A stretch of DNA of 64,000 nucleotides from Cognatundibacterium jejuense (GTDB lineage Bacteria; Pseudomonadota; Gammaproteobacteria; Burkholderiales; Burkholderiaceae_D). Below the pieces are notes generated by a model, which was given only the letters and a program-made list of their open reading frames with translations, was not told the DNA's origin and did no database searches. The stretch covers positions 62,001 to 126,000 of the forward strand of contig NZ_JACOFV010000010.1 in the NCBI RefSeq assembly GCF_014284255.1, read 5' to 3'. A program made the translations under genes and the position numbers. This document shows positions 1 through 64,000 of this stretch, one piece after another (within the stretch, counting starts at the first letter, position 1; each line of letters opens with the position of its first letter).

Positions 1-1379
1 GCAGCCCTTTACACTTGTATCGTCGCTTACGTGAGCGCCAGCCAGTGCCCTATGGCGCTTTGATTGTGTTGCCGGATGGCGAGGCGGTGGTTTCTATGTC
101 GCCAGAATTATTTGTACGTCACAGCAAGGGGCAATTACAAGCTCGCCCCATGAAGGGTACAGCCGCAGCGACTGGTGACGCAGTACAGGATCAGTCAATC
201 GCCGCAGAATTGGCAGCCGATATGAAGAACCGTGCTGAGAATCTGATGATCGTTGATTTGCTACGCAACGATCTTGGGCGTATCGCGGAAACCGGCACTG
301 TCAGCGTTCCTAAACTGTTTGAAGTCACACGCTTTTCCAGCGTCTTGCAAATGACATCAACTGTGAATGCGCAATTACGCAAAGACTTAACACTGGTGGA
401 TATTTTGACTGCGTTATTTCCGTGTGGTTCGATTACCGGTGCACCCAAGCATCGTACGATGGAAATCATACGTGAAATCGAATCTGCACCGCGTGATTTA
501 TATACCGGTGCGATAGGTTGGTTTGATCCACCGGCGAAAGAACTGCGCATGCAACAAATACCCGGCGATTTTTGTTTGTCAGTACCAATCCGTACTTTGC
601 AATTACAAGCGCCTGATACAGCGCATGCGCTTCAAATCCGACATGGTGTCATGGGTGTAGGTGCAGGCATTGTCTACGATAGTGTCGCCAGTGATGAGTT
701 TGCGGAGTGCCAGCTCAAAGCACGTTTTCTGACTGGTTTGCAAGCATCGTTTGAATTATTCGAAACCATGTACGCAACGCATGAAGATGGCTGTCGTCGC
801 CGTTATCAACACTTACAACGCTTACGGCACTCCGCTGAATATTTTGGCTTTAAATGGGACGAAACTGAAATCACACACCAGCTGCAACAAGCCTGTGACG
901 AACTGCTCCCCCAAACGCCGTATCGTCTACGTTTAAGCATCAATCCGAACGGGCAGGTCTCGGTCAACACTGGCGTATTAACACCTTTTGATTCGCGGCC
1001 TCAGGTTTTAATGGCAGAAACCATGACCCGTAGCCGGAATTTATTTCTGCAACACAAAACCAGCCTGAGACAGCAATACGATGCTGCCTGGAAAACCGCC
1101 GAACAACGCGGTGCGTTTGATATGCTGTTTTTCAACGAGCACGGTTGTCTGACAGAAGGCGGGCGCAGCAACGTGCTATTGCAGATTAATGGACGTTGGT
1201 ACACACCACCCTTATCCGATGGCGTATTGCCAGGCATTATGCGTGGTGAACTATTGAATGATCCTCGCTATCGCTTATCTGAAAAATCGTTAACACGGGA
1301 TGATTTACAACATGCTCAACAAATCATGCTCTGCAATTCACTCAGGGGAGTGTTTAGTGTGGACTTCGTGTCTGGCTAG
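1..1379 (+). CDS. pabBC: Bifunctional aminodeoxychorismate synthase component I / aminodeoxychorismate lyase (5'-truncated by window)
   Basis: The protein makes p-aminobenzoate for folate: the PabB part aminates chorismate to aminodeoxychorismate and the PabC part releases PABA with PLP. The reading frame is open to the first base, so the start lies upstream. The chorismate-binding C-terminal part is visible, with RNLMIVDLLRND at about base 230 and GSITGAPKHRTMEIIRE at about 425. From about base 735 a class IV aminotransferase domain begins (FELFETMYA). It has a lysine in the HKTSLRQQYDAA segment, the likely PLP site, and the family motif TEGGRSNVL. Fused PabB-PabC proteins are common in Burkholderiales. 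A hairpin follows about 50 bases after the stop. Confidence 0.93.
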   Translation, partial: SPLHLYRRLRERQPVPYGALIVLPDGEAVVSMSPELFVRHSKGQLQARPMKGTAAATGDAVQDQSIAAELAADMKNRAENLMIVDLLRNDLGRIAETGTVSVPKLFEVTRFSSVLQMTSTVNAQLRKDLTLVDILTALFPCGSITGAPKHRTMEIIREIESAPRDLYTGAIGWFDPPAKELRMQQIPGDFCLSVPIRTLQLQAPDTAHALQIRHGVMGVGAGIVYDSVASDEFAECQLKARFLTGLQASFELFETMYATHEDGCRRRYQHLQRLRHSAEYFGFKWDETEITHQLQQACDELLPQTPYRLRLSINPNGQVSVNTGVLTPFDSRPQVLMAETMTRSRNLFLQHKTSLRQQYDAAWKTAEQRGAFDMLFFNEHGCLTEGGRSNVLLQINGRWYTPPLSDGVLPGIMRGELLNDPRYRLSEKSLTRDDLQHAQQIMLCNSLRGVFSVDFVSG

Positions 1380-1425
1380 TTACACGAGTAATGTGAAATA
1401 AGCTGATATAGCGCAATCCTGTTTC

Positions 1426-1465
1426 AAAAAGCACAGTCTGGGTGAGTCCCCGTTTGTGCTTTTTT
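1426..1465 (+). terminator. Rho-independent terminator after pabBC
   Basis: AAAAAGCAC at 1426-1434 pairs with GTGCTTTTT at 1456-1464. A GGG/CCC inner stem lies inside the loop and the right arm runs into T residues. It lies between pabBC and the start of the ABC transporter operon, separating the two units. Confidence 0.7.
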
Positions 1466-1537
1466 CACGTCGGGGGTACACTCGAAAATCAGGGCAGGAA
1501 CATGCCCACATCATTCATTACCTCCGGAGACCTACCC

Positions 1538-2701
1538 ATGAAGAAACGTTTTGTTCTGGCGGCGCTGCCTGCCTTAATGTCTTTGCTTTTAAGTACTCCA
1601 GCGTGGTCACAGATCAAGGTGGGGGTCAACGTATCAGCGACCGGTGCTGGCGCCTCGTTGGGTATTCCTGAAAAAAATACTTTTGCATTATTGCCCAAAG
1701 AAATTGCGGGAAGAAAAGTCGAGTACATCATTCTCGATGATGCCTCTGACACCACGACAGCAGTCAAAAACGCACGCAAATTAATTTCCGAAGACAAGGT
1801 CGATTTGTTGATAGGCTCGACGATTGCACCTCCATCATTAGCGATGATAGATGTGGCTGCAGAGAGCGAAACACCGATGATCTCTATGGCAGCATCGGCC
1901 TCCATCATTGCACCTATGGATGCCAAACGTTCATGGGTGTTTAAAACGCCACAAAATGATTCGCATATGTCGACCGCGATTATCAGTCACATGGCTGACA
2001 CAGGTATAAAAACGGTGGCGTTTATTGGATTTAATGATGCTTATGGCGAAGGTTGGTATAAAGAATTTTCAAAACTCGCTGAACTCAAAAAAATTAAAAT
2101 CCTTGCCAATGAACGCTTTGCCAGACCGGATACTTCGGTCACTGGTCAGGTATTGAAAATCATGGCGAGCAACCCGGATGCCGTTTTGATTGCCGGTGCA
2201 GGTACACCTGCTGCATTACCGCAAAAAACCTTGAAAGAACGTGGCTACAAAGGAAAAATTTACCAGACACATGGCGTCGCTAATAATGATTTTTTACGCG
2301 TTTGTGGCAAGGACTGCGAAGGTACCTTCTTGCCAGCCGGACCTTTATTAGTCGCTACCCAATTAGCCGCAGACAATCCAGTGAAAGCCTCTGCTTTGAG
2401 ATATACCGCAGCATATGAAAAAGCCTATGGTGCTGGCAGCGTTTCTACCTTCGGTGGACATGCGTGGGACGCCGGTATGTTACTCGACAATGCGGTGCCA
2501 ATGGCGCTCAAAAAAGCCCAACCTGGTAGTAAAGAATTCCGTGCCGCTTTACGCACTGCGATCGAAAACACCAGCAACCTTGCGGTATCGCACGGCATTA
2601 TCAATATGAATGCCAACGATCATGTGGGTTTTGATCAGCGTTCACGTGTGATGGTGCAAATTGTTGGCGGTAAATGGAAACTGGTTAGCACAGGATATTA
2701 A
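1538..2701 (+). CDS. Branched-chain amino-acid-type ABC transporter, periplasmic binding protein (LivK-like)
   Basis: This 387-residue protein is the periplasmic ligand receptor of the importer encoded just downstream. I chose the ATG at 1538 over the longer frame because it is preceded by GGAG and begins a clear signal peptide (MKKRFVLAALPALMSLLLS, cleavage near AWS-Q). The mature part is a Peripla_BP_6 two-lobe fold starting IKVGVNVSATGAGASLG, with NARKLISEDKVDLLIG in the first lobe. The true ligand cannot be read: the family takes leucine-type amino acids, aromatic acids, urea or short amides. About 70 bases separate it from the permease gene, so it is the first gene of the operon. Confidence 0.9.
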   Translation: MKKRFVLAALPALMSLLLSTPAWSQIKVGVNVSATGAGASLGIPEKNTFALLPKEIAGRKVEYIILDDASDTTTAVKNARKLISEDKVDLLIGSTIAPPSLAMIDVAAESETPMISMAASASIIAPMDAKRSWVFKTPQNDSHMSTAIISHMADTGIKTVAFIGFNDAYGEGWYKEFSKLAELKKIKILANERFARPDTSVTGQVLKIMASNPDAVLIAGAGTPAALPQKTLKERGYKGKIYQTHGVANNDFLRVCGKDCEGTFLPAGPLLVATQLAADNPVKASALRYTAAYEKAYGAGSVSTFGGHAWDAGMLLDNAVPMALKKAQPGSKEFRAALRTAIENTSNLAVSHGIINMNANDHVGFDQRSRVMVQIVGGKWKLVSTGY

Positions 2702-2770
2702 TTTTTTCGCTGCGTATGATGGTTATTTTATGCTGATCAGGCGCAGTTCTATTCAGAAAGTTAGCTTTCC

Positions 2771-3838
2771 ATGGATTTATCAATTGCCGCCATTCTGGTG
2801 CAAGATGGCATTACCAGCGGGGCGGTGTATGCCTTGCTGGCACTCGCTTTGGTATTGGTGTTTTCCGTTACCCGGATTATTTTTATCCCGCAAGGTGAAT
2901 TTGTCGCCTATGGCGCCTTAACGCTGGCGGCTATACAAAACGGTAAAGCACCCCAAACGGCGAGTCTATTGTTGGTACTTGGTGCCCTTTGCTGGTTGAA
3001 ACAAACCTTCGTTGTTTTACGTATGCAATCGGTACAGACACACGCCGATACCGTCTGGAGAGGCATTCTGTTATCAGGGTTGACGCTGATCGCACTGCCA
3101 TTGATGTTGTGCTTGAGTGCACGTCACTTTGCTTTACAAGACTGGCCTTTGTTTGCACAGGTCGTGTTGGCGCTGGCAATGGTGGTTCCCATGGGACCAA
3201 TGATTTACCGCCTCGCATATCAACCCCTGGCCCAGGCAAGTACGCTGGTATTGTTGATTGTGTCGGTTGGGGTACATTTTGCGCTGACAGGATTAGGTCT
3301 GGTCATGTTTGGCGCTGAAGGCTCACGCACTACGGCATTTAGTGATGCGCATTTCGAGATTGGTGCTTTGATGATATCCGGCCAAAGTCTGGTGGTGATT
3401 GCAGTCTCTGTATTGTTCATCGGTGGTCTTTATTTTTATTTCGAACGCAGCTTATCAGGTAAGGCATTGCGCGCCACTGCGGTGAACCGGCTTGGCGCCC
3501 AGCTGGTGGGGATAGGGACTCAACAAGCGGGGCGTCTTGCATTCACGTTGGCAGCTGCCATCGGCGCTCTATGTGGCGTGCTTATTGCACCGATGACCAC
3601 GGTGTATTACGACGGTGGCTTTCTGATCGGTCTCAAAGGTTTTGTCGGTGCTATTGTTGGCGGTCTGGTGAGTTATCCGCTCGCGGCAGCTGGTGCGATT
3701 CTGGTTGGTTTGCTGGAATCGTATTCTTCATTTTGGGCCAGTGCCTATAAAGAAGTCATCGTATTTACTTTGATTATTCCGGTCTTGTTATGGCGTTCAT
3801 TAACAACAAAAACACATGATGAGGATGAAGAAGCATGA
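2771..3838 (+). CDS. livH: Branched-chain amino-acid-type ABC transporter permease (LivH-like)
   Basis: This inner-membrane permease half begins with [20 protein letters not shown] and [17 protein letters not shown], typical of LivH. At 355 residues it is about 50 longer than E. coli LivH. The extra length falls in a hydrophobic stretch after the first conserved block, at about residues 60-130, and suggests additional membrane spans. The conserved cytoplasmic loop is seen around [19 protein letters not shown], and the C-terminal block reads [20 protein letters not shown]. Its stop overlaps the next start by four bases (ATGA), a sign of translational coupling. Confidence 0.9.
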
Positions 3839-5652
3839 AAAAAATCCTCGCTCACGGCCAGTTTATTTTACTCGCCGCCCTGTTGTTGATTCCTGCATTG
3901 CCGGTGCCAGAATTCTGGATAACGCTTGGCAATTACATCGGTTTATATGCCATTGTCGCGCTTGGCCTGGTGTTGTTAACCGGTATCGGAGGTCTGACAT
4001 CATTCGGGCAAGCTGCCTTTGTTGGTATCGGCGCTTACACCAGTGCGTATTTGAGTACGACCCTGGCTTATTCACCGTGGCTGGGTTTAATTGCTGGTTT
4101 GTGCATCACGATTATCGCCGCCTTAGCGATTGGCATGATTACCATGCGTTTGTCTGGTCATTATCTGCCGTTGGGTACCATCGCCTGGGGACTATCGCTG
4201 TTTTATTTATTCGGAAATGCTGAATTTTTGGGTAAGTATGATGGGCTCAATGGCATACCCGCTATCCATTTTTTTGGCTTTGTTCTCAACAGTGGACGTA
4301 GTATGTTTGTGTTGATCTGGCTGATCTTAATACTCTGCATGATTGCAATCCAGCATCTATTGCAGTCGCGACCCGGACGCGCTATTCGCGCACTCAAAGG
4401 CGGCGTTGTGATGGCGGAAGCCATGGGCGTGAACACCTTTACAGTCAAATTGTTGATCTTTGTCATAGCGGCGATGCTGGCAAGTATCTCAGGCTGGCTG
4501 TACGCGCATTTGCAACGGGCGGTCAATCCGACACCATTTGGTTTAAATGCGGGTATCGAATATCTATTCATGACCGTTGTTGGTGGTGCAGGACAGGTTT
4601 GGGGTGCGCTACTTGGTTCTGCATTACTGACAATCCTCAAAGATAAATTACAAACCATCTTGCCTGCTTTATTGGGTACGGAAGGTAATTTTGAAATTAT
4701 CGTTTTTGGCGTGTTATTGGTGCTGCTGTTGCAATATGCACGCGATGGCGTCTTCCCACCGCTGGCGCGTTTTTGTCGTTTTTTTTTTAAAAACTGGCTA
4801 CCTGAAAAACAAACCCTCATCGTCAACCGACAAGCCGCCGCATTACCAAAACGTGACAAACCAGCCGCAAACATCTTGATATTAGAAGTCGATCAGGCAT
4901 GCAAACAATTTGGTGGTTTGCTTGCGGTGAACGCTGTTCAATTCAATGTTCACGCAGGACAAATCCTGGGTTTGATCGGCCCGAATGGCGCTGGCAAATC
5001 AACGATGTTCAATCTGATCTCTGGTGTCTTGCCGCTGACTGGTGGTGCGATACGCTTTTATTCTGATCATGGCTTACAGAATATCGCTGGATTACCTTCG
5101 CGTGACATTGTCCAAAGAGGGATTGCAAGAAGTTTTCAACACGTGCGACTACTGAGCGCCATGAGTGTGCTCGAAAACGTCGCCATCGGTGCCCATTTGC
5201 GTAATAAAGGTAATGAAGTCGTCGACGTGATTAACAGTATCATTCGACGTGACCGAAAGATAGAAGCTAGCTTGTTAGCAGAAGCGAGCAGTCAGCTTGA
5301 GCGCGTCGGACTCGCGCATCTGATGCATGAAGAGGCCGGTAGTCTGGCGTTGGGACAACAGCGCATTTTAGAAATTGCACGAGCTTTATGTTGCGATCCA
5401 ATTCTGCTCTTGCTCGACGAGCCAGCAGCCGGTTTGCGTTATCAGGAAAAACAAGAGCTGGCAGCGCTGTTAAAAAAATTACGTGCCGAAGGAATGAGCA
5501 TTTTATTAGTAGAGCACGATATGGATTTTGTCATGAATCTCACCGACCATTTAGTCGTGATGGAGTTTGGCACCAAGATTGCTGAAGGCGAACCACAGAT
5601 GATACAGCAGCATCCTGCCGTGTTAGAAGCTTACCTTGGCGGGGTGGAATGA
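3835..5652 (+). CDS. livMG: Fused ABC permease and ATPase (LivM-LivG)
   Basis: This 605-residue fusion joins the second membrane subunit to one ATPase. Residues 1 to about 320 are LivM-like and hydrophobic, with [19 protein letters not shown] and the loop [20 protein letters not shown] linker of about 30 residues follows. From about residue 350 comes an ABC ATPase with Walker [10 protein letters not shown], a signature written [15 protein letters not shown], Walker [13 protein letters not shown] and a switch histidine in LLVEHDMDF. Separate LivM and LivG are the rule in E. coli; fusions occur in some proteobacteria. It overlaps its neighbours on both sides by four bases. Confidence 0.92.
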
Positions 5653-6401
5653 TGAGCTTATCAACCATGAATTTACTGCACGTCAGCAATCTTGAAGTGT
5701 TTTATGGAAAGGTGCAAGCCTTGCAGCCTGCGGCCATTGCCGTCGATGCCGGACAAATCGTTACCGTCATTGGCCCGAATGGTGCGGGCAAATCGACGAT
5801 GCTCAATGCGATTGCTGGCGCACTTCCGGCGAACGGTACGCAAGCTGGACAAATATTGTTTGGCGAAAAAAATCTGACTGGTATCGCAATAGAAAAACGG
5901 GTGGCACTGGGTATGTCGCTGGTGCCGGAAAAACGTGAGCTATTCGCCAGCATGAAGGTGGAAGACAATTTGCTTCTCGGCAGTTACCGACGTTATCAGG
6001 CAGGCGAGAAAGATTACGCGGATCAAATGCGCGTTGTTTATGATTTATTTCCCCGTTTAAAAGAACGACGCTCGCAGCAAGCGGGGACCTTGTCCGGTGG
6101 TGAGCGCCAGATGCTGGCACTCGGCAGAGCTTTAATGGCAAAGCCACGTTTATTGATGTTGGATGAACCTAGCCTGGGCTTGGCACCGTTGATCGTTAAA
6201 GAGATTTTTCAGATCATCCAACGCTTAAAGCAAACTGGCGTTGCGATTCTTTTAGTGGAGCAAAATGCACGTGCAGCTTTGCAAGTCGCAGATTATGCGT
6301 ATGTACTCGAAACCGGAGCAATCGCGCTCGAAGGAAACGCCGCTGATCTGGCAGAAGATCAGCGCGTGGTGGAAACGTATCTGGGATTGGCTAAGAAATA
6401 A
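5649..6401 (+). CDS. livF: Branched-chain amino-acid-type ABC transporter ATPase (LivF)
   Basis: This is the second nucleotide-binding subunit of the importer, 250 residues. It has Walker [18 protein letters not shown], the LivF-typical VPEKRELFASMKVEDNLLLG, signature TLSGGERQMLALGRALM, Walker B LLMLDEPSLGLAP and LLVEQNARAAL. It starts inside the stop of the LivMG fusion (ATGATG) and ends the operon. The set binding protein, LivH, LivMG and LivF is therefore complete. The next gene converges 10 bases away with no clear terminator between them. Confidence 0.95.
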   Translation: MMSLSTMNLLHVSNLEVFYGKVQALQPAAIAVDAGQIVTVIGPNGAGKSTMLNAIAGALPANGTQAGQILFGEKNLTGIAIEKRVALGMSLVPEKRELFASMKVEDNLLLGSYRRYQAGEKDYADQMRVVYDLFPRLKERRSQQAGTLSGGERQMLALGRALMAKPRLLMLDEPSLGLAPLIVKEIFQIIQRLKQTGVAILLVEQNARAALQVADYAYVLETGAIALEGNAADLAEDQRVVETYLGLAKK

Positions 6402-6411
6402 ATTACGCGTC

Positions 6412-6837
6412 CTACAATGCTTTGTAGGCAGGCAAAAACGCCGCCAGTCTGCTTGCCATTGCTTGCCCGAGTACCTGCAAAGCACTCATGGGTCTGACCA
6501 TTACTTCAAATTCGACGATCTTGCCTTCTTCGTCAAAACGAATAATGTCCACACCCTTGAGTTGCTTGTCCTGAACATTGGCGCTGAATTCCAGAATCAC
6601 GCTGAGACCGTCATCAGTAGCGAATTCACGGTGGTATTGAAAATCACTAAAAACATGGGAGACGGTCGTCAAAATCAAATTGACGGCAATCGCACTCGTG
6701 TAGGGCTTGTGCGCCATAGGTGAGCGGAAAATGGCATCCGGATGCAGGATATCAATTAAACCTGAGAGATCATGTGTGGCGACCATTTGATGCCACTGTG
6801 CGAGGCTTGCGGCCACCTTTGGTTGTAGTGTTTGCAT
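6412..6837 (-). CDS. NTF2-like / SnoaL-fold protein
   Basis: This 141-residue protein has the pattern of the NTF2-like (cystatin-fold) superfamily: LSGLIDILHPDAIFRSPMA near the N-terminus, then a strand-rich half with KGVDIIRFDEEGKIVEFEVM, the standard polyketide-cyclase/SnoaL end. Members are small cavity enzymes or ligand binders, and the substrate cannot be inferred. I chose the ATG at 6837 because AAGGAG lies at the correct distance; the frame is open for eight more codons upstream. It follows fadH on the same strand after a GC-rich hairpin repeat and may share its transcript. Confidence 0.75.
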   Translation of the reverse strand: MQTLQPKVAASLAQWHQMVATHDLSGLIDILHPDAIFRSPMAHKPYTSAIAVNLILTTVSHVFSDFQYHREFATDDGLSVILEFSANVQDKQLKGVDIIRFDEEGKIVEFEVMVRPMSALQVLGQAMASRLAAFLPAYKAL

Positions 6838-6924
6838 TTTCGTCTCCTTTTCGTTTCCCAATTTTTAGATATCATTTTTAGTGGTACAAGCCATGGCAAA
6901 TTAATGCTGAAACGACGGTTTTTT

Positions 6925-6950
6925 GTAGGGACGGGTTGCACCCGCCCTAC
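6925..6950. repeat. GC-rich imperfect palindrome, dispersed repeat copy A
   Basis: GTAGGGACGGGT is followed by ACCCGCCCTAC, forming a hairpin of about 11 pairs with one bulge between fadH and the NTF2-like gene. A related core, ACGGGTTGCAACCCGCC, occurs at 40094-40110, and a decayed one (ATGGGTTGCATCCGTCC) at 13320-13336. It could be a REP-like element. On the reverse strand it is not followed by a T-run, so it is not a standard terminator for fadH. Confidence 0.5.
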
Positions 6951-6955
6951 CATTT

Positions 6956-9013
<2,058 letters not shown>

Positions 9014-9044
9014 TTAAAATAGAAAATAGAACCTTAATGCGATG

Positions 9045-9073
9045 AGAATAACGAAACAACTTTGTTTATGCAA
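9045..9073 (-). promoter_or_regulatory. Probable fadH promoter
   Basis: On the reverse strand TTGCAT (9073-9068) is followed after exactly 17 bases by TATTCT (9050-9045), a good sigma-70 layout about 75 bases before the fadH start. The -35 hexamer lies inside the left arm of the palindrome at 9067-9084, so a bound repressor would block it. This is inferred from spacing alone. Confidence 0.5.
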
Positions 9074-9090
9074 CCAGTTGCATATAAAAT
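9062..9090 (+). promoter_or_regulatory. Probable padR promoter with operator in its spacer
   Basis: TTGTTT (9062-9067) is followed after 17 bases by TAAAAT (9085-9090). The 18-base palindrome TATGCAACCAGTTGCATA at 9067-9084 (two 8-base arms, 2-base centre) fills the spacer almost exactly. PadR regulators bind ATGT-N8-ACAT-type sites; this one is ATGC-N8-GCAT. One site could therefore control both padR and fadH. Confidence 0.6.
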
Positions 9091-9123
9091 TGACGCAAAT
9101 CCGATTGAGCATGCCCTCTAACT

Positions 9124-9663
9124 ATGTCTTTACAACACGCCTTATTAACTTCTATTGTCGAAAAACCTTGTTCTGGTTATGAGCTGGCACGTCGTTTTGA
9201 TAAATCGATAGGCTATTTCTGGCACGCAACGCACCAGCAGATTTATCGCGAACTTGCCCGCATGGAAGAACAAGGCTGGGTCAGTTCCGTAGAGGTAGAA
9301 GGTGGGCGTGCAGGCAAGCGAAAATTTAAAGTTTTAGCGGCCGGCAAAAAAGAATTGCGCCGTTGGGCGAGCGAGCAAAGCGAACCTTTTCGTTTGCGCG
9401 ATGAGATGATGGTCAAGCTACGCGCTGACGCAGCCGTCGGGCCTTTGGGGTTGGCAGAAGAATTTGAACGCCGCCTGCGTTTGCATGAGCAAGAATTGCA
9501 GACGTATCGGGAGATCGAGCTACGTGATTTCAGTGATCCCGACATGCCGCGTGAAACGCAAATTCATTACCTGATTCTGAAAGCCGGTATCGCATTTGAA
9601 GCGGGGCGCGTGCAGTGGACCAAGGAAGCACTCAAGATGTTGAGGCAAGAAGCAAGTACCTGA
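9124..9663 (+). CDS. PadR-family transcriptional regulator
   Basis: This 179-residue regulator has the PadR winged-helix domain at about 1-85 (CSGYELARRFDKSIGYFWHA, then QQIYRELARMEEQGWVSS with the wing EGGRAGKRKFKVLAAGKKEL) and a helical Vir-type dimerisation domain at about 95-175. It is divergent from fadH. A palindrome between the two genes sits in its own promoter spacer and over the fadH -35. I infer that it represses itself and fadH and responds to an unknown ligand, possibly an acyl compound. Confidence 0.88.
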   Translation: MSLQHALLTSIVEKPCSGYELARRFDKSIGYFWHATHQQIYRELARMEEQGWVSSVEVEGGRAGKRKFKVLAAGKKELRRWASEQSEPFRLRDEMMVKLRADAAVGPLGLAEEFERRLRLHEQELQTYREIELRDFSDPDMPRETQIHYLILKAGIAFEAGRVQWTKEALKMLRQEAST

Positions 9664-9724
9664 CGTTGGCAACAACATCATCAAAGCCTGTTAAAACAAG
9701 CTTATTAACGTGATGGACGCATTT

Positions 9725-10444
9725 TCAATAGTCTAATAATTCCAACGTACGCCGCCACTCTGCTTCCCACGTCTCTAAAAAGTCGTGTGTCTGAAATACC
9801 TTACTCAGGCGTGACATTGGTACCCGATACAGATCATTGAATCCTAATGCCAACGTTACTGGGTTCCAGACGATTTTATTTTTGGCTTTTTTGGTACTGC
9901 TTTTGACTCTCGCACCTTCGTCACCAAACAGCGCCAGGCCGCTATCGAGTGCTTGCTCCAGATTGATTTTTGCCAGACCTGAAAAGGCGATCAGAACTTG
10001 CGCCTTATTGATGCCATCTTGTGATTCCGCTGCGCTGGCGACGACTTGGGGCGTAGCCGTTTCGGCTAATGCTTGCCGCTGTAATTGTTTGAGCAATTTT
10101 TGCAGATCTTTTTTCAAGAAACGTAGTTCATGCAAGCCCTTGCATATACCTGGTGCTGGTAAGCGGCTGACAATATTGTCTACGTCTTTGGTGATGGTGA
10201 TGATTACGTCTTCGTAGCCATCAATTAAACGCTGTATATCGTCTTTAAAAAAAATCGGTGCCGGATAGCCACCGTTCGCATCACCAAACAATTCAGGCAT
10301 TGCGGCGTCGTAATCAAGCCAGACGTAAGGTGTGAGGCCGTTTTCCAATAAGCGTGCCACATTCCATGTTTCTTCAGTATGTAGTGCTAGCCAGTTGCAA
10401 GCTTGCTCGCTGGTCGTGCGATAAGGCAGTTCGGTGATATTCAT
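9725..10444 (-). CDS. Uncharacterised 239-residue protein
   Basis: I do not recognise a named family. The start at 10444 is the first ATG; a TTG 39 bases upstream gives a longer frame but is less likely. The N-terminal third (ACNWLALHTEETWNVARLLE, LTPYVWLDYDAAMPELFGD) looks like a small alpha/beta domain. A basic, probably coiled helix follows (LRFLKKDLQKLLKQLQRQAL). The C-terminal third has a lysine-rich patch (VKSSTKKAKNKIVWNP) and ends FLETWEAEWRRTLELLDY. There is no signal peptide or membrane span. It lies downstream of the DUF3297 gene, from which a strong hairpin separates it. Confidence 0.65.
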   Translation of the reverse strand: MNITELPYRTTSEQACNWLALHTEETWNVARLLENGLTPYVWLDYDAAMPELFGDANGGYPAPIFFKDDIQRLIDGYEDVIITITKDVDNIVSRLPAPGICKGLHELRFLKKDLQKLLKQLQRQALAETATPQVVASAAESQDGINKAQVLIAFSGLAKINLEQALDSGLALFGDEGARVKSSTKKAKNKIVWNPVTLALGFNDLYRVPMSRLSKVFQTHDFLETWEAEWRRTLELLDY

Positions 10445-10493
10445 AGTGGCTTTCGTCTGCCGTTTGATTTCATCGCGGTACAACAGAAGAAAA

Positions 10494-10523
10494 ATGGCTA
10501 GCTGGATTTACCTGGCTAGCCAT
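10494..10523 (-). terminator. Terminator hairpin after the DUF3297 gene
   Basis: ATGGCTAGC (10494-10502) and GCTAGCCAT (10515-10523) form a perfect 9-base stem with a 12-base loop. On the reverse strand the stem runs into TTTTC, fitting intrinsic termination of the 10600-10848 gene before the next reverse-strand gene begins at 10444. Confidence 0.65.
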
Positions 10524-10599
10524 GTTCGTTTTGTCATTACGTTTTAGTGCGTTTCATTGTGATTTGTTTTCACGATGCTGAAAACAAAGCAGGAAAAGC

Positions 10600-10848
10600 T
10601 TAGCGGTAAAACGCTTCGACTTTGCCTTTTAATTTAATCAACATAGGCTTACCTTTACGATCCAGGGTTTTACCTGCGGAGACTTTGATCCAGCCTTCGC
10701 TGATGCAGTATTCATCGACGTCCATGCGTTCTTTGTCGTTGAATTTGATGCCAACGTCGTGCTGGAACACATCACGGTTAAAAAATGGACTGCTTGGATC
10801 AATCGACAAGCGGTCTGGTAATGGGGGGAGTTGGGATATATCGTTCAT
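10600..10848 (-). CDS. DUF3297 family protein
   Basis: This small 82-residue cytoplasmic protein matches my memory of DUF3297: LPDRLSIDPSSPFFN near the N-terminus, VGIKFNDKERMDVDEYCISE in the middle and KTLDRKGKPMLIKLKGKVEA at the end. The family is conserved in proteobacteria at about 80 residues and has no established function. It has its own downstream hairpin, so it is probably monocistronic. The start is the only plausible ATG. Confidence 0.85.
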   Translation of the reverse strand: MNDISQLPPLPDRLSIDPSSPFFNRDVFQHDVGIKFNDKERMDVDEYCISEGWIKVSAGKTLDRKGKPMLIKLKGKVEAFYR

Positions 10849-11003
10849 GGCCGCAATTATCCACCAGAATCAGAGACAGGACAACTTCGGTTAATGACTG
10901 ACCAATTTAACAATACACTTCAATTCAGGAGAACGGCTATTTCGGTTCGTTTTGGCGGGCAATGAGCGACAGCGCTGCGGAGGCGGTATTTCTAAAGTTC
11001 TGA

Positions 11004-12050
11004 TTAAAACATGGCCCGGACGACGTGATTAATCACTGCTCCACCAAAAATCAAATACGCAAACATGATTCCAGCCAACAACAAAGGTTTAATACCAGCC
11101 TGACGTATTGCCTGGATATGTGTCGCCAGACCCAGACCTGCGGTTGCCATTGCCAAAACCCAGGTGTCAAGAGTGAGACCAAATTGACTGACGTTTGTTG
11201 GCAATATATTCAGAGAATTCACACCTGCAACGGCGATGAATAACAGGGCAAACCAAGGAATCGTGATAGGCGCTTTTACTGGTGCATGTCCAGCCTGTCC
11301 AGCGTGGGCATGTGCTTTTTTGCTATCCCACCACATCGACAAACAAACCAAAAATGGTGCCAACATCATAACGCGTAACATTTTTGTGATGACCGCTGAG
11401 GCAGCGGTGTTTTCATCCATTTGCATACCCGCCGCAACTACCTGACCGACATCATGCATGGTTGAACCAGTGAACATGCCAAAGCTTTGGGCATCGACTA
11501 AGTAACCCAGGTGGTGATTCAATTGAAACAGCATAGGATAAATAAACATCGCCAATGTGCCAAAGATGACCACCGTTGAAACCGCAACAGCGACTTTTGC
11601 GGCGTCGGCTTTGACTACGGTTTCGGTCGCCAGAATTGCCGATGAGCCACAAATTGCGCTACCAGCACCAATCAAAATGGAGGTTTTGCTATCAACCTTA
11701 AAAAAACGCGTACCAATGTAATAGGCCAGAAAGAAAGTTGAGCATAAAACGGTGGCATCAATCAACATGCCTGCCCAGCCAACCTGACCGATTTGTTGGA
11801 ACGTGATTTTAAAACCGTAAAGGATAATTCCGAGCTGTAACAGGTTCTTTTTGGAAAAAACCACGCCTTCAGCGGTATGTGCCGCAATCCGTGGATAAAT
11901 AGTGTTGCCAACCAACATGCCTAACAATAAAGCGATGGTCAACGCAGACGCATGGGTGTGATGCGCCAATTGGCTGCTACTCAGTCCTATAGCAATGGCG
12001 GCGATCGCAGCGGTTAAACCTAGACCCGCTAATTTATTGAGCTTATTCAT
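11004..12050 (-). CDS. YeiH/UPF0324 family inner-membrane protein (putative sulfate exporter family)
   Basis: This 348-residue polytopic protein belongs to the Cons_hypoth698 (YeiH) family, annotated as putative sulfate exporters on thin evidence. It has about ten hydrophobic segments and the family's most conserved blocks: LLGMLVGNTIYPRI, LLQLGIILYGFKITFQQIG, IGAGSAICGSSAILATETVV and FGMFTGSTMHDVGQVVAAG. I chose the ATG at 12050 because the longer frame upstream is not protein-like; the ribosome-binding site is weak. It is divergent from a LysR regulator, the same arrangement as E. coli yeiH and yeiE. Confidence 0.85.
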   Translation of the reverse strand: MNKLNKLAGLGLTAAIAAIAIGLSSSQLAHHTHASALTIALLLGMLVGNTIYPRIAAHTAEGVVFSKKNLLQLGIILYGFKITFQQIGQVGWAGMLIDATVLCSTFFLAYYIGTRFFKVDSKTSILIGAGSAICGSSAILATETVVKADAAKVAVAVSTVVIFGTLAMFIYPMLFQLNHHLGYLVDAQSFGMFTGSTMHDVGQVVAAGMQMDENTAASAVITKMLRVMMLAPFLVCLSMWWDSKKAHAHAGQAGHAPVKAPITIPWFALLFIAVAGVNSLNILPTNVSQFGLTLDTWVLAMATAGLGLATHIQAIRQAGIKPLLLAGIMFAYLIFGGAVINHVVRAMF

Positions 12051-12132
12051 GATGCGTATATGCTTATGCAAAAAACGTTTAAGTGAGGCCAGTGTAGTTT
12101 GCCTGCATAAATAGGTAAAACAGATTGTTTTT

Positions 12133-12167
12133 ATATTCAATATCGGAAATATCGATATAATGAATAT
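12133..12167. promoter_or_regulatory. Nested inverted repeat between yeiH-like and lysR-like genes (candidate LysR operator)
   Basis: Two arms nest inside each other: ATATTCA (12133-12139) pairs with TGAATAT (12161-12167), and ATATCG (12140-12145) pairs with CGATAT (12153-12158). A TATAAT-like -10 (12156-12161) for the forward lysR gene lies within it. LysR proteins bind AT-rich dyads in exactly this position between divergent genes. The assignment is inference. Confidence 0.55.
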
Positions 12168-12200
12168 GACCATTTTCCCTGCCAAAGAAAGCCATTCCTG

Positions 12201-13100
12201 ATGCATATCACGCTACGCCAACTAGAAGTCTTTGTGGCTATCGCCCGTGCCGGCACTGGCACTGCGGCGGCAAGTCAGCTCGCCCTATCGCAATCGGCAG
12301 CGAGCAGTGCTTTAAGTGATCTGGAATATCAATTAGGCGAACCATTATTCAATCGCGTAGGCAAGCGCTTGCAATTGAATGAAAACGGTCGATATTTGCT
12401 GCCCAAGGCCGAAGCCCTGTTAGAAGGCGCTAGCGAGATTGAGCAGAGCTTTAAAACGGGCGTTCCTGTTCGCCTGCGCCTGTATGCGAGTATGACGATA
12501 GGCAATGACGTATTGCCGGAACTGGCAGCGCAGTTCTTACGTCAGGAACCAGATAGCCGACTCGAAATCGCTATCGGTAATTCACAAGATGTTGTTGAAG
12601 CGATATTGAGTTTCAGAGCTGATTTTGGTCTGATCGAAGCGCCATGCCACGACAGCCGTCTGGTGGCAGAACCTTGGCTGCATGATCAGATGCAATTGTT
12701 TTGCCATGCCAGCCACCCGCTAGCGCGTACGACGCCGGACATCGCTCAATTGCAGCAGACGGCATGGGTACTACGAGAACCTGGCTCCGGCTCGCGCGAG
12801 GTCACTGAGGCCGCGTTCGCGCCACATTTAGGCGTTCTCAATAGCGTATTGGAATTAGGAAGTGCAGAAGCGATCGCGCGCGCTGTGGGTACCGGTTTGG
12901 GTATCGCATGCGTGTCAAACCGGGCAATCAGCGACAAACTTACCGATGGCGAATTTGCGCCCATCCATACGCCATGGGCACAACTTAATCGCCGCTTTTA
13001 TCTGGTGTATCACCAGGAAAAAATTCTCTCTGGCGGTTTACAGCGTTTTCGGGAATTGTGTAGATTGAAGTTAATTGAGGAAATGGAGCAAGGGGCATGA
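12201..13100 (+). CDS. LysR-family transcriptional regulator (YeiE-like)
   Basis: This 299-residue LysR protein has a winged-helix domain at 1-60 (HITLRQLEVFVAIARAGTGT, QSAASSALSDLEYQLGEPLF) and a LysR substrate-binding domain from about 90 (RLRLYASMTIGNDVLP to LNRRFYLVYHQEKI). The effector part contains VLREPGSGSREVTEAAF, typical of the CysB/YeiE branch, which senses small sulfur or anion ligands. Its divergent yeiH-like neighbour is the obvious target. In E. coli YeiE is linked to sulfite and iron responses. About 240 bases after the stop hold no gene that I can see. Confidence 0.85.
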   Translation: MHITLRQLEVFVAIARAGTGTAAASQLALSQSAASSALSDLEYQLGEPLFNRVGKRLQLNENGRYLLPKAEALLEGASEIEQSFKTGVPVRLRLYASMTIGNDVLPELAAQFLRQEPDSRLEIAIGNSQDVVEAILSFRADFGLIEAPCHDSRLVAEPWLHDQMQLFCHASHPLARTTPDIAQLQQTAWVLREPGSGSREVTEAAFAPHLGVLNSVLELGSAEAIARAVGTGLGIACVSNRAISDKLTDGEFAPIHTPWAQLNRRFYLVYHQEKILSGGLQRFRELCRLKLIEEMEQGA

Positions 13101-13343
13101 TGGATTCACAATGACGTGTTGCGTTGAATAGATACGCTTATCCAAAGCTAACTTGTCATTCGAGCTAAAAGCACGCACGACTGACGAAACGCCCTAGATA
13201 CTGCTACCCACCCAAGCATATCCTAAGCCCTCCTTAATGCGTCACTTTTAATATATAAACGATAGCTCTTTGTGGAGCCAAGCCGCGTGTGGCCCGCGCT
13301 GACTTTTATTTGAATTCGAATGGGTTGCATCCGTCCACAAAAG

Positions 13344-14222
13344 CTATTTTTTTACAGGTTTTCCGGCAGTCTTCTTAGGAGTAGATGGCGGCTTGACGCT
13401 TGCTTTTATGACTGCGCTAGCTGCTGCCTTGCTGACAGGCTTCGCTTTGGCAGGAGCGGTTTTAGTTACTGATTTGGCGACTGTTTTTGTTGTGGCTTTC
13501 GGCTTTACTTTGGAAGCAGTGCCTGGTTTATTTCGTGCTTTTGTCGACGCTGCTGATTTTTTGTCGTTATTGGCATTGTTGGTCGTGGCGGCGACACTCT
13601 CCGTGACACCTGGTTCGCTTTCTAAAGCTTTGCTGACCGCTTGTTTAAACTGATCTTGCAACAATCCCCACCATGCGGCGGGTGTTGCGAATGGGGTGCT
13701 GGCATCTGGTGTGCTGGTGGTCTGTGATGGATTGTTTGCGCTGGATTCGCCGGTAGTGGCTTCGGCGCTTGTGCTTGCGGTGGTTTCAGTCTGTTCAGGA
13801 GGCATGTCGATGTCGTCATCCTCTTCATCTTCGACCGCAGGCTCCGGAATCTTGTGACTTCCGGCTGGCATCGGCCAATCAGCGTTGCTTGTATGGCTTT
13901 CTGGTTTTGTTGCTGGCGCAACTGGTGCAGTCGCTTGCTGTGCGTGTTGGGCAAAACTTTCACCCAATGATTGCAAAGCGGCGATGGTTGCACGTTGCAC
14001 TTCTAGCGCTTGTATCGTACCGCGCAGCATATTCATATTGACGTTCAGCCAGGATTCTACCGTCTTCAAATCCTTGATTTTTTTATCCAGCTCGTCCAGA
14101 GACATAGGTGGTGCAACCATGCCTGGGATATTCAAACTACCCCACAGATTTTTTATAAAACCTAATGGATCGGACATGGAATTCAACCCGGATGTATCAG
14201 AACCAGAAAACGGATTACTCAT
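13344..14222 (-). CDS. phaM: PHA granule-associated regulatory protein (PhaM-like)
   Basis: PhaM of Ralstonia binds PHA synthase and DNA, linking polyhydroxybutyrate granules to the nucleoid. This 292-residue homologue has the conserved N-terminal part (DPLGFIKNLWGSLNIPG, PMSLDELDKKIKDLKTVESW, GTIQALEVQRATIAALQ), an acidic, threonine-rich linker with EDEEDDDIDM, and a C-terminal tail of about 80 residues rich in K, A, P and T (KPVSKAAASAVIKASVKPPS), like histone H1. I chose ATG 14222 with AGGAG ahead of it. No phaC is in the window. Ribosomes should meet a strongly biased tail composition, but there is no frameshift. Confidence 0.85.
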   Translation of the reverse strand: MSNPFSGSDTSGLNSMSDPLGFIKNLWGSLNIPGMVAPPMSLDELDKKIKDLKTVESWLNVNMNMLRGTIQALEVQRATIAALQSLGESFAQHAQQATAPVAPATKPESHTSNADWPMPAGSHKIPEPAVEDEEDDDIDMPPEQTETTASTSAEATTGESSANNPSQTTSTPDASTPFATPAAWWGLLQDQFKQAVSKALESEPGVTESVAATTNNANNDKKSAASTKARNKPGTASKVKPKATTKTVAKSVTKTAPAKAKPVSKAAASAVIKASVKPPSTPKKTAGKPVKK

Positions 14223-14264
14223 CAAAATACTCCTGTGTTTGCGGCGGATTTGCGGAAGGCTTTA

Positions 14265-15539
14265 TTAATTGTTCATCTTGCATGAGCTTGGCAATGCCGT
14301 CAATCTCGATTCAAAAAAAGCTTCGGTTTTAAATCCATAGCCACTGCCTTCATTATCAAAACGGGTACCGGCTTCGCCCTTTTTTTGCATCACCGAAACG
14401 TACAAAGGCTGTAATAATTGATGATCTTGCGCGCGCATTTGTGTTTGATGAAAGCCATTTGAATACGTCGTACCTTCAAGTGCTTTAGCAACTGCAACCG
14501 CTTGCGTGGTATGTGCTTTTTCTATGGCGCGACTCAACATTTCTATCATCACGTGCATACGCAAATGCAGGTAATCTTCTTGTGGATCAGGGTAGCGCAA
14601 ACGGAAGGCCTGATAAAACGCGTCACTGGCTTGACCACCCACGTTTGGATGCCATTCGGCGACCGCTCTGACGTGGCCAACACCCGCTTCGCCAATCGCA
14701 GCGGGTGCCCCCAATGCGTTGGCATAAAAGGTATAAAACTTGAGATTCATTCCTGCATCCTTGGTTGCTTTGATGAGCAAAGTCAGATCGTTGCCCCAGT
14801 TGCCAGTGATGACGGTATCAGCGCCACTGGCTTTAATCTTAGCGGCATAGGGGGCGAAATCTTTGATTTTGCCAATCGGATGCAGATCTTCCCCAACAAT
14901 GTGGATATCGGGACGTTTGCTGCTCAGCATGCTGCGTGCGCTCTTATTGACGCTACGTCCAAAGCTATAGTCTTGGCCAATCAGATACACATTTTTGGCA
15001 TGGGTGTCGTTTTTGATGACCTCGGTGAGCACTTGCATGCGCATATCGGCATTGGCATCGAACCTAAAATGCCAAAAGCTGCATTTCTCATTCGTGAGAG
15101 CCGGATCGACTGCAGAGTAGTTTAAAAACAGTATCTGATTGTCTGGCGCACGTTGATTGTGTTTATTGATGGCATCAACCATCGCCAATGCAACAGCAGA
15201 GCTATTTCCTTGAATGACAAAAGGAATGTGCTGATCGGTGACCTGTCTGAGCGCATTGAGGGATTCTTCTACACCTTGTTTGTTATCGATGATGGTCAGT
15301 GCCAAATGATGCTTGCCCTCTGGCAAAGTCACACCGCCGCGCGCATTGATATTGTCGATTGCCATTTGTACAATGCGTTGTACTGCCTGGCCAGCATTGC
15401 TGAATGGGCCACTCATGCCTTCTATCATCGCGATACGGATTGGTGCCGGTGCAGCACACGCATGGTCTGTGCTGACCAATGAAATTTGCACACTGATTAC
15501 AATTAAGCAGGTAAGGCGTTTTAAAAAGTGAAAGGGCAT
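14265..15539 (-). CDS. Orphan branched-chain amino-acid-type periplasmic binding protein
   Basis: This 424-residue exported protein has a signal peptide (KRLTCLIVISVQISLVS, cleavage near ACA-A) followed by a Peripla_BP_6 fold beginning PIRIAMIEGMSGPFSNAGQA. Conserved blocks include NVYLIGQDYSFGRS and KIKASGADTVITGNWGNDLT. No permease or ATPase gene adjoins it, so it either lends its ligand to a transporter encoded elsewhere, such as the Liv system at 1.5-6.4 kb, or works as a sensor. The 42-base gap to phaM downstream suggests possible cotranscription. The ligand is unknown. Confidence 0.85.
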   Translation of the reverse strand: MPFHFLKRLTCLIVISVQISLVSTDHACAAPAPIRIAMIEGMSGPFSNAGQAVQRIVQMAIDNINARGGVTLPEGKHHLALTIIDNKQGVEESLNALRQVTDQHIPFVIQGNSSAVALAMVDAINKHNQRAPDNQILFLNYSAVDPALTNEKCSFWHFRFDANADMRMQVLTEVIKNDTHAKNVYLIGQDYSFGRSVNKSARSMLSSKRPDIHIVGEDLHPIGKIKDFAPYAAKIKASGADTVITGNWGNDLTLLIKATKDAGMNLKFYTFYANALGAPAAIGEAGVGHVRAVAEWHPNVGGQASDAFYQAFRLRYPDPQEDYLHLRMHVMIEMLSRAIEKAHTTQAVAVAKALEGTTYSNGFHQTQMRAQDHQLLQPLYVSVMQKKGEAGTRFDNEGSGYGFKTEAFFESRLTALPSSCKMNN

Positions 15540-15699
15540 AAGTGAGGCGGAGTTTTATTAAATTGAATGGAAAACGAAGACATTGTCGCAAGTTTCGAAA
15601 AAAGCGCGAAAAAGTAATAAACGACAAAGCAGGTATTTTAACCGCATCAAAAAATCACAGATATCGCGTATCTTCGTGCAAGCGTTTACACTCACGCCT

Positions 15700-16887
15700 A
15701 TGACATTGCCTAACTCTATTACTTTGCGCTCACGTTTTCGGTTTAGTTTGCTGGTGTTTGCCGCTTTGGCCTTGCTGCTCCATTATTTGCTATGGGGTGC
15801 GGTATCAGATATCGCCAAGCCCCCTACGTTCAGTCCGATAAGCGAAAAAATGGTGACCGTGCAATTAGCGGAGCCCGCAGATACCACGAAGGTAGTAGTG
15901 AAAACGGCACCGCCTGTGGCAAAGCCAGCCCCTAAAGCTCTCACTAAGGCAGTGCCAAAAGCGGTTACCGAAAAAACGACCGACGCAGATTCTGCGCCCA
16001 CAACCGAGCCGTCCGTGGTGCAAGATAGTGCACCAACGGCTGAATCATTCAATGAACAGAATATGGCAGGCAGTGAAACGCATGTCAGTAAAGCATCTGA
16101 CGATACTCCTGCTGCTCCGGACGCAACGAAGAACCTCAACGTTGACGATAAGCCAGTAATTGAAAATAAGCCGCCAGCAGATGACAGCCTTGATTTATCC
16201 GGCCTCAGTATCTTGCCGCCGCCGTCTGGGAAAATGAATTTGAAGGTAATTTACGTCGCCAAAAATATGAACCCAGTTTATGGTCTGGGTGAAATTCAAT
16301 GGTCAATCAAAGATAGTAAATACCAAATGCAAATTGAAGCGTCGCTGGATCTTTTGATCACCACACTACGACTGTATAAGCTACAAAGTGATGGTGCTAT
16401 CGGCGATCATGGCATTGCGCCACAAATGATGAGCGAAACCCGGCGTGGTCGTAGTGAAACCGCAACGCATTTTAATTACGACACGAACACGATTAGTTTT
16501 TCTGCGACCACGAATACCGTAGAGATGAGCAAAGGTGCGCAGGACAGGGCGACGGTGTTTATGCAATTAACAGGTTTGGGCATCGCCGCGCCAGAACAAT
16601 TTGTCGCAGGAAAAAAGATAACGATACAAGTTGCCGAAAATCGCGAAGCGGATAAGTTTACTTTCGTTGTTTCCGGACAAGAAGAAATTCAAACTTCACT
16701 TGGAAAACTACAAACCTGGCACGTCACACGCCCACCGCGCCCGGGCTTATACAATTCGACATTAGAACTCTGGTTTGCTCCCGCGTATCATTGGTATCCG
16801 GTGCAAATCCGCAATACGGAACCGAATGGTGCCGTTACGACTCAAACAGCCAGCAAGATTCAATTTAATACCTCTACGGAAAAATAG
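15700..16887 (+). CDS. DUF3108 domain protein with TonB-like membrane anchor
   Basis: The protein has 395 residues from the ATG at 15700; upstream codons are open but carry no membrane-protein character. A basic start is followed by one membrane span at about residues 14-32 (LLVFAALALLLHYLLWG). Next comes a periplasmic stretch of about 110 residues rich in A, P, K and T (KTAPPVAKPAPKALTKAVPK), resembling the TonB spacer. The C-terminal DUF3108 domain starts near GKMNLKVIYVAKNMNPVYGL and ends with WFAPAYHWYPVQIRNTEPNG. DUF3108 proteins are predicted periplasmic beta proteins of unknown role. The stop is one base before the next start. Confidence 0.85.
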   Translation: MTLPNSITLRSRFRFSLLVFAALALLLHYLLWGAVSDIAKPPTFSPISEKMVTVQLAEPADTTKVVVKTAPPVAKPAPKALTKAVPKAVTEKTTDADSAPTTEPSVVQDSAPTAESFNEQNMAGSETHVSKASDDTPAAPDATKNLNVDDKPVIENKPPADDSLDLSGLSILPPPSGKMNLKVIYVAKNMNPVYGLGEIQWSIKDSKYQMQIEASLDLLITTLRLYKLQSDGAIGDHGIAPQMMSETRRGRSETATHFNYDTNTISFSATTNTVEMSKGAQDRATVFMQLTGLGIAAPEQFVAGKKITIQVAENREADKFTFVVSGQEEIQTSLGKLQTWHVTRPPRPGLYNSTLELWFAPAYHWYPVQIRNTEPNGAVTTQTASKIQFNTSTEK

Positions 16888-16888
16888 T

Positions 16889-17659
16889 ATGCGCCTCCAG
16901 TCTTTTGCTTTTCATCGCTTTTCAACGTTGTTATACAGTGCTGTATTGACACTTGGCATTATGACGCAGGCACATGCAAGTAATTCCGTTATAGCGAGTA
17001 AAACTGCATTTCAGTTACCACCGGCTGCTGAGCTGCAATACAGCATCAAAGCCAAACAAAGTGGTATCTCTTTGGGCGGATCAGCCAGCGTTAAATGGAT
17101 GGTGAGCAACCACAATTATCAGATTCTGACTGAAACACGCGCCATGTTATTTGGCAAAATTCTCGACGCCAGCAGCGTTGGTAATATCGATGATTTTGGT
17201 CTGGCCCCCGAAAAATTTGTAGAAAAGCGTTTTGGAAAACCAGCGACCACGACTGGTTTTAATCGTGATAGCAAAACTATTTCATTCACCGCTTCTGCTG
17301 AAACCTACGTAATTAAAGGCGGCGAACAAGATCGTACCAGCGCAACATGGCAATTGGTTGCACAAGCGCGAGCAGCGGGCGAGAAATTCAAACCGGGCTC
17401 TGAGTGGAAAATGTTTGTTGCTGGTCGCCGTGATGCGGAAGAGTGGACTTTCAAGGTTGTTGCTAGCGAAAAAATCACTACCGCTATGGGTGAAATTAAT
17501 ACGGTGCATATCAGTAAAGCACCGCCGCCTGATTCCAAAGATCAGACACTGGATATCTGGCTATCACCCGAGATGGAATGGTATCCGGTCAGGTTGAAAT
17601 TCAGTGACGCGAATGGCGAATACATCGATCAAACCTTGGAAAGTGTGACTAAGCTTTAG
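16889..17659 (+). CDS. DUF3108 domain protein, secreted
   Basis: This 256-residue paralogue of the preceding gene has a cleavable signal peptide (TLLYSAVLTLGIMTQAHA) instead of the anchor and linker. Its DUF3108 core aligns block for block: LQYSIKAKQSGISLGG, EKRFGKPATTTGFNRD, GGEQDRTSATWQLVA and DIWLSPEMEWYPVRLKFSD. The start at 16889 follows the TAG stop of the first gene directly, so the pair is translationally coupled. Such pairs are common in Burkholderiales and are thought to act in the envelope. No more precise role can be given. Confidence 0.85.
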   Translation: MRLQSFAFHRFSTLLYSAVLTLGIMTQAHASNSVIASKTAFQLPPAAELQYSIKAKQSGISLGGSASVKWMVSNHNYQILTETRAMLFGKILDASSVGNIDDFGLAPEKFVEKRFGKPATTTGFNRDSKTISFTASAETYVIKGGEQDRTSATWQLVAQARAAGEKFKPGSEWKMFVAGRRDAEEWTFKVVASEKITTAMGEINTVHISKAPPPDSKDQTLDIWLSPEMEWYPVRLKFSDANGEYIDQTLESVTKL

Positions 17660-17742
17660 GCGCATGATGTCCTTTATCGATGATGGTTGTCAGGGTAGAT
17701 GCGATCGGCTTGTCTTCAACGCTCATGTCTAAAAACATCATA

Positions 17743-17806
17743 ATCGATATTTAATTATCGATAAACGATAAAAAATACTTGATATTTAATTTTATCAGCC
17801 TAGAAT
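17743..17806 (+). promoter_or_regulatory. Promoter with two related inverted repeats upstream of the DUF2975/HTH operon
   Basis: GATATTTAATT occurs twice, at 17746-17756 and 17781-17791, each within a dyad: ATCGATA...TATCGAT (17743-17762) and TGATA...TATCA (17780-17797). TTGATA (17779-17784) and TAGAAT (17801-17806), 16 bases apart, make a likely sigma-70 promoter whose -35 and spacer are covered by the second dyad. I infer binding by the HTH protein encoded downstream. Confidence 0.55.
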
Positions 17807-17839
17807 AAGCTTCATCATTTCCTGTTATGGAGCTTTGTT

Positions 17840-18433
17840 ATGCCACCTTCTTCAAAATCACGCGTTGTTGCTATCGGTCAGGTCAGTTCTTATCTGATTT
17901 GGTTCACCGTGCTTTCTATGTTCGTTATTTTGGTGTGTGCTCTTGCTGCGTTAGGCATAACGTGGATGAGCCTTCCTTCCGGTGATCTTAATATCGTCAG
18001 GCTGATACTCCAAAGCATTAACCCTGGAGATGATTACTTTGATTGGATAAAGAGACGCGGTGTGACGTCTGAGGCGCGGATTTTTCTGATGTTTTGTATT
18101 GTGGCGCTGGCGGCAAGTCTGGAATACCTGATGCTGCAATTGAATCAATTGCTGACTTGCTTCTCGAGTGGAGAAATTTTCAATCGCAAAGCAATTGGTC
18201 ATGCTCGTTATGCGTTTTATGTCGCATTCTTTAGTAGTTTATTTTATTACGCCGTGCAATTGCTGGTGCTGACTTGTAGTGTGATGTTCTGGCAGGATGG
18301 CAAGATCAGTTATTTTTTCAGGATCTTCGCTGATGCACTTGGCGATACGGTGTGGGTAGGAATTTCTTTGTTGATTATCTGGTCTCTGGAAATTGGCGCT
18401 GAACTCAATGACGAAGTAGAACTCACGATCTGA
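17840..18433 (+). CDS. DUF2975 domain membrane protein
   Basis: This 197-residue protein has four hydrophobic spans: about residues 20-43, 80-105 (FLMFCIVALAASLEYLMLQL), 125-150 and 165-185. The middle motif FSSGEIFNRKAIGHARYAF is the DUF2975 hallmark. The family is found next to a small Cro/C1-type HTH gene (YoaS/YozG of Bacillus subtilis), as here with five bases between them. The arrangement suggests a membrane protein that modulates a small repressor, but its signal is unknown. The start ATG at 17840 follows a plausible GGAG. Confidence 0.85.
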   Translation: MPPSSKSRVVAIGQVSSYLIWFTVLSMFVILVCALAALGITWMSLPSGDLNIVRLILQSINPGDDYFDWIKRRGVTSEARIFLMFCIVALAASLEYLMLQLNQLLTCFSSGEIFNRKAIGHARYAFYVAFFSSLFYYAVQLLVLTCSVMFWQDGKISYFFRIFADALGDTVWVGISLLIIWSLEIGAELNDEVELTI

Positions 18434-18438
18434 TCATT

Positions 18439-18723
18439 ATGCCTATTATTGTTAATCTCGATGTCGTGTTGGCACAGCGAAAAATGCGCCTGAATACCTT
18501 GTCAGCCATTGTCGGTATCACAGTGCAAAATTTATCTGTGTTGAAGACCGGAAAAGCCAAGGCAATCCGGTTTGATACCTTAGAAAAAATTTGTGCGATC
18601 TTGAACTGTCAGCCTGGTGATATTTTGGCCTATACACCTGATACTAATGGGGTTACACAGACGGATAACCATGATCTGGACAGCGCAACAATATCTGAGG
18701 CAGATGATCAGATTGATTCCTGA
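18439..18723 (+). CDS. Small Cro/C1-type HTH regulator (YozG-like)
   Basis: This 94-residue protein consists of an HTH domain: MPIIVNLDVVLAQRKMRLNT, then LSAIVGITVQNLSVLKTGKA (helix-turn-helix) and FDTLEKICAILNCQPGDILA, the ending typical of the XRE/YozG family. A polar tail of about 25 residues follows. It is the second gene of the DUF2975 operon. Two AT-rich dyads in the operon promoter are its probable operator. Its 3' end overlaps that of the convergent secreted-protein gene by 16 bases. Confidence 0.87.
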   Translation: MPIIVNLDVVLAQRKMRLNTLSAIVGITVQNLSVLKTGKAKAIRFDTLEKICAILNCQPGDILAYTPDTNGVTQTDNHDLDSATISEADDQIDS

Positions 18724-19142
18724 CGAATAAATGGGCCTACGCACTCATGCAGATTTTCTTCAGAGCAGAGTAAAAATTGTGTGCCGTCTGGATGTAACAA
18801 GATATAGTTGATTGCAATGTCGCCAATCGGGGATTTGTCCCCCGTACAGTCAGCTTGGCCATTGTGTTTGACGATTTTATCAATCCATTTATAAAAACCA
18901 CGCGCACTAGGATAGTCGGAAATACGGAAGACTGATTCACTCACCTCTCTGCCACTGATGGTGCGCTTAGTGCCATTTGCTCTCAGGTTATACACTTCGT
19001 AACAAGCGAATTCTGGTAGTTCGATTTTCCAGGCGCCAACTAAGGGATGATCGGCGCGCAAAGGCGTACGTCTGATTTCTTGGCTAAATGCGACGTTGGT
19101 GCAGAGTGTCATTAACGTTGCAATAAGCATAGCGCGTTTCAT
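18708..19142 (-). CDS. Secreted uncharacterised protein, possibly lipocalin-like
   Basis: This 144-residue protein has a signal peptide (MKRAMLIATLMTLCTNVAFS, cleavage after FS-Q). The mature part begins with HPLVGAWKIELPEFACYEVY, reminiscent of lipocalin-like domains in which a GxW motif opens the barrel. It contains four cysteines (ACYEV, ADCTG, LLCSE, HECVG) that could pair in the periplasm. I do not recognise an exact family. The 3' end overlaps the HTH gene by 16 bases in convergent orientation. Confidence 0.65.
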   Translation of the reverse strand: MKRAMLIATLMTLCTNVAFSQEIRRTPLRADHPLVGAWKIELPEFACYEVYNLRANGTKRTISGREVSESVFRISDYPSARGFYKWIDKIVKHNGQADCTGDKSPIGDIAINYILLHPDGTQFLLCSEENLHECVGPFIRQESI

Positions 19143-19275
19143 GATTTCTGCTCCTGTGGCCCGGTGAAAGTAATGTTGCGCGGAAACTGGATGATGTTTA
19201 CACCATAAATTGTCTGCTGCGAGTAGGCAAGGTCTTTTTGTCGAACATATAAAAAATTTTGCTTACTTTTGAAGC

Positions 19276-19824
19276 TCAACCGACACTAGACAGCATTTGA
19301 TCAAATTGTTCGTCATGGGCGGGGTCAGGCAGACTGGTCTTCGTGATCAGATGCTCGCTGAATGCAGCCTGTATTGCTTCCTCTTCGGGTAACAGTTTAA
19401 CGTGCCAACGGATTAGTCTCAATTCGGCATCTTTACATGCTTTATTTTTTTTGGCATCCGCGTCCTGCTGGTAGAAATTATGTTGACTCGCGTCATCTAG
19501 CTCTATCGCGGCAACGACGCTGAAATCTCTATTGCAGACGACAAAGTCGAAGCTTAAGCGGTTGATACGATTATTCCACTCATGAAAATCTGCACTTGGC
19601 TTGATGTTGAGAACCCGCGCCATATTGACTTGGGCGAGGACGATGTAATCAGGCAAAGCCTTAATCAGTCGAAAATACAGCACTTGTTCGGCTGCTCCCA
19701 TGGGGCGCTTGACATAATAAGGCCAAACTTGTTGGTTATTGGTTGGACGTTGTGTTTTTTTAAACAGACGACCAACGATCAGTGCTAAAACAAAAGCGAT
19801 GAGAAAAATGATGACCGTTTTCAC
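19276..19824 (-). CDS. DUF2726 domain membrane-anchored protein
   Basis: The protein has 182 residues and starts at a GTG preceded by AGAGG. One N-terminal membrane span (TVIIFLIAFVLALIVGRLF) is followed by a cytoplasmic DUF2726 domain: PMGAAEQVLYFRLIKALPDY, FVVCNRDFSVVAAIELDD and KNKACKDAELRLIRWHVK. DUF2726 resembles restriction-endonuclease-like (PD-(D/E)XK) folds; the conserved D and E-x-D pieces are visible (FDFVVC, IELDD). The biological role is unknown. The 450 bases upstream are very AT-rich and should carry its promoter. Confidence 0.8.
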   Translation of the reverse strand: MKTVIIFLIAFVLALIVGRLFKKTQRPTNNQQVWPYYVKRPMGAAEQVLYFRLIKALPDYIVLAQVNMARVLNIKPSADFHEWNNRINRLSFDFVVCNRDFSVVAAIELDDASQHNFYQQDADAKKNKACKDAELRLIRWHVKLLPEEEAIQAAFSEHLITKTSLPDPAHDEQFDQMLSSVG

Positions 19825-20276
19825 AGCGAACCTCTTTAAAAGTTAAAATATTGTCACTAAAATCTATCTTGAGACATTAATATAAAAAAGGCAATACTTT
19901 ATTTGCTGTGGTATTGTTGTTTTTTGTATATTATTTTAAATTTTACATGTTGCTTCAGATGTCGGCAGCTGACGGCATACTCTTTTAATTGAGAAATTTT
20001 TAATTTAAATTCTCTTAAATTAAATTAATTTTGATCTAAAGTTAATAAAATTGATCTAAATATCAATAAAAGTCTCCCATTGGAAAAATATAAATTTAAA
20101 CACATCTCGTCATTCGGCAATAATTTTCGCGATAGGTAATTTCATCCCATGGCTTGATATATCAAGTGGTATTGTTGCTAAATTTACACTATTAGCTATT
20201 GATGGAGCAATTTAATGACAGGGCGAGCGTAATATGTGTGCTCTGATAACCGTTGTCGAGGTGCCAGGCGGGAAAC
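19825..20276. other. AT-rich intergenic stretch with palindromes
   Basis: No gene is visible. The stretch holds TTGATCTAAA twice at a 20-base interval (20031-20040 and 20051-20060), the inverted pair TAATTTAA/TTAAATTA around 20000, and a perfect 14-base palindrome CTTGATATATCAAG at 20153-20166. It lies upstream of the DUF2726 gene and downstream of the hydrolase gene, both on the reverse strand. It is probably regulatory or a decayed region. Confidence 0.5.
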
Positions 20277-20996
20277 TTAGTTGGTGATAAAACTGCGCAA
20301 TATGTTTGCCAGTTCTTGTGGTTTTTCGAGTGGTGACATGTGACCACACTGATCCAGAACTCGAAAAGTCGGATGTGGCAGCGCTGCTGCTATGTTTTCT
20401 GCCTCACTCAAAGACCGCATCTGATCCTGACGACTGGCGACGACAAGTGTCGAACAGAAAATTTTTTCAAAATCGGCATAGCCATCTTCACGGACGATGC
20501 TCAATTGCCGGATAAATACTTCTCGGCCCAACGCCAGAGACATGTTTTGCATTTGCGTCAGTAAGGTCGTGTTATCGGCATTGTCAGGATGTAAGGCACG
20601 TTTCAAGGCAGTGATGGTCTGACCTTTGTATGGAAAAATTTTCAGCATTTTTATTTGTTGCTGATTGCGCTCTATTTCTTCGGATGTCGTAGCGCGTGCC
20701 GAGGTATTAAGCAGGATCAGTTTGCTGATTTTTTCTGGTGCCATCAAGGCGACGCGGCGGGCGACATAACCACCCAAAGAAAAACCAATTAGTATGCAAG
20801 ACGAAGGTAACTGAGAAATGATACGTGAGGCGATCGCATCAATGCTGTCGCCATGATTTAAATCGGAAAAATGAACAGACCCTAGTTCCTTTAGATCCGG
20901 AAGTATCATTTCCCACAAAAATGTATCGCACATAAAGCCAGGAATGAGCACGATATCCGTGCCATTGGCGAGAGGGTGTTGCGCATGTTTCTTCAC
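20277..20996 (-). CDS. Alpha/beta-fold hydrolase
   Basis: This 239-residue esterase-like hydrolase has DIVLIPGFMCDTFLWE (oxyanion region), the nucleophile elbow IGFSLGGYVARR with Ser73, an acid in ASRQDQMRSLSEAE and the catalytic histidine in QCGHMSPLEKPQEL. It starts at GTG with GGAAAG upstream. The substrate cannot be inferred; relatives include MenH-like and 3-oxoadipate enol-lactonase-like enzymes. The next gene upstream on the same strand encodes a 101-residue unknown protein 32 bases away, so the two may be cotranscribed. Confidence 0.85.
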   Translation of the reverse strand: MKKHAQHPLANGTDIVLIPGFMCDTFLWEMILPDLKELGSVHFSDLNHGDSIDAIASRIISQLPSSCILIGFSLGGYVARRVALMAPEKISKLILLNTSARATTSEEIERNQQQIKMLKIFPYKGQTITALKRALHPDNADNTTLLTQMQNMSLALGREVFIRQLSIVREDGYADFEKIFCSTLVVASRQDQMRSLSEAENIAAALPHPTFRVLDQCGHMSPLEKPQELANILRSFITN

Positions 20997-21028
20997 TTCA
21001 TGCTTTCCATCAACGGCTGCGTTGGGTG

Positions 21029-21334
21029 TTATTTCTTTTGACGCAAGCTCAGTAACAAGTTATCGACTTCGGCACTCAACGGAATTCCGAGTTGCCGCAA
21101 TAATCGAATATGTAAAACCATATTTTCCAGCACCAGCTTAGCCGCTACTGCCAGTAGCGTAAGTTGCCTGTCTTCGACGCTGAAGCTATCTAGCTTTTCT
21201 GCCATTTCACACAAGTGGTCGGCAATCAACGTTCTTAACTGATCATCTTCAAAAGGAAGATCCGCGAAGTCGATAGGGTCTTCGGTTTCTACTTCCTTCA
21301 TCAACAACGTGAGCTGTTCAGGTGTGATGGTCAT
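21029..21334 (-). CDS. Uncharacterised acidic helical protein
   Basis: This 101-residue protein, not recognised, is predicted all-helical and acidic at the N-terminus (LLMKEVETEDPIDFADLPFE), ending with VLHIRLLRQLGIPLSAEVDN. It has no signal peptide, membrane span or cysteine cluster. It precedes the alpha/beta hydrolase gene by 32 bases on the same strand. Codon use is like its neighbours and the frame is unbroken, so I take it as real, but its function is open. Confidence 0.6.
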   Translation of the reverse strand: MTITPEQLTLLMKEVETEDPIDFADLPFEDDQLRTLIADHLCEMAEKLDSFSVEDRQLTLLAVAAKLVLENMVLHIRLLRQLGIPLSAEVDNLLLSLRQKK

Positions 21335-21492
21335 AAATCGGAGTTCATGAATACTATATCAAAATAAAAAATGATTTAGTTCATTGTAGACAGTAGGCAG
21401 TATTCCACAAAGACCATGCAACTAAAATTAACATATAAGCGCACGATACAACGAGATAACTCGATTGTGACTTTGGCGCTAAATAAAATTAT

Positions 21493-22179
21493 TTAATCAC
21501 CAAAAGGATAACGCCGTAGTAAACGTAAATTTTCTCCAGGATGGGCTTCATGAAACAAAGCAATACTGCGTATGACAAGCGGTTCGCCGATATCAAAATG
21601 ACGACCAGCTGCTTTCAGCATGGCATCGACAGAGTCAGTATTATTGAGACTATCTGTGATCGTCATATGAAACCGATATTCTTCTGCTGTATAAGGATAT
21701 CCCCAGTGCTGCAACAACCTCAGTTGCCGCGCACTTAATTGTTGTTGCTGACGGCGCGCTAATTCTTCTGGCTTGAGTGCTGCACGCAAATGGTCAAATT
21801 GACTCACGCATTGCATCGCTAATTGATTCAATAAGCTGGTGTCGCCAACCGGGCGAATCGCCAGAAAGTCGCCCATCCATTCCAATTGTGGAGAGGGAAC
21901 TTCTGTCGCTTGTTGCCGCCGACAAAAAGCCCGCAATGCCATCTCCAGATCTTCTACTTGATGTCCGGGAGCTAATCGAAATGGTGCTTTTAATGTCGCG
22001 TGGAAGCCATAACGCCGTGCGTCTTTAGTCAGATTTTGCAAAACATTGGGTAGCACGCTCGGGATGCGGATTTGTTCAATGCTATCTGATGTTTCAGGAT
22101 CGCGCCCTAGCCACTGGCAGCCAGCATGCCACCACTTGCTGTCTTGTTCTGGTGCAAAATAAAGTGCGTAACGGCTCAT
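21493..22179 (-). CDS. DUF1045 protein, 2H phosphoesterase fold (phosphonate-associated)
   Basis: This 228-residue protein belongs to the DUF1045 family, often encoded in C-P lyase clusters. It carries the two HxT motifs of 2H phosphoesterases: YGFHATLKAPFRLAPGH and YRFHMTITDSLN. The N-terminus MSRYALYFAPEQDSKWWHAG is typical. The likely substrate type is a cyclic phosphodiester, such as ribose cyclic phosphates formed in phosphonate breakdown. It lies 11 bases after a binding-protein gene on the same strand, and phnM lies divergent about 1.2 kb away, which supports the phosphonate link. Confidence 0.87.
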   Translation of the reverse strand: MSRYALYFAPEQDSKWWHAGCQWLGRDPETSDSIEQIRIPSVLPNVLQNLTKDARRYGFHATLKAPFRLAPGHQVEDLEMALRAFCRRQQATEVPSPQLEWMGDFLAIRPVGDTSLLNQLAMQCVSQFDHLRAALKPEELARRQQQQLSARQLRLLQHWGYPYTAEEYRFHMTITDSLNNTDSVDAMLKAAGRHFDIGEPLVIRSIALFHEAHPGENLRLLRRYPFGD

Positions 22180-22190
22180 ATTTCTACTGT

Positions 22191-23075
22191 TTAGTTACCG
22201 ACCTGATCGGTAGGGAAACGCAAAGAATCACGTAACAAAAATCCCATAGGCATATTCATATTCGAACCCTTTGGTGGAATGGGGCGCATGAACCAATGGT
22301 CGTAAATTTTATAAATCTCGCCGTCGTTGATGATACGTAGCATCTCGGTATCGACAATTTTTTTGAATCCGGGTTCATCTTTTCGCATCATGATCGAATA
22401 GGGCTCTACCGAAAGGGCATCGCCGACAATCGCAAAGTTGGCTGGATTTTTGGAATCTGCGCGCAAGCTGTATAGCAGCACGTCATCCATAGGGAAGGCA
22501 TCAGCTTTGTTTTCTTCTACCATTTTGAACGAATCCTGGTCGGTGTTACCTTCGATGAGTTTGATATTGAGTGAGTTAATATCGTTGCGATCAGCCAGCA
22601 GTTTCACGGTAGTCGTGCTCTTGGTCGTAACGATGGTGCGGTTACGGAACTGATTCCAATTTTTTATGCCACTATCAGCCCTGACTAAAGCTTTGACGCT
22701 AGAGAAAAAATGCGGAACCGTAAAATCAAATTTTTTACGTCGCTCTGCGTTATTCGTGGTACTACCGCATTCCAGGTCAATCTTGTCTTCCAGCAATGCG
22801 CTAAAGCGGGTACTCGAGTCAACCGGAGTAAACTGTACTTTGAGATTTGGTAGCTTCAATTCTTTCTTGATCGCGTCAGCCACCTTCGAACATAAATCAA
22901 TGGCGTAGCCCGCGCCCTGCCCATTTGCACCGATAAAAGCAAATGGAGGACTTTCTCTCACACCTATCGTCAGTGTTTGCGTTTTTCGGATTTTTGCCAG
23001 CGTGTCGGATGAAGAAGCATGCGCCGGAGTGAGCAGGCTGATCAGAACGGAAAAGTACAAAACGGCATAACGCAT
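22191..23075 (-). CDS. Polar amino-acid-type periplasmic binding protein (GltI-like)
   Basis: This 294-residue exported protein has a signal peptide (MRYAVLYFSVLISLLTPAHA) and an SBP_bac_3 fold: LTIGVRESPPFAFIGANGQG, GYAIDLCSKVADAIKKEL, VDSSTRFSALLEDKIDLECG and KADAFPMDDVLLYSL. It is closest in pattern to glutamate/aspartate receptors. AGGAA precedes the ATG. No permease or ATPase gene adjoins it; it is cotranscribed with the DUF1045 gene instead (11 bases). Whether it binds an amino acid or a phosphonate-related compound such as an aminoalkylphosphonate is not decidable here. Confidence 0.87.
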   Translation of the reverse strand: MRYAVLYFSVLISLLTPAHASSSDTLAKIRKTQTLTIGVRESPPFAFIGANGQGAGYAIDLCSKVADAIKKELKLPNLKVQFTPVDSSTRFSALLEDKIDLECGSTTNNAERRKKFDFTVPHFFSSVKALVRADSGIKNWNQFRNRTIVTTKSTTTVKLLADRNDINSLNIKLIEGNTDQDSFKMVEENKADAFPMDDVLLYSLRADSKNPANFAIVGDALSVEPYSIMMRKDEPGFKKIVDTEMLRIINDGEIYKIYDHWFMRPIPPKGSNMNMPMGFLLRDSLRFPTDQVGN

Positions 23076-23415
23076 AATGTATTCCTGATAAAGTGGACAA
23101 ACAGATGTCGATAAAAGAGAGGTATAAAAACTAAAAAATTCGATAGGTAAAAAAGTTAAAATAAAAAATGATTTACCTGATTCAATTTAACAGTCTATTC
23201 TCAATACAAAAGAGTGAATTCTGGCTTTTTTCTTGAATAAGATTTTGTGCTTGGAAAAGTGGTATCACGTGAAAGTTAATGATTTAAATGAATGTCATCA
23301 AAGCGATAGTTATTTTTTTTACAAAATTTCTTATCTTTCGCTTATGGTGTAAGTAATTTGCGCGGCAGGTATGGTAATGTGCTGCCCGTCGTGGTTTCTC
23401 TAAGGCAATTAGTTC
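23076..23415. other. Divergent promoter region between binding protein and phnM
   Basis: These 340 AT-rich bases separate two divergent genes. I see no open reading frame of convincing character and no hairpin strong enough to call a terminator. The region should hold the promoters of phnM and of the binding protein/DUF1045 operon. I found no recognisable Pho box (CTGTCAT-type repeats). Confidence 0.5.
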
Positions 23416-24570
23416 ATGAATTTTACGCAAGTCACTGAGTTTACTATTCGTAATGCTCGCATCGTTACCGCTGATCAGGCGTTTACTGGCAGTGTCAATG
23501 TAGGGCATGGCGAGTTCAGCGAACTGACCTCTGGCTGCCATGGTTTGGCTGGCGACGATTGGCATGGTGATTATTTATTGCCTGGTTTAGTTGAGTTGCA
23601 TACCGATAATGTAGAAAAACACCTGTTGCCGCGCCCAAAAGTAGGTTGGCCTGTGCAATCGGCGATTTTGGCGCACGATGCGCAGGTGGTTGCAGCTGGT
23701 ATAACGACAGTATTGGACGCTATTGCGGTCGGAGATCTGGAGCCGGATAGTTTCAGAACGCAGACGCTTCAAGCTTGCGTTAAAGGATTTGACGATGCGC
23801 GCGAAGCTGGATTATTACGTGCCGAGCATTATTTACATCTGCGCCTTGAACTAGGAGAGCAGGACTTATTGTCGCTGTTTGCACCCTTAGCCCGACATCC
23901 ACGTTTAAAGTTGGTCTCTTTGATGGATCACACTCCCGGTCAACGACAGTGGACGGACTTAGACGCCTACCGTATTCAGGTCGCTGGCAGGCATGGATGG
24001 TGTGACGAAAAAGTCGATGCAATGCTGAAGATATTTTCGGATCGGCAACAGCGATTTGCAAGCCAGAATCGGGAAAAAATCAGGCATCTTTGTCATGACA
24101 ATACGCAAGTGATTCCACTGGCAACGCACGACGATACGACGCCAGAACATGTGTTTGAGGGTGTGCGTGATGGTGTGAGTATTTCTGAATTTCCGACTAC
24201 TTTGGTCGCAGCGCAATGCGCGCGCGAGAAGGGATTGGCGATAGTGATGGGTGCGCCGAATTGCGTCAGAGGCGGATCACATTCAGGCAATGTTGCAGCG
24301 GCTGAATTAGCGCGGCACGGTTTATTGGATATCTTGTCTTCGGATTACGTACCAGCGAGCTTGTTGCACGGGGCATTTTTATTGCAAGAGCATGGTTACT
24401 CTTTGCCGCAGGCTATTGCTACTGTCAGCAGGACTCCTGCTCAAAAAATAGGCATGAGCGACCGGGGCGAAATTGCTGTCGGGCTACGTGCAGATTTCTT
24501 GCGTGTCAGAATGTTTCAGGGAGTGCCAGCCGTGATCGGTGTATGGAAGCAAGGACGCCAAATCGCCTGA
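23416..24570 (+). CDS. phnM: Alpha-D-ribose 1-methylphosphonate 5-triphosphate diphosphatase
   Basis: PhnM removes pyrophosphate from ribose methylphosphonate triphosphate, one step of the C-P lyase pathway. The 384-residue amidohydrolase-fold protein has the metal-binding ELHTDNVEKHLLPRPKV motif specific to PhnM, LVSLMDHTPGQRQW, PLATHDDTTPEHV, SISEFPTTLVAA, VMGAPNCVRGGSHSGNV and ILSSDYVPASLLH. No phnG-L genes adjoin it in this window. The DUF1045 gene on the opposite strand is the only phosphonate-type companion. Transcription converges on the sirtuin gene with 19 bases between the stops. Confidence 0.95.
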   Translation: MNFTQVTEFTIRNARIVTADQAFTGSVNVGHGEFSELTSGCHGLAGDDWHGDYLLPGLVELHTDNVEKHLLPRPKVGWPVQSAILAHDAQVVAAGITTVLDAIAVGDLEPDSFRTQTLQACVKGFDDAREAGLLRAEHYLHLRLELGEQDLLSLFAPLARHPRLKLVSLMDHTPGQRQWTDLDAYRIQVAGRHGWCDEKVDAMLKIFSDRQQRFASQNREKIRHLCHDNTQVIPLATHDDTTPEHVFEGVRDGVSISEFPTTLVAAQCAREKGLAIVMGAPNCVRGGSHSGNVAAAELARHGLLDILSSDYVPASLLHGAFLLQEHGYSLPQAIATVSRTPAQKIGMSDRGEIAVGLRADFLRVRMFQGVPAVIGVWKQGRQIA

Positions 24571-24589
24571 ACGTCGGGTCTTATTCGCG

Positions 24590-25450
24590 CTACAGACGCG
24601 ATCCCCCTTTGCTGTGATGCGCCTTCCATGCAAGATCTAATGCCGACAGGGCCTCAACGGCGCCCGCAGCCAGGCCCAGGTCTGCCTTGCCTGAGACTGT
24701 CGGTTCGCGCACATTGATACGGATGAGCCTGCCACCATACTGTTGCACAATCCTGTGACTGAAATGACGCACCGTTGGTATTGCCGTCCCGGCACCAATT
24801 TCGATCACGAGTGGTCTGGACACTGTTTGTAACCAACGTTCCTGCCGATCGGCTTGCTGTTCTTGATGCTGCTCCAGCCAATTCCAATCTTGAAACATCA
24901 GAATGTTCGGACGCGCCATGCCACCACAACGGGGGCATGTTGGCGCTGCATTTTCGAGCCGGCATTTGATGGTATCAATGACGGGCTCGAATTTGTGTGC
25001 AGACCAGATTGCCTCACTGCAAGGCAACATGCATTGCAGTCGGTGGATAGAACCATGACATTCATTGATGCGTTGAGGATCAAACCCCGCCAGCTGAAAT
25101 TGGCCGTCCACATTGCTGGTAAAAATACTATAACCCGCTGCTTTCGTGGCGGCCCATTTAAGTAAAATGCGAAATCCCTCATGGGGTACGGTATTTCTGT
25201 ATAGATTCAACCTGTGTCCATAAAATCCCCACGCCTGCTGAGGCCTTCGACGGAAAGCGGCTGGCGTCGCGATTTCATGAAATGCTATTTTTTGCGCTCC
25301 CAATGCTGGGTAAGCGTTCCAAAAGCCTTCGGTACCCCGAAAGTCAGGTAAGCCCGAATCAACGCCTATGCCTGCACCAGCAGCAATCATCAGTGCATCA
25401 GATTGTTCCAGTAGCCCAATGGCATGGTTTAACTGACTTTCGGTAAGCAT
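24590..25450 (-). CDS. SIR2-family NAD-dependent protein deacylase
   Basis: The enzyme removes acyl groups from lysines using NAD. The 286-residue frame has GAGIGVDSGLPDFRGTEGFW (NAD binding), TSNVDGQFQLAGF, the catalytic histidine in NECHGSIHRLQC, and zinc cysteine pairs CMLPC and CPRCGG. RPNILMFQDWNW and EIGAGTAIPTVRHFSHRIV follow. It belongs to the class with long inserts seen in proteobacterial 'Sir2' proteins. I set the start at 25450, next to the domain; a start at 25501 adds 17 residues. Ribosome-binding sites are weak for both. Confidence 0.85.
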   Translation of the reverse strand: MLTESQLNHAIGLLEQSDALMIAAGAGIGVDSGLPDFRGTEGFWNAYPALGAQKIAFHEIATPAAFRRRPQQAWGFYGHRLNLYRNTVPHEGFRILLKWAATKAAGYSIFTSNVDGQFQLAGFDPQRINECHGSIHRLQCMLPCSEAIWSAHKFEPVIDTIKCRLENAAPTCPRCGGMARPNILMFQDWNWLEQHQEQQADRQERWLQTVSRPLVIEIGAGTAIPTVRHFSHRIVQQYGGRLIRINVREPTVSGKADLGLAAGAVEALSALDLAWKAHHSKGGSRL

Positions 25451-25866
25451 GATGTGTTTGCCTGCGGTGTTTGTCCGTGTGAATTTACAACACTTTGCCA
25501 TTAATAATTACGCAACACAATAGTAAAGCCTGTATTTGTTACTCAGCTTACTGCAGATCGCTTGCGCGTTATAACCCTCTTCACTTTCAAGGCAATCAGT
25601 GATGAGATTGTACTAATAAATTTAAATAATAATTTAATAAGACATTCGCGCTTGAATGTTTATTGCTCATTGACAACATTGTGGCTAAAGGTTAGCGTCT
25701 GTCTCCGATGAAAACCGGTATCCGATTTTAAAGTTTTCACGTCTTGGGTCTTATCGAAGATTATTCCGGCGGTGCATGGTGCTCAAGGCGTTACACTTGT
25801 ACGCCCAGGTGCCAATCGCTGCTGGAGTATTTTTGCTTAAGTCATACCTAAAATCCTGGAGAAATA
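25451..25866. other. Divergent intergenic region, sirtuin / binding protein
   Basis: The region is AT-rich in its first half. An inverted repeat GAAAAC/GTTTTC at 25710-25715 and 25733-25738 lies about 130 bases before the binding-protein start. No gene is visible apart from the alternative sirtuin start. It presumably carries both promoters. Confidence 0.4.
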
Positions 25867-27069
25867 ATGCGTATCAAATCTATTGTTATCTGTGCCTTAC
25901 TCAGCGCGAGCGCAACTTCTGTGTGTTTTGCAGAACAGGCGCCAATCCGAATTGGCATTATCGGACCATTCAGCGCCAAGTCTTCGCTGGACATGGGTGA
26001 AAGTGTTCGTGGTGGTGCGCGTGTTTTTGAAAGCGATTTGAACCAGATCGGTGGTGTCCTTGGGCGAAAAATCGAACTAGTCGAACGCGATGATCAAGCC
26101 AAACCAGAAGTTGGTATGGCGATGGCGAAAGAATTAATCGAAAAAGAAAAAGTTGTTGCAGTCGTCGGTTTTGCCAATACTGGTGTTGCCTTGCAGGCAG
26201 CGACCGTTTTTCAAAATGCCAAAATTCCGCTCATTATCAGTGGTGCGACTGGTGCCAAAGTCACTCAGCAATTTATGCCGCCAGCAGTCCCGAATAGCTA
26301 TATTTTCCGCGTTGCCGCAAGTGATAGCTTGCAACCCGTTTCCATGCTCACTGAAGTGATTGATAAACGCAAACTGAATCAGATTGCGATTTTGCACGAT
26401 GACACCCCTTATGGTCAGTTTGGGAAAGATAGTCTGCTCGCCGAAATGAAGCGTCGCAACTTGACGCCGGTCGCCGTTGAAAGCTTTAAGATTGGCGATC
26501 TGGATATGACGAAACAAGTGCTGCGTGCAAAGCAAACCGGAGCACAGATTATTGTCACCTATTGTCTGGCCAATGAAGCAGCAGCGGTGGCTAATAGTAT
26601 GGGCAAGGTGAAAGCCAACATTCCTTTAGTTGGTTCGTGGATTTTGTCGCATCATGGATTTATCGAACAAGCAGGGGCGAATGCTGAAGGTGCTCGTATG
26701 CCAGTGACCTTCATCGAAAACGAATCTACCCGTAGCGATGGTTTTGTGCTGTCGTATTTGCGTCTGAACAATACCAAACGTATTCCTTCAGCCGTTGCAG
26801 CGGCGCAGACCTATGATGCGCTGCGCATACTCAGTTTGGCCATTATGCAGGCTAATAGCACTGCACCTGATAAAATTAAAAACGCTTTAGAAGATATGAA
26901 ATATGAGACGACATCAACCGTGGTGACGCGCTACAAAAAGCCATTTTCTAAAAACGATCATGAAGCGATTACTCAGAATATGTTATTCATGGGAGAAATT
27001 CGTCGCGGAAAAGTGATCTACGCTTATAAAGAAGATGAAAGAAGTTCGCTGATTGTACGTAAAAAATAA
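25867..27069 (+). CDS. Orphan branched-chain amino-acid-type periplasmic binding protein
   Basis: This 400-residue exported receptor has a signal peptide (KSIVICALLSASATSVCFA), then PIRIGIIGPFSAKSSLDMGE, the Peripla_BP_6 opening. Further blocks are VVAVVGFANTGVALQAA, QIAILHDDTPYGQFG and SAVAAAQTYDALRILSLAIM. GGAG precedes the ATG. It is the third LivK-type receptor in the window and, like the one at 14.3 kb, has no transporter genes beside it. It is divergent from the sirtuin and convergent with the kinase gene. Confidence 0.88.
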   Translation: MRIKSIVICALLSASATSVCFAEQAPIRIGIIGPFSAKSSLDMGESVRGGARVFESDLNQIGGVLGRKIELVERDDQAKPEVGMAMAKELIEKEKVVAVVGFANTGVALQAATVFQNAKIPLIISGATGAKVTQQFMPPAVPNSYIFRVAASDSLQPVSMLTEVIDKRKLNQIAILHDDTPYGQFGKDSLLAEMKRRNLTPVAVESFKIGDLDMTKQVLRAKQTGAQIIVTYCLANEAAAVANSMGKVKANIPLVGSWILSHHGFIEQAGANAEGARMPVTFIENESTRSDGFVLSYLRLNNTKRIPSAVAAAQTYDALRILSLAIMQANSTAPDKIKNALEDMKYETTSTVVTRYKKPFSKNDHEAITQNMLFMGEIRRGKVIYAYKEDERSSLIVRKK

Positions 27070-27154
27070 GTCAGAAAAAGCAGACCAGGTGGCGATGTCA
27101 GAAGCAGCTAGTGCGCTAAAACATGCTTAATAAATTGGTTTAATAAATGCCGTT

Positions 27155-28582
27155 TTATTTCTCGTTGTTCTTCACTACAGTCACCGTACAATCTGCTTCA
27201 GCGACCACTTGTGCTGAGACGCTACCCAGGTAGCGTCTCAATGCAGAACTCCCACGTGAACCGATGATGATGTGATCAACATCGTTGTTGCGAGCGTAAT
27301 CAATGATCGCCATCGCCGGATCGGGTGACTCCAAAACGTGAAAAGTGATTTTATCGCTGTTAATATTCAAGGGGCGAGCCCAGTGTTTGAGTTCAACCAA
27401 TTGTTTAACGTGAATGTTTTCACCTTGTTGTATCAAACTTTCATCCATACCGATGCGGCTGGTTTTGCGTATCGTCAGACATGCGAGTCTGGCGCCGGGT
27501 TCGGTTTGCAGCATACGGCGTGTGATTTGCCGCAGACTCTCTGCTAATTTTTCTGACCCATGGCTTAAATCGAGAGCCACCACAATAATGGGTGCTTTTG
27601 ATAATTGCTCAGAAACGCTATGTTGCAACACCAAATCGGCGCCGACCGCTTTAAATCGGCGTTTCACAACCGCCAGATAACCATCTTGCTGATCTTTCTT
27701 TGCACGGGCTGTTAACGTCAGTTGCTCTGGATGTTGCAACAAAAAAGCCAGCTGCGCCGCCGTATCAAAACGTGCATTTGGATCGACTTCTAAACAACGC
27801 AAAATAATTTCTTGCAACCAGTCTGGCATATCTGCCCTGTGATTGCGTGGTGGAATCGGGTCGCGGTACAGACGCTTTTTTAAACCGGAAACGGAGGTTG
27901 GATGTCCAAATGGACGTTCACCTGTTACCAGATGATAGAGCAACACCCCCAGTGCAAACAAATCACTACGCGGTTCATTGCGAACCCCCATCACTTGTTC
28001 GGGCGATATATACGGGCCAGTGCCCAAAGGCAGACGAAATTCTTCGTCCAGCAGATCGGGTAAGCGGTCATGGCGCGACAAGCCAAAATCAATCAATACC
28101 GCCAGTCCATTTTGGAACATGATGTTGCTAGGCTTAATGTCGAGATGAATCACATGCTGACGATGCAAATCTTGCAGGGCATTGGCGATTTTGACGCCGA
28201 CGCTGACGACTTCGTCAAGTGGTAATGGTGCTTTTTCAAAGCGACCGCGCAAGGATTCTCCGGCAATTTGTTCCATCACAATGTATGGTTGTGCATCAAA
28301 ATCTCCGGCACCAAAGTACCGCGGCACGTGATCACCTTTGAGCTTAGGCATGATCATTTGTTCGACTTCGAATGCCACGATCGCAGTCGGGTCATCGCTG
28401 GAAAATAGCAACGGTACTTTCATGATCAGCGGCGGAACACCGTTTTCCAGACCGGGTTTGTTGAGATGGCGCTGGCGCAGATCGGTGACGCGCCACAAGG
28501 CCGCCATGCCGCCGGTATGTAATTTCTCCTCTAGCCGGTAACCATCAAATTCCATCCCGATCTGCAGGCTGCGCGTGCTCAT
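27155..28582 (-). CDS. Serine/threonine protein kinase fused to a universal stress protein domain
   Basis: In this 475-residue soluble protein, residues 1 to about 280 form a Hanks-type kinase. It has a glycine loop EKLHTGGMAALWRV, lysine in IMKVPLLF, the catalytic loop HLDIKPSNIM (HLD instead of HRD), DFGLSRHD, GTGPYISPEQVMG and SDLFALGVLLYHLVTGERPF. From about residue 325 comes a UspA domain (APIIVVALDLSHGSEKLAES) with the ATP-binding ending IIIGSRGSSALRRYLGSVS. There is no membrane span. The metallophosphoesterase gene ends one base before its start on the same strand, suggesting a kinase/phosphatase operon. Confidence 0.9.
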   Translation of the reverse strand: MSTRSLQIGMEFDGYRLEEKLHTGGMAALWRVTDLRQRHLNKPGLENGVPPLIMKVPLLFSSDDPTAIVAFEVEQMIMPKLKGDHVPRYFGAGDFDAQPYIVMEQIAGESLRGRFEKAPLPLDEVVSVGVKIANALQDLHRQHVIHLDIKPSNIMFQNGLAVLIDFGLSRHDRLPDLLDEEFRLPLGTGPYISPEQVMGVRNEPRSDLFALGVLLYHLVTGERPFGHPTSVSGLKKRLYRDPIPPRNHRADMPDWLQEIILRCLEVDPNARFDTAAQLAFLLQHPEQLTLTARAKKDQQDGYLAVVKRRFKAVGADLVLQHSVSEQLSKAPIIVVALDLSHGSEKLAESLRQITRRMLQTEPGARLACLTIRKTSRIGMDESLIQQGENIHVKQLVELKHWARPLNINSDKITFHVLESPDPAMAIIDYARNNDVDHIIIGSRGSSALRRYLGSVSAQVVAEADCTVTVVKNNEK

Positions 28583-28583
28583 T

Positions 28584-29327
28584 TTAATTTCCGGTCAATA
28601 AACGTGCCGCGAGAGATGCGGGAAGACCAGCCGCTAAAATTTTCTTTGCAGCGCTATCATGGTCATAAGGAACGCGAAAATAGGTGAGTTCCTGCGTATC
28701 CGTATCAAACGTTGCATAGCAGGCAGCAGGGTTACCGTCGCGTGGTTGACCGACGGAGCCCGGAATAACCAGCCAGCGACGCTGTTTGCTTAACGGAATA
28801 CTACTCTCAGGGGTAGGCAAAAATTCTCCGGTTTTACCAGTCAGCGTCATGTGATACAAGGTCGGCATATGTACGTGGCCACAAAACGTAATCGCTGCTT
28901 TACACGCATGCATACTGCGCATGGCTTCCATCACGCCGTCAATGTATTCCCATTTATCTGGTGCCCAGGCATTGGCGTGCACCAGCAACATATCCTGTAA
29001 TTCTATGCGGTAGGGTAACGCCCTGATAAACGCTATTTGCTCTGCACTCAGCTGGGCACGTGTCCATTCCACGGCCTGCCTTGCGACCGGGTTCATGTCG
29101 CCTTTGTCTTCTTGCAAGATACCGGCGTCATGGTTACCCATTAATACCAATGCGCCTTTAGCGACATAATCCATCACTTTTTGTAAGACCCATGCCGGGT
29201 CAGCGCCGTAACCGACAATATCGCCCAAAAAAGCGTAGTGCGTTACTTTTTGTTGCTCCGCGTGAGCCAGGCATGCTGAAAGTGCTTCGCGGTTCGCATG
29301 GAGGTCGGTCATCAGGGCTAGCAGCAT
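28584..29327 (-). CDS. Metallophosphoesterase (calcineurin-like)
   Basis: This 247-residue calcineurin-fold phosphatase has the metal motifs in order: LMTDLHAN (D-x-H), FLGDIVGYG, LVLMGNHDAG and FCGHVHMPTLY, plus VIPGSVGQPRDGNPAACY near the C-terminus. The arrangement resembles small diadenosine tetraphosphatase-like or PPP-type proteins of the YfcE/DUF3 group. It is the first gene of an operon with the kinase-UspA fusion (one base between stop and start), so it may dephosphorylate the kinase or its targets, or cleave a nucleotide bound by the UspA domain. Confidence 0.88.
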   Translation of the reverse strand: MLLALMTDLHANREALSACLAHAEQQKVTHYAFLGDIVGYGADPAWVLQKVMDYVAKGALVLMGNHDAGILQEDKGDMNPVARQAVEWTRAQLSAEQIAFIRALPYRIELQDMLLVHANAWAPDKWEYIDGVMEAMRSMHACKAAITFCGHVHMPTLYHMTLTGKTGEFLPTPESSIPLSKQRRWLVIPGSVGQPRDGNPAACYATFDTDTQELTYFRVPYDHDSAAKKILAAGLPASLAARLLTGN

Positions 29328-29471
29328 AATATGTTCAGCGTCAGGTAAGTAAAAATAATGTTGAATGTCATTACGCGGCAGGCGCGCTACCAGAACAGAT
29401 TGAGTGTATTCCTTTCTGAATATTAAGGCTTGATCCTAACTCTTAGCTTACAAATCACCCCATAAAGCTGA

Positions 29472-30185
29472 TTACAAACTGCCTTTGTATTGTAGATAAC
29501 CGCGAGCCCTTAATTCGCAAGCAGGGCAGGTACCGCAGCCATGGCCCCATTCATGCAACTCACCACGTTCACCAAGATAGCAGGTATGCGTGTCAGCGCG
29601 GATCAGATCCACCATGACGCTGCCACCTAAGTCTTCTGCCAGTTCCCAAGTTTGGGCTTTGTTGATCCACATGAGTGGCGTTTCTAGTTTCAGGCGTGTT
29701 GCCATGCCCAGATTGAGCGTGACTTGCAACGCTTTCATGGTGTCATCACGACAATCCGGATAACCGGAGAAATCCGTCTCGCACATGCCACCTACCAGGA
29801 CATTGAGACCGCGGCGATATGCTAATGTTGCCGCTACCATCATAAACATCAGGTTGCGCCCGGGTACAAAGGTATTGGGTAAGCCGTTTTCCTGCATTTC
29901 GATGGCAATATCCTCAGTCATCGCGGTTTGCGACAATTGCGAAATTAATGACAAATCGATCATATGATCTTCACCCAGACGCGCTTGCCATTCGGGCGAG
30001 AATTGACGTATTTTTTTTAGCAAGTCTGGTCTGACTGTTAATTCGATGGCATGTCGCTGACCATAATCAAAACCTATCGTCTCGACATGCGCATAGCGTG
30101 ACAAGGCCCACGCGAGGCAGGTAGTAGAATCTTGTCCGCCGCTAAACAGAACAAGGGCACGATCGTTTTCGAAGATTGGTTTCAT
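29472..30185 (-). CDS. queC: 7-cyano-7-deazaguanine synthase
   Basis: QueC converts 7-carboxy-7-deazaguanine to preQ0 in queuosine biosynthesis, using ATP and ammonia. The 237-residue protein has the PP-loop [18 protein letters not shown] at about residues 11-28, [30 protein letters not shown] and the C-terminal zinc cysteines in [15 protein letters not shown] plus an upstream cysteine in DTHTCYLG. Length is normal. No queD, queE or queF gene lies beside it. It is divergent from the flippase gene with 106 bases between them; I see no preQ1 riboswitch there. Confidence 0.95.
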
Positions 30186-30291
30186 ATCGCAAAGTAAAAA
30201 GTTGAGGCTGAATTGTAAAATATGGAAACTCTTTTTACATCTAGCTACAGTGATGGTAAGGTTCGTCTGATACGAATGTTAACGCAAGCCC

Positions 30292-31596
30292 ATGAGTTTT
30301 TCTAAAAAATTTCTTTCCTCTTCCTTGCTGTCCGTCATAGATCAAGGCATGTTGAGTGCCTTGAATTTGTTGGTCGGCGCCTTGTTGATACGCATGGTCG
30401 ACAAGAATGATTACGGCTTATATGGACAATTGTACGCTGGCGGCCTGCTTGCTGGTCTGGTGGTCGATTCATGGATTGCGGGTCCGCTGACAACTGTTGC
30501 CAGTGCCGTACATGAGAATACACGCAAACTCTTATTGCGACGCTATTGGTTCCGACAGATTTTTTGCACCTTGTTGATGGGTGGATTAGCGTTTTTGATC
30601 GTGGAATTTGTTCCGGCAGCAACCCAGCATGCGAATAAGAGTTGGCTGTTGGGATCGGTGTTTGGTCTCTATGTCATCGGTAACGGCTTGCGCGAATATG
30701 GTCGTACTGTTGGTTTTATCCAATCTGACATCCAGAGTGTTCTAAGACAAGATTTTGTTTATGTACTTGCGGTCATTACCGGATTGGCCGCTTTAATGTT
30801 CTATCAACACATTGACCTGATTTCGGTATTTTCTGTGTTGATGGGCTCTTCATTGCTGTGCGCTTTGTTTGGACGGGAACGCCTGATAGCCCGAACCAAT
30901 ACCGATTCTAAAGAGATGGACCCAGGTGATCTGGAAGTGATTGTCGGACATCAGGATACAATTACTGGTCATGGGCGTTGGGCGGTGCTTGGTGTGGTGG
31001 TTGGCTGGTTGTCGAATTATAGTTACGTGTATTTGTCCGGCGCATGGTTGGGTCTGTCAGCGATTGCTGATTTGAATGCTTCTCGCTTATTGCTGATGCC
31101 AATTCCGCTGGCAGTTGCCGCCTGGTCACGTGTCGCACGGCCTGAGGCCGGGCGCCTGATCGCCAGCCAGAATTGGTCGCGCTTAAATAAGCTTACTTTG
31201 TTTTCGATTGCAGGGATAGAACTCGTTGTTTTAGCTTATGTTGGTTTCTTAATACTGACTCTGCCGTTATTAGAAACTTATGTCATCGGCAGCAAGTACC
31301 ATGGACTTGATCCCTTGATTATGTTGTGGGGTATCTATTTTGCGGTGAATGCTGTGCGCTGGATAGGCACTTCCTGGCTGATGAGTGGTGGGGCGTTCCG
31401 TTCCATGTTTTTCTTAGGAACGGTAACGCTGATCCTGGTTGTCGGCATAACGTCTTTCTCGATTCCCTACTGGGGTTCGGCGGGCGCCATATTTGCACTG
31501 ATCTTTGTTGAAATTTTTGAGACTGTCGTCGTCTGGAAATTTATTTTTCCACGTTTGCAGAAGCCGCTTGAAAGCGTTTCTGTAAATGTGTCGTAA
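30292..31596 (+). CDS. Oligosaccharide/polysaccharide flippase-like membrane protein
   Basis: This 434-residue polytopic protein has about twelve hydrophobic spans. It begins with a Wzx/PST-type pattern (SSLLSVIDQGMLSALNLLVG, VDKNDYGLYGQLYAGGLLAG) and includes a polar loop around residues 205-225. Members of the MVF/MATE/PST superfamily flip lipid-linked glycans across the inner membrane. Its 3' end overlaps the convergent hydrolase gene by 56 bases. Its position at the edge of the carrier-protein operon suggests that it exports a product made there, but that is inference; no glycosyltransferase gene adjoins it. Confidence 0.8.
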   Translation: MSFSKKFLSSSLLSVIDQGMLSALNLLVGALLIRMVDKNDYGLYGQLYAGGLLAGLVVDSWIAGPLTTVASAVHENTRKLLLRRYWFRQIFCTLLMGGLAFLIVEFVPAATQHANKSWLLGSVFGLYVIGNGLREYGRTVGFIQSDIQSVLRQDFVYVLAVITGLAALMFYQHIDLISVFSVLMGSSLLCALFGRERLIARTNTDSKEMDPGDLEVIVGHQDTITGHGRWAVLGVVVGWLSNYSYVYLSGAWLGLSAIADLNASRLLLMPIPLAVAAWSRVARPEAGRLIASQNWSRLNKLTLFSIAGIELVVLAYVGFLILTLPLLETYVIGSKYHGLDPLIMLWGIYFAVNAVRWIGTSWLMSGGAFRSMFFLGTVTLILVVGITSFSIPYWGSAGAIFALIFVEIFETVVVWKFIFPRLQKPLESVSVNVS

Positions 31597-33442
31597 TCAC
31601 CGAAATCACACGCTTTTGAGCCCAACGTGGCGTGAAAGTATGATCAGCACCTTTCAATATTTCCAGCCTGACACGCGGGCTTTTCCCTAGTAATACGCCG
31701 TGTCTGCCAAAGTTTTCGGTCATCAGATCGACGCTGCTGTCGCCCGCATCCATAATCATTAAAATTTCTGTACCACGCGCTTCCATTTGTCTGAACTGAC
31801 GTGCCACTTTTCCCAAGAAATGGTGGCTTTCTATAAATTTAGTGATAAAGGCTTGCGACAAAATATGTAGCCGCTTAGTAACCCTTTGCGACAACCTAAC
31901 AAAGATTTGCCGGAATTGAATCTCACCGCGCAAGACCCGCTTCCAGGTATGTAAATTGCGAATCGCTTTGACATAAAAATGGGTCGATTTGATCGATTCT
32001 TTTCGCCGCGCCTCCAGGCTATCACCTTCATTCCAGTGGTACACCAGCTGATTCATTAAAATGATACCTTTGACGCTCGCCTCTTCCATTGCGGTCAGAT
32101 AGCAGAAATAGGCACCTGAGCACAATCCACCAATGACAAAAAGTTCGCTACCAAATGCAATGCGCATAAACTGCATCGCAGAGCGCATGTCATTTACGCC
32201 GCCATTCGCATACACGTCGTTTTCTTTACCTTCTGGGGTAGCTTTGCTGTATCCGATGCCAGCTTTATCGAAGCGTAAAACGGTAAACCCGTTGGCAGCA
32301 AGTTCACGCGCTAACTTTACGTACAACTGGTGATTACCGACCCGATGATTGGCGCCGATATTGGTGAGTAAAACGGTAGGGAGTGTCAGAGAAACAGAGT
32401 TAACGGGACGGCTGACAACGCCTACCATTTCTTCGAAGGAAACCAGATTTTCTGTGATGACTTGTGCGTCAATCTGCAGCGTAATAGCTGTCTCTAGATT
32501 GATCTTCTCGTTGATTGGTACGGGTTGAATATCGAACAGAGGTGCGAGCCACGCCGCAACTTCCAGCCATATTTCTTCTGGTACCTTGGTATCATGCGCA
32601 TCGGGTTTCATCATGTCCGCATAGCCGGGGCTACTGCTCAGGTGCAAATGTGGATTACTTTGGTTCCAGCTATTTGCAAGTTTTTCTTCTTGTCCGGCGA
32701 CATCGTCTCTGGACATAATCAATACAGGCATGTCTGGTGCGGGCATTTTCAACATGTCGAGCTTGCCGATACTGCTGCGCATTTCTGCACTAAACTCATA
32801 GCCGGTTATTTCGTCGTCGCTGATTTGCTGTTCCGGTTCAGTTTTTTCTGCTGGTGTGGATTGTTCAGCAGGTGCTGCAGCTGATGTGGAATGCAAGGAG
32901 CTCATGTTTCTCAAAACCTGCAATTCGCGGCAATAGGCGCGCCCAGAAACTGCTGGTGCTAACATCACTAACGCCGAGGCCTGGATGTCCGTGGCAACGC
33001 TGGCCGCCAACAAGGCACCCAGGCGCAGACCAAACAAGGCAATATGTTCGATGCCAGCAATCTGACGTAACTGCGTAGCCGCAGCACTGATATTGGATTG
33101 CCAGATTGCGACTCTATCGCCGTCAAGATTGGCAGAGTCACCGCTATTGTTGTAATCAAAAAACAGGACGTCAAAACCAGCTTTCGCCAGTGTATTTGCC
33201 AAGTGTTTGTACGACAAATACGAGACCATATATTCGTGGCCGAATGGCGGACACAACACTACGCCGCACTGACGACTACCACCAAGATCACGCTTACGGG
33301 CTGGATGATACCAACCCAACAGGGGCGCATGATTTTCGCCGAACCAAAAGGCCTGCGGTGTAAATAAAATGTCTTTACTAGGATAAAGTTGGGTTGCCAC
33401 GGTCAGCCTGCGGAGGGATCGGGGGTGAGATGAATCTGACAT
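31541..33442 (-). CDS. Double alpha/beta hydrolase protein (exosortase-associated-like)
   Basis: This 633-residue protein has two alpha/beta hydrolase domains. The first (about 25-300) starts with VVLCPPFGHEYMVSY and has FDYNNSGDSAN, but its elbow reads FGLRLGALLAAS, with Arg140 where the nucleophile should be. After a polar linker rich in E, P and Q, the second (about 350-625) has LLTNIGANHRVGNHQLY, LRFDKAGIGYSK and the elbow GGLCSGAYFCY with Cys441 at the nucleophile position. The histidine of the second domain is probably in KGADHTFTPRWAQ. Such pairs resemble hydrolases found near exosortase and polysaccharide loci. It overlaps the GH2 gene by 40 bases; GTG at 33400 is an alternative start. 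Confidence 0.82.
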   Translation of the reverse strand: MSDSSHPRSLRRLTVATQLYPSKDILFTPQAFWFGENHAPLLGWYHPARKRDLGGSRQCGVVLCPPFGHEYMVSYLSYKHLANTLAKAGFDVLFFDYNNSGDSANLDGDRVAIWQSNISAAATQLRQIAGIEHIALFGLRLGALLAASVATDIQASALVMLAPAVSGRAYCRELQVLRNMSSLHSTSAAAPAEQSTPAEKTEPEQQISDDEITGYEFSAEMRSSIGKLDMLKMPAPDMPVLIMSRDDVAGQEEKLANSWNQSNPHLHLSSSPGYADMMKPDAHDTKVPEEIWLEVAAWLAPLFDIQPVPINEKINLETAITLQIDAQVITENLVSFEEMVGVVSRPVNSVSLTLPTVLLTNIGANHRVGNHQLYVKLARELAANGFTVLRFDKAGIGYSKATPEGKENDVYANGGVNDMRSAMQFMRIAFGSELFVIGGLCSGAYFCYLTAMEEASVKGIILMNQLVYHWNEGDSLEARRKESIKSTHFYVKAIRNLHTWKRVLRGEIQFRQIFVRLSQRVTKRLHILSQAFITKFIESHHFLGKVARQFRQMEARGTEILMIMDAGDSSVDLMTENFGRHGVLLGKSPRVRLEILKGADHTFTPRWAQKRVISVITTHLQKRFQAASANVEK

Positions 33443-35970
33443 TTGACGCTACTTTGCATATTCAGACCTTGTACGCTGACTTTAGGTGTGATCGGAAGTT
33501 GTTGTGCTCTGAGACGTATTGTTTTTTTGATGCCAGGACTCAGATGGAAGTAATTGTCGTCTGGCGTCATGCCGGGAGAATTGATGTAAATAGCCTGTGC
33601 CACGCGTTGCGTCTGCAAGGTCAGCAAAAAATCACCATTGGTCTCTTGTGTTATTTCGCCGCTTAAACCCAGATCGCGTTCTGTTGCCAGATCCTGACCG
33701 CTAGTGAAGTGGTAATCACTACACAGTGGTATTTCTGCACCAGTCGTATATAAATGCAATCCGGCGAGATGGTGTCCAGCGGGGCCAAAACGATAGGCGT
33801 AAGTCGTATCTAAAAAGTGCGGCAGAATGGCATCAGCTCTTAGCATGACGCTACTGTGGGCGGCAAGCGTGATGTGCTGACGAGCCCGCGCAACGCAGGT
33901 TTCACCACGCTTGTACAAACAAAGCTCCAGTTCGCCATCGAAGTTGTTCGGTGTATCGTTTACCACGTGCATCGCTAATCCGTTCAAACCTTCGTCTGTC
34001 AGAAAAACCGTCAGTGGTGCCATCGCACGTTTTAAAAAATAATACGCCGCTTTGGGATTGCCGTTCGCGTCAACAACACCCCAACCAGCACCCGCCCACA
34101 AATCACGCCAGAACCAGATCAATGCACCACGGCAGCTTGATCCGTGACGACGCCATTCTTGTATTGTTTGTGCCATCACTTCGCCAGTCGTGGTACGGGC
34201 TAACGCCAGATAGCGTTCACGTTCGGCATAACGCAGGCGCATGGGGTCGACGCGATACAACTCGGCCATATAGTGATCGCGCACATCTTCAAAATCCCAG
34301 CTGGTGCCATTGTCACGTGGTACGCGCCGTTTCCAGTCTGGATGCGGACCTGGCGTAACACCATTGTCAAGAATGCTATCGATCAGTGCATCGTCTGGCA
34401 TATTCGAAAAACCCAGACATTCGGATGTAAAACGTACGCCGCTACGACGTGCATCGTCTAACGGGCGCAAATACGCTCCGACGCCAAAATAATGCGCGAC
34501 TCCCGCATCGACCTGGAATGGCATCACGCCGCCTGTCGGGCTGGATGGCCAGTAAATTGCATCGGGTCTCAGGTTGTGGCAGAGTTGTGGCAAGGTCTCA
34601 GCAAAAAATGCATTGCGCCAAAGTTCTGGCGGTTGACCTAACATTGCTGCTTGTTGTTCGATTTCACTGTTGCCACACAAGACGGCAATACATGGCGACA
34701 TCTGCGTGCGTTGTAAAAATTGTTCAGCTTCGTTTTGTATATTTAGTGCGAACGTCAAATCGCCGACCGGATAGTCCATGTTAGCGAACATAAAATCTTG
34801 CCACACCAGTATGCCCAACTCGTCACAGAGGCGATAAAAAATCGGATTCTCATACACCATGGTGCCAACGATGCGTAGCATATTCATACCGGCATCACGC
34901 GCCAATGTCAGCATTCTTCTTTGTGCTGATTCATCAGCATTGAGTGATAGCAGATCGGTTGGCGTCCAACAGGCGCCGCGACAAAAAACCGACACGCCGT
35001 TCACATGTAAATGAAAATCATCATTGCTTTGGAATACGTGGATATGACGGAAACCGAGTTCGCCTAAGGCAAAAAATTGAGAGACCGATTTGTCTTCTTG
35101 CTGGTAAATTACTTCGACAAACGCCGTGTATAAATGTGGTTTGCCGTGAGTGTGTGGCCACCACCATTGTGGATCGGTAAATACTAGCTCTCCGCTGGCG
35201 CGTGTTAATTTTTTTTCGGATTGCTCAAGTTTGAGTTCTTGTGCACGATCACCCACATGCAAGCGTACCTGGCTGATCGCAATGCCAGTTTCAAACTCTA
35301 AAACAGCGTCAACGATGCCGTCCGTGCCCATCAATCGGCTATGCATTTGTTGGTTGCACAAACGAAGCGGGTTACGCATTTCCAGACTGATGGCGCGATA
35401 CGGGCCAACTGGCGCGACTGGTGGCGACCAGCCGGGCATACGTCCGATCAGACTGGTACGGAACCAGCGCAATTGCTGTTGTTCGACTAATTTGGTTTTC
35501 CAGCGCGGGCGTGGTCTGCGTTCTGCTAACAAGTTGTCGAGTGCAATGAAGCACAGACTGAGTGTTCCGATACCTTGGATTTGCAATGCCTGCAGATCCA
35601 GACTATGCCGCACAAACATATTCTCGCAACGTGTTAATAGTCTATCGTTCCAGAAAATATCTACTATCCCAGCGAGCCCATCAAAATGCAAAAACGCGGC
35701 ATCAGAACTGATTTCTGCTTCGCAAAAAAACCAGATATCGAGCGTATCAAATTGATGCTCGCCATATTGAAATTGATTCGCTTCACGTAATACCGATGCG
35801 GCGGTGCAGGGAAGCTTTGCCGGTAAGCTTTGTCTGGCGTGAATTGCTAATTCTAAAGGCGAGGAAAATGCCGACGGCGCTGTCATCACCATACGCCAGT
35901 CAGCACTTAAGAGTGGATTGCTGCTGTCTGCTGAGTGATCTGATGGGTGACTAAATGCGTTGCTCATCAT
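33403..35970 (-). CDS. Glycoside hydrolase family 2 protein, beta-mannosidase-like
   Basis: This 855-residue protein has the GH2 order: a jelly-roll sugar-binding domain (FLHFDGLAGIVDIFWNDRLL, TSLIGRMPGWSPPVAPVGPY), an Ig-like domain, then a TIM barrel from about residue 310 (VNGVSVFCRGACWTPTDLLS, DAGMNMLRIVGTMVYENPIF, CDELGILVWQDFMFANMDYP). The acid/base glutamate is E436 in LCGNSEIEQQ (GNSE where mannosidases have GNNE), and the nucleophile is probably E517 in RFTSECLGFSNMP. No signal peptide is visible, so it should act in the cytoplasm. That is odd for a glycan-degrading enzyme and hints at a role on an intracellular intermediate. DUF1839 is three bases upstream. Confidence 0.85.
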   Translation of the reverse strand: MMSNAFSHPSDHSADSSNPLLSADWRMVMTAPSAFSSPLELAIHARQSLPAKLPCTAASVLREANQFQYGEHQFDTLDIWFFCEAEISSDAAFLHFDGLAGIVDIFWNDRLLTRCENMFVRHSLDLQALQIQGIGTLSLCFIALDNLLAERRPRPRWKTKLVEQQQLRWFRTSLIGRMPGWSPPVAPVGPYRAISLEMRNPLRLCNQQMHSRLMGTDGIVDAVLEFETGIAISQVRLHVGDRAQELKLEQSEKKLTRASGELVFTDPQWWWPHTHGKPHLYTAFVEVIYQQEDKSVSQFFALGELGFRHIHVFQSNDDFHLHVNGVSVFCRGACWTPTDLLSLNADESAQRRMLTLARDAGMNMLRIVGTMVYENPIFYRLCDELGILVWQDFMFANMDYPVGDLTFALNIQNEAEQFLQRTQMSPCIAVLCGNSEIEQQAAMLGQPPELWRNAFFAETLPQLCHNLRPDAIYWPSSPTGGVMPFQVDAGVAHYFGVGAYLRPLDDARRSGVRFTSECLGFSNMPDDALIDSILDNGVTPGPHPDWKRRVPRDNGTSWDFEDVRDHYMAELYRVDPMRLRYAERERYLALARTTTGEVMAQTIQEWRRHGSSCRGALIWFWRDLWAGAGWGVVDANGNPKAAYYFLKRAMAPLTVFLTDEGLNGLAMHVVNDTPNNFDGELELCLYKRGETCVARARQHITLAAHSSVMLRADAILPHFLDTTYAYRFGPAGHHLAGLHLYTTGAEIPLCSDYHFTSGQDLATERDLGLSGEITQETNGDFLLTLQTQRVAQAIYINSPGMTPDDNYFHLSPGIKKTIRLRAQQLPITPKVSVQGLNMQSSVKCQIHLTPDPSAG

Positions 35971-35973
35971 GCC

Positions 35974-36963
35974 TCAGCCTACCTTTTTCAGGCTATGCGT
36001 AAGTGCGGTCATACCCTGAGTCCAGTGGTGTGCCAATTGTTGTGTCAGAGGAGATAGGTCAACGGCTTTTTTTCCCATTACGGCACGTGCCGTTTTGAGT
36101 AATAAAGTTTTAGTCGTATCAGAAATACTGTCAAATTCTTGTGCCGCGATACGGAAGTCCCCTTGTCCATGTTGTTCCAGCCAACGCAAATATTGCGCTC
36201 CCAGACTAAAACCTGCGCCCAGTTGGCGCAAGGTGGCAAACGCATAAGCGTGATACGCCGCCATGCCCTGTTCTTTGAGATTTTCAACATCGCTCAAAAA
36301 TACGGGGGCGAATGCGGTGACCGGATTGTGTTCAGGCCGACGTGCAATATGTTTATGCAGCAAACTGAGGGCAATCTTTGCAAGTGCTGCGTCATCGCGT
36401 CGTTGTAAGCGATCAAGTCTGACGAATTCGGCGAACAATGGCATAAACGTTGGATCATATGGTTTGCCGATACGGAAGGTTTCGACAAAATCTTCACCGT
36501 GTAATTCATGGTAGCTACTATTATGGAAATAGCCCATGCGTTGCGCATCGATATCGATTTCCTGAATCGCAATCGTGGTTTTGACATGATTGCTGCGGTA
36601 ATCGGTACCCGATGTATCTGGCAGATAAAAAGAATCGGATTCAGTTAAGACCAGGCGGCCACGGCGTAATTGTTCGCAGGCATTAGGTAGTAAACCGCGC
36701 CAGACATTGAGCTCTTGTACGTCGATGCCATACAGTGCAAACAAGTCTTCATGTGGTGGCTTGTAAAAAGTCCACTGATCGCCATCAAAGTCATTCGCAA
36801 ATACCATAGACAGGCAAGCCAGTGGATTAAGATCTTGCGCGTGCAAGACTTCTACCCAGACATCGATATAGCAATTGGTTTCCGCCCAGGCACGCTCAGC
36901 CCCGTGCAATGCATGGGGCTGGTAGCTGCTGACATCAATTTTCGGTAATGCGCACAGACTCAT
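35974..36963 (-). CDS. DUF1839 family protein
   Basis: This 329-residue protein matches DUF1839, a family found near amino acid:carrier protein ligase genes. Visible blocks are AWAETNCYIDVWVEVLHAQD, LACLSMVFANDFDGDQWTFY, PPHEDLFALYGIDVQELNVW, ESDSFYLPDTSGTDYRSNHV and KTTIAIQEIDIDAQRMGYFH. The N-terminal part is reminiscent of cysteine-peptidase-like acyl-transfer folds (cysteine in TNCYIDVW), which could accept an aminoacyl group from the carrier protein, but this is inference. It overlaps the ligase gene upstream by four bases (ATGA). Confidence 0.85.
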   Translation of the reverse strand: MSLCALPKIDVSSYQPHALHGAERAWAETNCYIDVWVEVLHAQDLNPLACLSMVFANDFDGDQWTFYKPPHEDLFALYGIDVQELNVWRGLLPNACEQLRRGRLVLTESDSFYLPDTSGTDYRSNHVKTTIAIQEIDIDAQRMGYFHNSSYHELHGEDFVETFRIGKPYDPTFMPLFAEFVRLDRLQRRDDAALAKIALSLLHKHIARRPEHNPVTAFAPVFLSDVENLKEQGMAAYHAYAFATLRQLGAGFSLGAQYLRWLEQHGQGDFRIAAQEFDSISDTTKTLLLKTARAVMGKKAVDLSPLTQQLAHHWTQGMTALTHSLKKVG

Positions 36964-37871
36964 AAGCCAAGGATTTCGCGGGTTGCTGTTGGCCAGGTTG
37001 CGGTGTCCATGCCATGTGTTTTAAACAGTGCCATGACAATACGTTCCAGACCAAAACCCAGACATGCTGTGTGTGCGACTTCACCACTGGCTGTGTTAAT
37101 TTCAAATAGTTTACCGAAGTGATCCTGATGGTAATTGAACGAACAGACAGCGGTTGGTTTTTCTTGGGAAATCACCGGAATCACGACTTCAAATTTCAAC
37201 TGTTGTTCACGTTGGTTCGCAGCCAGCATACGGCCGCCACGACCAAAGAATGGGTCGGACGCCACTTCAGAATGTGCTGGCAAACCGAGTGATTGCAGAA
37301 TATCGATACCACGTTGTAGCCAGGTATCACGCCATGCGACGACCATTTCTGGCGTACCCACGCGGACAAACTCGCGGACGCGGAACGACTGCATACGGGT
37401 CGGTTCAGGTGAGGGTTCATTACGGAACACCCAGTTCTGCATATCAACCAATTTGCCTTCAGCAGGCAAAGTACCGGTAAAACTAGGATAAACCGGATAA
37501 CAAGCAGCAGGGGTCAGACAGACTGCGGTCATGGTTTGCAGATGCGTCCACGGACGACCTTCATGTACGTTTTCAATGAGCTCTTTGTGCTGTGCTTCGG
37601 TACCGGTAAAACTGAAAATAGTTCCTGCTAATTGCGGGAAAGAATCGAGGTATTCGCTGCGCTCTAATACCTTGCGATCGAGGCAGGGCGGGAACGACAT
37701 TTTGGTGGCGTTATCATTCGCAGCAACACGTGACACGTAATCATCGAACAGGCGTAGTACCTTTTCAAATACCGGGCCACGACCAAAAATACCTTGTACT
37801 CCGACCGGAATAATATGACCAGCTTCGACCAGATCGTTGGTCAGAATTTCAGGAGAAAAATCGATAGACAT
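36960..37871 (-). CDS. Amino acid:[carrier protein] ligase (class II aminoacyl-tRNA synthetase-like)
   Basis: This family resembles the catalytic core of atypical, zinc-dependent seryl-tRNA synthetases but lacks the tRNA-binding domain; characterised members load glycine or alanine onto a carrier-protein phosphopantetheine. The 303-residue protein has the class II motif 2 region (WVFRNEPSPEPTRMQSFRVR) and motif 3 (HTACLGFGLERIVMALFKTH). Likely zinc ligands are a cysteine in CLTPAACYPVY (C118 or, more probably, C124), E167 in FRVREF and C270 in HTACLG. The gene lies 17 bases after the acyl-CoA dehydrogenase homologue and next to its probable carrier protein. AGGAAG precedes the ATG. Confidence 0.92.
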   Translation of the reverse strand: MSIDFSPEILTNDLVEAGHIIPVGVQGIFGRGPVFEKVLRLFDDYVSRVAANDNATKMSFPPCLDRKVLERSEYLDSFPQLAGTIFSFTGTEAQHKELIENVHEGRPWTHLQTMTAVCLTPAACYPVYPSFTGTLPAEGKLVDMQNWVFRNEPSPEPTRMQSFRVREFVRVGTPEMVVAWRDTWLQRGIDILQSLGLPAHSEVASDPFFGRGGRMLAANQREQQLKFEVVIPVISQEKPTAVCSFNYHQDHFGKLFEINTASGEVAHTACLGFGLERIVMALFKTHGMDTATWPTATREILGL

Positions 37872-37888
37872 GGGCTTCCTCTTAGGGT

Positions 37889-39055
37889 TTAGTCGTCTTT
37901 GAGTACTAATAACAGATTCGCATTGGTGGCTAAAATGCGGTCGTTTCCTACCATTAACATCGAGGACAACGCATCTCGTAAATGGCGGCTCATACTGAAT
38001 TTATTATCGTTTTTGTAGGCCAGAATGCCGCAAATCGATAAGGCTTTAATGACGATCTGTGGCAAGGCCTGGGTTGCATCTACTTTGAGATTATTCATTT
38101 TGAGTGAATAGCCGATGGAGGACAAAACACCGTCGGCTGCGTCTTCAGCTGCGGCCAATTCTTCGTATTCTGTCAGGCAGGCTTTGACTGAGGTACGCAA
38201 GCTTTGCAACATGCTGACGAGTTCAGCTAAACGTAAAGCGGTCGGTGGCACTGTGCCCGGGTTGGCACGCGCCTGACCACGGACAAAAGCACGTGCTTTG
38301 TTGACGGCGGCGGCTGCGCAGCCAGTCCAGCATCCACCCCACAATAAGTGGGAAACTGGAACGACTGTTTGTGCTGACATATCGCCAAAATGGGCTTCCA
38401 TGATTTGCGCAACATCGCCACTGGAAGTCATCAGGAATGGTGGGCTGCAAGTACCGCGCATACCCATGGTATCCCAATTGCCTTTTTGTGCGAGTGTGTA
38501 ATCGGCTTTGCGTACGAGAATTAAAGACTGATCACTATTGGCCGCATCTGGTGCACGACGTGCAGTGACCAACAAATCATCTGCCTGCGCGCCGTAAGAA
38601 ATGGTGGTCGCATCTTTGACCAATTTGAAGCGTGAGCCCTCAATTTCCACGGCGCATTGGCTACGGCGCATTTCACCACCAACGCCGACTTCTGAGGTGA
38701 CAGAGGCGATCAGATATTGATGCTGAACCAGTTCCTGCAAATAATTGCGGTACCAGGGATGATTCACTGCATGTTTGACGATGGTAATGACCTGAATTTG
38801 GTGCATCGCGAAAATCATCGCAGTCGCTGCACATTGGCGCGCCAGAATATCGCAGATTTCCACCAACTCACTCAGGCTGGCACCTGCGCCGCCCAGCTCA
38901 ACCGGGACATAGGCACTCAACAATTTTTCTTGCTTTAAAGCGTTTACCGCTTCGATTGGGAAACGTGCTGCTTTATCGACCGCGTCAGCATGTGGCGCGG
39001 CAAATTCCAGTGCGACCACACGTGCGGAAGTGAGTAGGGGGGAATCGGTTTTCAT
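37889..39055 (-). CDS. Acyl-CoA dehydrogenase-like flavoprotein lacking the catalytic glutamate
   Basis: This 388-residue protein has the acyl-CoA dehydrogenase fold: N-terminal helices (PVELGGAGASLSELVEICDI), the beta domain (LIASVTSEVGVGGEMRRSQC, NWDTMGMRGTCSPPF) and C-terminal helices. Aligning RDALSSMLMVGNDRI with the usual RDARILTIYEGTSEI puts Val369 where classical enzymes carry the base glutamate. It may therefore be a flavin-dependent oxygenase or hydroxylase like other glutamate-less members, or use another base. Its substrate is probably an aminoacyl group on the adjacent carrier protein, since ligase and carrier genes flank it (17 bases and 1 base away). Confidence 0.88.
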   Translation of the reverse strand: MKTDSPLLTSARVVALEFAAPHADAVDKAARFPIEAVNALKQEKLLSAYVPVELGGAGASLSELVEICDILARQCAATAMIFAMHQIQVITIVKHAVNHPWYRNYLQELVQHQYLIASVTSEVGVGGEMRRSQCAVEIEGSRFKLVKDATTISYGAQADDLLVTARRAPDAANSDQSLILVRKADYTLAQKGNWDTMGMRGTCSPPFLMTSSGDVAQIMEAHFGDMSAQTVVPVSHLLWGGCWTGCAAAAVNKARAFVRGQARANPGTVPPTALRLAELVSMLQSLRTSVKACLTEYEELAAAEDAADGVLSSIGYSLKMNNLKVDATQALPQIVIKALSICGILAYKNDNKFSMSRHLRDALSSMLMVGNDRILATNANLLLVLKDD

Positions 39056-39056
39056 A

Positions 39057-39296
39057 TCAGGCAGTCAGTTCTTCAATGGCAGCGTTGATCGCATTAATAC
39101 TTTCAAAGACGCTACGTTTTAACATGCGATCTGGAAACTCCAGATCAAATGTATCTTCCAAAGCCAGCATGACATTCACACTTGCGTGGGAGGTCATGCC
39201 GGCTTCATACAAATCTGCGTCGTCAGCCAAACTGTCGATGTCGGTGGAAAATTTGCCATGTTCCTTTAATACCTGACGAATTTGTTCTTTGCTCAT
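39057..39296 (-). CDS. Acyl/aminoacyl carrier protein
   Basis: This 79-residue acidic carrier protein starts at the ATG at 39296; the longer frame upstream overlaps acpS and is unlikely. It is all-helical, with the phosphopantetheine serine probably Ser36 in LYEAGMTSHASVNVM, where the usual DSL reads TSH, as in carrier proteins paired with amino acid:carrier ligases. LEDTFDLEFPDRMLKRSVFE is the standard helix III end. Its stop is one base before the start of the acyl-CoA dehydrogenase homologue. It should be loaded by the ligase at 36960 after activation by the AcpS-like enzyme upstream. Confidence 0.9.
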   Translation of the reverse strand: MSKEQIRQVLKEHGKFSTDIDSLADDADLYEAGMTSHASVNVMLALEDTFDLEFPDRMLKRSVFESINAINAAIEELTA

Positions 39297-39351
39297 AAAA
39301 GTCTTTCGATTGCTATATGGAATTGGAGAAGTAAGGTTTTTGTGATGTTGT

Positions 39352-39768
39352 TTAGTTTCTGACAGAGATTCTGTTTGTTTTTTTGCCGCCAAATGTTGAT
39401 GTTGCGATGACAGTTGCAATCGCATATTCATGTTCATGACTGAGGCTTAGCACGTAATCGTCAAGACCAGCAACGCGTGCCAATATCTGCGCCTCGCGAT
39501 GTAGGCGTAAGCCCGGGCTGCCGTTGGTACGACGCACAACCTCGATTGAATTCCAAGAGAGCGCCGTATCTTTGTTCAGTCCTAATATTTTCATGGTTGC
39601 TTCTTTAGCAGCGACTCTTGCCGCCAGGCTGGGATAGTTTCGTTGCTGCGCAGAGTGACAGTCCTGCAATTCTTGTTCACTGAACATGCGGCGCAAATAG
39701 CGGTCACCGAATTGCAGTATAGAGCGCTCAATTTCAGGAATCCAGACCAAATCTGTTCCCAAACACAT
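39352..39768 (-). CDS. 4'-phosphopantetheinyl transferase, AcpS type
   Basis: The enzyme transfers phosphopantetheine from CoA to the carrier serine. The 138-residue protein has MCLGTDLVWIPEIERSIL (magnesium-binding aspartate), RRMFSEQELQDC, LAARVAAKEATMKILGL (the K-E-A motif) and YVLSLSHEHEYAIATVI. AAGGAAG precedes the ATG at 39768, so I dropped the 42-codon upstream extension. It is the first gene of the operon with the carrier protein 55 bases downstream. This is probably a dedicated enzyme, as the housekeeping acpS normally lies with pdxJ and rnc in proteobacteria. Confidence 0.9.
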   Translation of the reverse strand: MCLGTDLVWIPEIERSILQFGDRYLRRMFSEQELQDCHSAQQRNYPSLAARVAAKEATMKILGLNKDTALSWNSIEVVRRTNGSPGLRLHREAQILARVAGLDDYVLSLSHEHEYAIATVIATSTFGGKKTNRISVRN

Positions 39769-40154
39769 GAAGCTTCCTTTACGAGTTTTTTTTGCAAGAT
39801 GCTGACGCATCTTAAAATGGGGAAACGCCGGGTTACACGTCATGAGCAGTAATATTTGCTTACAATTAAGTCCATTAGAATAGCCGAATGCCAACTTTTC
39901 GGCGTTAAAAAACGTTAAGTTTTTTGCTTATTTTAAGAATATTTTGTGAATACTTTATGAAAAATTTCCGAGTGGAAATTTCTTCTTCATAATTATCAGG
40001 AAATAATAGACAGTGCTGACGTGACGATTTTGATTTACGGCAATTTTTGGGGTTGAGTAACCTCGATGGAATTACTTTTGTCTGGTGGTTCTGACGGGTT
40101 GCAACCCGCCACCTTGATGGCCCGTATGTTCTCGATATATGCAACTGGATGCGA
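39769..40154. other. AT-rich promoter region of the carrier-protein operon with hairpin repeat copy B
   Basis: No gene is visible. At 40095-40108 lies the perfect palindrome CGGGTTGCAACCCG, flanked by GGTGG (40084-40088) and CCACC (40109-40113). It is related to the element at 6925-6950. The AT-rich bases between about 39900 and 40030 should carry the promoter of the operon that runs down to 31541. Confidence 0.5.
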
Positions 40155-40934
40155 TTAATCAGCCATCCACGCCTTCAAACCATTCACCCATTTGGCTGCT
40201 GGTAATTTCATGGAGAGTCTGATTTCTGTCGCGCGTTCGTAGAGCGCTTCAAAATCGACGGAGGGGGCTTGCTTAAAAGCGATGGCTACCGTGTTGGCAT
40301 CATGTACCATCGGTAACCAGACCACGGCATCAAAGGCGGCTTCTAAGGCTTCAATATTGGCGTTGCAGTTGGCTTCGTAATTGTCAGGATTGCCGAACAA
40401 ATTGACGGTGAGCATGCCATCGTCTTTCAGGCAATCGGCACAGGCTCGATAAAATGCCGGGCTGCTTAATGCTGGTGCTTCGGCGGCGGCATCGTATAAA
40501 TCAACTTGTAAAATATCGAGCTGATGGTGGTTGTTGCTGTCGCAGACAAATTCCATGGCGTCCATTTCCAACACCTGCAAGCGCTCATCGTTGGGTGGTA
40601 GTTTGAAATGTTCGTGACAAGCTTTTATCACGTGGGGATTGAGTTCAATCGCCGTCACTTTGGCCTGTGAGAACTGACGGTAACAAAACTTGGTTAAGGA
40701 CGCAGCGCCAAGCCCCAGTTGCGCGATATGTTGCGGATTTTTTTTAAACAGCAACCACATCATCATTTGCTGCACGTATTCGAGTTCGATCTGGTCTGGC
40801 ATGGCCAGACGCATAGACCCCTGAATTGCGTCGGAAGATAAATGCAAATTACGCACCCCGATAAATTCTGAAATACTGACTTCAGGGTGCGTTTGCGTAG
40901 TTTGCAGGGCGCGATACATCTCTATCGGTTTCAC
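40155..40934 (-). CDS. Spermidine synthase-like protein (putative methyltransferase fold)
   Basis: This 259-residue Rossmann-fold protein of the spermine/spermidine synthase family has HIAQLGLGAASLTKFCYRQF (cofactor loop), VTAIELNPHVIKACHEHF, LQVLEMDAMEFV and ILQVDLYDAAAEAPALSSPA with AFYRAC. Known spermidine synthases have a fuller N-terminal domain; relatives of this type often have unknown activity, so I do not assign speE. It starts at GTG overlapping the GST stop (GTGA), with GAGGTG ahead. It is the last gene of the moeB-GST operon. Confidence 0.8.
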   Translation of the reverse strand: MKPIEMYRALQTTQTHPEVSISEFIGVRNLHLSSDAIQGSMRLAMPDQIELEYVQQMMMWLLFKKNPQHIAQLGLGAASLTKFCYRQFSQAKVTAIELNPHVIKACHEHFKLPPNDERLQVLEMDAMEFVCDSNNHHQLDILQVDLYDAAAEAPALSSPAFYRACADCLKDDGMLTVNLFGNPDNYEANCNANIEALEAAFDAVVWLPMVHDANTVAIAFKQAPSVDFEALYERATEIRLSMKLPAAKWVNGLKAWMAD

Positions 40935-41578
40935 TCCGGTTTCACCTCAGGCCAAGTGCTCAGTGCTTCGATAGCGTGCATTTTTTTCCAGCTAGGACGA
41001 CTTGTAACCAGATGGGTCAGCTCGTTCAAGGCAGGCCATTCGGTGGCGGGTTTGGGCATATTGCGAGACCAGCGCATTAACATGGTCAGAAATAAATCAG
41101 CGGCAGAAAATTGTTCACCGAGCAGATATGGTCCATTCTTGTTCAGATGCGTTTCCAGATGTGACCAGATGGTTTCTATCTTATGTTGTAAGGCCAGACG
41201 CACAGGTTCCGGATGTTCGGTATAGCCAAGGTCACCAGGATAAAACCAGAAACGGAAAGTCGATTGTAAATCGTTGCTCAGATAGACTAGCCATTGCCGC
41301 CACAGGTCGTGTTCTGTACTGCCCGCAGCGGGGACGAGCCCGGCTTCAGGATGGCGTTCTGCTAACATCATCAACAACGCAGCTGATTCGATATACGCCT
41401 TGCCATCGATGACAAGGGTAGGAACTACCCCATTAGGGTTCAGCGCCAGATAAGCGGCATCTTTTTGCTGTCTGGTCTCAAAATCAACCAGTTTGAGTTC
41501 ATGTTCAGCACCAATTTCTAACAAAGCCAGATGAACTACCATGCTGGCGGTACTGGGACAATAGTAAAGTGTGTACAT
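40931..41578 (-). CDS. Glutathione S-transferase
   Basis: This 215-residue soluble GST has an N-terminal thioredoxin-like domain (MYTLYYCPSTASMVVHLALL, NPNGVVPTLVIDGKAYIESA with the cis-proline) and a helical C-terminal domain (KNGPYLLGEQFSAADLFLTM). The catalytic residue is probably the serine or cysteine in YYCPSTAS. The substrate is not readable. It starts right after the MoeB stop and overlaps the next gene, making a tight three-gene unit. Confidence 0.9.
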   Translation of the reverse strand: MYTLYYCPSTASMVVHLALLEIGAEHELKLVDFETRQQKDAAYLALNPNGVVPTLVIDGKAYIESAALLMMLAERHPEAGLVPAAGSTEHDLWRQWLVYLSNDLQSTFRFWFYPGDLGYTEHPEPVRLALQHKIETIWSHLETHLNKNGPYLLGEQFSAADLFLTMLMRWSRNMPKPATEWPALNELTHLVTSRPSWKKMHAIEALSTWPEVKPE

Positions 41579-42352
41579 TTAATGTGCCTGATGGGTTAAG
41601 TTAGGTGAACCACTGCAAACCGGACAAGCCGGATTTTTTTGAATTCCTATCGTTGTCCATTCCATGTGCATGGCGTCGAGCATGAGCAAACGTCCTTTGA
41701 GCGATTCGCCGATGTGCATGATCAGCTTCAGTGCTTCAGCGGCTTGCATGGTACCGATAATTCCAACCAATGGCGCAAAGACACCCATGCTGGAGCACAG
41801 CACTTCTTCAAATTGTGCTTTAGGGGGGAATAAACAGGCATAACATGGGGCATTGCGATCGCGTTGATCAAACACGCTGATCTGTCCATCAAAACCGATG
41901 GCTGCACCTGAAACTAAGGGCACTGCATACTTTACACATGCCGCATTGACCGCATGGCGCGTAACAAAATTGTCACAGCAATCGAGCACGATGTCGGCCG
42001 CGTGGACTAATTCTTCGAGCCTCTGATCTTGCGCCCGTTCTTGCAAGGGGATAACGATAATTTCCGGGTTGATCTGTTGCAGACTTTGTTGTCCCGAGAT
42101 CACCTTAGCCAAACCGACGCGATCCGTCGTATGCAAAATTTGGCGTTGCAAATTGGTCAGATCGACCGTGTCATTATCAACCAGCGTCATGTGACCGACC
42201 CCGGCGCTCGCCAGATACAGTGCCGCTGGCGAGCCTAAACCACCGGCACCGATGATCAACACGCGGGCCGCATTGATTTTTTCTTGCCCCTCAATGCCGA
42301 TCTGTTCTAGCAAAATGTGGCGGGAATAACGGAGAAGTTGATTATCGTTCAT
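41579..42352 (-). CDS. moeB: Molybdopterin-synthase adenylyltransferase MoeB / ThiF family
   Basis: The protein adenylates the C-terminal glycine of a small sulfur carrier (MoaD or ThiS). The 257-residue sequence has RVLIIGAGGLGSPAALYLAS (nucleotide binding), TLVDNDTVDLTNLQRQILHT, VLDCCDNFVTRHAVN and the zinc cysteines CYACLFPP and CPVCSG near the end. MoeB and ThiF cannot be told apart without genome context; MoeB is the common call. A strong terminator of ctpA lies upstream, so it should have its own promoter in 42353-42420. Confidence 0.9.
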   Translation of the reverse strand: MNDNQLLRYSRHILLEQIGIEGQEKINAARVLIIGAGGLGSPAALYLASAGVGHMTLVDNDTVDLTNLQRQILHTTDRVGLAKVISGQQSLQQINPEIIVIPLQERAQDQRLEELVHAADIVLDCCDNFVTRHAVNAACVKYAVPLVSGAAIGFDGQISVFDQRDRNAPCYACLFPPKAQFEEVLCSSMGVFAPLVGIIGTMQAAEALKLIMHIGESLKGRLLMLDAMHMEWTTIGIQKNPACPVCSGSPNLTHQAH

Positions 42353-42419
42353 CAGGCTTAGCGGCAGAAAATATCAAGATTCAGTCAAAGTGTAGTTGAA
42401 GTTTGCACACTGATCATCG

Positions 42420-42447
42420 TAAAAAAAGGCCGCTGGTCGCGGCCTTT
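42420..42447 (-). terminator. Terminator of the ctpA transcription unit
   Basis: AAAGGCCGC (42425-42433) and GCGGCCTTT (42439-42447) form a perfect 9-base stem with a 5-base loop. On the reverse strand it is followed by a run of T. It lies 18 bases after the ctpA stop. Confidence 0.92.
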
Positions 42448-42464
42448 AGCAGGATCACTGATGC

Positions 42465-43940
42465 TTATTTTTTCTTGTCCGACTTATCTGCTTTGTCAGC
42501 CTTCTCAGCCTTCTCAGACTTATCGCCGCCTTCTTTATTTTCGTGAACGTCTTTTGGCTCTGTGACCTTGACTGGCAAGCCTTTCAGATGGTTCAGCGCT
42601 TGCGCTAACTGATAGTCATCTTTGCTACCGTATTCTAAAGGCTTACTTTTCTTCGCCAGGGCAATCAGGCGTTGCTCTTCTTCCAGTTCATCGACTTTTG
42701 GGCGAGTCGATTCAGCTTCTTTATCGTTGCTCAGATGCTTTTGCAAATCGGATTCACGGGTACGCAAACTATTGAAGCCATCGCCATCTGCTGTTTCTTC
42801 GACATTAAAATCAGGCACGATACCTTTCGCCTGAATGGAGCGACCGTTTGGCGTGTAGTAGCGTGCGGTGGTCAATTTAACTGCGGTATCAGCAGAAATT
42901 TGGCGGATAGTCTGTACTGAGCCCTTACCAAAGCTCTGTGTGCCAATGATTGTGGCACGTTTGTAATCTTGCAGAGCACCAGCAACAATTTCTGAAGCGG
43001 AGGCAGAACCGGTATTGACCAGCACTACCATTGGCACGTTTTTTACGGCTTCCGGCAATTTTGCTAAAGGATCGCCAGAGACTCGACCAGAATAAAATTC
43101 ACGTTTGGCGTAGAACGTGGCTTTGGAATCAGGCAATTGACCATTGGTTGAAACAACAGGCACATCTTTTGGCAAAAATGCGGCAGCAACACCGACTGCG
43201 CCTGGTAACACGCCACCTGGATCGTTACGCAAATCCAGCACCAAGCCTTTGATAGAAGGATCCTGGGCGTACAACGTCTGGATTTTTTTCGCCATATCTT
43301 CAACGGTCGGCTCCTGGAATTGCGAAATACGCAACCATGCATAACCAGGTTCGACCATTTTTGCTTTAACGCTCTGTTGTTTGATCAACTCACGTGTGAT
43401 CGTCACCACGATGGGTTTGTCTTCGTTTTTGCGGGCAATCGTCAGGGTGATCTTGGTGTTTGGCTCGCCGCGCATTTTTTTAACTGCGTCGTCGAGTGTC
43501 AAACCTTTGACGGGAACTGAATCAAGGCGGGTGATCAGATCGCCTGGTTTTAAACCAGCACGATAGGCAGGTGAATCTTCGATAGGAGAGATGATTTTAA
43601 CGTAGCCATCTTCCATGCCGACTTCAATACCCAAGCCGACGAATTTGCCCTGCGTACCTTCTTTGAGTTCTTTGAAGGCTTTTTTATCAAGGTAGGCTGA
43701 ATGAGGATCCAATGAGCCGACCATGCCTGAAATGGCTTCGGAAAGCAATTTGCTGTCATCGACAGGTTCTACGTAGTCTGATTTGATCAGACCGAACACG
43801 TCTGCCAACTGGCGCAGCTCTTCAACCGGGAGTGGGCTGGCAGCATTTTTTTGTGCCATTGCTGAAAATTGCATGGATGCTGCCACGCCAGCGACCATGC
43901 CCAGGCCGATTAAACTAAAATTCTTAAATTTGCTGCCCAT
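42465..43940 (-). CDS. ctpA: S41-family C-terminal processing peptidase
   Basis: This 491-residue periplasmic protease has an N-terminal signal or anchor (SLIGLGMVAGVAASMQFSAM), a PDZ domain (about residues 90-170, VGLGIEVGMEDGYVKI, AGLKPGDLITRLDSVPVKGL) and the S41 domain with the catalytic serine in NTGSASASEIVAGALQD and lysine in IGTQSFGKGSVQTI. The tail is very lysine-, aspartate- and glutamate-rich (KEGGDKSEKAEKADKADK). It processes envelope proteins and peptidoglycan hydrolases. It follows envC by 14 bases and gpmA beyond, a common Burkholderiales order. Confidence 0.93.
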   Translation of the reverse strand: MGSKFKNFSLIGLGMVAGVAASMQFSAMAQKNAASPLPVEELRQLADVFGLIKSDYVEPVDDSKLLSEAISGMVGSLDPHSAYLDKKAFKELKEGTQGKFVGLGIEVGMEDGYVKIISPIEDSPAYRAGLKPGDLITRLDSVPVKGLTLDDAVKKMRGEPNTKITLTIARKNEDKPIVVTITRELIKQQSVKAKMVEPGYAWLRISQFQEPTVEDMAKKIQTLYAQDPSIKGLVLDLRNDPGGVLPGAVGVAAAFLPKDVPVVSTNGQLPDSKATFYAKREFYSGRVSGDPLAKLPEAVKNVPMVVLVNTGSASASEIVAGALQDYKRATIIGTQSFGKGSVQTIRQISADTAVKLTTARYYTPNGRSIQAKGIVPDFNVEETADGDGFNSLRTRESDLQKHLSNDKEAESTRPKVDELEEEQRLIALAKKSKPLEYGSKDDYQLAQALNHLKGLPVKVTEPKDVHENKEGGDKSEKAEKADKADKSDKKK

Positions 43941-43954
43941 GTTTCACCTAAAGC

Positions 43955-45334
43955 CTATTTAACGACGATCCAGTTTAGTGGATCAAATACCCGTCCCTGA
44001 TGACGGATTTCAAAGTATAAACCTGATTGCTCATTACCGCCGCTGTTTCCGGCGCTGGCGATGATATCGCCAGTCTTTACCGTGTCGCCTACATGTTTCA
44101 ACACGGCCTGATTATTACTATACAAACTCCAGTATTGGTCGCCATGGTCAACAATAACCATGTTGCCGTAACCTTTATACCAATCTGCAAAAATTACTTT
44201 GCCGCTGGCGATGGCCTTTATCTCTGTGCCTTCAGCAGCCTTGATAAACAAGCCTTTCCAGCTCGGCCCATCTCCGCGCTTAGTGCCAAAACGTGCGAGA
44301 ATTTCACCTTTTACAGGCAAGTGCAATTGGCCTTTTAAACGATCAAACTCGCCGGAAGCCGTGGTTTCCACCCTGTTTTTCTTCGGTGGCTCATCCGCGT
44401 CGATCGCATTTGGATTGCTCGCATTATTACTTGCACTTTTGATCGGTGCCGGTTTTTTACCTGTTTTTTTATCGTTTGCAGCTTGTTCAGCTAACCTTGC
44501 CTTTTCTTTTTGTGCAGCTGCAATGCGTTCTTGCCTTTGTTTTTCTTCCTGTTCAGCGCGTGCTTTATCCGCTTTTGCCTGCTCTTCAATTAATTGATTC
44601 AAGCGTGAGACAAGATTACTCAGCCTTTGTTCATCTTTTTGCAGATTATCTGCCTGTTTTTTTTGTGCATATAGTTTGTCTGATAATTGACTGACTAACG
44701 CAGCATGTTTTTTCTTTTGTTTTTCTAAATCTTCTTTGTGTTGCTTTTGTTCTTCAGCAATATCATCCAGATCCGCTTTAGCATCTTGCGCTTCCTGGGT
44801 GTTTTTTTCTACAGCTTGCAAGCTACTACGCAAACTTTCTATCATTTTTGCTTGTGTTTGCGACACATAGCCCATGTATTGCAAGTCGCGATTGATGCGA
44901 TTAGGGTTATCGCCCGAGAGCAACAATTTGATGCGATCGCTGTCACCACGCATATATTGGCTGCGCAGGAACGCTGAGAGCTGCGTTTTTTGCTTTTCTA
45001 CCTGGGTTTTGAGCGCCAGTTGTTGCTCTAGCAATTGCTTGAGTTTGTCTTCAGTCTGAATTTGTTCGTCCTGCAAGTCGCGCAAAGAACGATCTGCCTC
45101 TGATATTGCTTGTTCCGATTCTGCCAGTGCATCGTTGGCGTGGTCTTTTGCATTTTCGGTTTTGTTGATATCGGTCTTGAGGGCTTTTAATTTTTGTTGT
45201 AATTCTGCACGTGCGGCTTCTGCCTGGGTCTTTTGCTGGGTGCGCGCATTACTAGCGGCAAGACTCAGGCAGGCTGTGCCGCCAAACGACAGGCACAGCA
45301 GGGCAGAACACAATAATCGGGTCGATTTTTGCAT
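43955..45334 (-). CDS. envC: EnvC-like murein hydrolase activator
   Basis: EnvC activates the amidases AmiA and AmiB at the division septum. The 459-residue protein has a signal peptide, a long coiled coil (about residues 30-260, rich in K, Q, E and A), a linker with KKTGKKPAPIKSA and a C-terminal LytM/M23 fold (about 340-455, GDGPSWKGLFIKAAEGTEIK, GYGNMVIVDHGDQYWSLYSN). Zinc ligands of active M23 enzymes are missing: LYFEIRH replaces the HxH site. It is thus an activator, not a hydrolase. ATG 45334 follows a TTG that would add one residue. Confidence 0.9.
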   Translation of the reverse strand: MQKSTRLLCSALLCLSFGGTACLSLAASNARTQQKTQAEAARAELQQKLKALKTDINKTENAKDHANDALAESEQAISEADRSLRDLQDEQIQTEDKLKQLLEQQLALKTQVEKQKTQLSAFLRSQYMRGDSDRIKLLLSGDNPNRINRDLQYMGYVSQTQAKMIESLRSSLQAVEKNTQEAQDAKADLDDIAEEQKQHKEDLEKQKKKHAALVSQLSDKLYAQKKQADNLQKDEQRLSNLVSRLNQLIEEQAKADKARAEQEEKQRQERIAAAQKEKARLAEQAANDKKTGKKPAPIKSASNNASNPNAIDADEPPKKNRVETTASGEFDRLKGQLHLPVKGEILARFGTKRGDGPSWKGLFIKAAEGTEIKAIASGKVIFADWYKGYGNMVIVDHGDQYWSLYSNNQAVLKHVGDTVKTGDIIASAGNSGGNEQSGLYFEIRHQGRVFDPLNWIVVK

Positions 45335-45340
45335 CAAGGT

Positions 45341-46087
45341 TTATTTAGCTTTGCCTTGGCTGGCAACTGCTTTCAACGCCGCATCAATGGCTGCCTGATC
45401 ACCGAGATAGTAATGTTTGATCGGTTTTAGATCGGCATCGAGTTCATAGACCAATGGCTGACCATTCGGGATATTGAGGTTAACGATATCCTCGTCGCTG
45501 ATGCCATCAAGCATTTTGATCAGGGCGCGCAGACTATTGCCGTGTGCCGACACCAATACACGTTTGCCAGAGCGTATTGCTGGTGCAATGCTGTCTTCCC
45601 ATGCTGGCATAACGCGTGCAACGGTGTCTTTCAGACATTCTGTGACCGGGATTTGGGCGCGATCCAGACCTGCATAGCGTGGGTCTTTGTAAGAGGTGCG
45701 GTCATCGTCTTCTGCCAATGGGTTTGGCGGTGTGTCATAGCTACGGCGCCATACCAAAACCTGTTCATCACCGTATTTGGCGGCAGTTTCTGCTTTATTC
45801 AGGCCTTGCAGTGCGCCATAGTGACGTTCGTTTAAACGCCAGTCGTGTACTACTGGTAACCACATCAGATCCATCTCATCGAGGGTGCCCCAGATGGTAC
45901 GGATCGCCCGTTTGAGTACCGAAGTGTAGGCAACATCAAAGCTAAAACCTGCTTCTTTGAGTAATTTTCCGGCTTGGGTGGCTTCAGCAACGCCTTTCGG
46001 GGTCAGATCAACATCGGTCCAGCCGGTGAAGCGGTTATCGAGGTTCCAGGTAGATTCGCCGTGGCGCATTAAAACGATTTTGTACAT
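45341..46087 (-). CDS. gpmA: 2,3-bisphosphoglycerate-dependent phosphoglycerate mutase
   Basis: The glycolytic enzyme interconverts 3- and 2-phosphoglycerate. The 248-residue protein has [20 protein letters not shown] with the phosphohistidine, [49 protein letters not shown] and [12 protein letters not shown]. Length and motifs are fully normal. It heads a reverse-strand unit with envC (6 bases) and ctpA (14 bases). Confidence 0.97.
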
Positions 46088-46235
46088 GATGGAGTAGTAT
46101 TGTCGTGGTTAGTATTCGTTAAAAAAAGCCGTTCACATACTTGTATTTTTGCATTAAAGCTTTAAGTAATATGTGTCATCAGCATCTATTTTATAATGAC
46201 GGGCTTCTTATAACCATTTTTACTACTGGAAACCT

Positions 46236-46637
46236 GTGAAATTCATTCTTGATAATATTTTTCTGATCGGTATTGCCCTGATTTCTGGTGGTGCTTTGCT
46301 GTTCCCGATGTTGCAACGTCGTGGCGCCAAAGTGTCGCAATTCCAGGCAACCCAATATATGAATCAGAGTAAAACCCTGGTGTTAGACGTGCGTAACGCG
46401 GAAGAATTTGCTGCAGGGCATTTGCCGAATGCAAAAAATATTCCGTTGGCAGACCTCAATAATCGTATAAAAGAAATCGAAAAGTCTAAAAATACGGTGG
46501 TGATTACGGTCTGTGCACAAGGTGTACGATCTGCGAATGCGGCTGCGCTGTTAAGCAAAGCCGGTTTTACCCAGGTGTTTAGCCTGGAAGGTGGCACAGA
46601 AGCCTGGAAAACCCAGGGCATGCCCATTGTTAAATAA
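46236..46637 (+). CDS. Membrane-anchored rhodanese-like protein
   Basis: This 133-residue protein starts at GTG with a GGA a few bases upstream. It has an N-terminal membrane span (NIFLIGIALISGGALLFPML) and a rhodanese domain with the active-site cysteine loop VVITVCAQGVRSANAAALLS and KAGFTQVFSLEGGTEAWKTQ. It may transfer sulfane sulfur or act as a redox sensor. It lies 14 bases upstream of grxC, as in many Burkholderiales, where the pair precedes secB. Confidence 0.9.
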   Translation: MKFILDNIFLIGIALISGGALLFPMLQRRGAKVSQFQATQYMNQSKTLVLDVRNAEEFAAGHLPNAKNIPLADLNNRIKEIEKSKNTVVITVCAQGVRSANAAALLSKAGFTQVFSLEGGTEAWKTQGMPIVK

Positions 46638-46651
46638 GTAGGAGTAAAGAA

Positions 46652-46930
46652 ATGACTGCACCCGTGAATCCCCAAGTCCTGATGTATAGCACCGCGGTTT
46701 GCCCATACTGCACCATGGCAGAACGCTTGCTGAAATCCAAAGGCGTCGAGGAAATTGAAAAGGTCAGAGTTGATCTGGATCCGGCCGTGCGTGAAGCAAT
46801 GATGGCAAAAACTGGCCGCCGCACTGTGCCGCAGATTTATATTGGCGACACCCACGTTGGCGGTTTTGATGATTTATCAGCATTGGATCGTGCTGGTAAG
46901 CTCGATGAGTTGCTGCATCCGGAAGCGTAA
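46652..46930 (+). CDS. grxC: Glutaredoxin 3
   Basis: This is a 92-residue dithiol glutaredoxin with the CPYC active site in MYSTAVCPYCTMAERLL and the cis-proline region TGRRTVPQIYIGDTHVGGFD. The protein reduces disulfides with glutathione. GGAG precedes the ATG at a good distance. It is second in the rhodanese-grxC unit. Confidence 0.96.
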   Translation: MTAPVNPQVLMYSTAVCPYCTMAERLLKSKGVEEIEKVRVDLDPAVREAMMAKTGRRTVPQIYIGDTHVGGFDDLSALDRAGKLDELLHPEA

Positions 46931-47305
46931 TTGCCCGCATCGTAGAACAACGTCAGCACCATAGCATCTCGCTGGAGAGTAGTTTGCTCAAATCCAGAGG
47001 TGATTTTCTGCGGTGTTGGCGTTTTTTTTCGCCTTTTTCAGAATTTTCCCCTGATTTTGTTCGGACTTGATCAGTAAATTGCTGTTTATCGGGTCTACTT
47101 GCTACAATATGACGGCGCGATCTTGAAATGGTCAAAAATGGCCTTATCTGTCAGTCTCGCTGTGTTTTGTCAGGGCATCCGCAAAATTGTCCTGGTGAGG
47201 GATGGCGGTGACAGTGTACGAGTGCGGCCAGGTGCCATAATACCGTTGGGGCGGTTTTGCGTAAGTCCTCATTATTTAATCTTTTAGAATTTTAGAAAGT
47301 CTCAC
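46931..47305. other. Intergenic region upstream of secB with weak terminator-like hairpin
   Basis: GGCG and CGCC around an eight-T loop at 47022-47037, followed by TTTTT, could end grxC transcription, but the stem is short. The rest presumably carries the secB promoter. Frames here have no protein-like character. Confidence 0.4.
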
Positions 47306-47797
47306 ATGTCTGACGAAAATCTGCAGCCCGTATTCCAAATTCAACGCGTATATCTGAAAGATTTGTCGCTTGAACAGCCAAATTCCCCAGCAATTTTCCT
47401 GGAACAACAGGCTCCTGGCATCGAAGTATCCGTGGATGTTGGCTCTGAAAAGCTGGCTGATGGTATTTTCGAATCGACAGTGACAGTCACTGTTACCGCA
47501 AAAATCGGCGACAAAGTTGCATTCCTGGTTGAAGGCAAACAAGCTGGTATTTTCGAGGCACGCAATATTCCTGAAGATCAACTCGACCCATTGCTGGGTA
47601 TCGGTTGCCCTAACATCATTTATCCATACCTGCGTTCTAACGTAGCTGATGCGATCACTCGCGCAGGTTTCCCACCGATTCACCTGTCTGAAATCAATTT
47701 CGAAGCGTTCTACGCACAACGTTTGCAAATGGCTGCTGAACAAGCAAAATTGGCAACTGACGGCGCAAACACTGCAGCACCAGCAACTATCCAATAA
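47306..47797 (+). CDS. secB: Protein-export chaperone SecB
   Basis: SecB holds preproteins unfolded and hands them to SecA. The 163-residue protein has [78 protein letters not shown] and [20 protein letters not shown]. The SecB family is restricted mainly to proteobacteria. Acidic and hydrophobic grooves are conserved by eye. It is followed by an SH3-domain gene and gpsA. Confidence 0.97.
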
Positions 47798-47863
47798 TTT
47801 TCAGTAACTGACTGGTTTGGCCGGCATGTCTGGCCACGCCAGTTTTGTTTGTGAAAGAAGTCC

Positions 47864-48313
47864 ATGCGTCGTTTGATTGCTACCTGCTGCGTTAGCTTGC
47901 TGCCTATGTTGGCAAGCGTCTCTGCGCAAGCCATAGAATTCCGTTCGGTCGGTGCTTCTCCCGTCATCATGTACGATGCGCCTTCGCAAAAGGGCGGAAA
48001 ATTGTATGTCGCGCCGCGAGGAATGCCAGTGGAAGTAGTATTTACTTCAGGTGCCTGGAGTAAAGTCCGGGATATGTCGGGTGACTTAAGCTGGATCGAA
48101 TCCAAAGATTTGATTACCCGTCGTAATCTGATTGTGAGAGTAGCAAATGCCAAAGTACGCGAAACTGCCGACGACGCTTCGCCTTTGGTATTTAGTGCTG
48201 ATAAAAGTGTCGTGCTGGAAATGGCTGAGCCTGCTACCAGTGGCTGGGTTAAGGTCAAACATCGCGATGGACAATTGGGCTATGTGAAGGTCAATGAAGT
48301 CTGGGGACTGTAA
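47864..48313 (+). CDS. Secreted SH3-domain protein
   Basis: This 149-residue protein has a signal peptide (TCCVSLLPMLASVSAQA) and two bacterial SH3-like repeats: FRSVGASPVIMYDAPSQKGG with YVAPRGMPVEVVFTSG and SWIESKDL, then IVRVANAKVRETADDASPLV with GWVKVKHRDGQLGYVKVNEV. Such domains bind peptidoglycan or proteins in the envelope. It lies 66 bases after secB and ends just before a strong terminator. Confidence 0.9.
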   Translation: MRRLIATCCVSLLPMLASVSAQAIEFRSVGASPVIMYDAPSQKGGKLYVAPRGMPVEVVFTSGAWSKVRDMSGDLSWIESKDLITRRNLIVRVANAKVRETADDASPLVFSADKSVVLEMAEPATSGWVKVKHRDGQLGYVKVNEVWGL

Positions 48314-48341
48314 TTTTCAGTCAGACATTGGCTTGTCGCTC

Positions 48342-48379
48342 ACAAATAAAAAGGACAGCGTGCTGTCCTTTTTATTTGT
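48342..48379. terminator. Strong symmetric terminator after secB unit
   Basis: ACAAATAAAAAGGACAGC (48342-48359) and GCTGTCCTTTTTATTTGT (48362-48379) form a perfect 18-base stem around a GT loop. The A and T runs make it functional in both directions. Confidence 0.93.
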
Positions 48380-48392
48380 ATTAAATTCTAAA

Positions 48393-48431
48393 TTTTAGTT
48401 CTGAATTTTAGTTCTGAATTTCAGTTACGAA
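48393..48431. repeat. Three tandem 13-base units
   Basis: TTTTAGTTCTGAA stands at 48393-48405 and 48406-48418, and a divergent copy TTTCAGTTACGAA at 48419-48431. It lies just after the terminator and before gpsA. It could be a replication-slippage product or a regulator array; 13 bases is not a helical-turn multiple. Confidence 0.8.
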
Positions 48432-48446
48432 TAGGATGTTTTAAAT

Positions 48447-48525
48447 ATACTCCCCTACATAAAGTAAAATTTTAGCCAATTCTCAATGCCTTATCTGGCG
48501 ATAAAAAATATACTAATAGGAGTAT
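48447..48525. promoter_or_regulatory. ATACTCC/GGAGTAT inverted motif upstream of gpsA
   Basis: ATACTCCCCTAC at 48447-48458 and TATACTAATAGGAGTAT at 48509-48525 face each other. A third relative, TATACTAGGTAGGAGTAT, lies at 58637-58654. The form resembles operators of the FrmR/RcnR (DUF156) family, TACT-G/C-tract-AGTA, but no such regulator gene is in the window. Confidence 0.4.
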
Positions 48526-48599
48526 CTGAATTGTCGGTCATTCACGTCGATTCGGACAAGATTAATCATGCTGTTGAAATTTAACCATGGGGTATGACC

Positions 48600-49598
48600 A
48601 TGAACATTAGCGTATTGGGTGCTGGCGCCTGGGGTACTGCGGTCGCAATAGCCCTGACTGCAAAAAATAACGTGTTGCTATGGGGTCGTAATGTTGCTGC
48701 TATGAATACCATGCAAACGCAGCGTGAGAACACCGTCTATTTGTCTGGTTTTCCTTTGCCGGTCAATCTTGAAGTGAGTGCCAACTTTGAGGCTGCCCTA
48801 CAACACGCCAATGGTGAACATGATTTATTGGTCATCGCCACCTCCGTATCTGGTTTGCGCCCGACCTTATTGGCCTGCCAGTCTTTTCAACCCAAGAACG
48901 TCATCTGGTTGTGTAAAGGCTTTGAAGAACAAACGCAATTGCTTCCGCATCAGATTGCACAGGAGATTCTGGGGGCAGACGTACGTACCGGTGCGTTGCT
49001 TGGTCCTTCGTTTGCGCAAGAAGTTGCCAGGGGTTTGCCATGCGCATTGACGATTGCTTCTGCCTCTCCTGATCTATGCCAACTGGTCGTACAAGCGCTA
49101 CATGTGAATGCGATGCGCGTCTATTCCAGCGATGACCTGGTTGGCGTCGAAGTCGGTGGAGCGGTCAAAAATATTCTGGCAATTGCCACTGGCGTCGCGG
49201 ATGGCCTGGGATTGGGTTTGAATGCCCGCGCAGCCTTAATGACCCGTGGCCTGGCAGAAATCAGCCGGCTTGGTGTGGCTTTAGGCGGTAAAGCCGAAAC
49301 TTTGATGGGTTTAACCGGCGTCGGCGATTTGATTTTGACATGTACCGGCGATCTGTCACGCAATCGCAAAGTGGGTCTGGCGCTGGCGCAGGGCAAAACC
49401 TTAGACGCGATTGTTCAGGATCTGGGGCACGTGGCCGAAGGTGTGCGATGTGCGCAGGCAGTACGGTCGCTGGCGCAGAAGCTGGGTATCGATATGCCGA
49501 TTACCAATGCGGTTGCAGGCGTTTTGTTTGACGGAATTTCAGCGCCAGAAATGATCGCCCGTTTGCTGTCGCGGGACGCCAAACAGGAAGCGCACTAA
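48600..49598 (+). CDS. gpsA: NAD(P)-dependent glycerol-3-phosphate dehydrogenase
   Basis: GpsA makes glycerol 3-phosphate for phospholipids. The 332-residue protein has the dinucleotide fold ISVLGAGAWGTAVAIALTAK, WLCKGFEEQTQLLPHQIA, GALLGPSFAQEVARGLP, VGVEVGGAVKNILAIATGVA (catalytic lysine) and GLTGVGDLILTCTGDLSRN. I chose ATG 48600 over 48594 because of the distance from GGGG. The following gene converges with 19 bases between stops. Confidence 0.95.
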   Translation: MNISVLGAGAWGTAVAIALTAKNNVLLWGRNVAAMNTMQTQRENTVYLSGFPLPVNLEVSANFEAALQHANGEHDLLVIATSVSGLRPTLLACQSFQPKNVIWLCKGFEEQTQLLPHQIAQEILGADVRTGALLGPSFAQEVARGLPCALTIASASPDLCQLVVQALHVNAMRVYSSDDLVGVEVGGAVKNILAIATGVADGLGLGLNARAALMTRGLAEISRLGVALGGKAETLMGLTGVGDLILTCTGDLSRNRKVGLALAQGKTLDAIVQDLGHVAEGVRCAQAVRSLAQKLGIDMPITNAVAGVLFDGISAPEMIARLLSRDAKQEAH

Positions 49599-49617
49599 GT
49601 ACGAATTTGTCCAAGTG

Positions 49618-49830
49618 CTAGTAATGCCGCCTGAGTTCCGGGGTATATAAGACGCGCTGGATAACTGGTTCCGGAATCTCTTGATGCCTGAGAAAAGTCA
49701 TGGCTCTGGCTTGCCCCAGCACATCTTGATAGTAAATACCAATATCGACTAAAAAGCGAGTGGTGATATCCCGACGCCGCAAAGGTCGGGCGTATTTGCG
49801 CATTGTTTTCCGGCGACGACATCCAGGCAT
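49618..49830 (-). CDS. Small conserved-looking basic protein
   Basis: This 70-residue protein is preceded by AAGGAA at a good distance. It is strongly basic at the N-terminus (MPGCRRRKTMRKYARPLRRR) and then likely helical (IGIYYQDVLGQARAMTFLRH). No known domain comes to mind, though the composition and ribosome-binding site argue for a real gene. It is convergent with gpsA. Similarity to hypothetical proteins of other Burkholderiales is likely from memory only. Confidence 0.6.
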   Translation of the reverse strand: MPGCRRRKTMRKYARPLRRRDITTRFLVDIGIYYQDVLGQARAMTFLRHQEIPEPVIQRVLYTPELRRHY

Positions 49831-50731
49831 GGTCTATTCCTTAGCGGATTGGATTAATCCAGTCTAGATGACCCGGTCAGGCTTTGCTAGTGTTGTTGCA
49901 AAGAAAAATGCCAGCGCAAAACTCTTTAGCAATTGCAGAGATCAATCACGGTGTGCCTGAAATAAAGTTGCTATTCTTAAAATTTTAAATTATCGCAAGT
50001 GTGGCTGCTATTTCATTTTGGAAATTGAGAAAACTGTACCCAAAAGTTTTTGAATTTTATTTCACCTCAAATAGCAAAAATGCTTACACAAAAAGAGTAA
50101 AAAATCAGAGAGTTCTTCAGCATATCAATTTTGGTCAATGGTACTTTTTTGCTCTATTGAATCCGGATTGATCATTTATACAGCAGAAAAGTTATACGAC
50201 CGGACACTTTATAAAGTCACGCTATTTTTGCGACACATAATTTTATATTAAGATTGATTCGTAATTTATCTGCTAAAACTATTAATAGAAACGTCCGGTT
50301 TCTGATTAAACGTCTGCCTCCAATGGGCACTGACTTGTCACTGCCAGCCAGACATCACTGACGGCTAACCGAGTTTAGCGGTCATTCAGCATTACGCAAC
50401 TCGCTAGACCTTGGCGTTGCGGTCTAAAATATTCTAAAAATTTCGTGGATCAGGGCTTATAAGCCCTCTCTCGGGTAATCTGGATGTAAGTGGTTTCTTA
50501 ATCTGCTACGGAATTCAGCGAACTTACGGCCAGGTTTTGACATTTACCGCTTTCTTCAAGATGGCAATCGGTGAAATTTTTACGTTATTACCGTATCAAC
50601 TTCTAGTCCTTCAAGATACATTCCTGTTTCCACGAATACCCGGATGAATATTTTTTCTTAATATCGTCGAAAAAATTATAGTCCTAACTTCCATGAATGA
50701 TGGAAATCAAAAAACACAAAAGGAAACCACA
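49831..50731. other. AT-rich gene-free stretch with a cluster of palindromes
   Basis: I find no gene. Palindromes stand at 50216-50227 (ACTTTATAAAGT), 50359-50384 (TGACGGCTAA / TTAGCGGTCA, one mismatch), 50405-50426 (TAGACC / GGTCTA) and 50452-50467 (AGGGCTTATAAGCCCT, perfect). The last three lie within 110 bases. They could belong to a small RNA, a decayed mobile element or regulatory sites for the lipoprotein gene. Confidence 0.6.
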
Positions 50732-51058
50732 ATGAAAATGCTTCTAATATTAATTTTGCTTAGTAGCTTATTTTTGTCGGGCTGCACCAAAAATAAAATC
50801 GACGAAAAAAATCATATAGCAATGACAGAAGATACGTGCGTGCAATTTGGGGCGAAATACGATGAAGAGCAAGGAAGGAAACCCGGAACCTGGACAGTCG
50901 GCAATGACGGAAGTTGTGAAAGCAAGTCCACAACTCATGTAAAAAACACAGAGCAAGAATGTGTCAATTTTGGTGAAAAGCGTGACAAGGAAGAAGGGAG
51001 GGAATCCATGATCTGGACATCTGATGTCGATGGAAACTGTGTAGGCAGGTCAAAATAA
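50732..51058 (+). CDS. Small lipoprotein with internal duplication
   Basis: The protein has 108 residues from the ATG at 50732, preceded by AAAGGAAA. A lipoprotein signal (MLLILILLSSLFLSGC) ends in the lipobox LSGC, so it should be anchored in the outer or inner membrane. The mature part has two copies of a unit of about 32 residues: CVQFGAKYDEEQGRKPGTWT..GSCES and CVNFGEKRDKEEGRESMIWT..GNCVG, each with a cysteine at both ends that may pair. I do not know the family. It stands alone in a gene-poor, AT-rich patch and may have been acquired. Confidence 0.7.
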   Translation: MKMLLILILLSSLFLSGCTKNKIDEKNHIAMTEDTCVQFGAKYDEEQGRKPGTWTVGNDGSCESKSTTHVKNTEQECVNFGEKRDKEEGRESMIWTSDVDGNCVGRSK

Positions 51059-51466
51059 GACAATGAATGTCTGCAAACCGTTGCTCATCGATTGTTATTC
51101 ATTAATGAGGCGAAACATTCTTGGGACTGTAGCTCAATTGATCATACGCATTCAGATCAAATCTTAAGTCGGCTTTCCATTTTCGACGCCAATCAGTGGT
51201 TCATTGAAAAATGACTGGGCCTTTTTTTCGAAAAGGCAATCGGTGGATCATTTCATCTGAATTCGCGCCCTATTGATTTCCGTTAAATTGGTCGCAAAGA
51301 CAAAACGATTGTTGAACCAAAAACAAAGAGGCCCGGATTTCTCGGAGCCTCTCAATTTGAAATAAAAAAAACTATGCCAGCCTGATCAAAAATAGTCCAC
51401 ATCTTCTTGTGAATGGCAAAGCGTGGAAGTTGGAATATCTTAAAAGTCTATAACCGCTGAAGTTGT
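51059..51466. other. Gene-free stretch after the lipoprotein
   Basis: No gene is visible. The only clear structure is the hairpin at 51327-51352, listed separately. Base composition remains AT-rich until the msrC stop. Confidence 0.5.
51320..51352 (-). terminator. Probable terminator of the msrC unit
   Basis: AGAGGC (51327-51332) and GCCTCT (51347-51352) pair around an inner CCG/CGG. On the reverse strand the hairpin is followed by TTGTTTTTGG. It lies about 115 bases after the msrC stop. Confidence 0.6.
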
Positions 51467-51976
51467 TTAGGAAAAATCAGTGGCTTCTACAAATGCTGCC
51501 ACCATCGCTTCCAGACCTTGCTGGTCTTCGGTGGAAAAACGGCGCAGGCGTGGGCTGTCGATGTCAAATACACCAAATAACACACCGTCCTTGATCACTG
51601 GAATGACGATTTCAGAATTTGATGCTGAATCGCAAGCGATATGACCAGGGAAAGCATGCACGTCTTCGACCAGGATAGTCTGGCGTTGTGCCGCGGAAGT
51701 ACCGCACACACCGCGTTTGAAGGGAATACGTGCGCAAGCGACTTTGCCTTGGAATGGGCCAACCAACAAATCTTGTGGAAATTCAGCCGTTGGATTTTTC
51801 GCTGGCGTGCATAAATAAAATCCGGCCCAGTTCAGATCGCTGATGCTGTGATAAACCAAGGCCGAAAATTGCGCTGCATTCGCACTCAGATTGCGTTCAC
51901 CTTCCAGAATACTGCTGACTTGACGTGACAGAAGAGCGTAGTCAGGTTTATCGCTTGCTGCGGTAGTTTCAAACAT
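51467..51976 (-). CDS. msrC: Free methionine-(R)-sulfoxide reductase (GAF domain)
   Basis: The enzyme reduces free methionine-R-sulfoxide. The 169-residue GAF-fold protein has LNWAGFYLCTPAKNPTAEFP, the three cysteines of the family in GKVACARIPFKRGVCGTSAA and PGHIACDSASNSEIVIPV, and GVLFGVFDIDSPRLRRFS. I chose ATG 51976 with GGGAAC upstream. Its start overlaps the end of the small upstream gene by eight bases, so the two are translationally coupled. Confidence 0.93.
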   Translation of the reverse strand: MFETTAASDKPDYALLSRQVSSILEGERNLSANAAQFSALVYHSISDLNWAGFYLCTPAKNPTAEFPQDLLVGPFQGKVACARIPFKRGVCGTSAAQRQTILVEDVHAFPGHIACDSASNSEIVIPVIKDGVLFGVFDIDSPRLRRFSTEDQQGLEAMVAAFVEATDFS

Positions 51977-52178
51977 TGTCGTTCCCGTTGGGTTTGGTCG
52001 ATGAAGCAGCACTGGTGTCAGAGTCTGACTTGGTTTGCCGTACCTCTTTCACCGGTTTTTGTCTCAGATAAGCTGGAATTGTACCCGCACCGCGCTGATT
52101 TTTCAGGCGGGCAGGCATTTGTGCGGGTTCCACCCGGAATTGCATTTTTTGACGTGTTGCTAATGCTTTATTCGCCAT
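51969..52178 (-). CDS. Small basic protein coupled to msrC
   Basis: This 69-residue protein begins MANKALATRQKMQFRVEPAQ, ends in a polar S/T/N-rich tail and overlaps the msrC start by eight bases (ATGTTTGA). There is no signal peptide and no recognised domain. The overlap and its fit between hslU and msrC suggest a real, translated gene; a chance frame remains possible. It ends 33 bases after the hslU stop. Confidence 0.5.
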   Translation of the reverse strand: MANKALATRQKMQFRVEPAQMPARLKNQRGAGTIPAYLRQKPVKEVRQTKSDSDTSAASSTKPNGNDNV

Positions 52179-52210
52179 AGTGAAACTCGCAAATGTGTTA
52201 CCCGAGATGC

Positions 52211-53548
52211 TTACAGTACGTAGCGCGACAAGTCTTCGTTCACAGACAAAGCTTGCAGGCGTTGATCAACATATTCAGCGTCGATGGTAATCGTCTTGCC
52301 ACTGTTTTGATGGGCGTCGAAAGAAATTTCTTCCAACAGTTTTTCCATCACTGTGTACAAACGACGGGCACCGATGTTTTCCGTAGTTTCATTGACGGAA
52401 TAGGCAATACCAGCCAAACGTTCCACCCCTGCAGGTGAAAACTCGATAGTCACATCTTCGGTCGCTAGTAAAGCCTGATATTGACGTGTCAGACAAGCGT
52501 CGGTACCCGTCAGAATACGTTCAAAATCAGCCACTGATAAGGATTCCAATTCGACGCGGATAGGGAAGCGCCCCTGCAATTCAGGAATCAGATCGGATGG
52601 CTTAGCCAGATGGAAAGCACCAGAAGCAATAAATAAAATATGGTCGGTTTTGATCATGCCGTATTTAGTATTGACGGTGGTACCTTCGACCAGCGGCAGC
52701 AAATCGCGTTGCACACCAGCGCGTGAGACTTCCGCGCCGCCGACATCCGAGCGTGACGCAATCTTGTCGATTTCATCCAAAAACACAATACCGTTTTGTT
52801 CCACATTGCGGATCGCTTCTTGTTTTAACTCTTCTTCATTGACCATCTTCCCCGCTTCTTCTTCGGCCAAGAGTTTTAATGCTTCTTTGATTTTCAGCTT
52901 ACGGGACTTTTTCTTACCGTTACCCATACCAGAAAACATGGTTTTGATTTGCTCGGTCATTTCTTCCATGCCCGGTGGCGCCATGATTTCCATGTGGGTG
53001 ACTGGCTCGGCGACTTCAATTTCGATTTCTTTGTCGTCCATTGCACCTTCGCGCAGGCGCTTACGGAAAGTCTGGCGGGTGGTGTTGTCCGCTGGCGCAG
53101 CTTCGGTATTTTCTGGGTGAATGCCAAAATCACGTGGTGGTGGCAGCAGGATATCGAGGATGCGATCTTCTGCCGCGTCTTCAGCACGCGCACGAACTTT
53201 ACGCGTCGCTGCTTCACGTGTTTGTTTGATGCCGATATCAACCAGATCACGAATGATGGTGTCAACGTCGCGACCGACATAACCTACTTCTGTAAATTTG
53301 GTCGCTTCGATTTTGATGAAAGGCGCATAGGCGAGTTTTGCCAGACGACGTGCAATCTCGGTTTTACCGACGCCGGTTGGGCCTATCATCAGAATGTTTT
53401 TTGGGGTGATTTCGTGACGCAGGGGCTCTTGCACCTGCTGTCTGCGCCAGCGGTTACGCAGCGCAATGGCGACGGCACGTTTAGCTTTGGCTTGTCCAAC
53501 CACATGTTTATCAAGTTCGGAAACAATTTCTTGCGGAGTCATGTTCAT
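52211..53548 (-). CDS. hslU: ATP-dependent protease ATPase subunit HslU
   Basis: HslU unfolds substrates for the HslV peptidase. The 445-residue AAA+ protein has [20 protein letters not shown], Walker [38 protein letters not shown], the long I-domain rich in E and K (about residues 110-240), Walker [16 protein letters not shown] and [20 protein letters not shown], with the C-terminal end [16 protein letters not shown] and the last residues DLSRYVL that activate HslV. The start at 53548 has AGGA ahead. It lies 118 bases after hslV. Confidence 0.97.
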
Positions 53549-53666
53549 GATTATTCCTATCTGCTTCTTTGCACTTTCCGCGCTTTTTGTCGTGGCGGGC
53601 AGTGTTTTTTGCAAAATCTGGTGATTAAAGATCGCTATTAACGCGTTGTACGTTGGTACGTTCGCA

Positions 53667-54203
53667 CTATTCCAGCGTTTCTATCGTGTGTGATAAGTTG
53701 GTATAAATACATAATTCACCCGCGATGGTCAGCGACTTCTTGACGATCTCAACGGGCGACAAATCGGTATTTTCAAACAGGGCGATGGCGGCTGATTGGG
53801 CAAATGTGCCACCGGAACCAATTGCACCAATACCTTGGTTAGGCTCTAAGACGTCACCATTGCCGGTGATCACTAAAGTGGTGTCTTTATCAGCGACCAG
53901 TAACATTGCTTCTAAACGGCGCAACATGCGGTCGGTACGCCAGTCTTTAGCTAACTCGACGGAGGCGCGCATCAGATGACCCTGATGCTTTTCTAATTTT
54001 GATTCGAAACGTTCGATGAGAGTAAAAGCATCAGCAGTGCCGCCTGCAAAACCGGCTAGTACTTTGTTGTGATACAGCTTGCGCACTTTGCGCGCTGTGC
54101 CCTTCATAACGATATTGCCCAGAGTAACCTGACCATCGCCGCCTAAGGCGACGACATTACCGCGTCGTACCGTCAAAATGGTGGTGCCGTGAAATTGTTC
54201 CAT
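53667..54203 (-). CDS. hslV: ATP-dependent protease peptidase subunit HslV
   Basis: HslV is a threonine peptidase that forms a double hexamer. The 178-residue protein begins [16 protein letters not shown]: after a short propeptide MEQFHG the mature Thr is the nucleophile. [40 protein letters not shown] and [20 protein letters not shown] complete the family pattern. GAGGAAT precedes the ATG. It is upstream of hslU, the standard order. Confidence 0.97.
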
Positions 54204-54341
54204 GTATTCCTCATGCAAATTTGAAACCTGCACTTGTTCGAATGAAAACAAATGCAAGGAGATTGCGCTCATTGCGCAAGCAGACTTCAAAGAAAATGGG
54301 GTGCTTCCGAAGAATTACAAGATGAGGGTAGCGAACGCGTT

Positions 54342-55784
54342 TTAATGTTTGCGCAGGGTAATGCTGGCGATATTTTTTAAGCCCATGGCATTAAAGAGCA
54401 TCATGACAAGGTAATTCACTTCTCTGAATTCGATCGACATACCGCGTTTAGCGGCAATGGGGGCCAACCCATTGAGTAATTCCGCAGAGGCGCTAAATTC
54501 AACGCGCTCCAGCTTAGAACAATCAAGCACCAGAGGATTTAAATGTTCAGCTTTGTCTGAAATTTGGTTGATCAAAGGTTCAACCCGCCCTTCGATAGAA
54601 GCGGGCATCATGAATCGATCGGCGTATTCTTCCTCGGCTGATGCCTTGATCTCAGGGAAGGAGCTGGTGACATTCACTTTGGGGGCTTCAAATGAAGGTG
54701 GCGACACCTCAAACGTGATGCAGTAATCCATACTTGCTTCTTCGAACGCACGTTCAAAGTGAAGCAATTGCAGTATCTCAAGCAACAAAAGCCACGGGGC
54801 TTCAGTTTCGTCACGTCTGCCAACCTGCAATATCGAGCGAATTTTTTCCGCCAGATCTTGTGCGCTGACCAACATCAGATCGTGGCCGGTCTTTTTCAGG
54901 TTTTTCAGACTGCGTAATAACAAGCCACAACCGATAGGATCAACTTCTTTAATGCGGCTGAAATCTAAACGCAGAGATTGGCTCTTTGCACTTGTTTGCT
55001 GCATTTTTTCAAGTACTTTGACGATTCCGCTATCGAGTTTTGGCGGAAACATAATACTTGGCGTCACGCCATTTGCTTCGGAAAGGGTATCTGTATTCAC
55101 GAACCCGTTGTTCTCTGGCCAAAGAGGCGGCGAGGTTTCAAATTTGTTCGCATAGTCCAGAGAGAGGCTCTCGAACTTGTGCTGGTTATTGGTAATGCGA
55201 TACAAATCAAACAGCATTTGCCAGCCAATTTCGGTGGCTGAACTTAAATTCTGGTGGTGAACGGCAGCGTTGAGCATTTGCTCAGCGACATCATTTTGAC
55301 CGCTGGCGAACAGGATCGCTGCTTCTTCGAGTACCGGTACGGATTCGCTATATGAAACCGCAGCGCCCGACATTTCTGAATGATGGCCGAGCAGATAGTC
55401 GGTTGGCATCGTCATCGGCAGGGTCGTTTGAAACTCTACCGCGGATGGTCTCACACCAAGTGGTTGCGTAGTTTCAGTGATGTCGTAACGACTATTTTCG
55501 CTTAATTTGCCGACTGCTTTTGGAATGTCTAATTTACTAACTGCCGGTGGACGAGTTTTAACGATGTCGCGCGACATTTCAAACTCAATCGCGTCAATCT
55601 TGCGTTCGGTGGCGCGCGCGATGTGACGTTGAGCGATGATGGAATTGGTAAAGATCTCGCTATCCTGGAAGCCGGTAATGACCGTGTTCGCAGATTTAGA
55701 ACGAGTTTTCCTGGCAGAAGATTTCTCGGTGGAGTGATCTTCTTTCCTGCCACCTTTTTTACCAAAAAGAGAAAAAATCCCCAC
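54342..55784 (-). CDS. STAS-domain protein
   Basis: The protein has 480 residues starting at a GTG (55784) with GGGAA upstream, giving the family-typical beginning MGIFSLFGKKGGRKED. A low-complexity stretch precedes a middle domain around LEEAAILFASGQNDVAEQML. STAS domains appear twice: near LRLDFSRIKEVDPIGCGLLL and again near PLVLDCSKLERVEFSASAEL. It resembles anti-sigma-factor antagonist-like proteins next to hslVU in Burkholderiales. Its partner is unknown. Confidence 0.85.
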   Translation of the reverse strand: MGIFSLFGKKGGRKEDHSTEKSSARKTRSKSANTVITGFQDSEIFTNSIIAQRHIARATERKIDAIEFEMSRDIVKTRPPAVSKLDIPKAVGKLSENSRYDITETTQPLGVRPSAVEFQTTLPMTMPTDYLLGHHSEMSGAAVSYSESVPVLEEAAILFASGQNDVAEQMLNAAVHHQNLSSATEIGWQMLFDLYRITNNQHKFESLSLDYANKFETSPPLWPENNGFVNTDTLSEANGVTPSIMFPPKLDSGIVKVLEKMQQTSAKSQSLRLDFSRIKEVDPIGCGLLLRSLKNLKKTGHDLMLVSAQDLAEKIRSILQVGRRDETEAPWLLLLEILQLLHFERAFEEASMDYCITFEVSPPSFEAPKVNVTSSFPEIKASAEEEYADRFMMPASIEGRVEPLINQISDKAEHLNPLVLDCSKLERVEFSASAELLNGLAPIAAKRGMSIEFREVNYLVMMLFNAMGLKNIASITLRKH

Positions 55785-56174
55785 TGTATTCCCGAAAATA
55801 ATTGACGCCAAAAAAACGGCAGTAAATTGACAAGGTTTAAGTATATTCTGATTTTAGTATCAATTGTAAGCGGCAGATACAAGCTTTAACCATTTTTATA
55901 AAAGGGAAAAGCGAAGGATTGCCTGAGAGTATTTAAAAATACTGTATTCGAAGAATTTCATCTGTATTTATAATGATTTTTCGAGAAAAACAAAAGATTC
56001 CTTTTTTTCGCGCCAATAGTGGGAAAATTCTAAGAAAACAGACCATTACAATTGGTAACATTATTTCCGTCGGAAAATATAACTTCTATAAGGTTTTTGG
56101 GTTTTTTCCAACATTTTTTTCGTTGGTTTGGTGGGTATTTACAGCGCATTGATGTAGCGGTTTAATGCGTAAAT
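55785..56174. other. AT-rich upstream region of the STAS gene
   Basis: No gene is visible. The stretch is AT-rich with runs of T (for example around 55998-56008) and carries the promoter of the STAS gene. No convincing inverted repeat was found apart from the dksA terminator at its far end. Confidence 0.4.
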
Positions 56175-56207
56175 AAAAAAAAGCGCGACCTCAGTTGCGC
56201 TTTTTTT
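56175..56207 (-). terminator. Terminator of dksA
   Basis: AAAAAAAGCGC and GCGCTTTTTTT pair around GACCTCAGTT. On the reverse strand the hairpin ends in a T run. It lies about 45 bases after the dksA stop. Confidence 0.9.
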
Positions 56208-56250
56208 ATTAAAACTGCCATCAATTTTGACGGCATAAAGATGCCTAAAA

Positions 56251-56706
56251 TTAATCGCCGTACAGCTTTTGTTTCATTTCGCGTCGTTGCTGCGCTTCCA
56301 GTGACAGCGTTGCAGTTGGACGTGCGAGCAAGCGTGGAACACCGATAGGTTCGCCAGTTTCTTCGCACCAGCCGTAATCGCCTTCGTCAATGCTGGCGAT
56401 CGCTTGTTGTACTTTTTTCAGAAGCTTGCGCTCACGGTCGCGCGTACGCAGTTCCAGAGCATGCTCTTCTTCTATCGTTGCGCGGTCGGCCGGGTCAGGC
56501 ACCAGCACAGTTTCACGAAGATGCTCGGTTGTTTCATCGGCATTCTTCAATAAATCCTTTTCAAGCTGCTGCAAACGGGCCTTGAAAAATGCCAGTTGTG
56601 CAGCGTTCATATAATCCTTCTCTCCCATCGCGAGGATTTGTTCCTCGGTGAGCAGAGCTTCGGGGGCGCTGACTGTAGCAGTCGATTTAGGTGATTTAGT
56701 TGCCAC
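56251..56706 (-). CDS. dksA: RNA polymerase-binding transcription factor DksA, cysteine-poor type
   Basis: DksA with ppGpp controls rRNA and amino-acid promoters. The 151-residue protein starts at GTG and has a coiled coil (LLKNADETTEHLRETVLVPD, with acidic tip residues in DPADRATIEEEHALELRTRD) and the globular end GWCEETGEPIGVPRLLARPT. The four zinc cysteines of E. coli DksA are reduced to one: the first pair reads CEET and the second is replaced in LSLEAQQRREM. Such cysteine-poor forms are known in alpha- and betaproteobacteria and work without structural zinc. Next upstream are a COG0523 GTPase and Zur. Confidence 0.92.
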   Translation of the reverse strand: MATKSPKSTATVSAPEALLTEEQILAMGEKDYMNAAQLAFFKARLQQLEKDLLKNADETTEHLRETVLVPDPADRATIEEEHALELRTRDRERKLLKKVQQAIASIDEGDYGWCEETGEPIGVPRLLARPTATLSLEAQQRREMKQKLYGD

Positions 56707-56789
56707 TTCGCTTACTTTCGATACAACGGGTTAATACGTAGAAAAAATCTAAAATGGACATTCATCTTAGATAATTATCCTCCCCTTAC

Positions 56790-56821
56790 TGACAATCGCA
56801 ATGATATTGTAAAGATTGTCA
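56790..56821. promoter_or_regulatory. Inverted repeat upstream of dksA
   Basis: TGACAATC (56790-56797) and GATTGTCA (56814-56821) form a perfect 8-base dyad with a 16-base centre, about 85 bases before the dksA start and after the COG0523 gene. It could be an operator or a weak hairpin between the two genes. Confidence 0.45.
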
Positions 56822-56862
56822 CTTGTCCAACAGACAATACCTATTATCAGTAGCCCGATAGT

Positions 56863-57939
56863 TTATACCAAACAATGCTCTAAACCTTGAATAAATATCT
56901 CTTTTGGCAGATTTTTCCCAATAAAGACGATTTTACTTTCTTTTATTTCATCATCGCCCCACTTCATACCGACATCTGTGCCCATAATTTGGTGAACTCC
57001 TTGGAAAATCACTTTTCTGTCAGCGTTTTGCATATACAACACACCTTTGTAGCGCAACATGCGGGGGCCGAACACCTGAACTAAGCCGCCGAGAAACTCG
57101 TCGAGTTGTCCGGTATTGAATGGGCGCGTACTTTTAAATACAAAAGCGGCGATGTCATCCGTGTGGTGCGAGTGATGGTGATTCTGATGGCTGTGATCCT
57201 CATGCGCATGGTGCTCATGTTGGCAGTCGGCATCGCAATGTTCGTGGTCGTGCTCATGATCATGCGCATGTTCTGCTTCTTCGGCGCGTAAAAAATCCGG
57301 ATCCAGATCTAATTTGGCATTTAAATTGAAACCCTTCAGATCCAGCACTTCGGCAATTGCGATCTTACCGAAATCAACGGCTGCAATCGGTGCACGCGGG
57401 TTCATGCGCGTTAAGCGGCTGCGCAAGGTGGCGACCTCAGCAGCTTCTACCAGATCGGTTTTGGACAGTAGGATTTTGTCCGCAAAGCCAACCTGACGCT
57501 GTGCTTCTTCATGTGCGTCCAATTGTTGCATAGCATGACGCGCATCAACGACCGTGACCACCGCATCGAGCATGTAGTAGGTGCCGACTTCTTCATCAAC
57601 AAAAAAAGTCTGCGCAACCGGACCAGGGTTCGCGAGTCCGGTGGTTTCAATGATCACGTGATCAAAATCAATTTTGCCTTCATTTTTTTGTTGTACCAGT
57701 TTGGACAAGGCGACGATCAGATCACCACGTACCGTGCAGCAAATACAGCCATTATTCATTTCGATAATTTGCTCATTGCTATCCTGGACCAGGATTTCAT
57801 TGTCAATGTTTTCCTGGCCAAATTCATTCTCAATGACCGCAATTTTGAAGCCGTGATTTTCTTGCAGAATACGATTCAATAAAGTGGTTTTTCCTGCGCC
57901 TAAAAACCCCGTCAGGATGGTGGTTGGTATCAGTGCCAT
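56863..57939 (-). CDS. COG0523 (CobW/ZigA-type) GTPase, putative zinc chaperone
   Basis: This 358-residue G3E GTPase has Walker A TGFLGAGKTTLLNRIL (residues 10-25), the metal-binding CICC motif (Cys65, 67, 68 in NNGCICCTVRG), IIETTGLANPGPVAQTF and LLSKTDLVEA. A histidine-rich stretch (about residues 215-260, for example HDHEHDHEHCDADCQHEHHA) and the CobW_C domain with RYKGVLYMQNADRKVIFQGV follow. COG0523 proteins deliver zinc to client proteins when zinc is scarce. The zur gene is 36 bases upstream in the same operon, which favours a zinc over a cobalamin role. Confidence 0.92.
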   Translation of the reverse strand: MALIPTTILTGFLGAGKTTLLNRILQENHGFKIAVIENEFGQENIDNEILVQDSNEQIIEMNNGCICCTVRGDLIVALSKLVQQKNEGKIDFDHVIIETTGLANPGPVAQTFFVDEEVGTYYMLDAVVTVVDARHAMQQLDAHEEAQRQVGFADKILLSKTDLVEAAEVATLRSRLTRMNPRAPIAAVDFGKIAIAEVLDLKGFNLNAKLDLDPDFLRAEEAEHAHDHEHDHEHCDADCQHEHHAHEDHSHQNHHHSHHTDDIAAFVFKSTRPFNTGQLDEFLGGLVQVFGPRMLRYKGVLYMQNADRKVIFQGVHQIMGTDVGMKWGDDEIKESKIVFIGKNLPKEIFIQGLEHCLV

Positions 57940-57975
57940 GGGTATCGTCTTTTTGGTGGTTGCATTATGTGAGAG

Positions 57976-58479
57976 CTATTGTGCGCAATCGGCGCACCAG
58001 CCTTTAATTGTCAGTTCTATTTCGTGACTTTGAAAACCAGCGCCCAGCGTAGTTTCTAGTGAACTTTCTAGCTTGGTTTGCCACGGTTCGGTCATGATGT
58101 TGTGGTGTGCGTCATCGTCGAGGCAAAACACGCGGCTACAGCGGGTGCATTTGAAATGTCCATGTGCATGTTGTGGGTTCGCCTGGTGTCCGTGCTTAGG
58201 CTGTTCTTTGCCGGTGTTGTAGCGAAAAACTCTGTCATCCCCGGAAATTTTATGTGCGATGCCAGCATCGGTCAGGCAATCGAGAGCGCGGTACAGCGTG
58301 ACTCTGTCCATGGCTGGTAGTGCTGCTTGCACATCCAGATGAGACATGGCGCGGTTGCTGCCCAGTAATACTGCCAGAACCTGACGTCGAGCAAATGTTG
58401 CACGCACGCCGCTTGCTTCCAGCATGTTTGCGGCGGGAAGATCTTCGTTGGAAAGCGTCTGCTTAGGTTCGGTTTTCAT
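57976..58479 (-). CDS. zur: Fur-family zinc uptake regulator (Zur-like)
   Basis: This 167-residue Fur-family repressor has a winged helix (GVRATFARRQVLAVLLGSNR, MDRVTLYRALDCLTDAGIAH) and a C-terminal dimer/metal domain with a histidine-rich stretch (HGHQANPQHAHGHFKCTRC) and cysteine pairs CTRC and CADC. Its neighbour is a COG0523 GTPase, so zinc is the likely signal. An inverted repeat over a possible -35 upstream suggests autoregulation. There is a 36-base gap to the GTPase gene. Confidence 0.9.
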   Translation of the reverse strand: MKTEPKQTLSNEDLPAANMLEASGVRATFARRQVLAVLLGSNRAMSHLDVQAALPAMDRVTLYRALDCLTDAGIAHKISGDDRVFRYNTGKEQPKHGHQANPQHAHGHFKCTRCSRVFCLDDDAHHNIMTEPWQTKLESSLETTLGAGFQSHEIELTIKGWCADCAQ

Positions 58480-58521
58480 TATGCATGTGCTTTTGGGTCA
58501 GGCGGATATTATGCATCAAAA

Positions 58522-58536
58522 TGCAATTGAGTTGCA
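58522..58536. promoter_or_regulatory. Inverted repeat over the zur promoter (candidate Zur site)
   Basis: TGCAA-TTGAG-TTGCA at 58522-58536 overlaps a possible reverse-strand -35 (TTGCAA) about 55 bases before zur. With CATAAT 18 bases further on it makes a possible promoter. It does not closely match the gamma-proteobacterial Zur box, so assignment to Zur is tentative. Confidence 0.4.
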
Positions 58537-58636
58537 AAAGATGGCTATATTCGCCTCAACGTTTTGACTTAATCGCAGCGGCGAACCTGAGGCCAGTGTG
58601 CTGATATCGGGGTGTGGTATTGACGGGTGTTTAATA

Positions 58637-58654
58637 TATACTAGGTAGGAGTAT
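58637..58654. promoter_or_regulatory. TATACTA-GGAGTAT motif
   Basis: TATACTAGGTAGGAGTAT lies between the xerC stop and zur. It is nearly the same as TATACTAATAGGAGTAT at 48509-48525 near gpsA. Its meaning is unknown; it resembles FrmR/RcnR-type operators. Confidence 0.35.
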
Positions 58655-58718
58655 AAAAAAATGCCATTGCATTTACTGTGACAAATGGTATAAAAATAAA
58701 AAATGACGGGGGAGTATC

Positions 58719-59696
58719 TTATTTCTTTGCGCGTGGATGGGTGGCATCGTAGACCTTCGCCAGATGCTGAAAATCCAGCGATGTATAGACTTGCGTTGCG
58801 GCAATTGAGCTATGTCCGAGCATTTCTTGTACCGCGCGTAAGTCACCCGAGGATTGCAACACATGCGAAGCAAACGAATGACGCAACATGTGTGGATGCA
58901 CATTGGCTGGGATGTCCAGACTTTGGGCATGTGCTTTAATGCGCAGTTGCACCAATCGTGCTGACATACGGGTACCACGTCCGGTTAAAAACAGTGGATG
59001 AGGATCTGCTTTGAGCAAGCTGCCACGGATCGCTATCCATTCCCGCAATGCCTGGATTGCTGGGCCACCCACAGGAACGATACGCGGTTTGTTGCCTTTA
59101 CCTGTGACATGAACTTCGGCTTCTTCAAGATCGACCCAACCAGCGGAACTGTAGTTACCTTCGTGAATAAATTGAATATCTAAGCCAATTAATTCTGAGA
59201 CCCGTAAGCCACTGGAGTACAAGAGTTCAAACATCGCCCGGTTAGCGAGCGGGGTTGCCTGATCAGAGCTAGCTTGCGAGACCAGACGTACGGCATCGTC
59301 TGCACCGAGTGCCTTGGGTAAGGGTTTGTTTTTTTTTGGTGCGCGTATGCCTTCAACCGGGTTACTGGCTAAGCCATGTTGTTCCATCAACCAATGGTAA
59401 TAGCCACGCCAGCTCGACAGTTTGCGTGCAATGCTGCGCGGATTAAGCTCACGCGCATGCAATTGAGAGGTGAAACGGCGTATATGTTTGGTTTCGAGAC
59501 TTACCAGCCCTTGTTTGCCAGCGAGCTGCTGTAATTCTTGCAAATCAAGCTGGTAGGCGCTAATTGAATGCGGTGAAAGTTGGCGCTGACTGCGCAAAAC
59601 TTCCAGATAGTCGTTGATACAGGCATTATCCGCAAAATGTTCATCACACCCATCCCTTGTTATTTCAGAATGGGCGTTTTGGTGACTCATGAGCAT
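58719..59696 (-). CDS. xerC: Site-specific tyrosine recombinase XerC
   Basis: XerC resolves chromosome dimers at dif with XerD and FtsK. The 325-residue protein has the core-binding SAM-like domain (SRQRQLSPHSISAYQLDLQE region) and catalytic residues: Arg in SSGLRVSELIGLD, Lys in VTGKGNKPRIVP, HMLRHSFASHVLQSSG, HSS in MLGHSSIAATQVYT with the nucleophile Tyr in QVYTSLDF. ATG at 59696 or 59690 is likely; a TTG at 59729 overlaps the DUF484 gene. The order DUF484-xerC is standard in the group. Confidence 0.94.
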   Translation of the reverse strand: MLMSHQNAHSEITRDGCDEHFADNACINDYLEVLRSQRQLSPHSISAYQLDLQELQQLAGKQGLVSLETKHIRRFTSQLHARELNPRSIARKLSSWRGYYHWLMEQHGLASNPVEGIRAPKKNKPLPKALGADDAVRLVSQASSDQATPLANRAMFELLYSSGLRVSELIGLDIQFIHEGNYSSAGWVDLEEAEVHVTGKGNKPRIVPVGGPAIQALREWIAIRGSLLKADPHPLFLTGRGTRMSARLVQLRIKAHAQSLDIPANVHPHMLRHSFASHVLQSSGDLRAVQEMLGHSSIAATQVYTSLDFQHLAKVYDATHPRAKK

Positions 59697-59710
59697 GTGC
59701 CGCGTTGCGT

Positions 59711-60370
59711 TTATTGATCGATCAGGCAAGCTAATGCGGCACTGGTAGTATCCGCAATTTTGATCAGGAAATCAGTACCCATATCTTTGGTATAACGTGT
59801 CGGATCAGGTGAGCCTAATACCAATAAGCCAAAGGTTGGCGACGTTGCGGATAAACGTAAAGGCAACATGGCCAAAGACCGCACTGGTTCGCTGGCATCG
59901 ATCCAGCTGGCTGCTTCAAAATCCTGATTAGCGCCGCAGAAAGGGGTTTTTAAACCTTTGGCAAACAGCATGGAATCTTCGCTGGCAGGTTCGGAAAACC
60001 AGGTATGGGTAAATTCAGGCGCTACGCCCCACAAGCGCAGCGTAGCGTGTGGTAAAGCAAAAATGTCCTGCAGACCTTGTGTCAAAATGAAAGGCAAATC
60101 AACATCATTGCGTGCCAGCAGGAGGGTGCGCGTCCACACCTGAAATTTTTTGGTAATGTCGAGATTCTCGTCAGCATGACGCATCAAATCGGCGAGTTTT
60201 AATTCTAATGCACGGTATTTTTCGCGTACCACTTCCATTTGCCGTTCTTGCAGCGAAATAGCGCGACCCATGACCGGGCTGGTGAGTTTAATAGAGCTCA
60301 GCAATTCTGCATGTTCTTCAAAAAAATGCGGATGCTGGATCAGATACGTTGCGATGTCAGTTGAATTCAT
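59711..60370 (-). CDS. DUF484 family protein (GAF-like)
   Basis: This 219-residue cytoplasmic protein of the DUF484 (YigA) family begins STDIATYLIQHPHFFEEHAE, with SLQERQMEVVREKYRALELK in a helical connector and a GAF-like C-terminal part (SLAMLPLRLSATSPTFGLLV, GSPDPTRYTKDMGTDFLIKI). DUF484 genes lie between dapF and xerC in many gamma- and betaproteobacteria. The function is not established. It starts 8 bases after the dapF stop and overlaps no other certain gene start. Confidence 0.9.
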   Translation of the reverse strand: MNSTDIATYLIQHPHFFEEHAELLSSIKLTSPVMGRAISLQERQMEVVREKYRALELKLADLMRHADENLDITKKFQVWTRTLLLARNDVDLPFILTQGLQDIFALPHATLRLWGVAPEFTHTWFSEPASEDSMLFAKGLKTPFCGANQDFEAASWIDASEPVRSLAMLPLRLSATSPTFGLLVLGSPDPTRYTKDMGTDFLIKIADTTSAALACLIDQ

Positions 60371-60378
60371 TACTTTGA

Positions 60379-61230
60379 TCAGAGATTAATTTCGCCTTCG
60401 AAGACCGTGACGGCCGGCCCACTTAGCATGACAGGTTTTCCTGCACCTTGCCATGCAATTAACAATTCACCGCCGTGCATAGTTACACGAACCGGGCTAT
60501 CGAGCAAGCCACGACGTATGCCCGCCACCACGGCCGCACAGGCACCAGTGCCGCAAGCCAGTGTTTCGCCCGCGCCACGTTCGAATACGCGCAAGGAAAT
60601 ATGCTGACGGTCATTGATTTGCATAAAGCCAGCATTGACGCGACGTGGGAAGCGAACATGGTGTTCAATTTCTGGCCCTTCATTAGCGACTGGATAGCTG
60701 TCGAGGTGCTCAACCACTTGCACCGCGTGAGGATTGCCCATAGACACCACCGAAAACAAACAGGATTTTGCGTTGATTTCTATCGGCCACAAGATATCGT
60801 CTGCTAGCGCTACCCCATGGAGCCCGGTTGCATCAAACGGAACTTTGATCGGTTCCAATATCGGCGCACCCATATCGACCGTGATGCTACCATCCGCTTC
60901 CATGCGTGGTTCTATGATGCCGCTCATGGTTTCGACGCGAATGTTGCGCTTGTCCGTCAACTTTTTTTCAATCACAAAACGGACAAACGCGCGTGAGCCA
61001 TTACCACATTGCTCAACTTCGCCACCATCGGCATTAAATATGCGGTAACGGAAATCGACGTCCGGCTGTTGTGGACGCTCGACCACCAGAATTTGATCCG
61101 CACCAATACCGAAGCGGCGGTCAGCAATCTGCTTCCATTGTTCCGGGGTGAACTGGATATCCTGATTAATGGCGTCGATCACGACAAAGTCGTTACCTGC
61201 GCCGTGCATTTTGGTGAATTTGAGTTTCAT
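60379..61230 (-). CDS. dapF: Diaminopimelate epimerase
   Basis: DapF converts LL- to meso-diaminopimelate for lysine and peptidoglycan. The 283-residue protein begins [20 protein letters not shown] and has the two catalytic cysteines in [19 protein letters not shown] and [18 protein letters not shown], plus [15 protein letters not shown] used ATG 61230 and dropped the 31-codon upstream extension that has no family match. It heads the dapF-DUF484-xerC unit. Confidence 0.96.
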
Positions 61231-61323
61231 ATTGACATTATATCGCGGGATACGTCGCCAGACGAAAGCCACTGAGGGAATTCGTCTGAGGGCGTTTGTA
61301 CTGGCCTTTTCCAGGTTTGTCAT

Positions 61324-61386
61324 TTGTTGTAAAACAACAAAATTGTTAAAAAATGTTTGATAAAGCCCTAGTTTAGATTGTACTAT
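61324..61386 (+). promoter_or_regulatory. Promoter and inverted repeat upstream of the outer-membrane protein gene
   Basis: TTGATA (61357-61362) and TACTAT (61381-61386), 18 bases apart, form a good sigma-70 promoter about 50 bases before the start. Just upstream, TTGTTGT-AAA-ACAACAA (61324-61340) is a perfect 7-base inverted repeat, a possible regulator site. Confidence 0.55.
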
Positions 61387-61435
61387 TCGACCTCGAATTT
61401 TTTATGTTAATTAATTGATAATTACAAGGTCTATG

Positions 61436-61930
61436 ATGTTGAAAAAATTAAGCATTGCAGTTGCTATCGCCGCTCTGTCTATCTCCGCTCAAGCACAAAC
61501 AGCAACACCTTTCTACGTTGGTGCTGATGTTGGTTCCACAACGATCGATAGTTTGTCCGGCGACAAAACTAGCTACGGTGCATTTGCTGGTTACAAATTC
61601 AATCAAAACTTCGCAGCTGAAGTTGGCTACCGTCACCTGTTTAAAGTAAACGTAGGCCCTGTTTCGGCTGACGTAACACAGGCTTCTATCTCTGCTTTGG
61701 GTATCATTCCTGTTTCTAAGGAATTCCAAGTGTTTGGTCGTTTGGGCTATAACAACAATAAAGTAAGTACTTCTGTTGCTGGATACAATATCTCAGCAAA
61801 TGAATCTGGCGCATTGTATGGCGTTGGCGTTCAATACCAATTCACAGCAAACGTTGGCGCACGTCTGGAATTCCAAAAACCAGCTAGCGACACTAAAAAC
61901 TACAGCGTTGGTGTTACTTACGCATTCTAA
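61436..61930 (+). CDS. Small outer-membrane beta-barrel protein
   Basis: This 164-residue protein has a signal peptide (MLKKLSIAVAIAALSISAQA) and an eight-strand barrel pattern as in the OmpA-like/Ail-Lom group: FYVGADVGSTTIDSLSG, YGAFAGYKFNQNFAAEVGYR, FQVFGRLGYNNNKVST and LYGVGVQYQFTANVGARLEF, ending in a C-terminal aromatic residue (SVGVTYAF). AAGG precedes the second ATG at 61436. It is monocistronic, with its own promoter and terminator. Its role could be adhesion, permeability or stress; the sequence does not tell. Confidence 0.9.
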   Translation: MLKKLSIAVAIAALSISAQAQTATPFYVGADVGSTTIDSLSGDKTSYGAFAGYKFNQNFAAEVGYRHLFKVNVGPVSADVTQASISALGIIPVSKEFQVFGRLGYNNNKVSTSVAGYNISANESGALYGVGVQYQFTANVGARLEFQKPASDTKNYSVGVTYAF

Positions 61931-61956
61931 ACGTCAGCCAATATAGTTGACGAATG

Positions 61957-61992
61957 AAAAAAAGGCTGCCACTTACTGGTAGCCTTTTTCTT
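61957..61992 (+). terminator. Terminator of the outer-membrane protein gene
   Basis: AAAAAGGCTGCCA and TGGTAGCCTTTTT pair (one G-T) around CTTAC and are followed by CTTTTTT. It lies 27 bases after the stop and could also end the convergent receptor gene. Confidence 0.92.
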
Positions 61993-62011
61993 TTTTGGGT
62001 GTGCTTTGTGC

Positions 62012-64000
62012 TTAGCTTTTGTAGATGCCGCAACCGATGACAAGATTCTCAGCAACCGCTTCAATATACGAGGTTTTGTGTTCCACTTTTTGGGAAACCG
62101 GGTTGGTGATTGAATAGTCCACCCAGCCTCCTTCAGCAGGTAAGGCGAAGGCATCCTGGACTAATTGACGACCGTCTAAGCCAGGTAGATTGAATAAATT
62201 GACTTTGAGCTTTTCGGCGTTGCCGCCAAAAGCCATATACTGACCCTCACGATTAAAAGCAAACACGTACATATCTTTGTCAGCATACAGATGCTGCGCG
62301 TTGGTCGTAATAGCGGCGAGTGCTCGCTGACCTACCTGTTGATACAAAGCAACAGCCTTTTGCACCAAGGCAAATGCTTCATCTGCGGTTCCCTGACGTA
62401 GCTTAAACGCAGCGACTGCGTTACTCAGCAGATTTGCACGTTCTTCCAGATTGATGGCAACATGCTTGGCATGATCAGCCATTTGACCATTGCTTTGGGT
62501 GATCTCGTCGAGATTTTTCAAGGCTTCAGAAATTTGACTCAGGCCATTGCTTTGTTCAACAGAAGCCATCGATATTTCATTAATGCTACCCGCCAAATCG
62601 CGTATGCCTTTGACGATATCGGTGAGTGTCTGGTTGACGTCATTGATTTGCTGAACGCCAGTTTTAACCTGATGCACTGATTCGTCAATGAGCAAGCGAA
62701 TTTCCTTGGCCGACGATGCGCTGCGCTGCGCCAGATTGCGTACTTCGGACGCTACAACAGCAAAGCCGCGTCCTTGTTCACCTGCTCGGGCTGCTTCTAC
62801 TGCCGCGTTGAGCGCCAAAATGTTAGTCTGAAACGCGATACCGTCAATGATGCTGATAATGTCTTGTACTTTTAGCGCACTAGTCTGTATCTGTTGCATT
62901 GACTTGACCGCCTGTTGCATGGTCTCGCCACCAGATTCAGCAATGAGGCTGACATTGGAGGCCATGCGGTCGACCTGTGCCGCGCTGTCGGCATTGTTTT
63001 TGACGGTATCAGCGAGATCTTCCACACTCGCCGACGTTTGCTCAAGGCTGGATGCTTGTTGTTCGGTGCGCGCGGAAAGGTCGCTGATATTGTGCGCTAA
63101 GCCTTGCCCGACTTGGGAAACCATATGGGCATTACTGCGCACGTTGGCGACCAGTGAAGATAAATTCAGATTCATTTCTTCCAGTAGCTTGCCAGTTAGG
63201 GCAAGTTCATCTTTACCAGCCAGATGGATTTGTCTGGTCAGATCACCGGCAGATACGGCCTTCGCAGACTCGCCCAGAGCGGCGACAGCATTGAGTAAGT
63301 TAGTATAAAACACCGAAAATAAACAAATGATCAACAACCCAAACACTGCAATCAATGTAAACATCAGATGTTTGATGAATCCAAGTCTGCCTTCACGTTG
63401 GCTCAACAGCGTGTGCAAGCGCGTGCTTAGGCCTTCCTGTAGTTGTAAGGCCTTATTAATCGTTGCTGTTCCCTGTTCAAAGAAGATATTGGCATCACCT
63501 ATGATCTCCTCTCCCAGGAGGTTTTTTCTGGCGCTTGCTATCAAGTCCTGACTAGCTTGAATTGCAACTGCCTGTTCTTTCGGAAAAGCTTCACCGGATC
63601 TTTGCAAAGATCCACGCAGATTGTCCATGGCTTCCTGTGCCATGAGCAAGGTGTCTATGCGTGCCGCTACACGAGCTTTACCATCGGGAGGCATATTCTT
63701 TGATTTGATATACCCAGCACTTACACCGCGCAATTGCGCAATTTGCTCAATCCAGACTGGGAGCTTTTGAATCGAAGCATCCACTAAAAAATACGAATTG
63801 GCTGCTGGGTCACGTAATAAACCACTTTGTTCTGCCGTGAGTGATATGAGTTGTTGTAAGCGTTTGATCAGGGTCGTGTGCTGAAGCATATTGTCAGCAC
63901 TGTTGGTAGCTATTTGCCCGGCAGCGAGGTGTTGGAGTTCGTCGTATATTGGCTGCCAATCAGATGAAAGTTGCCAGTGCGGTTCTGTCTTTATATCCAG
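62012..64000 (-). CDS. Methyl-accepting chemotaxis protein with C-terminal Cache-like domain (5'-truncated by window)
   Basis: The frame is open to base 64000, so the start lies beyond the window; 662 residues are visible. A periplasmic helical sensor part is followed by one membrane span ([20 protein letters not shown]), a HAMP linker ([19 protein letters not shown]) and the signalling domain with the conserved tip [20 protein letters not shown] and [16 protein letters not shown]. After it, about 120 residues ([49 protein letters not shown]) form a Cache-like sensor that by topology lies in the cytoplasm. The stop lies just before the shared terminator. Confidence 0.92.

Follow-up and report, generated by a model that had tools for sequence, protein, structure and literature searches.

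A self-contained carrier-protein cassette that may assemble a small aminoacylated amino sugar

Introduction

How does a bacterium use an amino acid that a tRNA-synthetase relative has loaded on a stand-alone carrier protein? The question is raised by a seven-gene operon of Cognatundibacterium jejuense, found in the window, that is, the whole stretch of 64,000 nucleotides that we analysed. Mocibob et al. (2010, 2013) reportedly described one such amino acid:[carrier protein] ligase, Bll0957, together with its carrier. We found no product of these ligases in the open-access literature searched, and none in print for the gene set carrier, ligase, DUF1839 and GH2. The available text of one Bradyrhizobium study has bll0957 and the adjoining acyl-CoA dehydrogenase gene bll0958 in one phaR-mutant table, both at 3.0-fold (PMC10888616); Atu2573 is named among the hub genes of one paper, which holds nothing further on it. 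The original prediction had stated that no function was described for this combination of genes, which was too strong, since two publications already predict parts of one. Iyer et al. 2010, in a note in proof, describe this neighbourhood with its glycosidase and predict that an amide is formed with a sugar amine at the cell surface (PMC2922099). The 2023 papain-fold survey, in the portion available, describes DUF1839 as papain-like, with a C(T/S)H triad and a possible glycan-related role (PMC10318531).

Results

Organization of the operon

All seven minus-strand open reading frames were found and their start and stop codons checked, in agreement with the prediction of seven genes on one strand with gaps of 1–55 bases or short overlaps. 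From acpS to the hydrolase gene, the successive spacings are 55, 1 and 17 bases, an overlap of 4, a gap of 3 and an overlap of 40 bases. The likely start of the carrier gene is at 39296, and a longer ATG open reading frame opens at 39437. Neither promoter-like sites (10 versus 11.8) nor terminator-like sites (8 versus 9.8) were commoner than in shuffled sequences. Rfam, searched for a riboswitch clue to the amino acid, gave nothing above gathering for 14 relative loci and, between positions 26000 and 45000 of the window, two sub-gathering matches only, both outside the operon.

The ligase, its carrier and the flavoenzyme

The acpS-like phosphopantetheinyl transferase (39352–39768, minus strand; ATG start, TAA stop) matches PF01648 at 2.8e-13 and TIGR00516 at 75.8 bits (cut-off 59.8), and is predicted to prime the adjacent stand-alone carrier protein (39057–39296, minus strand; NF005480 at 111.4 bits, cut-off 72; PF00550). 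The carrier has the motif G-[ML]-[TSD]-S, whose Ser, invariant in 86/86 rows, is the phosphopantetheine site. The class II synthetase-like protein (36960–37871, minus strand) is, by its sequence, clearly assignable to the amino acid:[carrier protein] ligases, as had been proposed: it scores 422.9 bits (6.3e-127) with NF005479, above the cut-off of 357, and matches structures of the Bll0957 kind (4h2w at 8.4e-76; the Bll0957 chain 3mey at 1.4e-73). Cys124, Glu167 and Cys270, which we take to be the Zn site, are kept in all 96 rows.

The gene between carrier and ligase (37889–39055, minus strand; PF02771/PF00441) encodes a flavoenzyme of the acyl-CoA dehydrogenase (ACAD) fold. The original view of it as an acyl-CoA dehydrogenase homologue stands at the level of the family, which it matches through Acyl-CoA_dh_N and Acyl-CoA_dh_1, but not at that of the active site: the catalytic Glu is missing at both usual positions, 369 (Ile in 59 and Val in 28 of 87 rows) and 235 (Ser 65, Thr 12, Ala 10), presumably those of the catalytic Glu in MCAD and isovaleryl-CoA dehydrogenase. 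With both positions empty, the protein does not look like a normal alpha,beta-desaturating ACAD. His236 is present in 87/87 rows. The AF2 model (pLDDT 92.3) matched ACADs, TcsD and the DszC/TdsC monooxygenases in Foldseek, and the profile search gave dehydrogenases at the top (1.6e-25), with the nitrososynthase DnmZ at 3.4e-21 and TdsC at 1e-17. Flavin reductase genes, Pfam-confirmed in 7/7 cases, occur in loci L032, L035, L042, L046, L057, L074 and L094; on the same strand, they precede acpS by 7 bases in L046 and the carrier gene by 123 bases in L042, whereas those of L032 and L074 are on the opposite strand. These neighbours favour a monooxygenase; the top rank of dehydrogenases in both the profile search and Foldseek speaks against one. 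Our prediction is that the enzyme oxidises the aminoacyl group on the carrier or hydroxylates it at N.

A candidate amide synthase

DUF1839 (35974–36963, minus strand; PF08893 at 1.8e-111) is a predicted Cys-dependent carrier-protein:amine acyltransferase, or amide synthase. Its AF2 model (pLDDT 94.3) is helical from residue 191 onward, and all 18 PDB chains that Foldseek matched to it at E<=1e-3 were AziU2-U3, CtaG or CcbD, in alignments that span almost its entire length. With a TM (query) of 0.53–0.61, an rmsd of 5.3–7.8 and 11–14% identity, these matches indicate the same fold class and thus do not prove the same reaction. By its overall fold, DUF1839 belongs to the CcbD/CtaG/AziU3 fold group, with its papain-like N-terminal half, helical C-terminal half and conserved Cys. 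CtaG is not a sugar enzyme, and AziU3 is not known to be one. Sequence-level homology of DUF1839 to CcbD, CtaG and AziU3 is absent, the PDB profile search having given one unrelated chain at E=0.97. Cys31 (84/86 rows), His126 (85/86) and His147 (86/86) are conserved, as is Asp116, all as read from the alignment, and no DUF1839 row has a hydrophobic N-terminus. As far as the available text of each source goes, CcbD uses a Cys-His-Glu ping-pong reaction to couple carrier-bound proline with the amino group of a thiooctose (PMC12945683), CtaG is a proposed carrier-to-carrier peptidyl transferase (PMC6772006), and the papain-fold survey describes BtrH as an ACP:aminoglycoside acyltransferase (PMC10318531); BtrH was not among the structural matches of DUF1839.

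The glycosidase and the double hydrolase

The GH2 protein (33403–35970, minus strand; GH2-type domains) is of the beta-mannosidase branch, its nearest PDB chains by sequence being beta-mannosidases (5n6u at 1.1e-69). It is predicted to be cytoplasmic; none of 78 rows, counted from the start column of the window's protein, has a hydrophobic N-terminus. Its catalytic carboxylates are kept, with the nucleophile E517 in 78/78 rows and the acid/base E436 in 75/78 (Asp in 3). The acid/base motif is Ser-Glu in place of Asn-Glu, with Ser435 in 76/78 rows. Position 368, presumably the loop-2 site, is Gly in 30 rows, Pro in 19, Val in 9 (the window among them), Ser in 8, Ala in 6, Thr in 3, and Ile, Phe and Asn in one each, and is never Trp, His or Glu in the 78 rows. 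The accessible part of a GH2 study reports that the Ser substitution overcomes a clash of C2 amination with Asn and that Ser-Glu, when joined by a small residue in the loop, may make room for substituted substrates; it assigns Ser-Glu and a loop-2 change from His to Gly to GH2_14, which includes a few beta-galactosidases, and a change from His to Glu to GH2_16 (PMC12243196). With its Ser-Glu motif and a mostly small residue at position 368, the pocket would fit a C2-amino or C2-N-acyl sugar.

GH2 could instead be catabolic or a transglycosylase. In a salvage pathway, GH2 and the hydrolases would break down imported glycoconjugates, the carrier genes merely recycling the amino acid; the beta-mannosidase branch, the two catalytic carboxylates and the hydrolase-type domains of two of the seven proteins agree with this. 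An ATP-using ligase, a carrier and acpS are, however, superfluous for catabolism, no recurrent sugar transporter was seen in the flanks of the loci examined, and in L054 and L055 both GH2 and DUF1839 are missing, with NRPS/PKS or NRPS genes in their place. We consider salvage very improbable.

The last gene (31541–33442, minus strand) encodes a fused protein with two alpha/beta hydrolase stretches, TIGR03101-like and then TIGR03100-like. Domain 1 has G-x-R-x-G without a Ser or Cys nucleophile (Arg 53, Gly 8, Asp 1; n=62), and domain 2 has G-x-C-x-G, with Cys441 in all 61 ungapped rows, and Asp600-His601. The two domains match exosortase A-associated hydrolases 1 and 2 (TIGR03100/TIGR03101), a hint that hydrolases of this kind may accompany acyl carriers. 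We rejected membership of that system because the scores lie under both cut-offs (129.9 against 168.45 bits for TIGR03100, 104.6 against 202.75 bits for TIGR03101) and the genome has no exosortase (PF09721). A hydrophobic 19-residue stretch occurs in 34/62 rows; a membrane link of the double hydrolase is therefore possible.

Conservation and spread of the cassette

One public genome collection holds at least 581 stretches encoding a relative of the ligase, and the system is therefore common; many of its carriers are bacteria of soil and water. We took the best 80 of these, ranked by similarity, so that counts from them lean to near relatives; 46 of the 80 have full 10-kb flanks. In these 46 loci (from the best 80 of at least 581), carrier, ACAD homologue, ligase, DUF1839 and GH2 occur together in 43. 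Taken singly, the carrier is present in 46/46, and DUF1839, GH2 and the ACAD homologue are present in 44/46 each, in every case no more than 500 bases from a further core gene. The association exceeds what chance would give; the hydrolase is looser (39/46, within 500 bases in 31 of the 39) and acpS is present in 20/46. The range is wider than Burkholderiales, extending to Alphaproteobacteria, Myxococcota and one actinomycete MAG. In a second, unranked sample of 398 genomes of the phylum, the window's own included, DUF1839 occurs in 16, and 16/16 have a copy beside the ligase, at 33–126 bases between profile matches; the full gene context was read for three of the 16 (the window, L147 and L148). 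The cassette is self-contained.

This autonomy bears on the proposal of Iyer et al. 2010 that the aminoacyl group decorates a surface polysaccharide or glycolipid, the acceptor being a sugar amine within a glycan that is lipid-linked or polymeric. Besides being in print (PMC2922099), that proposal is favoured by genes near several of the loci: a flippase-like gene, with a weak O-glycosylation-flippase match, lies convergent to the window's operon and is seen again in six Undibacterium loci; ligase, carrier and acpS of Tsukamurella L014 lie within a glycosyltransferase cluster; exopolysaccharide genes flank the Shinella locus L017; AT3 acyltransferases adjoin the hydrolase in L046, L063 and L069; and WecG-type genes occur in 7 loci, touching DUF1839 in L066. 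The window's cassette, however, has no glycosyltransferase or flippase gene of its own, flanking genes mostly differ from genus to genus, and of eight annotated plasmid loci of the cassette, three (L012, L017, L018) have surface-glycan genes in the flank and none has them inside the operon; GH2 also lacks a hydrophobic N-terminus. Decoration of a surface glycan is thus unlikely in our judgement. A surface-polysaccharide operon comprising the convergent flippase was rejected, that gene being genus-level synteny outside the cassette.

A portable triad of carrier, flavoenzyme and ligase occurs both alone and beside NRPS/PKS genes. It recurs next to NRPS or NRPS/PKS genes in L054 (NRPS/PKS), L055 and L065, the last ending at the contig end. 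In the phylum sample, 12 genomes have a ligase over the cut-off without DUF1839; among the seven read (L136–L142), an ACAD homologue lies beside the ligase in 7/7 and a carrier in 6/7. Neither was found by the sub-cut-off ligases of L143–L146, the four read of 16 such genomes. A DUF1839 match in L140 was in the wrong frame and weak, and was rejected; PF08893 is absent from that genome. In the tree, the seven triad-only rows, L140 included, form one clade (support 100/100), nested among 42 rows, most of them alphaproteobacterial, that form a group whose own fork stays open at a support of 85/99; rows with long branches, among them L008, L013, L014, L020, L078 and L145, are unreliable. A Priestia plasmid cluster with the triad encodes an ATP-grasp protein, whose match to an L-amino-acid-ligase domain falls short of the cut-off, along with a thioesterase, a DMT transporter, an alanine permease and an alanine racemase; a homologue of D-Ala-D-Ala ligase lies upstream.

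The composition of the Priestia cluster looks like self-protection against an alanine mimic. It is consistent with a natural product that is an amino-acid-derived antimetabolite, a mimic of Gly or Ala, with the sugar as a temporary mask removed by GH2, as are the presence of the triad in NRPS or NRPS/PKS clusters and the scattered spread, which includes 94 plasmid records. No recurrent exporter or resistance gene was seen, however, in the DUF1839-GH2 loci examined, and the cassette has no glycosyltransferase to add a mask. We regard this reading as rather improbable, somewhat more so than a surface glycan.

Discussion

The reading that we favour, and hold to be evenly poised between right and wrong, is a lincosamide-synthetase-like condensation with a tRNA-synthetase-derived loader, which would yield, within the cytoplasm, a small aminoacylated amino sugar and not a surface polymer. 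The acpS-like enzyme would prime the carrier, on which the ligase, by strong inference from its family, would load a small amino acid after adenylating it (for relatives, the amino acids listed are Gly, Ala or Ser). The flavoenzyme may then oxidise the aminoacyl thioester, by N-Calpha desaturation or N-hydroxylation. DUF1839, judged from its fold, would accept the acyl group on its Cys and pass it to an amine, most likely that of an amino sugar. GH2, with a pocket seemingly suited to a C2-amino or C2-N-acyl hexose, would free or trim the sugar unit, before or after acylation, and the double hydrolase might clear or release carrier-bound thioesters. We infer each of the amino acid, the oxidation and the acceptor. 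The idea that an amino acid is activated, modified on the carrier and passed to an acceptor, perhaps a glycan, thus remains the best reading, helped by the DUF1839 fold and the GH2 motif; a surface polymer as that glycan is not indicated, given the lack of a cassette glycosyltransferase or flippase and the mostly unshared flanks.

More tentatively, the cassette may represent a widespread and so far undescribed family of small aminoacylated amino sugars, in which the triad, with an N-oxidising flavoenzyme, makes a modified thioester of Gly or Ala available to acceptor modules that can stand in for one another: an amide synthase like CcbD together with a C2-amino-sugar GH2, an ATP-grasp ligase, or an NRPS or NRPS/PKS. 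If true, this would be a third route for amino acids into specialised metabolism, besides NRPS adenylation domains and aminoacyl-tRNA, and a tRNA-synthetase relative would stand at the entry to a pathway for sugar conjugates. The gene set links an orphan ligase activity with a glycosidase and a condensing enzyme whose fold is known, and so makes the donor, the acceptor class and the order of a pathway testable. New here are the self-contained cassette, the likeness of DUF1839 to CcbD, CtaG and AziU3, the GH2 Ser-Glu motif and the portable triad.

The Atu2574 neighbourhood of Iyer et al. 2010 is alike in its described content, namely a carrier, a dehydrogenase/monooxygenase, a conserved ORF and a glycosidase. 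They proposed a cell-surface sugar amine, whereas we find the cassette free-standing and place DUF1839, the presumed counterpart of their ORF, in the CcbD/CtaG fold group. Bll0957 shares with the window's ligase its kind, the Cys-Glu-Cys set and, as neighbours, a stand-alone carrier and an ACAD homologue. It differs in belonging to a reduced clade, at 93% to L136/L137, whose genomes both lack DUF1839. As far as neighbouring genes show, its pathway ends at the triad; with neither DUF1839 nor GH2 beside it, this version does without the DUF1839 condensation step. DUF1839 shares its fold class, and its architecture along the full length, with CcbD of the lincosamide synthetase (CcbD/LmbD) and with CtaG; CcbD and BtrH, in the accounts available, resemble the proposed step in their carrier-bound donor and in an acceptor that is an amine on an amino sugar. 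In the lincosamide route, the loaders CcbC/LmbC are NRPS adenylation domains, in contrast to the class II synthetase-like ligase of the window, whose operon is without thiooctose pathway genes and adds GH2 and the double hydrolase.

An operon of seven linked genes

The operon runs from 39768 to 31541 on the minus strand, and its seven open reading frames (ORF calls, with coordinates and codons checked) are separated by gaps of 55, 1, 17 and 3 bases or overlap by 4 and 40 bases; the carrier probably starts at 39296. Coordinates and codons thus confirmed the original prediction of one strand with tight gaps or overlaps, and Pfam and NCBIfam matches bore out its family names: acpS, carrier protein, acyl-CoA dehydrogenase (ACAD)-fold flavoenzyme, amino acid:[carrier protein] ligase, DUF1839, GH2 and double hydrolase. 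The ligase scores above the cut-off of its NCBIfam model, NF005479; the double hydrolase fuses TIGR03101-like and TIGR03100-like domains, both below their family cut-offs. The upstream neighbour (40934-40155), on the same minus strand, is 386 bases away, and a flippase-like gene on the plus strand (30292-31596) converges with the operon and overlaps its last ORF by 56 bases. Together with queC (29472-30185) and a gene resembling a phosphoesterase (28584-29327), this flippase-like gene is found again in six retrieved Undibacterium loci. Among the best 80 of at least 581 relatives, the nearest ligases, from U. curvum and U. crateris, are 93% identical, and the genome is Undibacterium-like. Elsewhere in the window, a universal stress protein domain is fused to a protein kinase domain (27155-28582), and a sub-gathering match to Rickettsia sRNA47 (RF02800; 42872-43068, E 1.5e-8, 44.2 of 60 bits), on the strand opposite ORF 42465-43940, is probably due to chance.

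The gene set stays together across lineages

We assayed linkage in two samples. Firstly, we took the best 80 of at least 581 ligase relatives, ranked by similarity on contigs of one genome per species; within these best 80, 46 loci had full 10-kb flanks. Ligase and carrier were each found in 46/46 of these loci, and ACAD, DUF1839 and GH2 in 44/46 each; the five core genes occur together in 43/46, and every core gene detected lies at most 500 bases from another. The hydrolase was present in 39/46 and acpS in 20/46; 31 of the 39 hydrolases lie within 500 bases of a core gene, and the others, up to 7.8 kb away, may be unrelated to the cassette. The genes form a single operon in Undibacterium, Azospirillum and others, whereas in Ramlibacter, Rhizobacter and others they are split into two divergent groups, acpS-carrier-GH2-hydrolase and ACAD-ligase-DUF1839. 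Since the order varies between lineages, the set stays together through rearrangement. Secondly, in an unranked phylum set of 398 genomes, the window's own counted in, a ligase match was found in 44, of which 28 exceed the NF005479 cut-off. DUF1839 was found in 16 genomes of this set; in all 16 a copy adjoins an over-cut-off ligase, and two carry a second copy elsewhere. Extra DUF1839 copies lie near or away from the cassette (loci L010:20662-21858 and L148:15232-16452; genome G429:C159), and the cassette of an actinomycete MAG (L078:9914-14345) holds two different ligase genes.

The cassette is self-contained. Most clusters of flanking ORFs occurring in at least four loci belong to a single genus (Undibacterium or Azospirillum, for example), and the wider ones include common families (AMP-binding enzymes, flavin reductases, WecG-type transferases). 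In eight annotated plasmid loci, the carrier-ACAD-ligase-DUF1839-GH2 core sits amid unrelated neighbours, with the hydrolase after the core, facing away or absent. An optional small esterase lies inside or adjoining the cassette in 12 loci (including L040:9009-9689 and L039:2898-3563); those checked in two loci are Abhydrolase_2. AT3-type membrane acyltransferases adjoin the hydrolase at L046:7459-8601, L063:1583-3544 and L069:1479-3515, and one lies upstream of the carrier at L012:12026-13267. In a simple hydrophobicity test, a hydrophobic N-terminus, counted from the window protein's start column, appeared in only two rows, an ACAD and a ligase, and a hydrophobic stretch in 34/62 hydrolase rows; on balance, these results point to a cytoplasmic product.

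Predicted chemistry of the cassette enzymes

Sequence searches of solved structures with DUF1839 gave no relevant match. We rely here on an AlphaFold2 model (51 sequences, mean pLDDT 94.3), with which a PDB structure search returned 18 chains at E<=1e-3, all of them AziU2-U3, CtaG or CcbD. The alignments span almost the full length, at 11-14% identity, with TM values of 0.53-0.61 and rmsd values of 5.3-7.8. Cys31 (84/86 rows), His126 (85/86) and His147 (86/86) are conserved. In a ping-pong mechanism that relies on a Cys, CcbD takes proline from a carrier and joins it to the amine of a thiooctose (PMC12945683), and carrier-to-carrier acyl transfer is proposed for CtaG (PMC6772006). A 2023 survey assigned DUF1839 to the papain-like superfamily and named BtrH an ACP:aminoglycoside acyltransferase (PMC10318531). 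We infer that DUF1839 forms the amide bond.

The nearest solved chains to GH2 are beta-mannosidases (5n6u, 1.1e-69). Its nucleophile, Glu517, is invariant (78/78 rows), and its acid/base, Glu436, is kept in 75/78 and is Asp in the other 3. The preceding residue is Ser in 76/78 rows, where Asn is expected and is found in the aligned mannosidase chains 7op6 and 2vjx. The Asn-to-Ser change is described as overcoming incompatibility with C2-amination, as in glucosaminidases (SD) and GH2_14 (SE), and Gly at the loop-2 position as widening the pocket (PMC12243196); Ser likewise precedes the acid/base in CsxA (PMC6566704). The position two past the conserved Arg366, which by our own mapping would be the loop-2 site, is Trp in the mannosidases and varies over our 78 rows (Gly 30, Pro 19, Val 9, Ser 8, Ala 6, Thr 3, Ile 1, Phe 1, Asn 1). 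This Ser and the change at the presumed loop-2 site suggest that GH2 acts on a C2-modified sugar, either amino or N-acylated, which would suit an amide synthase using a sugar amine.

In the ACAD-fold protein, Glu is missing from both of what we take to be the usual catalytic-base positions of acyl-CoA dehydrogenases, and His236 is present in 87/87 rows. Dehydrogenases lead its profile search (1.6e-25); behind them come DnmZ, a nitrososynthase (3.4e-21), and TdsC, a monooxygenase (1e-17). Dehydrogenases also come first in Foldseek, where TdsC and the acyl-ACP dehydrogenase TcsD have the highest TM, 0.84, among the 50 matches listed. Flavin reductase genes occur in seven loci; in L046 one sits 7 bases upstream of acpS, and in L042 one precedes the carrier by 123 bases. 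We lean towards a flavoenzyme that would N-oxidise the aminoacyl thioester.

A triad in other contexts

The triad of carrier, ACAD-fold enzyme and ligase also occurs without DUF1839 and GH2. Bll0957, the characterised Bradyrhizobium ligase, groups in one clade with the ligases of loci L136 and L137 (93%); among seven loci read in this clade, ACAD adjoins the ligase in 7/7, the carrier was detected in 6/7, and DUF1839 was not found in the seven genomes. A phaR-mutant table lists bll0957 together with the acyl-CoA dehydrogenase bll0958 (PMC10888616), which fits joint regulation. Our tree requires at least two changes for the triad-only type; it nests the Bll0957 clade in a DUF1839 group that is mostly alphaproteobacterial and has an uncertain fork of its own. 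Triad clusters in which NRPS (L055:3843-13405) or NRPS/PKS genes (L054:6036-20889, L065:65-12783) replace DUF1839 may be undescribed natural product clusters. In L055, a Condensation-AMP-binding-PP-binding protein begins 3 bases after the hydrolase; in the other two, an AMP-binding/luciferase-like/PP-binding protein and a PKS take the place of DUF1839, facing the ligase in L054, and the L065 contig ends on the side where GH2 might lie. On a Priestia plasmid (L013:7890-21713), acpS and the triad are followed by genes for a DMT transporter, an ATP-grasp protein, a thioesterase, an alanine permease and an alanine racemase. A D-Ala-D-Ala ligase homologue lies upstream, and the whole looks like a cluster for an alanine-mimic natural product with self-protection. 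The triad seems to feed a modified small amino acid to varied acceptors.

Comparison with known systems

Iyer et al. noted this neighbourhood in 2010 and predicted that it makes an amide with a sugar amine at the cell surface (PMC2922099); according to a 2022 review, amino acid:[carrier protein] ligases accept Gly, Ala and Ser (PMC9437257). The claim that no product or function had been described is too strong for the function, which had been predicted in part, and stands for the product, none being found in the open-access literature searched for DUF1839, gene names and ligase terms. In the pathway we propose, the tRNA-synthetase-derived ligase would load an amino acid on the carrier, the flavoenzyme would oxidise the carrier-bound aminoacyl thioester, DUF1839 would join the aminoacyl group to a sugar amine as an amide, and GH2 would handle the amino or N-acyl sugar. 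The original scheme, in which an amino acid is activated, modified and passed to an acceptor, is partly supported, and the predicted DUF1839 fold and the GH2 motif back it. Computation shows the gene set, its linkage, the predicted fold and the motifs; we infer the substrate, oxidation, acceptor and step order, together with the hydrolase role. By analogy, the cassette pathway would most resemble lincosamide synthetase, from which it differs by its tRNA-synthetase-derived loader.
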